From: Cristatella mucedo
Taxonomy: Eukaryota; Bryozoa; Phylactolaemata; Cristatellidae
Assembly: GCA_009760855.2 (NCBI GenBank)
Contig: WPIO01000116.1
Span: 994,501 to 1,058,500 of the forward strand
Length of the DNA: 64,000 nucleotides
Direction of reading: 5' to 3'
Shown: positions 1 through 64,000 of the stretch, one piece after another
How positions within the stretch are numbered: the first letter of the stretch is position 1
How the letters are laid out: every line of letters begins with the position of its first letter
Notes under the pieces: generated by a model
What the model saw: the letters and a program-made list of their open reading frames with translations, nothing else
What the model was told of the DNA's origin: nothing
Database searches by the model: none
Made by a program: the position numbers and the translations under genes

Positions 1-206
1 ACGCGCAATAAGCTGGCCGCCACGAAACGAGCGTTTCTAGCTCTGACCTGCTTACCGTTACTAAAGGGGGTCGCGAGTCCGCGGCGTGAATTGGAAAGCG
101 AGACACACAGATTGGGGATTTTACTGAACTTTATTCGCAAGCGCACAAAGTCGCTGCGCGTCTAGTTCAGCTTTATCTCCACACTCCTCGCACGCTCTCA
201 ACTGCA

Positions 207-545
207 CCAACACTCTTGCGGAGGGAATACTCCTCCACACTAAGCGCGACCCGGACCCTAAACCCTAACCGGTGAACTAGGAATCCGTTCCCACCTGTGC
301 CGAGGGAATACCCCAAACACGCCAACTTAAACACTCTAGCGGAAGGAATACTTCACACTGAAGTGCGAACCGGAGTCTAAACCATACCCGGAGAACTAGA
401 ACTCGGTTTCCAACAGTGCGGCAGGAATACTCCACACACGCCAACTCAAGCACTCCTGCGGAGGAAATACTTCTCCACACTGAAGCGCGACCCGGAGCCT
501 AAACTCTACCCGGTGAACTAGAGCTCCACACACGCCAACTACGCC
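207..545. repeat. Three-copy tandem repeat of about 120 bp
   Basis: Copies start near 207, 330 and 450. Each carries the ordered landmarks CACTC-TGCGGA-GGAATA, CACTGAAG-CG, CCGGAG-CTAAAC, CCCGGTGAACTAG and CACGCCAACT. The third copy is short because an internal stretch before CACGCCAAC is missing. Copy 1 also contains a short telomere-like CCCTAAACCCTAACC word. The copies are clearly diverged, so the array is not recent. Confidence 0.75.
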
Positions 546-1236
546 TAGCTCGCGCCGGCAAATCCCTATGCCGAGACCACGTGCTAGCGCGCACACACAC
601 GACACAAAAGAAACAAAAGACGAAAGAACACACAAAATGCCAGCTCGGGCGCGATACGACCGTATTCGGTGGGGTTCCACCGAATCCTCCTAGCGCTGTC
701 TCGTCTTGTTCCGTCAATCGCCGGCGAACAGCCCGCCCTCCTCCCTCGCTTTCAGAGAAACGAGTGCGACGGCGTCGAAGCCGGACCAAAGACAAAAAGA
801 CACGAGGCCAAGAGCGAGCGTCGCTCGACTCTTATATACCTAGCTGAAACAATGGGGCAAGAGCTTAGTGGTATTGGGCCCGGACACCTTGGCCCATTAC
901 AGAAAGGAATTACTACCGTCCCCAGGCCACTGGAAGGGCACCTCCATCCAGCTTGAATGGCGAATGGGTTCCAGAAGATTCTTTCTTGGAAAGAGGGAAG
1001 GCGGGGGTTGACAGGCCAGCCAACATCTATCAGCAGCTTCCGCGAGTATTGCACCGATTCTAAAGGCCGAATCGCCGCCGCTCGTCTCAGAGCTTCCTGG
1101 CTTGCTCTTAAGCGCTTCCTCTCTAACCGCACTGACGCTCCTCTCTGGCTCACTGCTCCAGGACAAAGGGGCTCTAGCCCGCCGCCGAACAGCTCTTGTT
1201 CGCGCTAAAATTCAGCCAAGGCCAGCAGGGCGCTAC

Positions 1237-1340
1237 ACTGTTGTGGGCGATCATATATCGTGACTGCAAGCGCTGGCGATAGCCGTCAAGGCTCTTCTGT
1301 CGCTATACAAAAAAGAAGCTGTTTAATCAGCTAGGATGTA
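1237..1340 (+). mobile_element. SINE family 1, 5'-truncated copy
   Basis: Only the body and tail are present, from GGGCGATC through the AGCC-GGCT and AGCTG-CAGCT hairpins, ending in an A/T-rich tail near TTTATAAATTTAATG. The tRNA-like head with A and B boxes seen in the copies at 8.5, 20.8 and 31.6 kb is absent, as expected for a 5'-truncated retroinsertion. Confidence 0.7.
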
Positions 1341-2054
1341 TTTTTATAAATTTAATGAGGGTAAGGGTCACCGGCAAGGCCGTTGTCGGACCTACGGCAT
1401 GGCCGGATGTGTGGTAAGGTGAGGTCACCGGGGCTCTTGGGTAGGAGAAGCTTGCCGAGTAAGTCGTGGTGTTGGAGGCTCCTGGTCTCGCCGAGTTATA
1501 CACCTGGATGGTTGCAGGCGTGCTCCGGCGATGCGGCCACGCACGCAAGGCGACGAGTACCCAAGGCCCGAGTGGAACTGGATAGCACGCTTTTTGTTGA
1601 GACTTGTATATTCAGCGTTCCCCGTGTAGCGTGTTCGTGACCCCCTCCCGGTGTGTTAATAATGTGTTGGCGTCTTTCGGCTGAAGCTCTCGACTGTTGT
1701 GGACGTCTGCTCCGTCTACCCCAGAATACTCAGCCAGCCGGGTCTTGTACGGCGTATGCTTGTCGTGGTTGAACGGAGGCCGACGACGACGTGACGGTGG
1801 AAGCCGACTGACAAACTAACACGTTTGTTCGCGCTTGCTGCGTCGTCTTGCGCCCCTATAGTGTACTTTGTTTAGGACCCTCCCTGTAGACTTGTTTAGT
1901 TCCCCCGTTGTTGTTGTGCGCATGCGTTATTATAAAGAGGTTTTACCTGACTGCCGCTCGTCTTACCCTAGCTCAGCGGCATGGCGAGCAGCTTGGCCGG
2001 AGTATGGCAGGTTTGGTGGGAATTAGCCTCTGACCCCTGGAGCTCGGCTACACT

Positions 2055-2215
2055 TCTCACTTTCTCTTTGTTGTATGAGATAATATCTGTTAGCTACCAA
2101 ATGTGTACCGAAAGCTGCTCAGGTTGTGAGTGAGTGCATATGCACAGCTCTTTTACGTAGCACCCTCGTAGTCTTTGTGGATTTGTGGAGTTACAACCGG
2201 AGATACAAACGTATG
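2055..2215 (+). mobile_element. LINE-A 3' tail fragment
   Basis: The CACTTTCTCTTTGTTG ... GTACCGAAAGCTGCT ... GAGTTACA-CGGAGATACA series matches the ends of the copies at 5.07, 9.44, 11.9 and 20.0 kb. It is a 5'-truncated non-LTR retrotransposon end lacking the repeated ATTAC tail of other copies. Confidence 0.65.
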
Positions 2216-2217
2216 AA

Positions 2218-2520
2218 TATTGCTGCTATAGCTCTTCTAATAGGTGATGCTATTGTGCGACCATCACCAGGTGCGCGAAATTTAGGTGTCGTTTTTGACA
2301 GCTGCCTCAATTTTAAAAGCTTCATCCAGAAGAGTGCAGCTGACTATGAATATGGCTGCAAGCATTGTGTCTTCAAGTCCCAGAGGTTTGAGTACGTGTC
2401 TCCTTCGCTAAAAGAGCTAGGATGGATGCCGGTTGAGCAACAGATACAGAGCAAAGTTCTTATGCTGACCCCAAAGGCCCGCCACGGCTTGGCTACTTCT
2501 GTTTTAGTGAAATTTCTGTG
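2218..2520 (+). mobile_element. LINE reverse-transcriptase fragment (CR1/L2-like)
   Basis: The plus-strand translation contains GDAIVRPSPGARNLGVVFDS and then SPSLKELGWMPVEQQIQSK, the usual distal RT-thumb motifs of CR1/L2-clade LINEs (LGV-FD and LxWLPVExRIxFK in better copies). An open frame of 206 codons runs through it and past its end, but it begins inside the preceding LINE tail and has no conserved N-terminal part, so it is a fossil rather than a gene. A LINE tail (2055-2215) lies upstream of this RT piece, so two separate insertions abut. Confidence 0.75.
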
Positions 2521-2749
2521 CTGCCTACCAAGGCTAGCCACCAGTCACTTCTTCGAAATTTCAATGCTGCATGATTATGCAGCAAAGCTCTGCATACCGA
2601 CAACTTATCGTTTTGCCTTTGCACTATTTGCTGAGTCACAGTCAGTGTGCAGGCAACAGGGGCGTGCACTGCCACATGCTCAGAGACTATTGGCTGTTCA
2701 TCCGCCATTGCTTCGTGGCATACAGGCAGTGGTCAGACTAATCTAACGA

Positions 2750-4375
2750 AAACTTCTTATCAAGTGTTGCCGTTGGATCACTGAGTTTTGCTTGCTCGCC
2801 TGCAGCATGCAAACTGATGAGCAGGCTTGGTAGTTGTTTGCTGGTGTCTCACAGAATGCGAAAGCCATACTAGTTCGAATTTGAGCTTCACTATTGTAGT
2901 TCCAGCGAATTCCCGGTTGGGCAACGTCTTTGCCATCAGGAACAGCCTAGTCTGGTCACCTGCGAAAATACGTGAACGGCCCACCTCTCAAAAAACTCAG
3001 GCTGCTTCTATTATTGACGAAACGGTTGCTAGCGAAGCAGATAAGACTGACCTCACACTCAGCAACCAAATTTATAATGGTGACTGCACCTATTATTCAT
3101 GGTCTCGGAATGGCTGAATCATTCAGTCCAGCTGTTGAGAGTGCTAGGATTAATCTGGCGCTTTACTTGCCCCACCGAGTTGGTCGATTAAGGCTTTACT
3201 TCGCTCCCGAAATTAGTTCTTACTTGAGCGAGTTCGTATAGGCATGACTGTCTGTTGTGAGAATGTGCTCCAGGCCATCACCTTGGGCAGTCAATGCTGA
3301 CTACCCTCAGATTTGTGAGGTCAGGGTAGCACCCATGCTGGTATGGCTCACAGTTACAATGCAAGCCTTTGATGCTTGAGTGGTAGGACAAACTGCCACT
3401 GCAGCTTGACTCAATTGGCATGCATGGAATGTCATGGACTCAGACCCTGTCCAGCCGTTAGCTTGAGCTAGCATGGAGGCATGTACGTGTAGCTATTCAC
3501 AATTGCAATGAGGCTAAAGCACCAGGGCAGCTGGATAGGAAGCTCCAGTGCTACCAGCAGCCTGGGAGATATGCAGTAGCTCTGGCTCAGCGGTTGTAAC
3601 TGCCTATACCAGTGAGTAGAAGCATTCCAGTGCCAACAGAGTGAATGTACCTGCAGCACGGGAGATACAAGAATTCACCCATTATATCATGTTTTTGATG
3701 TACATCATTGTCCTTTCGATATTCATAAAAAGTCACTCAGTGTGTAATTTAGATAAGAAGCCTTTTCTTCCATTTTGGTCCAATGTTCAGTCCTTTTGTG
3801 GCTACAGAGTTAGATTTATGGTAGTTTGATGTAGAGCAGGTTGGCTTGCTTGCACACATTACTATGCCATCGCTATGAATCGTTATGAATTGGTGTGACT
3901 CATTTCGAGCATTTATTCGATGCTTCATAGAGCCGATACCTGGTAGAAATGACTTGCGACATGAAACGATCTGCGTGACATAAATGCTATTTAGATAAAG
4001 TTTTGACGTGGGTTATCACGATATCACTATTGCTGCAGCATACCGTGCTGCCGGAATAACAGCTATTTCTTAAGGTTTTGAACAGATCTGGAAGGTGGTT
4101 AAGTAAAAAAAACGCTGTAGCATTAACTATTGTCTTGGCAGATGTGCACATCTCCATAAATTGACGTTTTACATGAAATATTGTGGGTGAGCACACATGT
4201 ATTTGTGTATATTTTTAATTTAATTTTCAGGACTAGTTGTCAACTAGCTTCCCCTATTATTTTGAAAGGATTTTTTCTCCAGCTCATGTGCGAGTTTAAG
4301 GACACAGTCAGCCTCAAAATGACTATACATATATAGTGATTTTGAGGATATATATATATATATATATATCCTGTG
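2750..4375. other. No recognisable gene
   Basis: Short overlapping frames occur on both strands, none with a known motif or splice pattern. A (TA)n microsatellite occupies about 4349-4370. I see nothing else I can support. Confidence 0.5.
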
Positions 4376-4377
4376 AG

Positions 4378-4520
4378 TGATGTAACCTGTAGGCCAGATA
4401 GAGGATCTTGAAGTCGATTGGATAACACATGGAAAGCCAATGAAACTCAGATGGAAATGGTGTGATGTGGCAGCTACGCTGCTGCCGACAGGCGAAACAA
4501 GCCAAGCGCCTGTGCTGTGC
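4378..4520 (-). mobile_element. LINE RT-thumb fragment
   Basis: The minus-strand translation includes CHITPFPSEFHWLSMCYPID followed by FKILYLAYR, matching the HITPVLxxLHWLPxxxRIxFKIxLLxYK block of CR1/L2 LINEs. It is short and isolated, so a degraded insertion. Confidence 0.7.
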
Positions 4521-4725
4521 TCGAGTTACATATGTTTAAGGACACAGGCTGGGAGTGCTGAAGGCATATATTAGGACATACAATCCCGAGACGATGTAAT
4601 CTATGCATAGTGCCGAGGCTAGCAAATTTAAGGAGGACCATAATGCTAACGATTTAAAAACTTGCAAACTCGTATGAATAACCCGTGTCAATGCACCATA
4701 ACAAGCAACAAATAAAGTTAGCTTC

Positions 4726-5058
4726 ATGCCTGTTGTCACAGCTCATACCCTCGATCACCAAATGGCCTTCGTGCATTGCCAACTCGCCCTTGCCAATGTC
4801 TTGGCTGTATTACTTGGTATTGACCTCCATGGCCACGGTCCAGCTCTCTTGCATATTCAGGAGCCTAAAGCGGCTGAGGCTGCCAGAGATATAAAGGGGG
4901 CACATTGGAAAATCTTAGTCGTTCAAAAGATTCGCAGGGGAGATGATCGGAAGCTCATTCTGCTTCTTGTATTAGCTGGAATCAGTACCGAGACAAATGT
5001 CGAGAACTATTTAATTTCGAATTCCGAATTGACAACTGTAATTGTGCAAAGCCATTGA
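4726..5058 (+). CDS. Unassigned 110-aa ORF
   Basis: An ATG-initiated frame stays open for 110 codons and stops just before a LINE-A fragment. The protein begins MPVVTAHTLDHQMAFVHCQL, then a hydrophobic stretch with LAVLLGIDLHGHGPALLHIQ, a charged middle (KAAEAARDIK, KIRRGDDRK) and an ordinary C-terminus. It matches no family I recognise and carries no LINE motif. The composition looks protein-like, but there is no splice, promoter or paralogue evidence here. It may be a chance ORF, part of an unknown repeat, or a small gene or exon. Confidence 0.25.
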   Translation: MPVVTAHTLDHQMAFVHCQLALANVLAVLLGIDLHGHGPALLHIQEPKAAEAARDIKGAHWKILVVQKIRRGDDRKLILLLVLAGISTETNVENYLISNSELTTVIVQSH

Positions 5059-5065
5059 CGCCGGA

Positions 5066-5425
5066 TTGATATGGATGGCTTTAGTTCTGCAGGTCCTAGA
5101 CTGTGGAACTCGCTTCCACAATTCTTACGAAACGACAACTACTCTAGTACTGCCGACTATGGCTCATACTTTTCAGCAGACCTGAGCTACTACTTCCATG
5201 CTACTCACTACCTTAACTGCTCTCCTGACTCTGCTGTGCTTTTCACTTTCTCTTTGTTGTGTGAGACGAATTCTGTTTGCTACTGAATGCGTCCCGAAAG
5301 CTGCTTAGGCTGTGAGTGTGCTATGAAAAAACTCTCCTGCGTAACACCCACGTGGTCTTTATGACTTTGTGGAGTTACAGACGGAGATACATTACATTAC
5401 ATTACATTACATTACATTACGTATG
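5066..5425 (+). mobile_element. LINE-A 3' end with (ACATT)n tail
   Basis: The translated C-terminal motif SSAGPRLWNSLPQFLRNDNY is the hallmark C-terminus of CR1/L2-like ORF2 proteins (xAGPRLWNSLP). The noncoding tail ends in a run of ACATT repeats (about 5387-5420), a typical microsatellite 3' end for this group. It is severely 5'-truncated. Confidence 0.8.
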
Positions 5426-5527
5426 GTTAACAAGACACTCTATGAGACCGTGTAAGGTGTTACCCTCCAGACTGGAAATCTATGGTCAGGCTTGTTTAAT
5501 CACCCAAATGTCTTATCTATGTCAGCT

Positions 5528-5700
5528 AGTACAATGATAGCTGACTAGGTAAAGCTGTTGCTCTTGACATCGATCTCGAATTAACTGGTTTGAATCCATA
5601 GGTGGGCGATTCTTCATTACAGCTTCAAGCAGTGGTGATAGCCTCCAATTCTCAACTATCGCTATACAAAAATGACTTAAATTAGCTAGTATTTTTCTGT
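5528..5700 (+). mobile_element. SINE family 1, degraded copy
   Basis: A tRNA-like head (TAGCTGACTAGGTAAAGC as a mutated A box, GGTTTGAATCC as B box) is followed by the family body GGTGGGCGAT and the GCTATACAAAAA-AG word. Many substitutions make it older than the copies at 8.5 and 31.6 kb. Confidence 0.65.
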
Positions 5701-5984
5701 TCAACGATCTTATACTTGCAAAGTGTCGGAAGCTCCTACGCGAAATTGGTATGTTACGACTTTTACATACATTTAGGACTGCAAATAGTTGTAAGGATGC
5801 CTTTTACATTGTAAGCTGCATACGGCCTACAAAAACACCTACTTAGATTTTCGTACTTCTCAGTTAAGTATTTCCGGAAATGTTGACGGATTTATACAGC
5901 AAATAAACTGCGATTATCACTACATTAACATCTCTGTAGAGTATGGAAAACCACGTTAGACTAGCAATGTACATGGTAAAGTGG

Positions 5985-6384
5985 ACTTACTAGTGAGGTC
6001 TCTTCAGAAACCTCTCATTAACATTAAAAAGCCTAAGAAAATGCGACTTGGCAAAGTTCACATCTGTGCTCATATTTTGGATCACTTGTTCGTTCAAGCA
6101 TACATTTATTTTCTTAGATGCGAATGCCTGCGACATTTACTTGTGAACATTCCCTAATCATTACTATGTAGTGTAGAATCGTCCACGTTTAACAGCTTCA
6201 ATTTTTGCAGATCGAATGCTTTCCAGGATTTAAGTTAGGTGTCCATTTTGTGGCTCTGCTGTTGCATCGCCTTGATCAAGAACTTGCTCCACTTTGGTCA
6301 GAGATTTGTGACAATCTTGCTTCCGGTCCCTGTTGATAGCGGCTAACGCTGTGTCGTCCAAATTTCGTAGCTCATGTTCAGTGT
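5985..6384 (-). pseudogene. Decayed C2H2 zinc-finger terminal exon (copy P1)
   Basis: On the minus strand a good acceptor (CCCCTTTCAG) precedes an exon reading, in phase 1, DTEHELRNLDDTALAAIN, comparable in position to ETELKSQHSQ in the intact genes near 46 and 55 kb. About 320 nt downstream, the same distance as in the intact genes, comes EHRCELCQVAFS, a relic of finger 1 (CxxC then F-S), followed at once by several stops. The frame first breaks at NGHLT-stop. No further fingers are recognisable. It is a dead paralogue of the zinc-finger family that is tandemly repeated from 40 kb onward. Confidence 0.65.
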
Positions 6385-6389
6385 CTGAA

Positions 6390-8514
6390 AGGGGAAATAC
6401 ATGATTTTATTGTTGTCATAATGGAAAATCCAGCCATGTTTTTCACGCGATAACTTGGTCTGAAAGGAGTGATATTACCAGAAGCACTTAGGAGCCACAT
6501 GAAGTTTTCTCTTGCGGCTTTGGGTCGCACGTTTTATTTGTGTTCAAATCTCAGATGTCAAAAGAAATCCTGGACATTGCAGAGACCAATTAATGCTGGC
6601 CGCTGCATTGGCAGCATCTGTCAGCTAAGATTTCTGGTTGCTGAATACTCATGCAAGCATTCCCACACCAAAGGATACACGATTGAGGGGGTGGCTAAAA
6701 TGCATACCCAGGCGTCCTCCTTCCACTCATCACTGGCATGTCGCATGTGCCAAACAGCGAGTGCAAGTCCCTATCGAAAGGCAATGTCAGCCTTGGAATG
6801 CAAAGCCTCGTTTATAGGCATTGATGCCTAGAGCTATAGGCTGAAAGGTGAATAACTGGTCAGTTGAAGACACCTTGCTGCCTAGTGCTCAAGCCCAGAT
6901 AGCAATAAATGCTGCAGCTAAGAGCAAAGTGCAACATGCCTACTTTTGTACTTGTCACTCAGTCACGCAAAGATCAATATGCAGGGTAATGTCGTTGCTA
7001 ACAACTTTAAGGGATTACCACGATCCAAAAGTCAATCATGAAATCGTAAGGTTTTAATTGTTTTTTTCCAAGTTGTTGCCGCTTTAGTGCACTGGCAGGA
7101 ATGCATTTTCGTGGCCGTCTGTAGTCATGTTAGCAAAGTTGATCTTGGTTTAATGCTTTATAAGACGGCATATACTTGGAAAAGAGATTAAGCAAGTCAG
7201 TTGATGGCCATGTTTTACCTTGCTTCAATTCTTTGCAAGGTCTTAGTGGTCGTATTTTGTTGGCTTGCCACACCCAGCAGGCGGTGCTGCTGTGTTATCT
7301 CCAAGGCAGGCTCTTCGTTTGAGAAGTCGCTGAATTCATTCATCGTTTGGTACATGCAAGCTGGCTCATTTTTGGGAAAAATAGATATCCGGTGGACAAT
7401 AGTACGAAACTTTTTTATCATGGTGATAGTGAAGTAAAATCACACCAGCCTACTATACTCACGCTAGGCCTCTAACATAGTTGTTTGCCATAAATAATAT
7501 AACTATATTGCTTCGAATCTTTTGCTATTAAAAAAACATAATTAGCCAGTTATTGCAATAATTGCAGTTCATGGATGGGCTTATATGCTGAATTACACGG
7601 TTCTAATTCACATAGGCTTAGTCTTTTTTATGTGCACTAGTGCCAATTCAAAGCTGTAATACAGCTGTAGTATGACGAGTCGCCTGATCTCGGCTGGATA
7701 GATTTCTACGATATTTATAACAGCTTGAGCTGTATCGTATTGTATCGTGCGTACGATCTGTTTCAAATTTCCTACTTCACTGTGCAGTTAAAATGCAGAG
7801 CTTGTAGCTTAATGGAATGCGACATGAATGGTTATAAGACAATTACTTGATTATTCCTTAAACCAACGTATCCAAGCATTACATTATGATAACAGATTCC
7901 TATAGCTTTAGTTGGATTTGAAGTTTTGAACTTGTAAATATTTTTTTAAACTATGAAATATTCAAAATTTACCAGCTCTGATTTATCGCTGTTCAAGTAC
8001 AAGTATTTTGGTTTTACATTCAAAATGCATAATGAGATTTTAATTAAAAGTGTCATGCAGTACTTACCAAGAGAAAGCTGCCATTTTCAAAAAACCAGTG
8101 TAATTACTCGAATATTAGGTTACACCAGATCAAAAGGTTTTTAATTTTGGCGTGAGAGTTTTGATTATAAGATTTATCTGTCTCGAAGAAACCAGTCGAA
8201 GGCTTTTTTGGAATTCACGTTGGTCCTTTTATTAGACTGACCTTCAGCATCTCAGTTGGCTGTCAACTTGAAAGCAAATGTGGATATTATTTTAAGTAAC
8301 GCACCCATTGTAATATGTTTTAATTTATATGAATAATTGGAAGCACCAGAAACATGATATACGTTTACTACAACTTCTAATGGGCTTTACAAATTGAACA
8401 ATTCTCAAATCGTTGACTCTGGGCTGTTGTGAGTTTTCTTCAGATGGCTTTTCAAGTATTCCTTTCAGGTATGAGCCACTTTACATTGATTTCAAGCAAT
8501 AATTTAATCGCCCC
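6390..8514. other. No supported gene; possible remnants of P1/P2 introns
   Basis: There are several open frames of 60-120 codons on both strands, none with a recognised motif. By analogy with the intact zinc-finger units, this could be intron and upstream sequence of pseudogene copies P1 and P2, but no first coding exon was found. A minus-strand frame at 7215-7421 ends at a possible GTAAAA donor and is the most exon-like item here, with no family match. Confidence 0.4.
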
Positions 8515-8705
8515 TAATGAGCCGTGGTGACTCACTAGGTCAGTCGGTTGCTTCTCACGTTCTCGCCCCCAAGGTCGTATGTTCGAATACTGTGGTGGGC
8601 GATCCTTTATCGCCACTGCAAGCGGCGGTGATAGCCGTAAAGGCTCTTTTGTCGCTATGCAAAAAGAAGCTGTTAAATCAGCTAGCACATATTTATTTAT
8701 TTAAT
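8515..8705 (+). mobile_element. SINE family 1, near full length
   Basis: The tRNA-derived head shows an A-box-like word around TGACTCACTAGGTCAGTCGG (8523-8542) and a B box GTTCGAATACT. The body GGGCGATCCTTTATCGCC and a chain of small hairpins follow, and the element ends in ATTTATTTATTT. It is a Pol III-type SINE and lies beside the decayed zinc-finger exon P2. Confidence 0.8.
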
Positions 8706-8714
8706 GAGTCAAAT

Positions 8715-9222
8715 AGTGACACCGAAGATATCCCTGTTTTCAAACAATTTCTATGCACTAAGAATCCGAGGTTTCTGACCGATACGAGTCAACACATGGG
8801 TAGTTGAGTGAGCCACCTCTCTTAATTTCGTTTGGCTGTGGTGATGCTCATGCGGCTTCTCCACAGAGTACTTCATAATATGTTACACGTGGCCTTGACT
8901 TAAAAGCTTGAGAAAATGCTTTTTTGGACGTACATAGAGTTTAACCTCCGAGCTTCATTTTCGGATTTCTGTCCACTTAACATTCCAAACTAATTAAAAC
9001 TTGGTATAGAATCGTTGGTATCATTCATTTTCTACAGCTCATGTTTTTGCACGTTCACAGCAATTCCTTGAAAAATTCGGCTATTTTGTGGCTTTGCAGT
9101 TGCTATGTCCTAATCATGAAATGGCTCAGCACCATTTAGAGCTTTGTGGCAATATAGCTTCCGGTCCTATTTGATAGCAGCTAATGTCGTGTCGTCCGAA
9201 AGTTGCAGCACCAGCAAAGTGC
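8715..9222 (-). pseudogene. Decayed C2H2 zinc-finger terminal exon (copy P2)
   Basis: The minus-strand acceptor TTTACTGTTGTAG opens an exon with SDDTTLAAIK-stop-DRK, homologous to LDDTALAAINRDRK in P1. About 290 nt on is CTSKKAFSQAFKS, a relic of finger 1 (CESCGKVFSQACNLK in the intact genes). After a frameshift, REVAHSTTHVLTRIGQKP is a relic of finger 2 and its linker. Several stops and frameshifts make it non-functional. A SINE is inserted at its 3' side. P1 and P2 are closer to each other than to the array genes at 40-64 kb. Confidence 0.65.
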
Positions 9223-9434
9223 CTACAACAGTAAAGTTTATGACTTTGGTGTAAAGATTGGAACATAAGCTACAGCTAGGTTGTTCATGTTTGTATTAGG
9301 TCTAAAAGGAATGATAATTCAAGGGGCCCTTGAAATTCGCATGCAGTTTTCTTAAAAGGTCTCTAAAACACATCTATTTATAACAGCTTTTAGTGCATCC
9401 CAGTGCGTCCTTTATATGCCTTTGTGAGCTGAAA

Positions 9435-9765
9435 CTGGGCATGCGTCCTAGTCTGTGGAACTCGCTTCCACAATTCTTGCGCAACGACAACTACTCTCCT
9501 ACTGCCGACTATGGCACATCCTTTTCAGCGGTCCTGAGCTGCTACTTTTATGCTACTCACTACCTCAACTGCTCTCGTGACTGTGCTATGCTTCCCACTT
9601 TCTCTTTGTTGCGTGAGACGAAGTCTGTTGGCTACCGAATGCGTACCGAAAGCCGCTTAGGCTGTGAGTGCGCTATACAAAACTCTCCTGCGTAACACCC
9701 ACATAGTCTTTATGACTTTGTGGAGTTACAGATGGAGATACGTTACATTACATTACTAACCACAC
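9435..9765 (+). mobile_element. LINE-A 3' end
   Basis: It contains RPSLWNSLPQFLRNDNYSPT and the tail word GGAGATACGTTACATTACATTAC. It is 5'-truncated and followed directly by a LINE-B tail fragment. Confidence 0.8.
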
Positions 9766-9905
9766 TGGCATGCTCACCCTGTGCATGTCACCCCTTGCCA
9801 TGCTATTCTCGTTGTCTATAGAGCATGGTACCACTAATCATTCGATCGTATTTTCTTGCAGCCAATTTAAAGTGCCTAGAAGAGATTGAGTTCTATGAGA
9901 TTGAG
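9766..9905 (+). mobile_element. LINE-B 3' tail fragment
   Basis: The ordered words CTCACCCTGTGCATGTCACC, CATTCGATCGTATTTTC-TTGCAGC and AAGTGCCTAGAAGAGATTGAG match the noncoding 3' tail of a second LINE family (other copies at 19.1, 24.8, 36.4 and 38.0 kb). It is truncated at both ends. Confidence 0.65.
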
Positions 9906-10114
9906 TTCTACTACATCAAGTATGTGTTATTAAGAAAAATCGACGGTACTGAAACACAAATTGATATTTTAAAATTTACATGCCTAATGACAATTACAGT
10001 TGTGTAAAAAACTGTACTCAAATCTGATTCATAGTCGATAACATCACAAGGGGAGCTTCGAACTAATGTTAATCACAAGACTCTGCCTTTAACTTTCTTA
10101 TGGGTTTTCCAGTA

Positions 10115-11382
10115 TTATTTTCTTCTGCAGATCGTTTCGCATAGATCACAAGCAAAAGAACGGTCTCCAGCGTGCGTCCGTTCGTGACACCGAAGATAGT
10201 CCGTAGGCGTAAAGCAAGCTCCGCACAGCGGTCACATATGGACTTTCTCGCCCGTATGATTCAGCACATCGGTTGACAAGTGAGCAACCTGCTTAAATTT
10301 TCTTTCGCAGTAGTGACATTCGTACGGCCTCTCCAGTATGCGTTCAAATATGGGCCGTCAGATTGCACACCTGTGAAAACACCTTGCCGCAAGTGTCACA
10401 GACATGCTCTTTTTATACGACCAATATTATCTGAAGAATAAATCGCTTCTTTGAAAATAGATTGCCAACCACCCTTTTCGTCGATAGATTCTTCTTTTAC
10501 AAGCGGACGGCTTTTTCATGAAGAAACTTCTCCATTACCTCTGTCTGCAGTTGCATCTTCGTGTTCATAGCGGCTGCCACTGCCCTCTCAGAATTGTATG
10601 ACTGTTCTCAGCGGCTTAAACTACAAATAATAACGTAAAAATAAAGGTCAGGTCTACAGATTTTCCCTCATTTTTCCAGGTCTAGAATAGTAAAGAAAAT
10701 AGCGGATGTACTTGTCAGAAACGTGCTTCTAAAACTTTTAAAAGTCAGCATAGAAACGCATTGCCTGTAGATCTGAATTCTTTAGCTGTGAGAATTTTAT
10801 TGCCAAAGTATGTAATAAATATTAAAAACTCATGTGGAACACCTTACCGACCTGAACAACTGGTAACTTTAGAAAATAGCCTGCTAAGTAAAGAGTTTCA
10901 ATCGACGTAACCCATGATTTTCCGGTTCGAAGAAGCACATAAGAAGCACTCAAGCTCAGTCCTAGCTCAGGTAGCATGCTCTCCCGCAAATATATAGCAA
11001 CAGCTTCCAAATTCGTGCCAGCACCTTTGCAAAATTAAAAGGTCCTTTTACTCAAGATTCTCTTTCTTAGCAGTCTTGAATTTTGAAAACAATTTACTAA
11101 GCACACACGATTAACCGCTGAATATTTATTTTCCAATGGTTTGAGATCCTTATTTGGATGAACTGCACAGACAAAATGTGTTTTAGCAACCGTGCATCAA
11201 TGTTCATGGTTGTAATACTTGTTAGAAAAACATAGAGCGTATGAGAATGTGTGAGTTGGTGTGTTGTGGTACTATGGTGTGTTTTGATACTTACCAGGGC
11301 TGTGCATGTCCACCTTCTCTTGCCTTTTCCACGATGATTATCTTAGTTCTATGCCGTACTCAATAGTGCTGGACTCACTCAT
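10115..11382 (-). pseudogene. C2H2 zinc-finger pseudogene with first exon and finger exon (copy P3)
   Basis: First exon 11295-11382: ATG, 88 nt, ending in phase 1 at a GTAAGT donor, exactly as in the intact genes. It reads MSESSTIEYGIELR-stop and ends HSPG as the intact ones end KSPG. Terminal exon about 10115-10620: after several stops comes EHVCDTCGKVFSQVCNLTAH (finger 1), a stop where the intact gene has Arg, THTGE, a one-base frameshift in the linker, then ERPYECHYCERKFKQVAHLS (finger 2). HTGEKVHM-stop, PLCGACFTPTDYLRCHERTH (finger 3) and SFACDLC (start of finger 4) follow. The preserved gene shape with stops in both exons argues for a duplicated gene that died, not a processed copy. Confidence 0.8.
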
Positions 11383-11399
11383 GGTGATCCCAACACAGA

Positions 11400-11900
11400 A
11401 ATTAGCGTACTGAAACACAAAATAAAAATAGAAGCCGCACCAACAACACGAATATTTTCTTGTTTAGCCTAAAGAGTACTCATATTTCTAGGCTCAAAAT
11501 TTATTTGATTCAGTACCAGATCTTTTAAGAAAGCCTGCAAGACGGAATTCATAATAGCGGAACGTCGTTGGCAAAATCGGAAGAATTTTACTCCTACACA
11601 TTGACGACACGGTGGACAGGTTTCATTTCTTCTTCAATGAAGAAAGTGTGCATAACTGAGCGTCTTCAAAGCCCTATTCAACTAAAGCGATGTTTGCGTA
11701 GCAACTTGTGAATCTCCCTTAAAGATTTTCTGAGTCTAGTAATATTACTAACTTTTTTAGAGCGACTTAAGAGTATTCTGTCTGTATCGAAGCACCTGGC
11801 ATGCGTTGAAAAGAAAGCATGATCAAGAGGTCATAGTAGTGTGCTTAGTGGCATCCACCATAACGCGGCTTGATGTGCAATGCAGGAGGTAAGCTAAAGA
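11400..11900. other. No recognisable feature
   Basis: No open frame of note, no transposon motif and no splice pattern is visible. It is probably upstream flank of pseudogene P3. Confidence 0.4.
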
Positions 11901-11904
11901 CTGT

Positions 11905-12240
11905 TGGCGACAGAAGCTTTAGCTCTGCAGGTCCTAGACTGTGGAACTCGCTTCCACAATTCTTACTCAACGACAACTACTCTCCTACTGCCGACTATGG
12001 CTCATCCTTTTCAGAGGTCCTGAGCTGCGACTTCCATGCTACTCACTACCTCAACGCTCTTCTGACTGCTATGCTTTCCACTTTCTCTTGATTGCGTGAG
12101 ATAAAGTCTGTTGGCTACCGAATGCGTACCGAAAGCTGCTTATGCTGTAAGTTCGCTATGCAAAACCCTCCTGCCTAACAACCACATGGTCTTATTGACT
12201 CTGTGGAGTTACAGACGGAGATACATAACATTACATAAAC
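11905..12240 (+). mobile_element. LINE-A 3' end
   Basis: The frame reads SSAGPRLWNSLPQFLLNDNY and then SPTADYGSSFSEVLS. The tail ends GAGATACATAACATTACAT. It is 5'-truncated just upstream of the xAGPRLWNSLP motif, like most copies here. Confidence 0.8.
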
Positions 12241-12384
12241 ACAAATATGGCAACTGGCATGCAGTGTGTCAGCAGGCACGTAACACACAAAGGAAGTACA
12301 CGCGGAACCACTATATCTTGTTATAATTAAATGTTTTCTATTGTTTCTTTATGAATATGGTTGAGTTAAAGGATGTCGCGAGGC

Positions 12385-12840
12385 CAGTAGGTAGCTAGTT
12401 CCAGGCTTTGGGAGCAAGTAGAAAGTAGGCACGTTGTACAAAGGAATTCAAGTTGAAACGAAGTTAATGCCCTTGATTAGATTACGAAAAGCTGGTGTTG
12501 CAATGCTTAGCGTGTGGGAGTAGATTTCATAGGTAGGATGGAGCCAAAGAATGAAGCGACTTAACAGTGAGCGATATAATCTGAAAGTCGATGCATTGCA
12601 TGACAGGGAGCCAGTGCAGGTCTGCAAGAAGTGGCATGATATGCAACTGAGCCGCTCACCAGAGAAGCATAGCTGCAGAGGTTTTGAAAAGCACTATGAG
12701 CCTTGTTGCACAGGTCGTTAGACCAGCAAGCAGGGCATTACGGAAGTCGAGAGGGGAAAATCACAAACTCATGGACGAATTTAGATGTGATTTCCCTGTC
12801 TGAACGGGTACGAATTTGAGCAATGCTATGTAGCTGGTAG
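12385..12840 (-). mobile_element. LINE RT C-terminal fragment, degraded
   Basis: The plus strand shows the antisense of the AWN / LLLT / HITP / SRLDFCN block (compare 19380-19780): the words TTCCAGGCTTTGGGAGCAAG, GGATGGAGCCAAAGAATGAAG and AGCAGGGCATTACGGAAGTCGAG fall in the same order. No open frame remains. Confidence 0.6.
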
Positions 12841-13480
12841 GGAGCTTTAGTTCTTCAGATCCTAGCCTGTGGAACTCGCTTCTACGATTCTTACGCGACG
12901 GCAACTACTCTTCTGTAGCCGACTATAAGTCATCTTTCCCGAATGTCCTGAGCTGCTACTTCCATGCTCTCCTGACTCTGCTATGCTTCCCACTTTCTCT
13001 TTGTTTCGTGAGATGAAGTCTGTTGGCTACTGAATTCGTACCGAAAGCCGCCTAGCCTGCGATTGTGCGATATACAAACCTCTCCTGCTCAGCACTCACA
13101 GTCTTTGTGGCTTTTCTCGCCTCCTGATATAGAGCGCTCTAACGTGCGTTCGTGTTCGTCGCAGAATTCTTCCGAAAACCGAAGTTCTTGCGAACATCGT
13201 ATACGGAAACGAAACATCTAAGACATGTTTAAAGTTATTTTGATTGTTATTTGACCGCAGCACGTAAGAAATTACGTGCCTATGATTATCTAAACGCTTA
13301 TTGCTTCGGGCTGCTGTGTCTCTCACACCGGCTGCTGCCTTAGCTACGCCGGCGGCTAGTAACCTGCATGTTAGTTATGATCGTTAGCAGCTGTTATCGC
13401 TTCGTCATCGTAGATCAATGCTTTCCTGTCTTTGCGGCTTTGTACAGTTGCAGACGGACATACATTAAATTAAATTATAT
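12841..13480 (+). mobile_element. LINE-A 3' end split by a 315-bp insertion
   Basis: The LINE-A tail runs 12841-13112 (GCTTTAGTTCTTCAGATCC ... CACAGTCTTTGTGGCTTTT) and resumes at about 13428 (GTCTTTGCGGCTTTGTACAG ... CGGACATACATTAAATTAAA). The near-duplicated GTCTTTG-GGCTTT words at the two junctions look like a target-site duplication around the 13113-13427 insert. Confidence 0.6.
13113..13427. mobile_element. Unidentified 315-bp insertion in a LINE-A copy
   Basis: This segment interrupts an otherwise continuous LINE-A tail and is flanked by similar 14-15-base words. It is richer in CpG than its surroundings and has no tRNA-like boxes or recognisable terminal inverted repeats. It may be a SINE or non-autonomous element not otherwise represented in the window. 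Confidence 0.4.
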
Positions 13481-13489
13481 CAAATTGGT

Positions 13490-14165
13490 CAATTAATTTA
13501 TAATATCCCGTCTTGACTTTTGCAATTCACTGCTTGCTGGTCTACCAGTCTGCAATCAGGTGCTTACAGCTGGTTCAAAATCTGCATCGCGGCTTGTCTG
13601 TAGTTAGCGTTGCTGTAGCTACGTAAAATCACTTCTCACCAACATGCAGTGGTTCTCCTTCAAGCTCGACCTCAAGGCTTACTCACTCACTTTTAGGTAG
13701 CTTCATTCTGTGGCTCCAGCGTAACTATCAGAAATACTCTCGACCAAGCTAAGCATCGTAACGCCCTCTTTTCGAATTATATTAATTACTAGACCTTTTG
13801 CAAACCTTAAATACATCGGAGACAGCACCTTAGGTTTGCACATTCGAAAGTCCTTAACTCACTGGCATCTTGCATCACAAAATTTCTTGACTTAACCACT
13901 GTTAAAAAGAAACTAAAAGCGCTTTGAATTTACTGCAGCATTTAGTGGGTCCCTGTAATTCGAACTTTATGTGCTTATGCATGCAAACACTAAACATGCT
14001 GCTACTAACCAAACTTGAATGGTGACCCTGCACATGCCACCACTAACCACGTTATTTTGTTTTTATTAAGCATGCAACCACTAACCATCTGATCGTGCTT
14101 CATTTTCAGCAAATGTAAAGTGCCCAAAATAGATTGAATTGCTTGAGGGCACTACGTCAAATGGA
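13490..14165 (+). mobile_element. LINE-B RT C-terminus plus 3' tail
   Basis: It starts with the TCGTCTTGACTTTTGCAATTC-like block (degenerate SRLDFCNSLLAGLP), continues through the AGCATTTAGTGGGTCCCTG and TGCACATGCCACCACTAACC words and ends near TTGCTTGAGGGCACTACGTC. It is frame-disrupted, the plus-strand equivalent of the minus copy at 19.1-19.9 kb. Confidence 0.65.
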
Positions 14166-14718
14166 TCGTCGTTGTCATTATTTTACATCTCTACCGATTC
14201 AGGTTGCACATTTTCCCGATAGCACGGCTTGTGCACAGAAGCCTAAAGGGCAAGTTTTCAATGCTCTTATTGTTCGGTTCATCTTTAGGATTAATTCTTC
14301 GTGCGAGTATAAGTGCTTAAATTATGTGTGCTGCTTTTGAACGTTATCCTAATCTTTTCGCAATGCCGCCAATAAAGTATATGTAACGTTCTTCGAAGAA
14401 AATTCAGTTATCTGAAGTCGCTATACAAGTTTCTTCTACTTATTATTATTTTATTGTTAACTGTATAATTTCCGTGCACGCCTTTGAGTCTATTCATTCG
14501 TCCTGCTACGTCCAGCTATCCGGCCAATAGAAAAGTCGGGTTTCTGTTGCTGGGCCCACCAGTCGAAGGGTTGCCAGGCGTCTGGAACGGTTTTGGGCGA
14601 GGGTAGTAAATTCAGGCAGCATTGATTGCATCTATAGGCAGTAAGCTGCACTTGTTATCGGAGGTTTAAGGTTTTATTGGATTTCGGTGTCGTTTCATAG
14701 GTAATTTTTCCATTGTTT

Positions 14719-15005
14719 AGCAAATAGTAGTTTCATCTTTGCTCTTTCCAAGCTGTGCTAAATTAAGGTGTGATTTGAATTAGTAACTGCTATGTTAAAT
14801 ATGCTCGCACCACCGATACGCAAAATTATGCTAAATTCTATTTTGTTTTTGATGTGTTTACTCAGCAAATAGTAGTTTCATCTTTGTTCTTTCCAAGCTG
14901 TGCTAAATTAAGGTGTGATTTGAATTAGTAACTGCTATGTTAAATGTGCTCGCACCACCGATACGCAAAATTATGCTAAATTCTATTTTGTTTTTGATGT
15001 GTTTA
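14719..15005. repeat. 145-bp direct tandem duplication
   Basis: AGCAAATAGTAGTTTCATCT begins at 14719 and again at 14864. The two copies run to GATGTGTTTAC with only a couple of substitutions (GCTCTTTCC against GTTCTTTCC; AAATATGCT against AAATGTGCT). This is a recent local duplication with no coding content. Confidence 0.9.
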
Positions 15006-15009
15006 CCCT

Positions 15010-17480
15010 GAACTCAGACACCTTGTTTCTTCCCGCCTGCTGCGCCAATTCGACCTCCTGAAATAACCTAGTAGTCCGGAAAATTTTGCACTTTCAGTAA
15101 AAAAATTCAATTAAACCTCTTCCAATTTTTAAAATAGCTTTGCAGCTGTATTTATCATTACTGACAGTGGCCTAGGTTTTGGCCTCGCTTTTTAGGTAGC
15201 ACTGCCAAAATGAAATCGCTGTAATTTAGCCGACGCAGGACTAAAGAGCTAGTTAAATTTTATCCAAGCCACTGTGTATGACGGCTCCGAATTTTAGATT
15301 GTCATCGGTCGTGACGATTAGCCATGTAAGCAGTATTTTCTGTGTGAAACTTTCAAAGTGTATGCAACTGGTGGCAGACGACATCCGTATTGCGTGCGTG
15401 TTGCGTTGGACTAACGGCAAAGTCGTCGATTGGAAAGGCAGAGTCTACCAGGACAGCCAAAGGCTTGGGGTTTTCTACTAGTATCTGCTCAGATATATTC
15501 ATTTAACTTAGAAAAGTTTGCTGACATCCAGGATGATATGACTGCCAGGCGAGCATTCAGCGCTTCAGTCACTTAAACAGATTCAAGTGATTTCAAAAAG
15601 CTGATTACCATCATGATGAATGTGTAAGCTGTTTTAGTAGGCACAAACCACTCTTCTCAGAGATGAAGTATGCATGGAGAACCGCAACAGACTGTGATCG
15701 AACACTTGCGGGACTCCGCATTTGACCCGCCACGAGGATGACACATGACCCCTACGCGGCGAAGATTGAATGCAGCAGGATAAGTGCAATTTAAACCGCG
15801 GTAGCTCATAGTCTGCCAGACCGATTGTTGCAATTGGTCAGTAGAGCATCTTGATCAGCAATGTCGAAGGCAGCTGATAATTATAGAAGCCCAAGGGCAC
15901 TTTTATTCCCATCATCATTGCTAGAAAAGATGCAATGCTTTACATTGAGTTAAGTCATTCCAACTGAATGCTGCCTCTTCTACATCGACTGAAACTTTTC
16001 TGCCAATATTTTCCTTTGTCTTTTAAATTCATGCGACAAGCTGTTTAGCGACATGTAAAAAAATCTGTTGCAAAGAAAGATGGGGAGTAAATGGGCGAAA
16101 TTCATCAAGAATCCCTGTAATTGGTATAGGATTTTAAAGTATTTAACTAATAACGGACGTCGGTTTAAAGGACTTGAGGAGGACGCAGTTTTTTAGAGAA
16201 GCGTTGGAGATATATCTGCTTCTATGCTAAGCTGCTCGGCCAGTAAAGACAACAGAGGGGATATGGTCTTCGGAAAAAAGCGTCATTTTTACTATGCTCT
16301 ATTGAGGTAGCCCTGTGGCATGCACAAATCTTTACACTTCTACACAGGAATGCCAAAACTCGGCATTAATTATTCCAACTTTATGGGCCTTATGGACGCC
16401 CGAAGGGGAAACGTTTCGTCGGCGAAAAAGGCTGAGAAATTGGCAGCCGAGCCCTTCTTATCTCGGCAGTAAAAGCTCTCAATTGGCCTGCTAATTATTT
16501 ATTGTACAACAAGTTTCTTAGGCAGTCTGCGACAAGCAGGAATACTGCTTTCAAGTGAAAAAAGCAGCCTTTTTTAAAGCTTTCCAGAACAAGTCGACCT
16601 AAATTGTTATTGCGAGCAATTACTACTATTACTTAATTCTTAGCGAACGTTAGCACTTGGTAATGTTGTTAAGGATCTGAGAGCTGACTATCGATAGCCA
16701 CAAGCCTCCAGCTCATTCGAGCAGGATTGGTCACCTAATTCTAGGATGCGGAAATATCCAGAAATTCACTCCAACGTTTTAGTCACAAATATGGTGTGGA
16801 CGGATCGGTTGAGTTCTGTCAGTACTCCCGAAGTGGCTTGCAAAGCTTTCATGTGAAAACAGAATTGAATTGTTTATGTAGTGCTTTAGTATTGACGCTG
16901 ACAGCAAAAGCGCTCTATACTTATATATAGCCAGGATATTTTCAAGATACTGCTTTATGACCTGTGCTGCATTTTGCAGTTGAGTGAACAAAACGCACAC
17001 GTAGATTAAAACAACCTAAAACTATATGCCGCGCTAGTGCTCAAGCTTAAACGTATCATACCTATTGAATATTCTATGGCAGCTCTCCTACCGTTGAAAA
17101 TATATTTGTATTAGAAATACTCAGTACATTTAACATAAAATGTCATGCTAAATGCAATTCATTATAAAAAAACTAACTTTAGGCCAGTCAGCAAACTCTT
17201 TTCAGGATTTTTAATGCGAGGCAAGTTGTATATAGAAGAACGCAAAACTATTATGCGTGCATTGCTCTAATTATTTCGCTACTTGTCACTTTTAAAAGAC
17301 AAAGAAAGCATCCGACGCGATGAAACGCAATACTAATTTCTCTCAATATGTTGTAGCTGCCGTTGAAAAGGTAAGTTGGTGATGATGTTTGGTAACAAAG
17401 CAGCTACGTGGTCGATTCGCTTCAATCGGGTTGAACATTGCTGACCTTCGTCTGATGAGTCGGCTGCTATTGCACAGTCT
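15010..17480. other. No recognisable gene
   Basis: A plus-strand frame at 15278-15481 and a minus-strand frame at 16779-17000 stay open for about 70 codons, but neither has a motif, splice context or relative in the window. This stretch lies downstream of the last firmly identified DDB2 exon and might hide its 3' end. Confidence 0.4.
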
Positions 17481-17483
17481 AGC

Positions 17484-17525
17484 TTAACTCACTGACAGCT
17501 GCCTTTTTGACGACGATAGCATAAC
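17484..17525 (-). CDS. Weak candidate for the DDB2 terminal exon
   Basis: A very good acceptor (CATTTTTCTCGGCACAG) is followed in phase 0 by VMLSSSKRQLSVS and a stop, and phase 0 is what the exon at 18063-18251 would hand over. However, the DDB2 family normally ends with another WD blade (an FNPxGD...ILIW block), which this 13-residue tail lacks. It could be a chance splice motif or an alternative end. Confidence 0.2.
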   Translation of the reverse strand, partial: VMLSSSKRQLSVS

Positions 17526-18062
17526 CTGTGCCGAGAAAAATGATAGACGTTAGTCTAAGCAATTTAGACTAACGTACACTGGCAAAGGCGCTTATCACGA
17601 TTTGAAGTGATGCTCAGCAATAGCCTCCAGAAAGTTGCTTGGCATGCGAAATATAGGGAGGAGCTTCCTTGGAGCGTATGAAACGTGTGACTCACACACG
17701 ACCTGCTCGTAAGGCAAGCTCACTCGAACTGACACTAGGGCCACAGAGCAAACGGACACAAGGCACAGGCTCCGAACACACCGACCTAGCTTTTTTCAGC
17801 TATGCCAGAAAAGATTTTCCAAAAGTCAAACAAAAAATTCAAGAAAATGTGGCAGCTGAGACGCACATGCTTGTTACGTACCTATACTGGTAGCGAAGTA
17901 ATCAGCAGTAGGATTGAAAATGCTTAACTACAAACACATCCACAAATTAAATTGGGTTCCTTTTTATTTAGTCTAGAAGCAGTTAGCTACGCACAGAAAG
18001 TGTTCTGGCCACTCGGCCTCGAACTGGCCTTTGGGACTAAGAGGCGAAACTGACCAACTTAC

Positions 18063-18251
18063 TGAACAACGATCCGTGAACTTTGGCGGGATAAAGAAAG
18101 GTGACGGGCTGAATTTATATCCGAGGTTCGCGTCCAGATTGATTTTTTTCAAGCTGCTATGTTCGCCAACTAAAGATGGCATAGTGAGCTCGAGATCAGG
18201 CTTCGTGTACTTCCCAACGAACGTAGCATCGACGAGAGGATGCCACGAGGC
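18063..18251 (-). CDS. DDB2: DDB2 exon f (AxWHP...VGKY)
   Basis: Acceptor TTCTGTTTAG-like, donor TCA/GTAAGT, phase 0 to 0, 63 codons. It opens ASWHPLVDATFVGKYTKPD, matching AAWHPRYNLIVVGRYPDP of human DDB2. The rest (SLVGEHSSLKKINLDANL, then FSPSPFFIPPKFTDRCS) is not clearly alignable, so the true donor may lie elsewhere. Confidence 0.8.
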
Positions 18252-21200
18252 CTAAACAGATTTCGAAATAAATGCTTCATGTAGATTCTGGCTGTTATTA
18301 TTACGCTTCACCACTTCTTGCCAAGCAGCCTAGCCCTACAGCACAGGCCGTTCAGATGCAGCATTGCAGGAATTAAAGTTTAGTTAGTAGGTTTATAAGT
18401 TTATCTTTTAATTCATGCAATTCTTAGTTTGAAGTCTATTATCTGAAGACAACAAAGATTCATTACAGACGTAATGCATGACTCATACTAAGCAGTTAAA
18501 CTAAGCAGTTATAACAAGCGGCTGATTTTTGTTAAAGATTTGATCAAATCAAATGATGAAGGAAATGCCATTGTTCTAGCTCTCCTAGATATAAAACCTA
18601 CAGTCGACACGATTGATCCTACAAAAACTGAGTGCTTGCCTTGCCGACATTCGATCCTGAATGTCTGACTGTTTCTTGAAAACTATTGACAATAATAAAA
18701 CTATTGACAATTATACTGAACTGATTCTCACGGGAAACCATAAGCATGTGTCTGGATATCGCTTTGCTTTTATAATAGTCGATACCGTGTGAAACCATCG
18801 TCAAATGCACGATATGTAATCGTCGGTTCTGAAAACTGCCTACATTGCAAAAGCTTCATTCAAAAGATTGCTTCTACATCTAGCCATTACGTCCAATCTC
18901 TATGTATGATTAGAACTTGCATGGCTTGCCCAGTGGATCGCAAAAATTCACTTTCTCCTTAGTTCCGTCTCGGCTGGATTCTTAAAATTCCTTCATGGCT
19001 ACCGAAAAAGCATTGATATTGGGGCCACTACCGATGGCTAAGCAAGTTTACAGATGCAAGAGGTTTGATTACGAGTTTCATTAATAATAAATAATAATGT
19101 ACTTTATAAAGCGCCCTCAGAGAACTCAATCTCTTTCGGGGCGCTTTACATTTGCTGCAAAGGGAAACGCGATTGAATTGTGAGTAATGTCATTCTTGAT
19201 AAACAACATGAACAACATGGTTAGGGGTGACATGCACAGGGTCAGCATGCAAGCGTGGTTAGTGGCAGCATGTGCAGTGTCAGCACGCATAAGCACATGA
19301 AGGGCGAATCGCAGGAACCCACTAAATGCTGTCCTAAATAGGTGTTTTAAGTTCTTTTTAAATGTGGTCAAGTCAGGGGCTGTTGTGACGAAAGTTGCAA
19401 CTGAGTTCCAGGCTTTGGGAGCATACATACCAAATGCACGATCTCCAAAGGATTAGAGGTTTGCACGAGGTATTGGAAAGATGTTGGATTCCGAAAAGCA
19501 CGTGGTACGAAAAGCGCCGGGTGGGGGGTAGATCTGATAGATAGGCTGGAGCCGAAGAATGAAGTGCCCTGAAAGTGAGAAACATAATCTTGAATGATCC
19601 GTTGCTTAATTTGTAGCTAGTGAATGTCGAGAGAAGTGGTGTGATGTGACAACAGTGACACTCACGACAGACAAGCCTATCAGCTAAGTTTTGCAACAGC
19701 TGTAAGCGCCTGATTGTATATGCCAATAGGCCACCAAGCAGTGAGTTCCAGAAGTCAAGACGGGATGTTACAAATGCTTGGACCAACTTAGCCGTGGTAT
19801 CGTTATTTAAGAAAGTCCAAATTTTAGCAATGTTATGTATCTGAAAGTAGGCAGAATTGATTGTAGAGCTGATTTAGTAGTCTAACAAGTGGTCACTTTG
19901 GAACATGACACCTAGAATTTGAACAGATTCAACGTGATATATGCTGGCAGTGCCAATTTTGAGCGTTCGGCTTTCCGATTTCTGATTACAGTGGGTTTGC
20001 TCGTAATAAGTAAGTTATAGGCAAACCAAAGTTCCTTTCTTAAAAGAGCTAGGATGACTGCCGGGTGATTAACGGATGCAGAGCCTAATTCTTATGCTGA
20101 CCCACGAGGCCAACATTGGCTTGAATTTTTCCCACCTAGCTGAACTAATGCACCAGATCCAGCCTGCTCGCCCTCGCGTCACGCATAGACAACGAGTGAG
20201 CTGCTAAATTATTCATCTAAAAGACCGGTGGCAACATAATCTTAAGATCAGCAGATCCTAGACTTTGGAACTCGATTTGACAACTATTCTCCTGCTGCAG
20301 ACAATGCAAATCATTTACCGTAATCCTGAGCTGCTACTTTCATCCTACGCACTATATCAACTGCTCTCCTGACTCTGCTATGCTGCCCACTCTACCGTTC
20401 TTGTATGAGATGAAGTCTGCAGTCTACGGCATGCGTATCAAAACCTGTTAGGTAGTGAGCGAGCTATAGCAATCTCTCCTGCATAATCCACAGAGAGACT
20501 TTGTGGCTCTTCAGAGTTACAAGCGGAGACAAATTACATTGCGTATGTTATAATTTCAACTATGGATCAAATTCATTCTAAGTACTGGGTGATTATGAAT
20601 ATTTTCAATTATTTCAACTGCTGCTGATGACTATTACAGACGTACTTTACAATTTAATAATAAATTTGACTGATTCATCTGAAAATACGTGCCTTAGTAA
20701 CTTCACTCGCTATTACCATACTCTGACACAAAAAGCTCAAACATTTTTCTCGAGCTCGAGAAGTCCTGATCTTCTTAACCAAGAATGACATAGTCAAAGG
20801 CAGTCGCTTTTCACGACCTCGGCCCCGAGTTCGTGGGTTCGAATCCTGCAGTGGGCTATCCTTTCTCGCCACTGCAAGCGGTGGTGATAGCCGTCAAGGC
20901 TATTCTGTCACTAGACAAAAAGAAGCTGTTGAATCAGCTTGTGTTGATTTATTATTTATTTTATTTAATGTGATTATTAATATAAATAATGGACTTGATA
21001 TCGTGCCCTCCGAGAACTTCGAGGCACATGCCATTTGCTTTAATGGAAGAACGATCGAACGATTAATGATAGCATGCTCAACAAACCACAAGAATAGCAA
21101 GGCTAGGATTGACATGCACAGCTTCACAATGCAAGTTTGGTTAGTGGCAGGAAGCACAGTACCATCAAAGCTTGGCCGCATAAAGGACGAATAATAGGGA

Positions 21201-24200
21201 CCCACGAAATGCTGTTGTAAACAGACGCGTTTCTGTTAAAAAAGTTTCTGTTGAAATGAGGACAGTAAGGAGATGTCGTTAAGCATGTCTGGAGTGAGTT
21301 CCAGGCTTTAAGAGCAAAACTTAAAAACTAAATGCAAGGTATCCCAATGCTTTGAGATTAGTATGAGGTATGGCTAAGCAGCTGCATTCCGAAAATCTGG
21401 TGGTACACTGCTTAGTCTGGTTGGGGTAGATATGATAGGTCGTTTAGAGCCAAATAATGAAGAGACCTACAATTGACTTATAAAACCTTGAAGTCAATGC
21501 GCCTAGAATAATAAAATTCTGGCATTACTGTGGCTGCAGATATCGTGGAAATATCCGTGGAAGCAAAGGATTCTGAAAGGGACCTCGCCCTCGCACGTCT
21601 AGACCTTCGGTAAGAACTGAATGTCGCAGTTGCACACACTACCTTCATAAGAGTACTATAATGACTAGTGAGGGATAAAGTCTCATCTTCACAATAAAGG
21701 TCACGATATCCAAATTTCAGGTCGAGATTCCATGCTGGACCAGTGAACACCCGAAAGTTGCCATTTTTGGTGGTCGTTAGCAGGCGGCAGCCGTCCGTTT
21801 TGCTGAAGGAAGCTACAAGAGAAACGATGTAGAGATTAGTCTTGCTCGCAGTAATTGCATGAGAAAGCCGGTGAAATAAAAACCCTTCCGAGGGAAGTTC
21901 TCTTTACTTTAAGATAATATAATGAATTATATGTATATATAAGATAATACACAGCCGTTGGCAAGCTAGGCAGTGTTTCTTGGCTAGCTTGTAACCGTAG
22001 CCTAGTATAAACTAAAGACATGTTTTCCAAGGCGCACTTATTTAAATATAATAATAATTCATTTGTATAGCACCCCAAGGGAACTTAATCTCTATTCAGG
22101 CGCTTCTCATATGCCTCAGGGCTCGAGCCCACGACCTCAGCCAGGCCTAGGTCCGGGCGAGCACCTTAACCACACGACCAAACCAGTTTATTGACACACG
22201 AGTCGACAAAATTAGCAGCAGTAGAAAACCATCTAAACGGAAACCTTATAACAAGCTAAACTAAAAGTTAGGAATCACGGAAAAGTTACTGCCAAGATTA
22301 AAAGCAAGACTACGATACAAATGATTTAAATATATGGCTCTTGCCTGTAAGCTTGCTTACACAGCTAGTCGAAATAGCAAGGGTTTTGTCGTCCCTCAAT
22401 TTATTGTAGATAATAAAATCCAAATTTAAATAATTGTCAGAAATTAATTATATTCAAAGCCAAGTCAGTATGAAAAGCTGAAAAACCAAGTAAGCAGAAT
22501 TAAATATATCTGCATTAAAATGAAAACAGGGATCGCACGTGATAGATAATTACATCCGACAATATGAGTTTTAAATGGAAGAAGTCAATTGGCACAGCAT
22601 ATGTTTGGTAAACGTCACTTTAAGACCTCACTGGAAGGATGTAATAAATACTTAAAAGTTACGTGGCAAAGCAAGTTTCATCCAGAAATGGGAAGAGTTA
22701 ATGCTCACACTTTGCTCTTCCAGCATATCTCTTGCTAAATGTCTACCTTACCTAGGTGTTCTGTTCCCAAGTAATCCATCAGGTGACGTGTCTGCATAAT
22801 TTCAGCTACGCAACACTGCTAAAATTTGGGCTTTTTTAGACAGGGATACCACATCTACTTTGGTCTATGCAATTGTGAAATCGCGTCTTGGCATTTCTAA
22901 CTCACTCCTTACAGATCTTCCTGTGTGTGCAATCAGGCTCTTACAGCTGGTGCACACGTCTATCGCTAGGCTTGTAAATTGGCAGCCTTGCAATTGCCAC
23001 ATCAACATTTTCTCGCCGACATACACTGGCGTCCAATCAAGAACCCCAACCACTTCAGGGCCCTGTAAGTCAGTTGTAGGTCCCTCTAGTCTTTGGCCAC
23101 AGCCTACCTATTAGAGCCACTCCAAAACCAGGGAAAAATAAATGCTTAGTCTGCTCCGATTTGAATAATTGCTTAGCCCTAGCTTGCATTCACCTCAAAA
23201 CCGTTGGGGACCGAGCGTTACTTTCTATGCTCCCAAAGCCTTCGTTGAAGGCTGCATTTCACTAAGAGTACAGGACCAAGATTGACGAGCTAGAGACAGA
23301 TTCAAGACTTGGGATTGGTTTTCCGTTTTTTAAATTTTGTAATGAGAATCTAGAAAAAGCTATCAGGTTAAAAGTGACAACTATCGCTAATGTTTGACCG
23401 AAAATAGCGTCTTCAGCCGGCAGATTGATACTATATAATAGAATGCACGGCTTGCACACCTTTGATTTTAATGTACTGACTTAAAAGCCTCAGTGGCCTT
23501 GGCTGCGCTTGATTTAATATTACACTCAAACGCCGATCGATGAAAAAATTACTCCTTAATGTCTTAATACCTTTTAAAAATATTTGCTCAATCATCGTAT
23601 CCAGTTTAAAAATTAGTAAAAGAGCACTTAACATTTTCAATTTTTAGTAGCTTTGCTGCGCACAAAATCTGCCAGTGCAACATAATTGAATCAAGCAAAA
23701 TGGCTAAGCAGATCAATTGGAGTATTAGAAGCAAGCAGTTAGGTAGATATTAGTTGTAAGTGGCTTTGCAACCCAAGTTCTTCATGTTTCGAGGTACCAA
23801 TCAAAATTTTGGAGAAGTAAAGTAATTGGAACTGCCAAAAAAGTGTCGAATGTATATATATACGGTTAAACATGCCAGAATTATTGATTGTAGTAATTGG
23901 CATTGTAAAGTTAACGGTGACTATCTTCTTATATTCATGTGTGCGGAAGGTTATTTTAAGCATTGAATGCATTTCGACGCCTAATAAATGTATCAGAAGC
24001 TAAACTAAGCAAGCGGGGCTGCCCAGACTCCTTTTAATTAATGAGCCCACACCCGAGCTTAAAAACCGAGTGCTCCCAAAAGGCAATGTAGATATCACGC
24101 TGGAAAGAGGCTCGACAAAAGTTAAGCACACTGGAAGCAATTTAATCCTACTTTTTTGGAGAACGAAACAAAGTACTCACAAGGTTGGTCTAACGAGTGG

Positions 24201-26513
24201 AGCAAGCTAACGACTTTAATGCCGTAGAAAAAAAGACGCAATAGCAGACTTCGGTAAACGTATGTCCATTTTACATCAAGCTGCGCTTCAGCGTATGACT
24301 GCTCTATTTGATCTGCAGACTCACCTGAGTTAACTTGACTGTCATGTCGGAGTTCATAAAGAGCGCTCGATTTGTCCTTTATTTTCCGACAGTCCCAAAG
24401 TTTGACAGTGTTATCATGGGATGCAGTGCAAAGCAAGTTCTCATCCTTGGTGCCGAACTCAACGTGACTGATCTATTAAAAAGACGCGATAGCTATGTTC
24501 TTGGTATATTATCGGAGGATATTTTTGAAAAGCATCCCTTAGCAATGGTCATATAGTCCCACACTAGATGTTTCAATTCTCTTTGAAAACCCCTTGCATG
24601 TATTCAAACCACATGACTAATCAATTCGAAGCAAAGAGACTTTGGGCAACGCAAAATAACTAGTTGCTCAGTCCATTTTGTAAATAATGAAAAAGGAGTC
24701 ACTAGTCAAGACTACGTTTGCCGTGTTACAAGAGAGCTGAATGTTCTTGCACAGTAGAGATGAGTAGTGAGCGGATAATAGTAATAATAACAATGCACTT
24801 GATAAAGCACCCTCAGAGAACTCAATTTCTTTCTTGGTGCTTTAAATTTGCTGCAAAGGGAAACGCAATTGAATGGTGAGCTTAATCAAATCATGCTTGA
24901 TAAATAACATGAATAACATGGTTACGGGTGACATGCACAGGGCCAGCATGCAAATGTGGTTAGTGGCAGCATGCACAGCGTCAGAGAGAATAAGCTCATG
25001 AAGGACGAATCACAGGGACCCACTAAATGCTGTCCTAAATAGATGTGTATTTAAGTTCTTTTTAAATGTGGTCAAGTCAGGGGATGTTCCAACGCAAGTC
25101 GGGAGTGAGTTCCAGGCTTTGCGAGCATATGAGCTAAATTTACGGTCTCCAAATGTTTTGAGGTTTGCACTAGGTATTAGTAAACTGAATATTTCACTGC
25201 GGCGTATTTTTAGCTTCAGTAGGGATGAGTTGGCAAGGTGATTGGCCACGGAGATCGCGAGACAGTGGGCATAGTTTACCTGATTGTCGTGCAAGGCTGC
25301 CCAGCTGATTACGTGACCCTGGTCTGACAATATCATCAAGTTTCCCCGCTGGTCTCCAGCGGCGATGACCTTTGCATTGGCATCTGCACTACCAATCTGG
25401 TTCCTAAGCAACAACGAAGGCGACCATCAAACATCAAGAGTAAGCGGTTCATCTTATTAGGTTATAAACTACAGCTTCATGTAGTTAGACTAAGCAAAAT
25501 CTTGTGAGAATCAAAATTTTAACACCATTTAACTACCCACAAAAAAGTTACCGTACATGTCGCAAAAGACCGAAGTAGTTCCATGGTTTAAGTGGTAAAT
25601 CTTAAGACCATAGCTGTTGGATGCACTAAGCAGGTTTTCTTCATTCTTCGGCATAAATTTGAGTGCCCTCATTTCATGAGAAATATGTGACTGCAAAATG
25701 AGAAAGCGAAAACAATGCTTGACAGTACCGTCTCAAGTCAGTCACGTATTAGTTGGAAAGTAAAAAGGATGAGCGTTCAAATAAATGTCGTGTCAAATTA
25801 TTTGAATACATTTTCTGTTCACATGCATTCACCGAAATTCTTCGATGACCGCAAATTCAGATTCTCATTCTAGAAAAAAACCACAGTTGTAATCACAGTG
25901 CATAGAGATGAGATACAATCCGAAAAAAATCTTTAATTTAGAAACAATAGAGTAGAGTGGTAAAGCCAATACAATAAAATTTCTAAAATAACTGAACGAA
26001 TTAAATCTTAATGCGTAGTATGTAGAATCACATTATTGCTTATGGGCCAAAGCACCCGACCCTCTGATTTAAATTTATGGTATGGACTAATTCACCAGCA
26101 ATGCTAAAATACAGTTCTACAATGTTAATACATTTGATATAGCACCAACATGTTACCACTGAGCCTCCGAGGGTAAAAATTGGTTTGCTATTTCAATTAG
26201 TAAATGTTAAAAGCTATTTCAAATACTCTTTTCTTATGAGTGTATGCTAATTTATGCATCTGCATGACTTTTTCCTAGCACTTACACTCTGCATAAAGAA
26301 GACTTACATTCTTACCTTACTATCAATTATTTCAGGCGGTGAATTTTTGTCGACATTCCATAGTACCAACTCATTTCGTTCTGAAACAGCTGCCAATAAG
26401 TTCACCAAATATGGATGCCAGGTCATATCTGCGACGCTGCCCCATGAAAATGAGAAAGAGGTTAGGTCTGATTCTCCATTCCTCAATTGACGAATCAGAG
26501 GCATATACAGTGT
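18063..26513 (-). CDS. DDB2: DNA damage-binding protein 2 (DDB2), partial model of six exons
   Basis: DDB2 is the WD40 subunit of UV-DDB. With DDB1 and CUL4 it recognises UV photoproducts in chromatin and starts nucleotide-excision repair. Model: complement(join(18063..18251,21643..21812,24325..24472,25280..25383,25552..25690,26316..26513)), 948 nt, 316 codons, every junction GT-AG and in frame. In order it shows ADMTWHP...LVLWNV; RALKFMPKNEENLLSASN; AKVIAAGDQRGNLMILS; ISHVEFG...LLCTASHDNTVKLWDCRKI; NSASFSKTDGCRLLTTTKNG; ASWHPLVDATFVGKYTKPD. These align in order with human DDB2 (AWHP, [44 protein letters not shown], AAWHP...VVGRYPDP). WDCR fits the WDxR signature by which DCAFs bind DDB1. The human protein is 427 aa, so the basic N-terminus and last blade are missing from this model. 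The first listed exon could instead start at 26436. Introns hold LINEs and SINEs. Confidence 0.87.
18480..19080 (+). mobile_element. LINE RT fragments (in the DDB2 intron)
   Basis: Plus-strand DEGNAIVLALLDIKPTVDTI matches the RT block VLLDLSAAFDTIDH of CR1/L2 LINEs, and a later CLHCKSFIQKIAST matches NFKSFIQK. It is antisense to DDB2, within the intron between exons e and f, and heavily decayed. Confidence 0.65.
19085..19870 (-). mobile_element. LINE-B RT C-terminus and 3' tail
   Basis: Minus-strand frames include VQAFVTSRLDFWNSLLGGLL and HITPLLSTFTSYKL, then FLTFRALHSSAPAYLSDL, and in a second frame KAWNSVATFVTTAPDLTTFK with FKKNLKHLFRTAF. These are the standard C-terminal motifs of L2/CR1 ORF2. 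The tail ends in AGCGCCC...TTTATAAAGTACATTATTATTTATTATTA-type A/T microsatellite (plus-strand end at about 19085). One frameshift separates the two frames. Confidence 0.85.
20025..20545 (+). mobile_element. LINE-A 3' fragment, longer copy
   Basis: It begins with CTTAAAAGAGCTAGGATG (SLKELGWMP motif as at 2.4 kb) and continues through the AGATCCTAGACTTTGGAACTC block (xPRLWNS) to the GAGTTACAAGCGGAGACAAATTACATT tail. It therefore links the RT-thumb fragment type and the tail type as one family. Confidence 0.75.
20783..20955 (+). mobile_element. SINE family 1 copy in the DDB2 intron
   Basis: A tRNA-like head with a canonical B box GGTTCGAATCC is followed by the family body CCACTGCAAGCGGTGG, AGCCGTCAAGGCT and AGCTGTTGAATCAGCT, then a TTTATTATTTATTTTATTT tail. 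It is antisense to DDB2, in the large intron between exons e and f. Confidence 0.8.
20958..21475 (-). mobile_element. LINE-B 3' fragment, degraded
   Basis: In the plus strand the antisense words TGCCCTCCGAGAACTTCGAG, GAACGATCGAACGATTAATGA, GGATTGACATGCACAGCTTC and GAGTTCCAGGCTTTAAGAGC fall in the order of the 19.1-kb copy. No frame survives. It is immediately adjacent to the SINE. Confidence 0.65.
21643..21812 (-). CDS. DDB2: DDB2 exon e
   Basis: Acceptor TTTCTCTTGTAG; 170 nt entering in phase 1 and leaving in phase 0 at AAG/GTAGTG. It reads (A)SFSKTDGCRLLTTTKNGNF, then RVFTGPAWNLD, equivalent to [27 protein letters not shown]. The end (TLSLTSHYSTLMK) is where human DDB2 has its FQH photolesion-probing hairpin; that tripeptide is not seen. 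Confidence 0.85.
22025..22185 (-). mobile_element. SINE family 2 with LINE-B-like 3' end
   Basis: Read on the minus strand: tRNA-like GGTCGTGTGGTTAAGGTGC (A box region) and GGGCTCGAGCCC (B box), then a short body and a tail GCGCCTGAATAGAGATTAAG followed by A/T-rich ATTATTATT, closely resembling the 3' end of LINE-B. A plus-strand relative lies at 34.7 kb. It lies inside the DDB2 intron between exons d and e. Confidence 0.7.
22755..23260 (+). mobile_element. LINE RT C-terminal fragment
   Basis: VYAIVKSRLGISNSLLTDLP followed by IRLLQLVHTSIARLVNWQ matches the LVxAxVxSRLDYCNSLLxGLP...RLQLVQNxAARLV block. It is truncated and frameshifted after HINIFSP, and antisense to DDB2 in the d-e intron. Confidence 0.8.
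23265..24120. other. DDB2 intron, no recognised element
   Basis: AT-rich sequence between DDB2 exons d and e. Minus-strand frames of 65-77 codons occur but have no motif. Confidence 0.5.
24325..24472 (-). CDS. DDB2: DDB2 exon d (WDCR blade)
   Basis: Acceptor TTTAATAG, 148 nt, phase 0 in and phase 1 out at TCAG/GTGAGT. It reads ISHVEFGTKDENLLCTASHD, then NTVKLWDCRKIKDKSSALYE: a full WD blade with the DCAF-type WDxR and the family-specific basic stretch equivalent to WDLRQVRGKASFLY. Confidence 0.92.
24778..25180 (-). mobile_element. LINE-B 3' end inserted in the DDB2 c-d intron
   Basis: Minus-strand frame: RKAWNSLPTCVGTSPDLTTF followed by KKNLNTHLFRTAFSGSL, then the noncoding tail and an (ATT)n-like end near 24780. 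It ends about 100 bp from the donor of exon c and fills half of the 807-bp intron, in the same orientation as the gene. Confidence 0.85.
25280..25383 (-). CDS. DDB2: DDB2 exon c
   Basis: 104 nt, phase 1 in and phase 0 out at CAG/GTAAAC. The acceptor is chosen at GTAGTGCAG because only it keeps the frame from exon b. It reads ANAKVIAAGDQRGNLMILSD then QGHVISWAALHDNQ, matching [20 protein letters not shown] of human DDB2. A stronger-looking acceptor 18 nt upstream (TTGCTTAG) would break the frame. Confidence 0.8.
25552..25690 (-). CDS. DDB2: DDB2 exon b
   Basis: Acceptor TTTCTCATTTTGCAG, donor TACG/GTAACT, 139 nt, phase 0 in and phase 1 out. It reads SHISHEMRALKFMPKNEENL then LSASNSYGLKIYHL, a WD repeat matching [20 protein letters not shown]. 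Confidence 0.88.
26316..26513 (-). CDS. DDB2: DDB2 exon a (first firmly matched exon)
   Basis: Donor AAG/GTAAGA in phase 0. The 3' part reads SVADMTWHPYLVNLLAAVSE then RNELVLWNVDKNSPPEI, matching [20 protein letters not shown]...IMLWNF. The start is ambiguous: an acceptor CTTTTCTGTTGCAG gives 26513 (66 codons, phase 0), while CTCATTTTCATGGGGCAG gives 26436 (phase 2). Confidence 0.85.
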
Positions 26514-26759
26514 CTGCAACAGAAAAGCTATTACGCTATGCATCTCCATCGGCAGCCCTTTTGCTAAGCTTGTCACGGGAAACCACCGATGGTGTGGATG
26601 CTGTCACAATACAAGGAATCCAAGTTCCAAAATGTTGTGAACATGCAAATTTATAAGGCGATGACAAAATTGAATATTAATATGCATGAAAAAATCCTCT
26701 TGTCACCTGCAGTATAAACACAGAAACATTTTAAACGGCAACGCCCGAACAAGGTAAAT

Positions 26760-27060
26760 TATTAACTGCGTAATTGCAGGCACATTCTAACCTCTGCGAT
26801 GTCATGTGGCAGGGCAATGTACACTTAGCCACCGGCTGCATGTTTAGACTACAAAATGGGCGGACGTCTTTATTTGTAGAGTACTCCGATGCCAAAAGCT
26901 GCTTGACTGAGAAATATAGTTTTCCTCTGCCCATCGAGTGTGTGCAAACTGCAGTTATATTTTCCCTACTCACTCAGTGCACGTGCGCTTCTCTTCACTC
27001 GCCTGACGTCGCTTCACTTCACTCACGATCTAGTAGCACGACGACTTTTCCGAGTTGAGG
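26760..27060. other. Possible further DDB2 5' exon, unresolved
   Basis: The minus strand has an acceptor-like AATATAACTGCAG at about 26955 followed by frames that could resemble the DDB2 SVQQ-LL region (one frame gives LYFSVKQLLASEY). No donor joins cleanly to exon a in that frame. The plus strand also shows a protein-like open frame (from 26774). I cannot choose between them. Confidence 0.25.
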
Positions 27061-27061
27061 C

Positions 27062-27340
27062 TGCATTAAGTGTAAGCCCGTTGCAATCTCTCGAACAAGC
27101 GTTCGGCTCAACAAGTGAGCCTGTGGTGCTTCGCCGGGCATTTCCAGTGCTCAGTCTACCGGAATTTGTCAGCTGTGGGCAAAGTGATCAAACTCTCAGT
27201 GCTGGCTGAGGTGTAATGAGGTCGGATAGACTTAAACTGGACGAGACATTCTTAGCAGCATCCTATTCGGACAAGGCACCTTCGTATCCTACCTCAGACC
27301 TGTAGCTAAAATCAATTAATCTTTACGTCGGAGTTCCACT
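27062..27340. other. CpG-containing spacer, nothing assigned
   Basis: Moderately CpG-rich sequence upstream of the matched DDB2 exons. It might be intron or 5' region. No element is recognised. Confidence 0.35.
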
Positions 27341-27484
27341 AATTACCTAATTTCAATCATACGTCACAACCTCTCGTGACTAGTTGACACGTGAAATGAA
27401 TGTAAAATGCTGAATTACCTAATGCCAATCCTACGTCACGACCTTGCGTGACTAGTTGACGCGTGAAAAGAATGTACAATCCTA
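27341..27484. repeat. 72-bp tandem repeat, two copies
   Basis: AATTACCTAAT begins at 27341 and 27413. Each copy then carries CAATC-TACGTCAC, GTGACTAGTTGAC-CGTGAAA and GAATGTA-AAT. Differences are scattered (about a tenth of sites by eye). No coding potential. Confidence 0.85.
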
Positions 27485-27489
27485 CCTGG

Positions 27490-28080
27490 TGTGGCCTAGT
27501 ATTTTTCTTACGCCGTAACTGACCATTTGAATTTCTTTCATCTAAGAGTTTTTTAGATGCATCAAACCAGTACAATTTATGGAGGGACTAAGGCATTTTA
27601 ATTGTTCCCATTATTAAACTCCAGCAATTTCTCAGCTACTGCTCATTTTCAAACAGTTATTTCCTTAAAATTCAAAGAGTCCTACCGTCAGCTGCTTTTA
27701 ATTTTCCAGAACTATTTGCAGTAAACATATTTAGTTGCGCAGTCTCTGTTTAAAGTGCTTGCAATAAGCATCTAGCCTCAGGGAAGTAATCGCACAAGCT
27801 TGAGTGCTTTTGGCAGAACAGCATGTCGTAGAAAACGTACTGCGGTAGCAGTATTTTAAAGCCTAAGATTTAAACATTACGCGAGAATATTTCTGGTTCG
27901 GAATGCAGTTCAGTCAATCATTCCGTAGCAGAAAAGAATGGCAACCGGAGCTAATTAGGAGAGCCAATCAAGATTAATTAGACAGTTTTCGAACAGCTAA
28001 TACGCCTTCGTTTGTTCATAGAGCCAATCGTGACCCAATCATGACTTAAAAACCTACTAATAGCAACACAAGAGGGCCCC
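27490..28080. other. No recognisable feature
   Basis: Ordinary AT-rich sequence without a supported gene or repeat. It would be intronic if the 28.1-kb exon belongs to DDB2. Confidence 0.4.
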
Positions 28081-28127
28081 TAAGAGGGCCCCTAAGTTCG
28101 CCTCCAAGCACACATGACACAGCTTAC

Positions 28128-28292
28128 CCGTCGCTCTTCCTGCGGAAGAACGTACGGTCGAAGACCCGTTTCCCGTCTCATCAGAGCAGAGCATAGCTGC
28201 GAGCTGCCGAGCGGCCTTCTTCTAGCTGCACAAGCAGCTGTGCGATTAGAATTTCCAGTTTTGTGAAGACATGACGGTGGGTTATCAGACAT
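28128..28292 (-). CDS. Candidate first coding exon, possibly of DDB2
   Basis: The minus-strand ATG at 28292-28290 (GCCGAAATG, G at -3) opens 55 codons ending at a strong donor CGG/GTAAGC in phase 0. The peptide is Arg/Ser/Ala-rich and disordered-looking (MSDNPPSCLHKTGNSNRTAA, CAARRRPLGSS), the kind of basic leader found on DDB2 proteins, and it lies in a local CpG-rich island. It has the right strand, position and phase. Against this, no direct homology is visible and the exon between it and 26513 is not settled. It could belong to another gene. Confidence 0.4.
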
Positions 28293-28654
28293 TTCGGCCA
28301 CTTAGAATCTGTCACCACTCAACCGCAACCAAATGTCCAGTAAACTGCTTCGGCGAGCAGTGTCTCCCTTAGAGACAGATTGATTCACGACGAAGTGCTT
28401 GATAAAGCCGCTGTAGTAAATTCTACAGAGTAAATCGAGATTGCCTAAATTCATAAAGCAAATGAGGAAGTAACAAAAGAGCTTATCGTTGTTTCTTATT
28501 AGTCAGGCAGTTTTATGGACGCGACCTTGCTGCAGCAATTGCCAAGGCGCTAATGAAAAAGTTGATTTAAGCTTGTACTAATAGAATCCCAAGTAATTAC
28601 TTCTGATGAAGCAAAAATCGACCGTAAATTTGCAATACAGAGCTCGTCTCTCGC

Positions 28655-28975
28655 CCGAATTTTATAATACAGAGTAATTATAGCATTATCTATGCCTAGA
28701 TTATTAATTATCTATGCTATTATATATAAATATCTAATTATATATAATCATTATCTATAATTAATAAATCTATAAATAATATAAATCTATATTATATTTA
28801 ATATAATAATTAATATAATATATTATTATTTATATAATATTATATATATAATATTTATATATAATATATTAATCGTATAAATAAATCTATATTAATCTAT
28901 AATCATTATCTATGCTATTATATATAAATAATAATATAATGCTAGATCATTATCTATGCCTAGATTAGAAATGTG
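28655..28975. repeat. Low-complexity AT tract
   Basis: Almost only A and T, built of TATATAA, TAATATA and ATTATCTATG-like words, with partial direct and inverted repeats (TCATTATCTATGC occurs near both ends). It is probably an expanded microsatellite or matrix-attachment-like DNA. Confidence 0.8.
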
Positions 28976-28979
28976 CCCT

Positions 28980-30985
28980 TTGTTTTCACAATAGTCGAAA
29001 ATTGATGGCAGAACTAAAATAAAATGTACTAATATCACACACACTTAAACGCCAAATCGATGATAAATTGTGTAATCAGTTGCGAGAGAAAGCATGTTTC
29101 ATTGCATATTGCACTAGCAGCTTGGAACCAATGCTTTCGTCCGTTCTAGTGCAATACTATGAAATTGATTAACAGCAGCAAACCTAGCAGTGTATTCGAA
29201 TAGTGGCTAGGATTTTCATTGCTGACAATATGGGATTGTATGAGATGCGAACGCAAAAAATCTTGAAAATTTGCGAGGGTACTTTAAAGAGAGTGTTATT
29301 TAGTATGCGACGATTAAGGTTTCTATGACCCGAAAAGTTTGGGCAGCGGCAGAAGATACTAACAATTTTCAGAACCGATAGTCAAAGGATGCAAAAATGT
29401 AACCATGCATAGCTCAAAATGTGGCAGGCAGTGCTAAAAGCAATACCGTATTGAAGAAAAAGCAGAACACACTTCGGCCATTCTCGGTTAAAAGCATTAA
29501 GTAGCTCCCCTCGCAGTGCCTAGGCTCACCGGCAGAAAACTGTTACTCATTCGGATTGACTGCGGTCCGGGTTGCCCCTAAATACACTAAATATGTCGAC
29601 TCATAAGCCATACAGTGATCTTTCTAGACAGATAATCGCACTCCGCTTTGCACAAAACACTCAGCTAACAATTGCTAGTTCATATGGAATTATTAGTTTA
29701 AAAAAAGAAGGGCCAAGCTTCTATTTGACAGTTGGCTACTGCTTAGTGGGAATTGCATAATTTTAGCGATAGCATAAGGTTTTCAAGACAAATTTAAAAT
29801 ACTGCGGCTGAGCTTTCATTTCGTAATCCCTTATTACCCAGTGGGCATAGGACAATTGTAGGAGTAGCTTCAGGTTGTCTAGACACATTTCGACGATAGC
29901 GAAGTGTAACCAGCTATCTACGTTTGAGCTTCACCCAAAGTTAAAGCTTAGTGTCGAAATGGAAGCATGCGTGACTAGCAAGGGCTACGGGATACGATCT
30001 CGCGAGAAGAATAACACAACGTTTGAGTAAATCGCGGTAGGAGACGTGAAGAAAATCGGCTCGCAGGTTCGCGCAATATCGTCCGTGCGTTTTTACGTCT
30101 CTCATCGGGCATATGCGTGGCAAGTCTTGATTGCATGCACGCGTGCCCGCTGTATTGTCGTGCACCTTATCGACATTTGATTCTTCACAAGCGCAAGTAC
30201 TGCCTTGACAAATACAGTCACGGCGATTTGCTAGGGTTGATAATTTTGTATTATTTAAGATCCATTGAAAAGAGCTCTTGCTGCTTAAACCACGAACTTC
30301 TTGATTCTATTTTTTATATTTCAACTATAAATACGGCCAGCCCCGAAGTAATTTATTTTGGTTATCTTAGTGAGATTCTTTATTACTACGTTGCGGCGTA
30401 CAAGTTAAAATATCTAATCGCAAATTGTGTGATAGACTACACCTACTATTAGGCACCTTAATGCGCAGCCAAGATAGCTTCACAATATTTCTAGTGCTGT
30501 TAGCATGCACTGTGCCAGCCCACTGGAATGAATGTTGCACAAGAACACCGAAACATCTGACAAATACATTGCACTGGTGAATAGTTCTTCAAGGCTTCAT
30601 TAACTCTGGGAATGTCGCGACGTAAGTCTGAAGTGACTTTCTGTTCTTACGCAGAATTCACAATCTGGCCTTGCTTCTAAGGACACGAGGTTTTTCGAGG
30701 TAGAACTACATAACTTTAGTCAGAAGACCCAGTAATTTAAAACCTGGTTTAATTAGGACTATTATTCCTAATAGGAATTTTAGATTTGGAGATGAGTGAG
30801 CTATAAAGTCATTGAGGCGACATGAAGTCAGTGAGCTGCTTCCCTAGCATGAAGACCAAGCCAATTAATCATGATAGGAGTTATGTGTACCGAGGTGATT
30901 TTGTTGCAATCTCCCTCGGGTAACGCAGGTTTGATAGCCAGAGTCACAGTTGCCTGATCACACCAACTATCGCTGACCTGCACTG
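28980..30985. other. Gene-poor stretch
   Basis: A plus-strand frame at 30117-30452 (111 codons, GTG start, Tyr-rich end) and a shorter one at 29572-29760 have no motif and no splice or repeat support. Nothing else is recognised. Confidence 0.4.
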
Positions 30986-30989
30986 ACTA

Positions 30990-31245
30990 AAATTCAAGCA
31001 GTGCATATATTTCAAGTTTTGTCACTCAATTTCAGGTCACTTATTTCTTTGGCTACAGCCTACCTTTGCTTTGATCCTGTGGATGTCACCCCTAACCACG
31101 CTATTCAAGCTGTTTATCAAGAAGGACACAACTCATCATTCGATCGTGTTTCCTTTGCAGAAAATGAGAAGCACCTAGAAATTTTATCAACTTATTTCCA
31201 TACGAATTGATTACTTCTGAAGGAGAACGACAGAAAACTTTCTTA
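30990..31245 (+). mobile_element. LINE-B 3' tail, degraded
   Basis: Contains CACCCCTAACCACGCTATTC, the CATTCGATCGTGTTTCCTTTG word and AGAAGCACCTAGAAA in LINE-B order. 5'-truncated, no frame. Confidence 0.6.
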
Positions 31246-31544
31246 AACTAAATGATAATAAAACTATTAGTTATGGGCAAGCCAAGTGTGATAGCAAAAT
31301 TGGAAAGTATGGAGCTCAAAATCGGCTGAATGTGAACGAAATCAGAGTGCCTGTTTCACGGTGAGCCTCCATTGCCTTCACGACGACCTCAGTCTGGGAT
31401 ACTACCTCTAAATTGATCAACGAATTTCTAACATCCGGTCTCGACTTCAATAACTCATTGCTTGATCGTCCTATGGCCTATGCAATTAGTTTTAAGTGCA
31501 AAGTATCAATTGGCTGATTGTCAGCAGGTAACTTGTACGTTTAC

Positions 31545-31738
31545 GTAGAGCCGTGATGGCACACTAGGTAAGGTGGTTGCTTTCACAACCTCGGTCCCGA
31601 GGTCGTGGGTTCGATTCCTGCGGTGGGGCGATCCTTTATCGCCACTGCAAGCGGTGGTGATAGCCGTAAAGGCTCTTCTGTCGCTATACAAAAAGAGGCT
31701 ATTTAATCAGCTAGGATTTATTTATTTATTTATTTAAC
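31545..31738 (+). mobile_element. SINE family 1, best-preserved copy
   Basis: The full tRNA-like head (A-box region AGCCGTGATGGCACACTAGG; B box GGTTCGATTCC) is followed by the complete hairpin-rich body (GGCGAT-ATCGCC, CCACTGC-GCGGTGG, AGCC-GGCT, AGGCT-AATCAGCT) and an (ATTT)n tail. This copy is the best guide to the family consensus. Confidence 0.85.
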
Positions 31739-31744
31739 CAAACC

Positions 31745-32555
31745 TATCTCGCTTACTATTGGGCGTACGTACGTCATCAAGAGTGCATGACTCGAATTAA
31801 GTTGACTATACAGTACTTCCGAAAAGGAATAAACGAGTAAGGGTGAATATCTTGGGCGCTTAGGCTCCCATCTGATGAAACCCTTTGGTAAAACTGTTTA
31901 AAATTGACCTATGTCTCGGTACATATTTCACACAACTTCCAGGTAATTCTTTTATCCGCCGCGTCTGGTTAACTAGCTTCAATGAAACTATCGCACGAGC
32001 ATTGTTCGGGTATCGTAGCTTTTGTAGTCGTCATCAGTTGCCCAAATTGTTCTCCGTTTGTTAGCAGCTTCCGATGCTGACTAACCTGCACGTGGCTCGC
32101 AACAAAGAAGAAGATATTTCCAAGATACATCCAGCAAACTGAGGCTCTAAAATTAATTACCGGCAGACATTTCCCTAGCACCCAAAGGCTGCCAAGCCTC
32201 TTTCAAAGGGCATAACTAATTCGCAAAGAGGCAAATTTCCTCTGGTTTACAAGCTGATACACTTTGCGAGCATGCATGTCTACATAAAGAGCTTTCATGG
32301 TGACAAAGGAAGCGCTGTCTCAAGGTCGCACTTGCTTCTTCAGATCTTTCTAGACTAACAGATCGCCTTAAAATCTTAACTTTGGTTCCAAGTTGCTAGC
32401 GAACGAGAGTGGCAATATACTGTGAAATACGTCATGATATTGCCGAAAGTAGTTTATCGCAAAAAATGAATCGGCCGTTTGAAGTTATGCGACGCGCACA
32501 AGCGATCCATCCAACGGATAGCTATGTCACAGGTACACGGCAGCCCAGCGCTTTC
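31745..32555. other. No recognisable feature
   Basis: Short frames only; no motif, repeat or splice pattern that I can support. Confidence 0.4.
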
Positions 32556-32559
32556 CTCA

Positions 32560-33240
32560 CAATGCCTCCACACCGCTCCGCTTTCATCCAAGTCGATCGC
32601 TATTTGCATTGCTTTGACGAACGACGCTCATCTCGTTAAATGTTTGGACGGACCCACCGAACCTACTGAGCTTAAAGGCAACGAATCGGCACAATCCGCT
32701 GCCGCATGCAGTTCTACATCGAACGCAGAGTTCTAGAGAAAGCACCAGATGAGGAACAGGTCTTTGAAACAAACTAGTAATAAACGCTAGTAACGAAAGA
32801 TGGCAGTGGCGAAACTATATCAGTAATTGCTTACTGGCTGGTAAACGGACTCGCTTGTCTCTGCAGCTGAGCGATAAGTTTTCTGAGTGGAACGCTTCGA
32901 ACCGTCTCCATCGTATTACTGACATTCCCAGCTACCCTCAGCGCCCTTATATTCTTGCCTAATCAGATGTCATAAGTCCAACGTAGGGAGAGCTAATTCC
33001 CTGGCTATGCTATAAACTAAACAAATTATTAATCTAATTATGAGTTACTTTGTAAATCTAATGATCGAATTCTGGTTATATTATTCTACCTCTTCGAAGT
33101 CAGCGGGCTGCAAAAGCTTTGAAGTACGTTGGATTTTTCGCCTGACGTCATAATCTCGTTACTGTGGCAAGCGTATTGTTAGCAGCGTTATCCTCCGCCT
33201 ATCGGCGTGGGATGAGGGCTTGGCAGCAGGTTTACTGATT
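32560..33240 (-). pseudogene. Stray copy of the segment upstream of the array zinc-finger genes
   Basis: The sequence is collinear with 43.60-44.23, 52.54-53.17 and 61.51-62.14 kb (for example GCACCAGATGAGGAACAGGT, AGTCAGCGGGCTGCAAAAGC and CTCCGCCTATCGG in the same order), but more diverged than the array units are from each other. A minus-strand donor (GCCA/GTAAGC, exon end 32835) and acceptor (GCTTTCTCTAG, exon start 32732) match those of the array, leaving a 102-nt intron against 103-104. Possible reading frames differ between copies by one-base indels, so I treat it as untranslated or dead upstream exons. No zinc-finger exon follows here. Confidence 0.6.
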
Positions 33241-33244
33241 AACA

Positions 33245-34730
33245 ACTTTCGGTAAAGGCATAATTCGGACGAATGTGAATAGGTAATTACTCCCGTCCTT
33301 CTAATTCGTTTAGTCTTTAGATCAGACAGCCGAAGCCTATCTGGCAAGTTGTGCCCATGACGCAGCATTTCACTCATTGCATTGGGACTGCGATTTTCTT
33401 GTCAATGACGTCCAAACATTTTTCCCGGTGTACTTTTGCTGCATGAATTTTCAATCTTTTCCAAGAAGGAATTTGTTAATTTTCCGGAAAATTTAGTTAA
33501 AAAACTCATTCATTCCCGGTACTCTTATGCGATTTAAACTGGGCTGCTTCCAAAATGAACCAAATTACAGAACAGGTTTTTATCTCATGTTACGATACAG
33601 ATTTGGTCAAAGGCGAGAGCGGTCATCTTTTGCCTTTACTCTTTATAGGTCTACAAAGTAAGTCTCTGAGAGACCTTCCAAGCTTGACGAATGCTTATAA
33701 GGCTTCTCGGAAAATTTGCTACGCTTTTCAGCCGCTGTACTTATTCCTACTTACACTGAATGTATTGTAAGCTCCGCGTTATACGTCGACCTCTTGAGCG
33801 ACAGCCCTGGCTGTGTGCAGGGATAGCGGTCAGGTTTGTGTGGTCGCGCCTTGGGGGATGTGCAACTAGAGTCTTCATACGAAACCCTTTATTACGTATC
33901 TCTTTGTGACGAATTCCTAGCGAGACGCATTACCGCTATTTCATTGGTCTATCATCTTACGTGTACATGCAGGAAACGAGAAGAATAAAAACAAGTTTCT
34001 TTTATCGTTTTCATAAGCTTGAACTTCAGCGAGATATTCATTTCACTAATCATAGTAATTATGGTATTGTCCAATGAAAACAAAGCGTACTTTGTCACAG
34101 TTGGCGAATACTTTTCATCGGTCCATCACCACTTAAAAATGCACTTGTTCACCGTAGCATTGGTTTGTGCCCACTAGAATGCCACATTGCCGCCCCACAC
34201 ACGTTACCCACTAAACACCACAGTGCATGTACACGTAAAGGGTGATACCAACCTGTGGCCATAAATGTCTTCTCCAGCGAATATTGCATAGTGGCACACT
34301 TATCGTACTGGAGCGCTTTCGCACGCTGTTCTAAGCATAATACCGTGTATTTAACAACCAATTATTGATTATTCTTAATGTTGCTCTGAGTTAGAAATGT
34401 CTTAATAGAAATTAAGCATTCTCAGAGCACTGTCCGAACTGCCCAATGAGTGTGTCTTTATTGTCTCGATACTGATTAGTTCAGGGTTGATTTAAATATA
34501 CAAGTGAGCTCCTTAGTGACTATATTGTTTTAGGAATTGACTCATAGAGGTACTTTAACAGTCAAGCGAGCGAGCTAGCGAGTTAGAGCACACTGCTTAT
34601 GGTCTCCTTTAGTCTTAATCGCTCAGTCATTTTACCAGGATTGGGTCACGTACTGGCAAAAAAGAGGAAAGGTGGTATTTATAAGCAAGAAAATCAATTC
34701 AGGCGCATACAAGAAACCGCATAACCAACG
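33245..34730. other. No recognisable gene
   Basis: Short frames on both strands. Nothing with motif, repeat or splice support. Confidence 0.4.
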
Positions 34731-34734
34731 ATGG

Positions 34735-34895
34735 TCTCGGAGCGTTGACTAAGTGGTCAAGTGGCTCGCCCCGGGGACAAAGATCTGGCCGAGGTCATGG
34801 GCTCGAGCCCCGCGGCAAACTTGAAATGCCTGAATAAGAATAATTTCTCTTAGTGCTTATTAAAAATAAACTATATTACATTATTGTACTATATA
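34735..34895 (+). mobile_element. SINE family 2 copy
   Basis: tRNA-like GCGTTGACTAAGTGGTCAAG and B-box region GGTCATGGGCTCGAGCCCCG, then AAATGCCTGAATAAGAATAA and an A/T tail. Same family and internal order as the minus copy at 22.0 kb. Confidence 0.7.
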
Positions 34896-34929
34896 TTGTG
34901 TTCTCCATGACTTTCAACCGCAATTAAAG

Positions 34930-35575
34930 CCCTCGGTAAAAGATGTGACTTGCTTGTCATGATACTTAGCTGTTTTGTCATTCAAAACATCGAAACCGGC
35001 TGCAACAGCTCACAAACTGAGTGCTTGCATCCTTAACTTTATGTTCTGGATGTCGGAAAATGTCTTAAAACTATCCGACAATAAAGCTGAACCGCTGCTT
35101 ATGGGAAGCCCTAATCGTGCGGCTCTATTAGACGGCTCCCTTCTTGTACTATGTGATGCTGTTGTCCGACCATCACCACCCACAATGAATTGAATTGCTA
35201 TCTTCGACTAATGCCTAAATTTTAAAGACTTCGTTCGGAAGACTGCTTGTACAGCTTGCAATCTTTCCCAGTCATTATATTAGGTTTGAATTTGTCTTAA
35301 AAGGTGGCTTGCAAAAAACGCAACTAGCTCTTTAGTGCTGGCTTGGCTGGAATATTGTTGCCTCCTTTCGGCAGGGCTGCAGAAAAATCCACAAGATCAT
35401 TTCAGGTGTACATGAATATTGCCGCAAGGTAGTTTGCAAATCTCAGAGGTTCCATCACTTGTCTCAATTGCTGTAACAACTAGCATGACTGGCGGGTGAT
35501 GAGGTTATGCAAAGCAAAGTTTCAATGCAGGGCCTCAGGGCCGCCAGGGCTTGGATCCGAAATATCTATGCTTCT
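34930..35575 (+). mobile_element. LINE-A RT fragment (distal RT)
   Basis: FWMSENVLKLSDNKAEPLLM followed by GSPNRAALLDGSLLVLCDAV matches the WMxxNxLKLNxDKTExLLxGS block that follows the RT catalytic core in CR1/L2 LINEs; VRPSP and NFKDFVRKTA follow. Frames break repeatedly after that. Confidence 0.8.
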
Positions 35576-36300
35576 CTCAAACAGGCTGCAGTAGTGCCAG
35601 TGCTCAAGAAAGCAATACTAGACGCAGAGAAATTTAGCAACCACCGCCAGGTCTCTTTTCTACTGTCTCTTTGAAAGAGACTTGAAAAAGTCATGACAGA
35701 CCTGTTGAAATCATATATTGAAACGTTAAACCTTGGTAGTACGTTCTAATGTTACGTAAGAGGTAATCCCTTCACTGTCTCAGTATCGTTCTTATATTCT
35801 AATGCCCTCTTTAAGAATACAGACTCAGGCCAGGTCTTTCTGCTTTTTTTAGCTAGGCATTTCCAGCTTTTAGCATAAGACCAGGAGAACTTGAGCAACT
35901 ATCACCCAATATCTCTTCTACCATTTCTATCAAAGACACTGAAAGAGTCATGGCAGATCAGCTGAAATTATTCATTGAAAATTCTGACATCAGCAAGTAA
36001 GTTCTACTCTGGCTTTAGAGCTAATCACTCCAGAGAGTCAGCGTCGCTTCGGTCATACATCGACCTACTCAGGAATAGAGGTGCGAGTAGAGTGTCTCTT
36101 TTTATTTTGCTTGATCTTTTGGCAACTTTTGATAGTATCGATCACCATGCAATTTCGGAACGCATCTCCTCTCGCCTGGGCATGACTGGCACTGCTGTGC
36201 AACAGGTCAGGCTCTATCTCAGTGGAAGACTCCAGAGTATTGCTGTGAATGTACAGAGGTCAACCGAAATCACATCCTCTAAAATATAGGATAACTCAGT
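35576..36300 (+). mobile_element. LINE RT proximal fragments, out of order
   Basis: The first piece (about 35580-35740) reads SLKQAAVVPVLKKAILDAEK, the pre-RT block (LKxAxVxPLLKKPxLDPxxL). The second (35975-36289) reads YSGFRANHSRESASLRSYID then LFILLDLLATFDSIDHHAI and LGMTGTAVQQVRLYLSGRLQ, the RT fingers/palm start (FRxxHSTETALLRxxND, LLDLSAAFDTIDH, LGIxGTALxWFxSYLxxRxQ). Both lie after, not before, the distal RT piece, so several insertions or rearrangements are involved. Confidence 0.8.
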
Positions 36301-36399
36301 GCTCCGTGCTAGGTTCAATTTTTTCACAGCTTATGCTCTCCCTTTTCCCGACGTGATCCCAGAGCCGTATCATGGCTTTCCGTACTATTAGCATAACAT

Positions 36400-36660
36400 T
36401 AAGTAGAACCTTTGCTTAAATCCCCGTGATTCATCCTTCATGTGCTTATGCGTGCTGACACTGCATGCTGCCACTAACCAAATTTGCATGCTGACCGTGT
36501 GCATGTCACCCCTACCATTGTATTGATGCTATTTATCGGGCATGCTATTACTTACCATTAAATCGCGTTTTCCTTTGCAGCAAATGTAAAGCACCCAGAG
36601 AGAGATTGAGTTCTCTGAGGGCGCTTTATCAAGTGCATAACTATTAGTATTATTATTATT
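36400..36660 (+). mobile_element. LINE-B 3' tail
   Basis: GTGTGCATGTCACCCCTACC, CATTAAATCGCGTTTTCCTT, CACCCAGAGAGAGATTGAGT and an (ATT)n end. A noncoding tail only. Confidence 0.8.
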
Positions 36661-37094
36661 ACCTGTACTTAGTCCTGTTTGTTTAACGGTTTTCACTCAA
36701 TCCCTTGTCAATGTGATTGCCATGGACAATTGATGGTTCGACTAGCATGCAGAAGGCACTCAGTTGTACCTCTGCTTTGATCACTCTAAGCCGTCAAACG
36801 CGTTGGATCCTTTCAATTTCCTAGTCGCACGTATGGACGATCCTCCGTGCGCGGATGCCAGAAAACGTTTTTAAATTCAATTGTGACAGAACCACCTTCC
36901 TAGTTTCAAGGAAACTAACTGTTATCCAGAATTTTCTCAGAATAATGCACACAATCTGCTCTGCCAGCCTATGTACTGTCAATTCTGAATAAAATATAGG
37001 TGTCGTGTTCCAATCTGACATTGCTTTCGATGAAAACATTAGTTCGACAGTCAAAACAAGCCCACGTTTAACCACGAGGCGCTTCAAAAATTTT

Positions 37095-37245
37095 GGCTTT
37101 ATAAAACATGAAAACCACGTCTAAATTGGTCAATGAATTTTCATCTTGACTTCTGTAACTCACTGCTTGTTGAGGTACCAGCCGGTACAATCAGTTTAGG
37201 TTGCTACAGCCAGTGCAGGGCCAGCATTTCAGGGGGATGCCACCT
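37095..37245 (+). mobile_element. Small LINE-B RT relic
   Basis: TCATCTTGACTTCTGTAACT and CACTGCTTGTTGAGGTACC correspond to SRLDFCNSLLxGxP. The adjoining sequence cannot be aligned. Confidence 0.5.
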
Positions 37246-37419
37246 TAGTTGGGATGGAATTCCTGATCTTTTTATCTTTTAGAAAACGAAGCAAGAGAGG
37301 CGATCGGCTAAAATCTAGCTGTGACGATCAAACTAAATGATCTCAACATCGATCATTAGGTAAGGAGTTAGGATTAAGGAGTTACTGGGAGTGGATGAGG
37401 AGTTAGTCGACCGTCGACG

Positions 37420-38912
37420 TCAGCCATTTGGATTTCGCATTTGCGATTGAAATTGTTTTTTGCAGGAGCCAGATTTGGCCTTTGCTAGGATAGATTCACA
37501 GTACCTACAAATGTTATTTGCCAGTCGATGGATAGTCGGTCCAGACCTTTTGCATGCTTTTTCAAGCCTGGGCTTAGTCGACCTGGCTAGTTTAATGTCT
37601 GTGGAAAACCACAGGCCGTCTAGGCGAGGGCTCACCGTGTTATTTGTCAGAGGCGCAAAGACGTCAAGCGTGTCAGCTAGTGTCGTGTTGTAGCCATCTA
37701 CCGATGATGGCTGGATTAGAAAACTGAGCAGCAGGGGCGATGCAGATATTCTCACACCTACAGCATCGGCGTCAAGGGTCTTGACGTTTCGCGATTCACA
37801 CGTGATTTTACTCGAGGAGGAGGGCACACATTCACAGAACCTTTTCCGGGCGATTTCAATTTTTTTTTTGAGTTGCAGTGCAGCACTTACTGACTCAGGG
37901 CATCAGCCGTTTTCTGAGCTTCAGACTACTGCTGTTTGGCTGCACATAGACGTATAGATTCGCCAAGCTACACCAGCTTGAAACTTCCTCCCGACCTGCG
38001 TCAGAACATCCCCTGACCTGACCACATTTAAAAGGAACTTAAAAACACACCTATTTAGGACAGCATTTAGCGGGTCCCTGTGATTCGTCCTTAATGTGCT
38101 TATGCATGCTGACCCTGTGCATGTCACCCCTAACCATACTATTCATTTTGTTTGTTTTTCAAGCAAGATTTTACTTGCCATCTAATCGGATTTCCCTCTG
38201 CAGCGAATGTAAAGCGCCTAGAAAGAGATTGAGTTCTCCGAGAGCGCTTTATCAAGTGCATTATTACTATTATAATAGCTATGGACGTTAGGGGCTGATC
38301 AGAGCATGATCCTAATGAGAAGCCACTGGCATCAGGATTAGTATGCAGGACGGCTTGATCAGCCCATGGTGATCCTTGAGAAATACTATGTATTGGACGC
38401 GTCTGTTGCCTATTCTTTGTCCGTATTTGATATAGTCCACGCTCTGCTCATCGGCTGCATTTACAAAGAGCGTAAACTTCTCGACCGCTGACTGGTGAAT
38501 TGGTACCCGGCTGTGCTGCGCCTCACGATTGAAAACTGGATGAGATCTGCATGCGGTCAGATGAGCAGAATTTTGTGACAATTGGTGATGATGACGACAA
38601 AGTACAGTTGTAGGAAAAAATGCTCTCGTGTGTGATTTTTGATGTGAGTAGGACCTTGCATACGAGCCACAAGAGCCAATGCACGAAATTGAGTGCTAAA
38701 AGTGTCAGATATTTATCAAAGTGAATGTTGAAATCACCCATATCGAGGAAGCATTGATTTCTATTGGACAGAATCAAAATAACTATCATAACTAAAATAT
38801 TGGTCAGCATTGGTTTTCCTATACGGCGTTCTCTCAAAACTTTGATTTTCGCAAGATTTAGGACATATAGGGTAAACGCCGAGGAGCACTCCGTATGCAG
38901 TCGAAATGACAC
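37420..38912 (-). mobile_element. LINE ORF2 5' half (endonuclease and EN-RT linker), interrupted
   Basis: On the minus strand 38523-38912 contains FLDMGDFNIHFDKYLTLLAL then KITHESIFSYNCTLSSSSPI, the AP-endonuclease GDFNxHxD motif and its downstream block. 37420-37827 reads DTLDVFAPLTNNTVSPRLDG, LWFSTDIKLARSTKPRLEKA and CESILAKAKSGSCKKQF, the usual linker before the RT. A plus-strand LINE-B tail (37965-38278) sits between the halves, so one LINE has been broken by another. Frames are damaged. Confidence 0.75.
37965..38278 (+). mobile_element. LINE-B 3' end nested in another LINE
   Basis: It includes AAGCTACACCAGCTTGAAAC, ACCTGACCACATTTAAAAGG (DLTTFKRNLKTHLFRTAF in translation), ACCCTGTGCATGTCACCCCT, AGAAAGAGATTGAGTTCTCC and GCTTTATCAAGTGCATTATT. 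It is the cleanest LINE-B end in the window. Confidence 0.85.
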
Positions 38913-38999
38913 TTTTTGTTAGTCTGCTTTCTTGAGAATTACTAACTAAATCAACATGCTAATCCGTGAGTGTAACGTCAAGCAATGCTACGGTTCATA

Positions 39000-39905
39000 G
39001 CATGGCTAATGCTGACACAACTCGTGCTTTCTTTATATCGTATGCAAAGTTCCAGAAGGATACGTGGCTTTCTGAGAGCGCTATAGATAATTGATATTAC
39101 TAGTTTAATTTGTTATAACTCTATTATTCATACAATGATAGGTATAAATAATAAACCATATACATTTTATGTAAGTTTCGAATAACCATGAATTTTTCTT
39201 TGCTATACAGAGCCCAATCTATCAACTACGAACACTAACCTTGTTCAGTTACATTACATTGCATTGCAGGGCCCACCAGTAAGGCTAGCAGACACTCAGG
39301 CCGACGAGCAAACCTAAATGAGTTTTTCGTGATTTTTCGAAGTTACTGCAGGGTTGGCTAAAATTGTTTCAATTCCGTAGATAAAATTGCGTGGTTTTAT
39401 TATTTACGGTGTCGCCAAGTTCGCTTACATTTTTGAACCACCATCGGCCCTAGATATGAGTTTTGGAAGTATATCCTTATTCAGAATCTAGTTGATCGTT
39501 GAAAATGCCGGTACGGTTGTGGGAATACAATTTTCGAGAGGAAAATAATTGATATCTCCAGTAAATTCCTTTGAACAAATGTCAGGTACGTTTGTTGCAG
39601 GAAATTGTAAAAAAGAATCATAAATGGTTTTACTAAATCTTTCGTCACCATTGCTCTAAAAGTTCTCAACAATGATATTCCTCGTTAACTATAGCAATTT
39701 CCGAAGCTTAAAAATTTCCCAAAATAATGAAAAATACTAAAAACTGCCTGTTTTCTCATCTGAGTAAGGAAACTAAGATATTATTATGCATGGTTGCTTG
39801 AACGTCATCCTAATTTATGGAAATTTGAAACTCAAATAAAGTTCAGCAGGCCAAGAAATAATTCGGCTTAAATCTGTATCCACAGTGCACTTATCGTAGT
39901 GCCAA
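39000..39905. other. No recognisable gene; left flank of the array
   Basis: Only a scrap like a LINE-B end (TCTGAGAGCGCTATAGATAATT near 39075) and a short TTACATTACATTGCATT run (about 39247) are visible. The sequence stops being array-like just before 39909. Confidence 0.5.
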
Positions 39906-40315
39906 GTCAATCGCTTAGATTCTCTGTGTGTGTACTCATGATTGCTGACATTATGCTGTCAGCCCTTTACTAGACATGCATGCTCAGCTTGCTCATGTCA
40001 TCACTAGCTATGTTTTATTCGTAATTTACAGCCCGTGGTGCTACTGACCATTCGATCGTTCTTACTTTTAAGTAATTATAAAGCACATACAAAGATAGCC
40101 AGTTCTCTATTGGTACTATATTAGATGTATTATTATTTTTTAATAATATTATTACAAACACGAGTTACCGATGGTAGGGTTAAAGGTGCGTACTAACCAG
40201 CTTCTTCTTACTGACTTGGAATTATGTGAGAGGTATGATTGGATAAAACACTGTGCATATCATTTGCAATCATAAGCAAAAGTAAGAACTTCACAACATA
40301 ATAACAAATATTTAG

Positions 40316-40321
40316 TTTATT
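40316..40321 (-). terminator. Poly(A) signal, unit A zinc-finger copy
   Basis: AATAAA on the minus strand, 42 nt past the ancestral stop, in the same place in all four copies. Confidence 0.6.
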
Positions 40322-40362
40322 CTCAATCAACCTCCATCTTTACCCGTCTGACTGCAGTGTAA

Positions 40363-41328
40363 TTACGAAACGTTGTGACAGTTCTTCTGGTGGGTCTTTA
40401 AGTATTGCCTTCGAGTGTAGGCAACATCACATTTATCACAGGCAAAAGGACGTTCTCCAGTGTGAACCAGTTGGTGAGAGCTAAGATGGTCCCTGCGTGC
40501 AAAGGTTTGTTCACACACTGAGCATGACTAGGGTCTCTCGCCCGTATGAGTCGTCAAGTGACTGCTCAAATGTGCAGACTGCGTAAATTTCTTGTCGCAG
40601 TACGTGCATTCGTAGGGCCTTTCTCCTGTGTGAGTTCTGACGTGTGCCTTTAAATTGCACGCCTGAGAGAAAACCTTGCCGCATGACTCACAACTGTACT
40701 CCTTTTTCACACGGCTGTCCAATATTGTATCATCATTTTCTTCTCTAATCGATAGCCTGACACGTTTGCTCGTGGTTTCTCCAGACTCACTTTCATGTAG
40801 GGTCGGATCATTCGCAATCTCCATCGTGTCAATCGGTTCAGGGTTTGCAGGTGCCCGGCGTTTCCTTGAAGGAATTTGCCTCTCTTCAGATTGTCCTGTT
40901 AAGTGGCATGGTTTACGAGCTGGCTCAACTTTACTGAAAGCTTTGTCGAGATCGTTCCTGTTGAATTCAGATGACGCCAGGCTTTGCGAATGCTGTGACT
41001 TTAGCTCAGTTTCTACAATAGTTGAAATATAATATGTTAATATTGTCATCGCAAACTATCAAAGTGAATGCCAATTTAGCCATGTAGCATAACAACGCTT
41101 CGATAGCGGTGCTATAGAAGAATCTGATATCAAGAAAAAGCGAATTCAGAGACAGTTAACCGTCGAAATGTACTGCTTACTTCCAACACCCTGCGGGGTT
41201 GTTCACAGCAAACCTGAACACTGTTGGTTATTATACTTACCTGGGCTCTTTATGTATTCATTCTCTCTTCTTTTCGGCGAGGATCCTGTTACTTCTTTGC
41301 CTCTGTATAGATTGCTTGACTTAGTCAT
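40363..41328 (-). pseudogene. Unit A C2H2 zinc-finger gene, truncated
   Basis: The first coding exon (41241-41328, ATG, 88 nt) and the zinc-finger exon (40363-41012, 650 nt) keep the splice sites and length of the intact copies, but both short middle exons are deleted. Because all exons are phase 1-1, joining the remaining two would still be in frame. A stop at 40530-40528 replaces Tyr-Ala by stop-Ser at the start of finger 3, so only fingers 1 and 2 could be made. Of about 12 amino-acid differences from unit B before the stop, all but one (Met to Thr after finger 2) lie in the disordered region ahead of the fingers. It is most likely dead, or makes a two-finger product. Confidence 0.8.
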
Positions 41329-43497
41329 TGTGATTTCTAATAAAAAAATTGTATTTACATTTGCCGAACCAAAAAACTGTAGCCTACTATGCAAATATAT
41401 ATTTAGTTTCATTTTAATCCGTACACAGCTCACATTTCTATGCACAAAGTTAGAATCAGTACAACATAGCCTAAAATTAGCAGATAATGTAAAAAGCTTA
41501 TTCTTGAAAGCGACACAATCCTTTATGGGCACGGTAAACCACTTGCAGTGAAACATAAGATTGATTAACTCATGGTTTGAACAACGACTTTTTGCCCTGA
41601 GCTGGTGACAAGCAACCGCCTAACCTAGTGTGCAATCACGAAATATACCGAAGCTGTAGAAGACTTTAAAAGTGAGGGACACAGCATTGATTTCGATTCA
41701 CTGCTTTAGTGGCAGCACTTTGTGCAGGACTTCGAAAATTGGGGTTAGTAGTGTGATTGAAATGCATACTGGCACTGCCTACCTCAACACTGGCTTTAGT
41801 TGCATCTCAACATCCAGCATACAAACGATAACCGTAAGATCGTGCAATATTAATGTTGTAAATGTTGTGCTTTTAGATAGACAACGTTATTTAAGGATAA
41901 AATTAGCTTGATGATTTCACAGAGAAAACTAGAACATTTCATTGCTATTCAGGTTTTTGCTTTAGCTGCAAGCTGCAAAAAGGTTAGTAGAGTTTGACCA
42001 TGTTGTCAAGCAGGCAGGGAAACAGTAGCAGCAACAGTGCTCTGCTGCCTCAAAATAAATTGAAGATGAGATTGTCCTCAATGAGAAACGATGTCCACGG
42101 AGAGCCAAGGTACTAATATAGAATTTGGGTTGCACTAAAATACATTGGAAATAAAAGTTCGGATTTTGAAGTATTTCTTCTTCTCTCATTGACCTTTAGA
42201 GGTCTTACGTTCTTCAGTGACTACTGAGCGGATTTGTGGATCAAATATCTTAGGTAGTAACAGGATATGAAAAAAACTAAGAAAGGCATGCCATTGTAAG
42301 CAATAATTTACCAGTCAGGTTTGTTCCGATTTCAAAACATTCCTAGAGCTCCTGAGCATCATTGATTTAGGAGCTAGCTAGAATTAATTTTACTTAATCA
42401 GATTGCAATGCCAGCAATAACTTTACAGGCAATGCTTGCATTTTCATTTCTTATTTGCATTACAATTTCAACAATATTTTCAGTATCACGTTGACTGATT
42501 GCTGATGACAGCCTCAACCTTTTTGCTTCAAAAAAAAACTGGTTAAAACATACTGTCTGCCGAACCTTGTTGGGGTCATCCCTGCGGGCTTTCTTTCATT
42601 AATACACCTATTCGATAGAATCAGATGAAATAGTGACTGATTTAGTATATTAGCCTCTCAATTCTAAACTTCTTGCAGCAAATTTGAAAGCAATCGACCT
42701 ATTTTTGAAGTGGCTACCAAAAACAACTTGCCGTGAGTGGCTGCTATCTTTAGCCCACAAGCACAAAGCCTCCCCTTTAAAAATGTGTACCATCTTACTT
42801 TAAATGTCCTCTTCCAAAAATGGCCCAGGCCTTTATCGTGTACCGTTTGAGTCAGTATGAAAACCAAGTGACCCGTCTAACACCAGAATTATTACATTCA
42901 TTAGTTCCCTTAATATTAACAGTAACACAATCGACAGTAATGTGATAGTCGCTCTGAAGAGCCACAACCCGAGAACTAAATAATCCCTTTATAATTTACT
43001 GTAAAAAATCAAGAATGGCAAGATTTATGCCAGTATATTCTGCAAGAAAAAAACCTATGACGTATCATGCTACGGCCAGCATGCTACTAAAGGCATGACG
43101 ACAGATCTGACCACCTGTTAGTTGGACCTCAGGCTAGTAACATGAATTTAATTAGGGACAGGGTTCCAGACTAAGAACATAAGAACGGTAAAGACAGGTC
43201 CTTAAAGTCAACGGTAACGTTAGATTGAGACATGCGTAACTTGCTTATCCGACGGCATGCTCTGTTTTTATGGATAGTGTCCGTTGCCGTAAGAGCAGCA
43301 GCAGACTGTTGGTACAAACTTTTAGTATTCATCACCTGAAAATAATACACAGGCTTGACGATGTAATTGAGGTAGACGCTGAGAAAACAGTAGTGCTTGA
43401 CCGAGCTTTTGAAGCACGGACTTGGTAGACGTGGACGTTCGAACCAGTGAGTGAAGCGACAAGTGAACAACAAAAAAGATTTCAATTGAATGGTATG

Positions 43498-43505
43498 CTT
43501 TTATA
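43498..43505 (-). promoter_or_regulatory. TATA box candidate, unit A
   Basis: TATAAAAG on the minus strand within GGGGCTCTTATAAAAGCATA. Conserved in units B and C. Confidence 0.4.
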
Positions 43506-45274
43506 AGAGCCCCTTCCTCTTGTAGTCCTAATTGGAGGTAGGTCAGCCGGTATTTTCTCAATTTCAGATATTGCTGCAATTGATTGATCGCGAACTTTGA
43601 ATCCGTCGTGATCCGCAGCTATCACTATTTCGGCTGCTGTAACAAGCGGCGCTCATCTTTCTAAATGTTTTAATGGACCCAGCGGCCCTAGCGAGCCTAA
43701 AAGTGACGAATTGGTGAAAGCTGGTGCACGCAGTTTTACTGCAAATGCAGAGTTCTATAGGAAGCACCAGATGAGGAACAGGTCTTTGAAACAAACAATT
43801 AATGAACCCTAGTAACCAAAGATGGCAGTGGCAAAAACTATATCAGCAACTGCTTACCGGCTGGTAAGCGGACTCGCTTGTCTCAGCAGCTGAGCGACAA
43901 GTTTCTCTGAGTGGAACGCTCCGAACCGTCTCCGTCGTAATACTGACATTCCCAGCCACCGTCAGCACATTATATTCTGGCATAATCAGATGTCATAAGT
44001 CTAAAGTAGCGAGAGCTAATCCCCTGGCTATGCTATAAACTAAACAAATTAATAATCTAATTATGAGTTAATTTTTAAACGTAATGATCGAATTCTGGTT
44101 ATATTACTCTACCTTATTTGAAGTCAGCGGGCTGCAAAAGCTTTGAAGTCCGTCGAATATTTCGCCTGACGTCATAATCCCGTCACTGTGGCAAGCATAT
44201 TGTTAGCAGCGTTATCCTCCGCCTATCGGTGTGATACTTAATTATACCCGTCATACGAATTCGTTTATTCTTTAGATCATATTGTAAGAATACTTTGGAA
44301 CGTAGTTATGGTGTTAATCGGGCAGCAATTCGGCTACAATGTAGCATGATCTCGGTTTGCAGTCCTATTTTACTGTAAGTTAGAGACTACGTCAACACAA
44401 ACAACGTTCCCAAATCTTATATGGAACTAGCTCAACAGGGTCACGAGCACTATGTTCTCAACGATTAATCTTCCGTTAATATAAACGAGCAGAGACGCTT
44501 CTAATGTCTGACTAAATACCAGCATAATACTCCATAAATCGATCAAAGACTAATTCAACGACCGGCTGAAAAATTACAGCCTTAAGTGTTCTGACCCTTG
44601 ATTTGAGCTCCCAACTTCATATTCTCTGACTACAGCTTGTACCTACCTTACTCCGAACGGAAGGAAGTACCCTGCTAAATCTTTCTCCGAAAAAAATCTG
44701 TCCCATCTTAAAATCTTCAAATGTGAATAAAAAAATCTGTACCATCCTAATACCAGCATTAACCAGGCATTACCGAAATCAAGCCACGAAGGCTGAAGCT
44801 TGATAATCGCCTACTAGCACCCATAGGTTCATAAATCAATGCCAGAAGCTTGCAACTGATCAATTTGGGAACCAATGGAAAGTGCTAGATTCAGGCTTCA
44901 TCAGCATTGATGTAATATTTGTATGGAATTTAGGTAATTATTGCCAGGAGCATGGTAGCTTCCTAATTTCTTACCAGAGCCTTAATTTCCAGTGAAACCA
45001 GTAGTATAAATATTTTGGCTCAGAACGTCCAGATTTTTAACGTCTTAATTAAGGGGCACTAGAAATCCTTAAGCAGAAGACCAGCGGGAAGTTAAAAAAA
45101 ACGTTGTCTTCAAAGCATTTCCGATTGTCCAATTCGTTGATGCCTGAGGAGGTCATTTACCTACTAACCTTTACCGGTGTATTAATCATTATTTTACTGT
45201 GCACCATGCATTTAGACGGATATGGCCCAATAAATCTTTTGTGATTACTTCTTCTGAGTTACATTTTCTTCTCC

Positions 45275-45555
45275 TGACTTGATCACATCCACCTATTGTA
45301 GAGCAGGTTCGATCGCTTAGATTCTTCATTTATTTGTGCTCATGAATGCTGACATTATGCTTTCTGCCATTAACTAGACGTGCACGCTCATGTCATCAAT
45401 AGCTATGTTGTATACGTAATTTACAGCCCGTGGTGCTACTGACCAGTCGACCGTTCTTACTTTGAAGTAATTATAAAGCACATACAAAGATAGCCAGTTC
45501 TCTATTGGTACTATATTAGACGTATTGTTATTTTTCAATAATATTATTACAAACA
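45275..45555 (+). mobile_element. LINE-B tail at the A/B unit boundary
   Basis: It has the LINE-B order of words (CCTGACTTGATCACATCCAC, GCTCATGAATGCTGACATTA, GTGGTGCTACTGACCAGTCG, AAGATAGCCAGTTCTCTATT, then ATT-rich). The same tail lies at the start of every unit (39909, 54250 and 63225 onward). Confidence 0.65.
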
Positions 45556-45933
45556 AGAGTTACCGATGTTGGTTAAAGTTGCATGCTAACCAGCTCCTTC
45601 TTACTGACGTCAAGCGTGGCCGCTTGTGTTCGCCGACATCGACTTTCTCAGCCGAACAGTAATTTTATAAATGGGGAATATGATAAGTGAAAGGTCTTCG
45701 GGCATGTAATTTTGAATGCGTAATCAGCTCTCCCCATTCGACACGCTAACGTATTCCTAACATTTAAACAGAGTTTTCACGTCGTGCTGACATCCCTATG
45801 CTTTTAATTTGCCATTAATTTAAATATGTGGATCTTGGAATTATGTGAGAGGTATGATCGAATAAAAACACAGTGCATATCATTTGCAATCATAAGCAAA
45901 AGTAAGAACTTCAAACATAAAACAAATATTTAG

Positions 45934-45939
45934 TTTATT
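45934..45939 (-). terminator. Poly(A) signal, unit B zinc-finger gene
   Basis: Minus-strand AATAAA in GAGAATAAACTAAATATTT, 42 nt after the stop codon. Confidence 0.65.
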
Positions 45940-45980
45940 CTCAATCAACCTCCATCTTTACCCGTCTGACTGCAGTGTAA

Positions 45981-48900
45981 TTACGAAACGTTGTGACAGT
46001 TCTTCTGGTGGGTCTTTAAGTATTGCCTTCGAGTGTAGGCAACATCACATTTATCACAGGCAAAAGGACGTTCTCCAGTGTGAACCAGTTGGTGAGAGCT
46101 AAGATGGTCCCTGCGTGCAAAGGTTTGTTCACACACTGAGCATGCATAGGGTCTCTCGCCCGTATGAGTCATCAAGTGACTGCTCAAATGTGCAGACTGC
46201 GTAAATTTCTTGTCGCAGTACGTGCATTCGTAGGGCCTTTCTCCTGTGTGGGTTCTGACGTGTGCCTTTAAATTGCACGCCTGAGAGAAAACCTTGCCGC
46301 ATGACTCACAACTGTACTCCTTTTTCACACGGCTGTCCAATATTGTATCATTGTTTTCTTCTTTAATCGATAGCCTGACACGTTTGCTCGTGGTTTCTCC
46401 AGACTCACTTTCATGTAGGGTTGGATCATTCGCAATCTCCATCGTGTCAATCGGTTCAGGGTTTGCAGGTGCCCGGCGTTTCCTTGAAGGAATTTGCCTC
46501 TCTTCAGAATGTCCTGTTAAGTTGGATGGTTTACGAGCTGGCTCAGCAATACTGGGAGCTTTGTCGAGATCATTACTGTTGAATTCAGATGATGGTGGGC
46601 TTTGCGAATGCTGTGACTTTAGCTCAGTTTCTACAATAGTTGAAATATAATATGTTAATATTGTCATCGCAAACAATATGGAGAACTTTATTTAATGGGA
46701 AATATGTTGGGAGTAATCCGTACAATATTCCTGTCTCTGTCATAATAGCCAATATGCTAAACTATTGGCAGTAAATCAAATTATTTTGTAAAAGTGAAAC
46801 GTCCGCCACATACAATTTTTCTAAGAAAATCAGGACGTTAAACTGCTGATGGGATGTCACAGTCTTTAATCAGTCAATATCTCCACAGATTTTGCGCTTT
46901 ACTTGGATAGCACAGCATTTCTTACGAAATCCTTCACACGGTTCAGTTAGAAGCGGTTAGACCTGCACCCCTACATTATAAATGTGCAGTGGGTGGAATG
47001 TTTTATTTTCCTTGTTCGGACAAGCTGAAACCACGTAATTGGTTGATAACTGCTACCACTTTCCATCTTGCCACACTGCAGCCGAAGAGATCATTATTGT
47101 ACCTATAAGGCAACGGCCTAGGCAAATGTATTGGTGACTTATTACTTTGTTATCAGATGATATCCTTGTCTACGTGCAGAGCGTTAGATCAAACTATTGT
47201 TTGAGTACTTTGGATACAATGATATGGTTCATTTTTTTTTAAATTGAACGGCAAAGCCGATGAAAGCCTACATACAAGTGGATTGGTATTCGTTTAAAAA
47301 ACGTAGCTCCGATGCAACACGGCTGGAAACAACATGGAAATACCCTAACGTGTCATACATTTTTAATGCCCCCTGATGTTGGTTATTAAGCCTTACAAAC
47401 TGGCGCGATCAATTTGTAAACCTATTTGAGATAAAACTCAAGCATGCCAGTTAGATCAGAGCAAGGTGAAGGAGCTCCCCAGCAAAATGGGGACATCCGT
47501 TTTTTAAAAGAATTATTATTAATATTTTAGAACCTAGTAATATGAATACTACCTTTTGTTGTTTGAGCTTATATTGTGGAAGGATTAGTCTTAGCTTGCA
47601 TTACTCGTCCCTTCAGACAGAGGTCATGGCTGAGTGATAAGAACCTCTGCATTCTGCAGAAAGACATATTGCTCTCGATTGGCTCCCGGACTACAAACTT
47701 CGATTTCATAAATTGACTAGAAACAAGTTGCTCTGCAAAAGCAATTCCGTTTTTAGGCCATGGAAACTAGAAAACCTGCAATAGTAATAGGCACAAACAT
47801 AAACTCTCTTATGTTTTGAGATTCCTGATGGAATAATTTACAGATCCGCTCAGCAGAATCTTTGTCAATTTAAAGTGGGTCACTGTTAGATCAAGAATTA
47901 AATTATCTAGAGAATGTGGCAAGTAAGTCGCGTAAGCATATTATGCACAGGCCAACTTCGCATCGCCTTTGAGGCTTACCAAGAACGTTTTCAAAGTTTC
48001 AAGCTAAACCTCACACTGAAAGGAACCCACAACTTTTGGGTCACTTTACGACTAAAAAACATTCCCACATTACTGAAGCCAGAAATCTACGGATTGTTTC
48101 GTTGCAATCTTAGATGTAATGCTGCAGGCAGCTGACAAGGAAACTTACCCATGTTTTTGTACTCGTCTTCAGCATATTTCCAGAACGCCTGAATTATTTC
48201 TACATTGAATAGAATGCCCATATCACTGCATCAGCATACGAAAGGTGTATGACAAATTTCTCTAGAATCTCTAAATACATGTTCGAAACACTTATTCGCT
48301 CGGTCAAGAACATCTTTAATCGCAGACGAAATTCGATTGCAACTCAGCAGAACGAAATATCTTAGGTCAATAAACACTGAATTTAGACAAGCTGCCACAG
48401 TAGTGAGACAATTGGACGAGCTGGCAGACAAGCATTGATTAAAGCCAAATTATAACTAAGTGCCATCTGCACGAAAGTCGAAACCTAGTCTACAATGACC
48501 TAGCAATCTCATCGGAAAGAGGAAGAGCATAAAGCTGAAAGGAAGCAACCCAATCACAGAGTCCTGTGTTGCCACAGATTTCAACACTTCCTCGAAGGAT
48601 GTTTGGAAGCTTAAGTCCATAATCGGGAGTCTTTTAATGAGATGACTGGTCTTCAGGTCCTTCACCACCTCAGGTCCTGGGTGGACAATAAATTAGCTGT
48701 CCCATTTCTCCCATTAAAGACCTATGCCGGCAGAAGCTTTGGCTCAGCAGGTTCTAGACTGTGGAAGTCGCTCCCACATTTCTTACGAAATGAGAGCTAA
48801 GAGTAATTAAATCCTGCAGCCGATTATGACTCATTCTTTACAGCGGTCCTGAGCTGCAACTTGCGAGCTAATTACTACCTCAACTGCTCTCCTGACTATG

Positions 48901-50240
48901 CTATGCTTCCCAATTTCTCTTTGTTGAGTGAAACTAAGTCTATTGGCTACCGAATGCGTACCTGAAGCTGCTTAGGCTGTGAGTGTGCTATACAAAACTC
49001 TCCTGCATAGCAGTCACATAGTCTTTATGACATTGTTAGTTACGAACGGAAATAAATTAAATTGCATTATAAATACCAGTTCGTATTTTGAAGTACTTCT
49101 GCTTTTCTCATAGATCTTTATCGCACTTACGTTCTTCAGTGAATACTGAGCGGAAATAGTACCCTGACTCATAAGGCCCCCACGTGACTTTCTGGAGTAG
49201 CAGACGGCGAATCAATAATTTACTTACATGCAGGCACAGAAGTACCTCAAGAGATTCCTTTTTTCTCAAGCAGGCAATATAGAAGATTTGTTCAATATCC
49301 TAAGTTTATAATTAAAGACTAGAGGCTCTTAGTTACTGACCAATAATGATTATTTCGTACTAATTCAGTGATGCAAGGGACTTAAAATAAAATATATTGT
49401 GACAGCTCAGAAAGATATAGCATAACAGTAGTAGTCAAACATCCTCAAAGTTTTCAGTGTTCTTCATTGCAAAGAACTTTTGAAATAACAATAACCGACT
49501 TGAATCATTTTTTTCCGAATGAACAATCTGCATAAAATTAAGGATAATTATCTAGTGAGACAGTTTTTCTCAGCAAAGGAGTCCTAAGTTTTCTGACACA
49601 TGGAGTCACACACAAATTCTAGTCAAGGGACTCGTGGTAAAACGAAGTCTAACCCAAATTATAGGTAAACGTGTTTGTTGTCACCTTTAAAACAAATATA
49701 TTTATCTGAAACTGTGTTTTTGTCTCATGCTATATTGGCATTTAATTCTAAACATTATTAGGAAAGTGCCAATCGTTACTTACCGATATCTCGATGCAGA
49801 TCTAGAACGAACTCCCAAAAGAGCTTGAAATCTACATCGAACGAAATTAAACATGAGTCGGCAACAGTAATCATGGAAATATTCTATAAGCTCCTAATGC
49901 ACACCCAACAATTTTAAATCAATTTAGAACAATGCGTGCTATGTAACCTATGCTATAGCCTGCCTGGGCTATCAAAGTGAATGCCAATTTAGCCATGTAG
50001 CATAACAACGCTTCGATAGCGGTGCTATAGAAGAATCTGATATAAAGAAAAAGCGAATTCAGAGACAGTTAACCGTCGAAATGTACTGCTCACTTCCCAC
50101 ACCCAGCGGGTTGTTCACAGCAAACCTGAACACTGTTGGTTATTATACTTACCTGGGCTCTTTATGTATTCATTCTCTCTTCTTTTCGGCGAGGATCCTG
50201 TTACTTCTTTGCCTCTGTATAGATTGCTTGACTTAGTCAT
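45981..50240 (-). CDS. Four-finger C2H2 zinc-finger protein, unit B
   Basis: Probably a nuclear DNA-binding regulator; target unknown. Model: complement(join(45981..46630,48149..48199,49784..49831,50153..50240)), 837 nt, 278 aa. The start is the ATG in AATCACAATGAC (A at -3), eight bases into an exon with acceptor TTCATTAG. Exons end at GTAAGT-type donors and all three junctions are phase 1, making Asp, Glu and Glu. Order: basic Ser-rich start (SSPKRRENEY); two short aromatic/acidic helical segments (FKLFWEFVLDLHRDI; IIQAFWKYAEDEYKNM); disordered linker with basic cluster SRKRRAP, a likely nuclear signal; then YSCESCGKVFSQACNLKAH, YECTYCDKKFTQSAHLSSH, YACSVCEQTFARRDHLSSH and FACDKCDVAYTRRQYLKTH, the first three joined by THTGERP-type linkers. 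All zinc ligands are intact. Orthology is not known. Further 5' noncoding exons are likely. Confidence 0.8.
48149..48199 (-). CDS. Short exon 3 of the unit B zinc-finger gene
   Basis: 51 nt between acceptor GGCATTCTATTCAATGTAG and donor ATGG/GTAAGT. Phase 1 on both sides, encoding (E)IIQAFWKYAEDEYKNM. Identical in unit C, absent from unit A. Confidence 0.7.
48231..48668 (-). other. Two protein-like open frames conserved in units B and C
   Basis: 48456-48668 reads KDLKTSHLIKRLPIMDLSFQ then TSFEEVLKSVATQDSVIG; 48231-48431 reads SSNCLTTVAACLNSVFIDLR then ISSAIKDVLDRANKCFEHVF. Both look like ordinary helical protein and each is preceded by an acceptor-like CAG (about 48690 and 48425), but donors and phases do not join to each other or to the zinc-finger exons. 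They lie in the intron between short exons 2 and 3 and have direct equivalents at 57201-57638. They may be remnants of another gene carried in the unit. Confidence 0.35.
48716..49058 (+). mobile_element. LINE-A 3' end in the intron of the unit B gene
   Basis: GCAGAAGCTTTGGCTCAGCA ... GACTGTGGAAGTCGCTCCCA (AxPRLWKSLP block), then the LINE-A tail GCGTACCTGAAGCTGCTTAG and GAAATAAATTAAATTGCATT. It is shared by unit C, so it predates the B/C duplication. Confidence 0.8.
49784..49831 (-). CDS. Short exon 2 of the unit B zinc-finger gene
   Basis: 48 nt between acceptor AATTTCGTTCGATGTAG and donor ATCG/GTAAGT. Phase 1 on both sides, encoding (D)FKLFWEFVLDLHRDI. Its product resembles that of exon 3 (F-W core, acidic, same phase), suggesting the two arose by exon duplication. 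Absent from unit A. Confidence 0.65.
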
Positions 50241-52407
50241 TGTGATTTCTAATGAAAAAATGGTATTTACATTTGCCGAACCAAAAAACTGTAGCCTACT
50301 AAACAAATATATATTTAGTTTCATTTTAATCCGTACACAGCTCACATTTCTATGCACAAAGTTAGAATCAGTACAACATAGCGTAAAATTACAAGATAAT
50401 GTAAAAGCTTATTCTTGAAAGCGACACAATCCTTTATGTGCACGGTAAACCACTTGCAGTGAAACATAGGATTGATTAATTCATGGTTTGAACAACGACT
50501 TTGTGCCCTGAGCTGGTGACAAGCAACCGCTCAACCTAGTGTGCAATCACGAAATATACCGAAGCTGTAGAAGACTTTAAAAGTGAGGGACACAACATTG
50601 ATTTCTATTCACTGCTTTAGTGGCAGCACTTTGTGCAGGACTTCGAAAATTGGGGTTAGTAGTGTGATTGAAATGCATACTGGCACTGCCTACCTCAATA
50701 CTGGCTTTAGTTGCATCTCAACATCCAGCATACAAACTATAACCGTAAGATCGTGCAATATTAATGTTGTAAATAAATGTTGTGCTTTTGGATGGACAAC
50801 GTTATTTAAGAATGAAATTATTTTAATGATTTCACAGAGAAAACTAGAACATTTCATTGCTATTCAGGATTTTCCTTTAGCTACAAGCTGCAAAAAGGAT
50901 AGTAGAGTTTGACCATGTTGTAACGCAGGCAGGGAAACAGTAGCAGCAACAGTGCTCTGCTGCCTCTAAATAAATTGAAGATGAGATTGTCCTCAATGAG
51001 AAACGATGTCCATGGAGAGCCAAGGTACTAATATAGAATTTGGGTTGCACTAAAATACATTGGAAATAAAAGTTCGGATTTTGAAGTATGTCTTCTTCTC
51101 TCACAGACCTTTAGAGGTCTTACGTTCTTCAGTGAATACTGAGCGGATTTGTGGATCAAATATCTTAGATAGTAACAGGATATGAAACAAACTAAGAAAG
51201 GCATGCCATTGTAAGCAATAATTTACCAGTCAGGTTTGTTCCGATTTCAAAACATTCCTAGAGCTCCTGAGCATCATTGATTTAGGAGCTAGCTAGAATG
51301 AATTTTACTTAATCAGATTGCAATGCCAGCAATAACTTTACAGGCAATGCTTGCACTTTCATTTCTTATTTGCATTACAATTTCAACAATATTTTCAGTA
51401 TCGCGTTGAATGATTGCTGATGACAGCCTCAACCTTTTTGCTTCAACAAAAAACTGGTTGAAACATACTGTCTGCCGCACCTTGTTGGGGTCATCCCTGC
51501 GGGCTTTCTTTCATTAATACACCTATTCGATATAATCAGATGAAATAGTGACTGATTTAGTATATTAGCCTCTCAATTCTAAACTTCTTGCAGCAATTTT
51601 GAAAGCAATCGACCTATTTTTGAAGTGGCTACCAAAAACAACTTGCCGTGAGTGGCTGTTATCTTTAGCTCACAAGCACAAAGCCTCCCCTTTAAAAATG
51701 TGTACCATCTTACTTTAAATGTCCTATTCCAAAAATGGCCCAGGCCTTTATCGTGTACCGTATGAGTCAGTATGAAAACCAAGTGGCCCGTCTAACACCA
51801 TAATTATTACATTCATTAGTTCCCTTAATATTAACAGTAACACAATCGACATACATGTGATAGTCGCTCTGAAGAGCCCCAACCCGAGAACTAAATAATC
51901 CCTTTATAATTTGCTGTAAAAAAAAGAATGGGCAAGATTTATGCCAGTATATTCTGCAAGAAAAACATATGACGTATCATGCTACGGCCAGCATGCTACT
52001 AAAGGCATGACGACAGAACTGACCACCTGTTAGTTGGACCTCAGGCTAGTAACATGAATTTAATCAGGGACAGGGTTCCAGACTAAGAACATAAGAACGG
52101 TAAAGACAGGTCCTTAAAGTCAACGGTAACGTTAGATTGAGACATGCGTAATATGCTTATCCGACGGCATGCTCTGTTTTTATGGATAGTGTCCGTTGCC
52201 GTAAGAGCAGCAGCAGACTGTTGGTACAAACTTTTAGTATTCATCACCTGAAAATAATACACAGGCTTGACGATGTAATTGAGGTAGACGCTGAGAAAAC
52301 AGTAGTGCTTGACCGAGCTTTAGAAGCACGGACTTGGTAGACGTGGACGTTCGAACCAGTGAGTGAAGCGACAAGTGAACAAGAAAAGATTTCAATTGAA
52401 TGGTATG

Positions 52408-52415
52408 CTTTTATA
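52408..52415 (-). promoter_or_regulatory. TATA box candidate, unit B
   Basis: TATAAAAG on the minus strand, followed about 30-40 nt downstream by a stretch (GTTCACTTGTCGCTTCACTC) that could hold a start site. It lies 2.2 kb upstream of the first coding exon. Confidence 0.4.
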
Positions 52416-52472
52416 AGAGCCCTTCCTCTTGTAGTCCTAATTGGAGGTAGGTCAGCCGGTATTTTCTCAATT

Positions 52473-53180
52473 TCAGATATTGCTGCAATTGATTGATCGC
52501 GAACTTTGAATCCGTCGTGATCCGCAGCTATCACTATTTCGGCTGCTGTAACAAGCGGCGCTCATCTTTCTAAATGTTTTAATGGACCCAGCGGCCCTAC
52601 CGAGCCTAAAAGTGACGAACTGGTGAAAGCTGGTGCACGCAGTTTTACTGCAAATGCAGAGTTCTATAGGAAGCACCAGATGAGGAACACACGTCTTTGA
52701 AACAAACAATTAATGAACCCTAGTAACCAAAGATGGCAGTGGCAAAACTATATCAGCAACTGCTTACCGGCTGGTAAGCGGACTCGCTTGTCTCAGCAGC
52801 TGAGCGACAAGTTTCTCTGAGTGGAACGCTCCGAACCGTCTCCGTCGTAATACTGACATTCCCAGCCACCGTCAGCACATTATATTCTGGCATAATCAGA
52901 TGTCATAAGTCTAAAGTAGCGAGAGCTAATCCCCTGGCTATGCTATAAACTAAACAAATTAATAATCTAATTATGAGTTAATTTTTAAACCTAATGATCG
53001 AATTCTGGTTATATTACTCTACCTTATTTGAAGTCAGCGGGCTGCAAAAGCTTTGAAGTCCGTCGAATATTTCGCCTGACGTCATAATCCCGTCACTGTG
53101 GCAAGCATATTGTTAGCAGCGTTATCCTCCGCCTATCGGTGTGGGATGAGAGCTTAGCAGCAGGTTTAGTGACGAACAAC
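52473..53180 (-). other. Conserved upstream segment with a 104-nt intron (unit B)
   Basis: Minus-strand donor CAGCCG/GTAAGC (exon end 52768) and acceptor GGTGCTTCCTATAG (exon start 52663) enclose 104 nt. The same pair is present in units A (43858/43754) and C and in the old copy at 32.6-33.2 kb, although reading frames around it are disrupted by indels between copies. These are best read as 5' untranslated exons of the zinc-finger gene, or of a neighbouring minus-strand gene. Confidence 0.45.
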
Positions 53181-54903
53181 TTTTGGTTGGACCAAAGTCA
53201 GACAAATATTATTACTTAATTATACCCGTCATACGAATTCGTTTATTCTTTAGATCATATTGTAAGAATACTTTGGAACGTAGTTATGGTGTTAATCGGG
53301 CAGCAATTCGGCTACAATGTAGCATGATCTCGGTTTGCAGTCCTATTTTACTGTAAGTTAGAGACTACGTCAACACAAACAACGTTCCCAAATCTTATAT
53401 GGAACTAGCTCAACAGGTTCACGAGCACTATGTTCTCAACGATTAATCTTCCGTTAATATAAACGAGCAGAGACGCTTCTAATGTCTGACTAAATACCAG
53501 CATAATACTCCATAAATCGATCAAAGACTAATTCAACGACCGGCTGAAAAATTACAGCCTTAAGTGTTCTGACCCTTGATTTGAGCTCCCAACTTCATAT
53601 TCTCTGACTACAGCTTGTACCTACCTTACTCCGAACGGAAGGAAGTACCCTGCTAAATCTTTCTCCGAAAAAAATCTGTCCCATCTTAAAATCTTCAAAT
53701 GTGAATAAAAAAATCTGTACCATCCTAATACCAGCATTAACCAGGCATTACCAAAATCAAGCCACGAAGGCTGAAGCTTGATAATCGCCTACTAGCACCC
53801 ATAGGTTCATAAATCAATGCCAGAAGCTTGCAACTGATCAATTGGGAACCAATGGAAAGTGCTAGATTCAGGCTTCATCAGCATTGATGTAATATTTGTA
53901 TGGAATTTAGGTAATTATTGCCAGGAGCATGGTAGCTTCCTAATTTCTTACCAGAGCCTTAATTTCCAGTGAAACCAGTAGTATAAATATTTTGGCTCAG
54001 AACGTCCAGTTTTTTAACGTCTTAATTAAGGGGCACTAGAAATCCTTAAGCAGAAGACCAGCGGGAAGTTAAAAAAAACGTTGTCTTCAAAGCATTTCCG
54101 ATTGTCCAATTCGTTGATGCCTGAGGAGGTCATTTACCTACTAACCTTTACCGGTGTATTAATCATTATTTTACTGTGCACCGTGCATTTAGACGGATAT
54201 GGCCCAATAAATCTTTTGTGATTACTTCTTCTGAATTACATTTCTTCTCCTGACTTGATCACATCCACCTATTGTAGAGCAGGTTCGATCGCTTAGATTC
54301 TTCATTTATGTGCTCATGAATGCTGACATTATGCTTTCTGCCATTAACTAGACGTGCACGCTCATGTCATCAATAGCTATGTTGTATACGTAATTTACAG
54401 CCCGTGGTGCTACTGACCAGTCGACCGTTCTTACTTTGAAGTAATTATAAAGCACATACAAAGATAGCCAGTTCTCTATTGGTACTATATTAGACGTATT
54501 GTTATTTTCAATAATATTATTACAAACAAGAGTTACCGATGTTGGTTAAAGTTGCATGCTAACCAGCTCCTTCTTACTGACGTCAAGCGTGGCCGCTTGT
54601 GTTCGCCGACATCGACTTTCTCAGCCGAACAGTAATTTATAAATGGGGAATATGATAAGTGAAAGGTCTTCGGGCATGTAATTTTGAATGCGTAATCAGC
54701 TCTCCCCATTCGACACGCTAACGTATTCCTAACATTTAAACAGAGTTTTCACGTCGTGCTGACATCCCTATGCTTTAATTTGCCATTAATTTAAATATGT
54801 GGATCTTGGAATTATGTGAGAGGTATGATCGAATAAAACACAGTGCATATCATTTGCAATCATAAGCAAAAGTAAGAACTTCAAACATAAAACAAATATT
54901 TAG

Positions 54904-54909
54904 TTTATT
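54904..54909 (-). terminator. Poly(A) signal, unit C zinc-finger gene
   Basis: Minus-strand AATAAA at the same distance from the stop codon as in unit B. Confidence 0.65.
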
Positions 54910-54950
54910 CTCAATCAACCTCCATCTTTACCCGTCTGACTGCAGTGTAA

Positions 54951-57900
54951 TTACGAAACGTTGTGACAGTTCTTCTGGTGGGTCTTTAAGTATTGCCTTC
55001 GAGTGTAGGCAACATCACATTTATCACAGGCAAAAGGACGTTCTCCAGTGTGAACCAGTTGGTGAGAGCTAAGATGGTCCCTGCGTGCAAAGGTTTGTTC
55101 ACACACTGAGCATGCATAGGGTCTCTCGCCCGTATGAGTCATCAAGTGACTGCTCAAATGTGCAGACTGCGTAAATTTCTTGTCGCAGTACGTGCATTCG
55201 TAGGGCCTTTCTCCTGTGTGGGTTCTGACGTGTGCCTTTAAATTGCACGCCTGAGAGAAAACCTTGCCGCATGACTCACAACTGTACTCCTTTTTCACAC
55301 GGCTGTCCAATATTGTATCATTGTTTTCTTCTTTAATCGATAGCCTGACACGTTTGCTCGTGGTTTCTCCAGACTCACTTTCATGTAGGGTCGGATCATT
55401 CGCAATCTCCATCGTGTCAATCGGTTCAGGGTTTGCAGGTGCCCGGCGTTTCCTTGAAGGAATTTGCCTCTCTTCAGAATGTCCTGTTAAGTTGGATGGT
55501 TTACGAGCTGGCTCAGCAATACTGGGAGCTTTGTCGAGATCATTACTGTTGAATTCAGATGATGGTGGGCTTTGCGAATGCTGTGACTTTAGCTCAGTTT
55601 CTACAATAGTTGAAATATAATATGTTAATATTGTCATCGCAAACAATAAGGAGAACTTTATTTTATGGGAAATATGTTGGGAGTAATCCGTACAATATTC
55701 CTGTCTCTGTCGTAATAGCCAATATGCTAAACTATTGGCAGTAAATCAAATTATTTTGTAAAAGTGAAACGTCCGCCACATACAATTTTTCTAAGAAAAT
55801 CAGGACGTTAAACTGCTGATGGGATGTCACAGTCTTTAATCAGTCAATATCTCCACAGATTTTGCGCTTTACTTGGATAGCACAGCATTTCTTACGAAAT
55901 CCTTCACACGGTTCAGTTAGAAGCGGTTAGACCTGCACCCCTACATTATAAATGTGCAGTGGGTGGAATGTTTTATTTTCCTTGTTCGGACAAGCTGAAA
56001 CCACGTAATTGGTTGATAACTGCTACCACTTTCCATCTTGCCACACTGCAGCCGAAGAGATCACTATTGTACCTATAAGGCAACGGCCTAGGCAAATGTA
56101 TTGGTGACTTATTACTTTGTTATCAGATGATATCCTTGTCTACGTGGAGAGCGTTAGATGAAACTATTGATTGAGTACTTTGGATACAATGATATGGTTC
56201 ATTTTTTTTTAAATTGAACGGCAAAGCCGATGAAAGCATACATACAAGTGGATTGGTATTCGTTTAAAAAACGTAGCTCCGATGCAACACGGCTGGAAAC
56301 AACATGGAAATACCCTAACGTGTCATACATTTTTAATGCCCCCTGATGTTGGTTATTAAGCCTTACAAACTGGCGCGATCAATTTGTATACCTATTTGAG
56401 ATAAAACTCAAGCATGCCAGTTAGATCAGAGCAAGGTGAAGGAGCTCCCCAGCAAAATGGGGACATCCGTTTTTTAAAAGAATTATTATTAATATTTTAG
56501 AACCTAGTAATATGAATACTACCTTTTGTTGTTTGAGCTTATATTGTGGAAGGATTAGTCTTAGCTTGCATTACTCGTCCCTTCAGACAGAGGTCATGGC
56601 TGAGTGATAAGAACCTCTGCATTCTGCAGAAAGACATATTGCTCTCGATTGGCTCCCGGACTACAAACTTCGATTTCATAAATTGACTAGAAACAAGTTG
56701 CTCTGCAAAAGCAATTCCGTTTTTAGGCCATGGAAACTAGAAAACCTGCAATAGTAATAGGCACAAACATAAACTCTCTTATGTTTTGAGATTCCTGATG
56801 GAATAATTTACAGATCCGCTCAGCAGAATCTTTGTCAATTTAAAGTGGGTCACTGTTAGATCAAAAATTAAATTATCTAGAGAATGTGGCAAGTAAGTCG
56901 CGTAAGCATATTATGCACAGGCCAACTTCGCATCGCCTTTGAGGCTTACCAAGAACGTTTTCAAAGTTTCAAGCTAAACCTAACACTGACAGAAACCCAC
57001 AACTTTTGGGTCACTTTACGACTAAAAAACCTTCACACATTACTGAAGCCCGAAATCTACGGATTGTTTCGTTGCAATCTTAGACGTAATGCTGCAGGCA
57101 GCTGACAAGGAAACTTACCCATGTTTTTGTACTCGTCTTCAGCATATTTCCAGAACGCCTGAATTATTTCTACATTGAATAGAATGCCCATATCACTGCA
57201 TCAGCAAACGAAAGGTGTATGACAAATTTCTCTAGAATCTCTAAATACATGTTCGAAACACTTATTCGCTCGGTCAAGAACATCTTTAATCGCAGACGAA
57301 ATTCGATTGCAACTCAGCAGAACGAAATATCTTAGGTCAATAAACACTGAATTTAAACAAGCTGCCACAGTAGTGAGACAATTGGACGAGCTGGCAGACA
57401 AGCATTGATTAAAGCCAAATTATAACTAAGTGCCATCTGCACGAAAGTCGAAACCTAGTCTACAATGACCTAGCAATCTCATCGGAAAGAGGAAGAGCAT
57501 AAAGCTGAAAGGAAGCAACCCAATCACAGAGTCCTGTGTTGCCACAGATTTCAACACTTCCTCGAAGGATGTTTGGAAGCTTAAGTCCATAATCGGGAGT
57601 CTTTTAATGAGATGACTGGTCTTCAGGTCCTTCACCACCTCAGGTCCTGGGTGGACAATAAATTAGCTGTCCCATTTCTCCCATTAAAGACCTATGCCGG
57701 CAGAAGCTTTGGCTCAGCAGGTTCTAGACTGTGGAAGTCGCTCCCACATTTCTTACGAAATGAGAGCTAAGAGTAATTAAATCCTGCAGCCGATTATGAC
57801 TCATTCTTTACAGCGGTCCTGAGCTGCAACTTGCGAGCTAATTACTACCTCAACTGCTCTCCTGACTATGCTATGCTTCCCAATTTCTCTTTGTTGAGTG

Positions 57901-59213
57901 AAACTAAGTCTATTGGCTACCGAATGCGTACCTGAAGCTGCTTAGGCTGTGAGTGTGCTATACAAAACTCTCCTGCATAGCAGTCACATAGTCTTTATGA
58001 CATTGTTAGTTACGAACGGAAATAAATTAAATTGCATTATAAATACCAGTTCGTATTTTGAAGTACTTCTGCTTTTCTCATAGATCTTTATCGCACTTAC
58101 GTTCTTCAGTGAATACTGAGCGGAAATAGTACCCTGACTCATAAGGCCCCCACGTGACTTTCTGGAGTAGCAGACGGCGAATCAATAATTTACTTACATG
58201 CAGGCACAGAAGTACCTCAAGAGATTCCTTTTTTCTCAAGCAGGCAATATAGAAGATTTGTTCAATATCCTAAGTTTATAATTAAAGACTAGAGGCTCTT
58301 AGTTACTGACCAATAATGATTATTTCGTACTAATTCAGTGATGCAAGGGACTTAAAATAAAATATATTGTGACAGCTCAGAAAGATATAGCATAACAGTA
58401 GTAGTCAAACATCCTCAAAGTTTTCAGTGTTCTTCATTGCAAAGAACTTTTGAAATATAACAATAACCGACTTGAATCATTTTTTTTCCGAATGAACAAT
58501 CTGCATAAAATTAAGGATAATTATCTAGTGAGACAGTTTTTCTCAGCAAAGGAGTCCTAAGTTTTCTGACACATGGAGTCACACACAAATTCTAGTCAAG
58601 GGACTCGTGGTAAAACGAAGTCTAACCCAAATTATAGGTAAACGTGTTAGTTGTCACCTTTAAAACAAATATATTTATCTGAAACTGTGTTTTTGTCTCA
58701 TGCTATATTGGCATTTAATTCTAAACATTATTAGGAAAGTGCCAATCGTTACTTACCGATATCTCGATGCAGATCTAGAACGAACTCCCAAAAGAGCTTG
58801 AAATCTACATCGAACGAAATTAAACATGAGTCGGCAACAGTAATCATGGAAATATTCTATAAGCTCCTAATGCACACCCAACAATTTTAAATCAATTTAG
58901 AACAATGCGTGCTATGTAACCTATGCTATAGCCTGCCTGGGCTATCAAAGTGAATGCCAATTTAGCCATGTAGCATAACAACGCTTCGATAGCGGTGCTA
59001 TAGAAGAATCTGATATAAAGAAAAAGCGAATTCAGAGACAGTTAACCGTCGAAATGTACTGCTCACTTCCCACACCCAGCGGGTTGTTCACAGCAAACCT
59101 GAACACTGTTGGTTATTATACTTACCTGGGCTCTTTATGTATTCATTCTCTCTTCTTTTCGGCGAGGATCCTGTTACTTCTTTGCCTCTGTATAGATTGC
59201 TTGACTTAGTCAT
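54951..59213 (-). CDS. Four-finger C2H2 zinc-finger protein, unit C
   Basis: Model: complement(join(54951..55600,57119..57169,58757..58804,59126..59213)), 837 nt, 278 aa. The finger exon translates identically to unit B and both short exons and all splice sites are preserved, so B and C encode the same protein as far as can be read. Upstream, the first coding exon again starts eight bases after a CATTAG acceptor. Either a very recent duplication or ongoing gene conversion explains the identity. Function is as inferred for unit B: nuclear sequence-specific DNA binding through four fingers, partners unknown. Confidence 0.8.
57201..57638 (-). other. Unit C equivalents of the conserved intronic open frames
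   Basis: Same two frames as at 48231-48668, still open with identical predicted products apart from no visible change in the parts compared. Conservation here only reflects the recent duplication. Confidence 0.3.
57686..58028 (+). mobile_element. LINE-A 3' end in the unit C gene intron
   Basis: Copy of the element at 48716-49058 duplicated with the unit. Confidence 0.8.
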
Positions 59214-61382
59214 TGTGATTTCTAATGAAAAAATGGTATTTACATTTGCCGAACCAAAAAACTGTAGCCTACTAAACAAATATATATTTAGTTTCATTTT
59301 AATCCGTACACAGCTCACATTTCTATGCACAAAGTTAGAATCAGTACAACATAGCGTAAAATTACAAGATAATGTAAAAGCTTATTCTTGAAAGCGACAC
59401 AATCCTTTATGTGCACGGTAAACCACTTGCAGTGAAACATAGGATTGATTAATTCATGGTTTGAACAACGACTTTGTGCCCTGAGCTGGTGACAAGCAAC
59501 CGCTCAACCTAGTGTGCAATCACGAAATATACCGAAGCTGTAGAAGACTTTAAAAGTGAGGGACACAACATTGATTTCTATTCACTGCTTTAGTGGCAGC
59601 ACTTTGTGCAGGACTTCGAAAATTGGGGTTAGTAGTGTGATTGAAATGCATACTGGCACTGCCTACCTCAATACTGGCTTTAGTTGCATCTCAACATCCA
59701 GCATACAAACTATAACCGTAAGATCGTGCAATATTAATGTTGTAAATAAATGTTGTGCTTTTGGATGGACAACGTTATTTAAGAATGAAATTATTTTAAT
59801 GATTTCACAGAGAAAACTAGAACATTTCATTGCTATTCAGGATTTTCCTTTAGCTACAAGCTGCAAAAAGGATAGTAGAGTTTGACCATGTTGTAACGCA
59901 GGCAGGGAAACAGTAGCAGCAACAGTGCTCTGCTGCCTCTAAATAAATTGAAGATGAGATTGTCCTCAATGAGAAACGATGTCCATGGAGAGCCAAGGTA
60001 CTAATATAGAATTTGGGTTGCACTAAAATACATTGGAAATAAAAGTTCGGATTTTGAAGTATGTCTTCTTCTCTCACAGACCTTTAGAGGTCTTACGTTC
60101 TTCAGTGAATACTGAGCGGATTTGTGGATCAAATATCTTAGATAGTAACAGGATATGAAACAAACTAAGAAAGGCATGCCATTGTAAGCAATAATTTACC
60201 AGTCAGGTTTGTTCCGATTTCAAAACATTCCTAGAGCTCCTGAGCATCATTGATTTAGGAGCTAGCTAGAATGAATTTTACTTAATCAGATTGCAATGCC
60301 AGAAATAACTTTACAGGCAATGCTTGCACTTTCATTTCTTATTTGCATTACAATTTCAACAATATTTTCAGTATCGCGTTGAATGATTGCTGATGACAGC
60401 CTCAACCTTTTTGCTTCAACAAAAAACTGGTTGAAACATACTGTCTGCCGCACCTTGTTGGGGTCATCCCTGCGGGCTTTCTTTCATTAATACACCTATT
60501 CGATATAATCAGATGAAATAGTGACTGATTTAGTATATTAGCCTCTCAATTCTAAACTTCTTGCAGCAATTTTGAAAGCAATCGACCTATTTTCGAAGTG
60601 GCTACCAAAAACAACTTGCCGTGAGTGGCTGTTATCTTTAGCTCACAAGCACAAAGCCTCCCCTTTAAAAATGTGTACCATCTTACTTTAAATGTCCTAT
60701 TCCAAAAATGGCCCAGGCCTTTATCGTGTACCGTATGAGTCAGTATGAAAACCAAGTGGCCCGTCTAACACCATAATTATTACATTCATTAGTTCCCTTA
60801 ATATTAACAGTAACACAATCGACATACATGTGATAGTCGCTCTGAAGAGCCCCAACCCGAGAACTAAATAATCCCTTTATAATTTGCTGTAAAAAAAAGA
60901 ATGGGCAAGATTTATGCCAGTATATTCTGCAAGAAAAACATATATGACGTATCATGCTACGGCCAGCATGCTACTAAAGGCATGACGACAGAACTGACCA
61001 CCTGTTAGTTGGACCTCAGGCTAGTAACATGAATTTAATCAGGGACAGGGTTCCAGACTAAGAACATAAGAACGGTAAAGACAGGTCCTTAAAGTCAACG
61101 GTAACGTTAGATTGAGACATGCGTAATATGCTTATCCGACGGCATGCTCTGTTTTTATGGATAGTGTCCGTTGCCGTAAGAGCAGCAGCAGACTGTTGGT
61201 ACAAACTTTTAGTATTCATCACCTGAAAATAATACACAGGCTTGACGATGTAATTGAGGTAGACGCTGAGAAAACAGTAGTGCTTGACCGAGCTTTAGAA
61301 GCACGGACTTGGTAGACGTGGACGTTCGAACCAGTGAGTGAAGCGACAAGTGAACAAGAAAAGATTTCAATTGAATGGTATG

Positions 61383-61390
61383 CTTTTATA
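61383..61390 (-). promoter_or_regulatory. TATA box candidate, unit C
   Basis: TATAAAAG in the same context as in units A and B. Confidence 0.4.
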
Positions 61391-63876
61391 AGAGCCCTTC
61401 CTCTTGTAGTCCTAATTGGAGGTAGGTCAGCCGGTATTTTCTCAATTTCAGATATTGCTGCAATTGATTGATCGCGAACTTTGAATCCGTCGTGATCCGC
61501 AGCTATCACTATTTCGGCTGCTGTAACAAGCGGCGCTCATCTTTCTAAATGTTTTAATGGACCCAGCGGCCCTACCGAGCCTAAAAGTGACGAACTGGTG
61601 AAAGCTGGTGCACGCAGTTTTACTGCAAATGCAGAGTTCTATAGGAAGCACCAGATGAGGAACACGTCTTTGAAACAAACAATTAATGAACCCTAGTAAC
61701 CAAAGATGGCAGTGGCAAAACTATATCAGCAACTGCTTACCGGCTGGTAAGCGGACTCGCTTGTCTCAGCAGCTGAGCGACAAGTTTCTCTGAGTGGAAC
61801 GCTCCGAACCGTCTCCGTCGTAATACTGACATTCCCAGCCACCGTCAGCACATTATATTCTGGCATAATCAGATGTCATAAGTCTAAAGTAGCGAGAGCT
61901 AATCCCCTGGCTATGCTATAAACTAAACAAATTAATAATCTAATTATGAGTTAATTTTTAAACCTAATGATCGAATTCTGGTTATATTACTCTACCTTAT
62001 TTGAAGTCAGCGGGCTGCAAAAGCTTTGAAGTCCGTCGAATATTTCGCCTGACGTCATAATCCCGTCACTGTGGCAAGCATATTGTTAGCAGCGTTATCC
62101 TCCGCCTATCGGTGTGGGATGAGAGCTTAGCAGCAGGTTTAGTGACGAACAACTTTTGGTTGGACCAAAGTCAGACAAATATTATTACTTAATTATACCC
62201 GTCATACGAATTCGTTTATTCTTTAGATCATATTGTAAGAATACTTTGGAACGTAGTTATGGTGTTAATCGGGCAGCAATTCGGCTACAATGTAGCATGA
62301 TCTCGGTTTGCAGTCCTATTTTACTGTAAGTTAGAGACTACGTCAACACAAACAACGTTCCCAAATCTTATATGGAACTAGCTCAACAGGTTCACGAGCA
62401 CTATGTTCTCAACGATTAATCTTCCGTTAATATAAACGAGCAGAGACGCTTCTAATGTCTGACTAAATACCAGCATAATACTCCATAAATCGATCAAAGA
62501 CTAATTCAACGACCGGCTGAAAAATTACAGCCTTAAGTGTTCTGACCCTTGATTTGAGCTCCCAACTTCATATTCTCTGACTACAGCTTGTACCTACCTT
62601 ACTCCGAACGGAAGGAAGTACCCCGCTAAAAAAAAAAAAAAAAAAATCTGTCCCATCTTAAAATCTTCAAATGTGAATAAAAAAATCTGTACCATCCTAA
62701 TACCAGCATTAACCAGGCATTACCGAAATCAAGCCACGAAGGCTGAAGCTTGATAATCGCCTACTAGCACCCATAGGTTCATAAATCAATGCCAGAAGCT
62801 TGCAACTGATCAATTGGGAACCAATGGAAAGTGCTAGATTCAGGCTTCATCAGCATTGATGTAATATCTGTATGGAATTTAGGTAATTATTGCCAGGAGC
62901 ATGGTAGCTTCCTAATTTCTTACCAGAGCCTTAATTTCCAGTGAAACCAGTAGTATAAATATTTTGGCTCAGAACGTCCAGATTTTTAACGTCTTAATTA
63001 AGGGGCACTAGAAATCCTTAAGCAGAAGACCAGCGGGAAGTTAAAAAAAACGTTGTCTTCAAAGCATTTCCGATTGTCCAATTCGTTGATGCCTGAGGAG
63101 GTCATTTACCTACTAACCTTTACCGGTGTATTAATCATTATTTTACTGTGCACCGTGCATTTAGACGGATATGGCCCAATAAATCTTTTGTGATTACTTC
63201 TTCTGAGTTACATTTCTTCTCCTGACTTGATCACATCCACCTATTGTAGAGCAGGTTCGATCGCTTAGATTCTTCATTTATGTGCTCATGAATGCTGACA
63301 TTATGCTTTCTGCCATTAACTAGACGTGCACGCTCATGTCATCAATAGCTATGTTGTATACGTAATTTACAGCCCGTGGTGCTACTGACCAGTCGACCGT
63401 TCTTACTTTGAAGTAATTATAAAGCACATACAAAGATAGCCAGTTCTCTATTGGTACTATATTAGACGTATTGTTATTTTCAATAATATTATTACAAACA
63501 AGAGTTACCGATGTTGGTTAAAGTTGCATGCTAACCAGCTCCTTCTTACTGACGTCAAGCGTGGCCGCTTGTGTTCGCCGACATCGACTTTCTCAGCCGA
63601 ACAGTAATTTTATAAATGGGGAATATGATAAGTGAAAGGTCTTCGGGCATGTAATTTTGAATGCGTAATCAGCTCTCCCCATTCGACACGCTAACGTATT
63701 CCTAACATTTAAACAGAGTTTTCACGTCGTGCTGACATCCCTATGCTTTAATTTGCCATTAATTTAAATATGTGGATCTTGGAATTATGTGAGAGGTATG
63801 ATCGAATAAAACACAGTGCATATCATTTGCAATCATAAGCAAAAGTAAGAACTTCAAACATAAAACAAATATTTAG

Positions 63877-63882
63877 TTTATT
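63877..63882 (-). terminator. Poly(A) signal, unit D
   Basis: Minus-strand AATAAA, conserved with the other units. In unit D it lies only 19 nt past the new stop. Confidence 0.55.
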
Positions 63883-63900
63883 CTCAATCAACCTCCATCT

Positions 63901-64000
63901 TTACCCGTCTGACTGCAGTGTAATTACGAAAACGTTGTGACAGTTCTTCTGGTGGGTCTTTAAGTATTGCCTTCGAGTGTAGGCAACATCACATTTATCA
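63901..64000 (-). CDS. 3' end of a C2H2 zinc-finger gene, unit D, with altered stop
   Basis: The last finger end matches unit B, but a run of four A (63928-63931) instead of three shifts the frame just before the stop. Instead of ...CHNVS-stop the frame reads ...CHNVFVITLQSDG and stops at 63903-63901. The fingers themselves would be unaffected. The rest of the gene lies outside the window, so whether unit D is functional cannot be judged. A single-base homopolymer difference is also a typical sequencing error. Confidence 0.6.
   Translation of the reverse strand, partial: DKCDVAYTRRQYLKTHQKNCHNVFVITLQSDG

Follow-up and report, generated by a model that had tools for sequence, protein, structure and literature searches.

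A small tandem array of four-finger C2H2 genes in a probable birth-and-death zinc-finger cluster with signs of exchange between copies

A 64,000-nucleotide window (G000:C18:994501-1058500, from a 572-Mb assembly of 688 contigs) contains, in its right-hand part, a head-to-tail array of units bearing a four-finger C2H2 gene, which is in all likelihood a small array in a fast-changing birth-and-death cluster of a single C2H2 family, shaped in addition by unequal exchange and/or conversion. Positions below are window coordinates unless a contig is named; beyond the window, the comparison covered C18 up to 1213000 and all of contig C396. Few gene families in animals grow as fast as those of zinc-finger proteins, and to our knowledge most detailed case histories are mammalian. 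The present array is an ordinary but unusually legible case of cluster growth, decay and inter-copy sequence copying: from its base-exact joints, mosaic unit, inverted second locus and candidate second haplotype, one can reconstruct which events came first in what looks like a protostome.

Self-BLAST bears out the four head-to-tail units (A-D) proposed in the initial annotation: positions 44235-55026 are 99.4% identical to 53213-64000, with A-type matches at about 97%. B and C, rightly described as almost identical, differ at 29 of 8959 aligned sites (0.32%), with 30 gap columns; D differs from B at 40 of 4152 sites and from C at 32 of 4151, and A is indeed the more diverged unit, with 140 of 5377 sites different from B. 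The periods of 8976 and 8972 bp are exact in the frame 45284/54260/63232. For A, given as 5402 bp, the offset measures 5403 where the unit begins on the left but 5619 across the zinc-finger exon, varying because internal pieces are missing from A. The unit edges also had to be redrawn, the natural borders being 44351, 53329 and 62302. On the minus strand, A occupies 39881-44350 and lacks unit positions 326-550 and 1392-4685, its left 335 bp being much older (86%); B (44351-53328, with the joint at both 44351 and 53329) and C (53329-62301, delimited by the B/C alignment and the joints) are complete, at 8.97 kb each; and D (62302-64000, continuing to 68117 outside the window) lacks unit positions 4160-7387, as is seen from the sequence beyond the window. 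Unit homology in D is lost at 67387, and an extra piece of the unit (67464-68117, 93.5%) follows before other sequence begins. The array does cross the right edge of the window, but it ends soon afterwards, and because D stops at 68117 it consists of four units, of which A and D are damaged and B and C are complete. The higher copy number anticipated earlier is therefore wrong for this array, although the wider cluster extends as far as the ends of contigs C18 and C15. A 0.4-kb repeat inside the unit (48668-49069, unit positions 3385-3786), about 82% alike at at least 28 places on other contigs, is probably a small interspersed transposon.

Each complete unit carries one minus-strand gene: an exon block at the 5′ end is followed by a short exon 2 and by the terminal exon, which encodes four C2H2 fingers. 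In B, the terminal exon 3 (45981-46630) is preceded by the acceptor TATTGTAG, begins with AAACTG and ends in a TAA stop; exon 2, in its long model (49784-49893), has the donor G/GTAAGT in phase 1, matching exon 3, and is best conserved in the 48 bases adjoining this donor; and the exon 1 block (52768-52988, the 5′ limit being approximate) ends at 52768 with the donor CCAGCCG/GTAAGC. Their counterparts in C are located at 54951-55600, encoding the same protein part as in B, at 58757-58866 (long model, candidate ATG at 58847) and at 61741-61961 (100% identical to B). The ATG of exon 2 (49874 in B) is present in B, C, the inverted copy Pu on C18 and the C396 copy Hu, and it is only a candidate start, since older copies either lack it or have a stop in the same frame. 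An ATG-led coding exon 1 was rejected upon inspection by eye, as its open frame misfits the phase of exon 2, and exon 1 is therefore treated as untranslated.

The terminal exon contains four fingers of the form C-x2-C-x12-H-x3-5-H joined by three TGERP linkers, in line with the TGE(R/K)P linker consensus used to define the C2H2 class, and it matches Pfam zf-C2H2 and zf-H2C2_2 well above cut-off. Other Pfam matches of the predicted protein are few, weak and below cut-off, an NCBIfam scan gave a single match, likewise below cut-off, and none of the domains KRAB, ZAD, SCAN, BTB or PR/SET was found among the 22 Pfam families matched at E up to 1 by the predicted 246-aa protein, which may possess a further N-terminal part. 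The proteins of the complete copies are nearly identical and are predicted to contact DNA through the same finger residues; the gene is therefore probably a sequence-specific transcription regulator present in several doses. The assembly is rich in other C2H2 genes, with at least 149 matches to PF00096 among the best 150 of 1494 candidates.

The gene is not intact in every unit, although the initial annotation gave each of them a four-finger gene. In A, the exon 3 remnant (40363-41012) has a TAG at 40528-40530, between fingers 2 and 3, and in D the frame of exon 3 (3′ end at 63924-64000, the rest extending to 64577 outside the window) is disrupted by three changes in homopolymer length that may be errors of the consensus; exon 2 is missing from both. 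The exon 1 block of A (43858-44078) is 100% identical to that of B, and an orphan exon 1 block from an older copy (90%) is found at 32828-33055, all of these features being on the minus strand. Comparison of 13 copies of exon 3 (further fragments on C396, at C18:1215403 and where C15 ends being set aside) shows it to be open in five, namely B, C, C18:1168665, C18:1191615 and C396:23195, and all of these except C18:1168665 (4/13 copies) also retain all three exon blocks. Related copies thus lie together, some complete and others pseudogenes, as in a tandem cluster under birth-and-death evolution, where some units would have decayed through deletion and stop codons. The exon 3 tree has good support for five of its ten inner branches and does not separate B, C, D, P0 and Pu, so that by itself it yields no grouping of the array. 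A deletion of about 3.1-3.3 kb, lying between the finger exon and exon 2, is present in each of A, P0 and H0, with three different joints and ends crowded into 107 and 152 bases; a search for repeats shared between these two zones returned only short weak matches, and no long repeat was found within 46500-50100. Far to the left of the array, 10137-10400 (minus strand) holds a remnant of the zinc-finger exon that is 70% alike and interrupted by stop codons.

Units B, C and D begin with the same joint (44351, 53329 and 62302), and a search allowing up to five edits locates it at five places in all in the sequence compared. One of the other two lies on the minus strand of C18 near 199.43 kb, within an inverted copy some 146 kb from the array, and the second is near 16.55 kb on C396, a 42-kb contig. 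Single upstream edges are found at 68118 and, in the inverted copy, at 189822, and a single downstream edge is at C396:25509. Comparison of these edges shows a blunt joint to which one base has been added. Its presence at five places demonstrates an ancestral head-to-tail duplication, by which a 9-kb segment with the whole gene would once have been joined to its copy through a blunt join plus one base. The loci sharing the joint are about 3% apart (B-Pu 3.38%, B-Hu 2.92%, Pu-Hu 3.41%), so the tandem state is older than this divergence, whereas B, C and D became nearly identical later. Sharp unit ends at several places would also be expected if the unit were a mobile element with a captured zinc-finger gene, a view which we find scarcely credible: the copies share flanks, as predicted by segmental duplication; long unit matches, among the matches listed, are confined to C18, C396 and the C15 end; and the single edges show no evident repeat of a target sequence.

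The unit and its flank recur in inverted orientation on C18 at 185-201 kb, which shows that the locus was also duplicated, in inverted orientation, within this contig. A further inverted pair on C18 (94-113 and 128-155 kb) is mostly 84-93% alike. We rejected a foldback assembly artefact as the source of the inverted copy, as the inner arms are only about 84-93% alike, their spacing is uneven and they have lost different exons. In the inner pair (C18, 108532-108584 and 138313-141530), one arm is without the finger exon and the other without exon 1, their losses being complementary. In the tree of flanks, the window flank pairs with one flank of the inverted locus, and C396 with the other; C396 appears to represent another haplotype of the inverted locus, one in which the units are arranged differently. 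Contig C15 ends (L024, G000:C15:1316001-1320112) inside a 93%-alike copy of the zinc-finger exon, another copy lies 1.6 kb short of the end of C18, and the cluster therefore probably spans an assembly gap. Elsewhere, equal-scoring inverted zinc-finger matches 170 kb apart (G000:C332, 930236, minus, and 1100205, plus) recall the layout of C18.

These contig ends show that the assembler was troubled by the cluster, and they illustrate why such loci break assemblies; together with the small size of C396, a leftover contig, and the over-representation of homopolymer indels between B, C and D, they would be in keeping with an assembly duplication, in which B and C (or A-D) would result from double counting of one or two genuine units, or from placing two haplotypes end to end. 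We nevertheless consider this explanation highly improbable. Pure stutter predicts no substitutions, whereas B and C differ by 29, and the same joint occurs at two other places with different flanks; unique window sequence at 14000-19000 matches nothing in the assembly over its full length other than itself. Nor are B and C the two haplotypes represented by Pu and C396, because B and C differ by far less than the roughly 3% that separates that pair. The comparison of B with C yields 11 indels beside 29 substitutions, and that of B with Hu 12 beside 262, and this excess of small indels, seen among B, C and D, may point to a degree of error in the consensus. The ratios of transitions to transversions are alike, however (12:16 for B/C and 112:147 for B/Hu), and the substitutions within the array therefore do not look like a special class of error. 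A simple assembly duplication is unlikely.

The initial annotation also proposed growth by unequal exchange with homogenisation, and this part is supported by the joint shared by five places, by the mosaic of A and by units that are more alike than their flanks between the inverted loci. Between the window locus and the inverted locus, 241 of 7152 sites differ in the unit (3.4%) versus 250 of 3938 in the adjoining flank (6.3%; Fisher p = 9e-13), whereas a control comparison of the C18 inverted copy with C396 reveals no difference of this kind, with 244/7151 in the unit and 100/3364 and 191/6445 in the flanks (p = 0.11). The mosaic tract of A (41057-42938, minus strand, 1.9 kb, from unit position 4687 to about 6568) nearly equals the C396 unit: over unit positions 4687-6500, A differs from it at only 1 of 1810 sites, versus 55 of 1810 from B, while at 7001-7860 A becomes B-like, with 6/858 differences from B and 18/857 from C396. 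The B/C substitutions are crowded as well, 20 of 28 being located at unit positions 1139-3103, 3 at 3104-8367 and 5 at 8368-8952, and the observed chi value was reached by none of 5000 shuffles weighted by local divergence (nine mismatches at 8376-8384, in a misaligned A-run, were dropped before this test); the longest substitution-free stretch, considered by itself, is not significant (p = 0.054). At seven sites C and D share a state absent from B, Pu and Hu, and a further seven sites set B apart from all of C, D, Pu and Hu.

Tracts of paralogues that are more alike than their flanks or neighbouring tracts are the mark of concerted evolution or gene conversion, and such tracts are present here; the pattern is most simply read as the outcome of either unequal crossing over or gene conversion. 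The window locus would have grown to four units as its units crossed over unequally, while recombination among units and among loci, whether by conversion or crossing over, would have overwritten parts of units, as suggested by mosaic A, the uneven B/C differences and the excess similarity of units over flanks. Alternatively, an old tandem duplication might simply be decaying with no exchange between loci, if C396 were a chimera accounting for the mosaic of A, and the array had later been copied between arms, producing the contrast between unit and flank. C396 could indeed be a chimeric contig, which would give the A-like tract without exchange, and if, once the inverted duplication was in place, the unit had been copied a single time from one arm to the other, the units would likewise resemble each other more than the flanks do. 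We nonetheless regard such a history as improbable, since B/C differences are uneven within the array itself and A turns from C396-like to B-like along its length; exchange between copies remains the preferred reading.

Coding sequence differs less than noncoding sequence in comparisons of B with Pu (7/741 versus 234/6411, p = 2e-5) and with Hu (10/741 versus 250/8219, p = 0.006), with no significant contrast between B and A (22/650 versus 118/4727, p = 0.19) or B and C (1/741 versus 36/8226, p = 0.36). P0 and H0, which are without exon 2, also show a lower difference in the exon than in noncoding sequence (22/661 versus 128/2360, p = 0.03, and 12/650 versus 52/1379, p = 0.02, respectively), and the contrast is therefore not unique to complete copies. 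Between B and the older diverged copy M, dN/dS is 0.17 in the fingers and about 0.6 in the rest of the exon. Relative to B, none of the 16 contact residues is changed in C, Pu and Hu, and one is changed in M, with seven and five changes in the decayed copies P2a and P2b; no excess of change at helix positions -1, 2, 3 and 6, as expected in an arms race, was seen at 3% divergence, where power is low. The unchanged contact residues weakly suggest a constant binding site. One may speculate further, though we find it doubtful, that inverted arms and tandem units keep exchanging and so maintain several doses of one DNA-binding specificity, while a recurrent deletion hotspot by the finger exon keeps making shortened copies. 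Such a system, itself a rather unlikely one, would be the opposite of the diversifying zinc-finger clusters, and should exchange really keep several copies at a single specificity, this locus would provide a useful contrast to them.

Mammalian Y palindromes are inverted repeats kept alike by gene conversion, and the C18 locus resembles them in having inverted copies with a gene-bearing part more alike than the neighbouring parts; unlike those near-perfect palindromes, its arms are mostly 79-93% alike, with gaps. Mammalian zinc-finger clusters are described as growing by tandem and block duplication under a birth-and-death model (PMC2443715), with signs of recombination reported in mouse clusters (PMC5363842), and, as far as these accounts describe them, the clustering of C2H2 genes, their duplication and loss, and the signs of recombination are similar in KRAB-zinc finger clusters and here (PMC5363842, PMC2443715). 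In contrast to the KRAB-zinc finger clusters, no KRAB domain was found here in the predicted protein, the four fingers lie in one short exon, and the contact residues are unchanged among complete copies. Among protostomes, C2H2 expansions are reported in cephalopod molluscs (PMC12513265), which likewise represent lineage-specific C2H2 duplication, although that work deals with genome-wide families and expression (PMC12513265).

The previous description of the genome as invertebrate-like agrees with the occurrence of let-7, mir-2 and bantam, each with one match above Rfam's gathering score in the genome. The three together are expected of a protostome, and the organism accordingly looks like one. 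Searches of the window for RNA and tRNA genes found none (ARAGORN being run with the bacterial code), and none of eight other ORFs tested had a Pfam match above cut-off. A minus-strand ORF at 25010-25414, perhaps one exon of an ordinary gene, has a weak sub-cut-off match to RAB3GAP2_N (E = 0.0023), and a plus-strand ORF at 35975-36289 has a weak sub-cut-off match to reverse transcriptase (RVT_1). Short local tandem repeats are present at 14719-15006 (145 bases) and 209-527 (119 bases).
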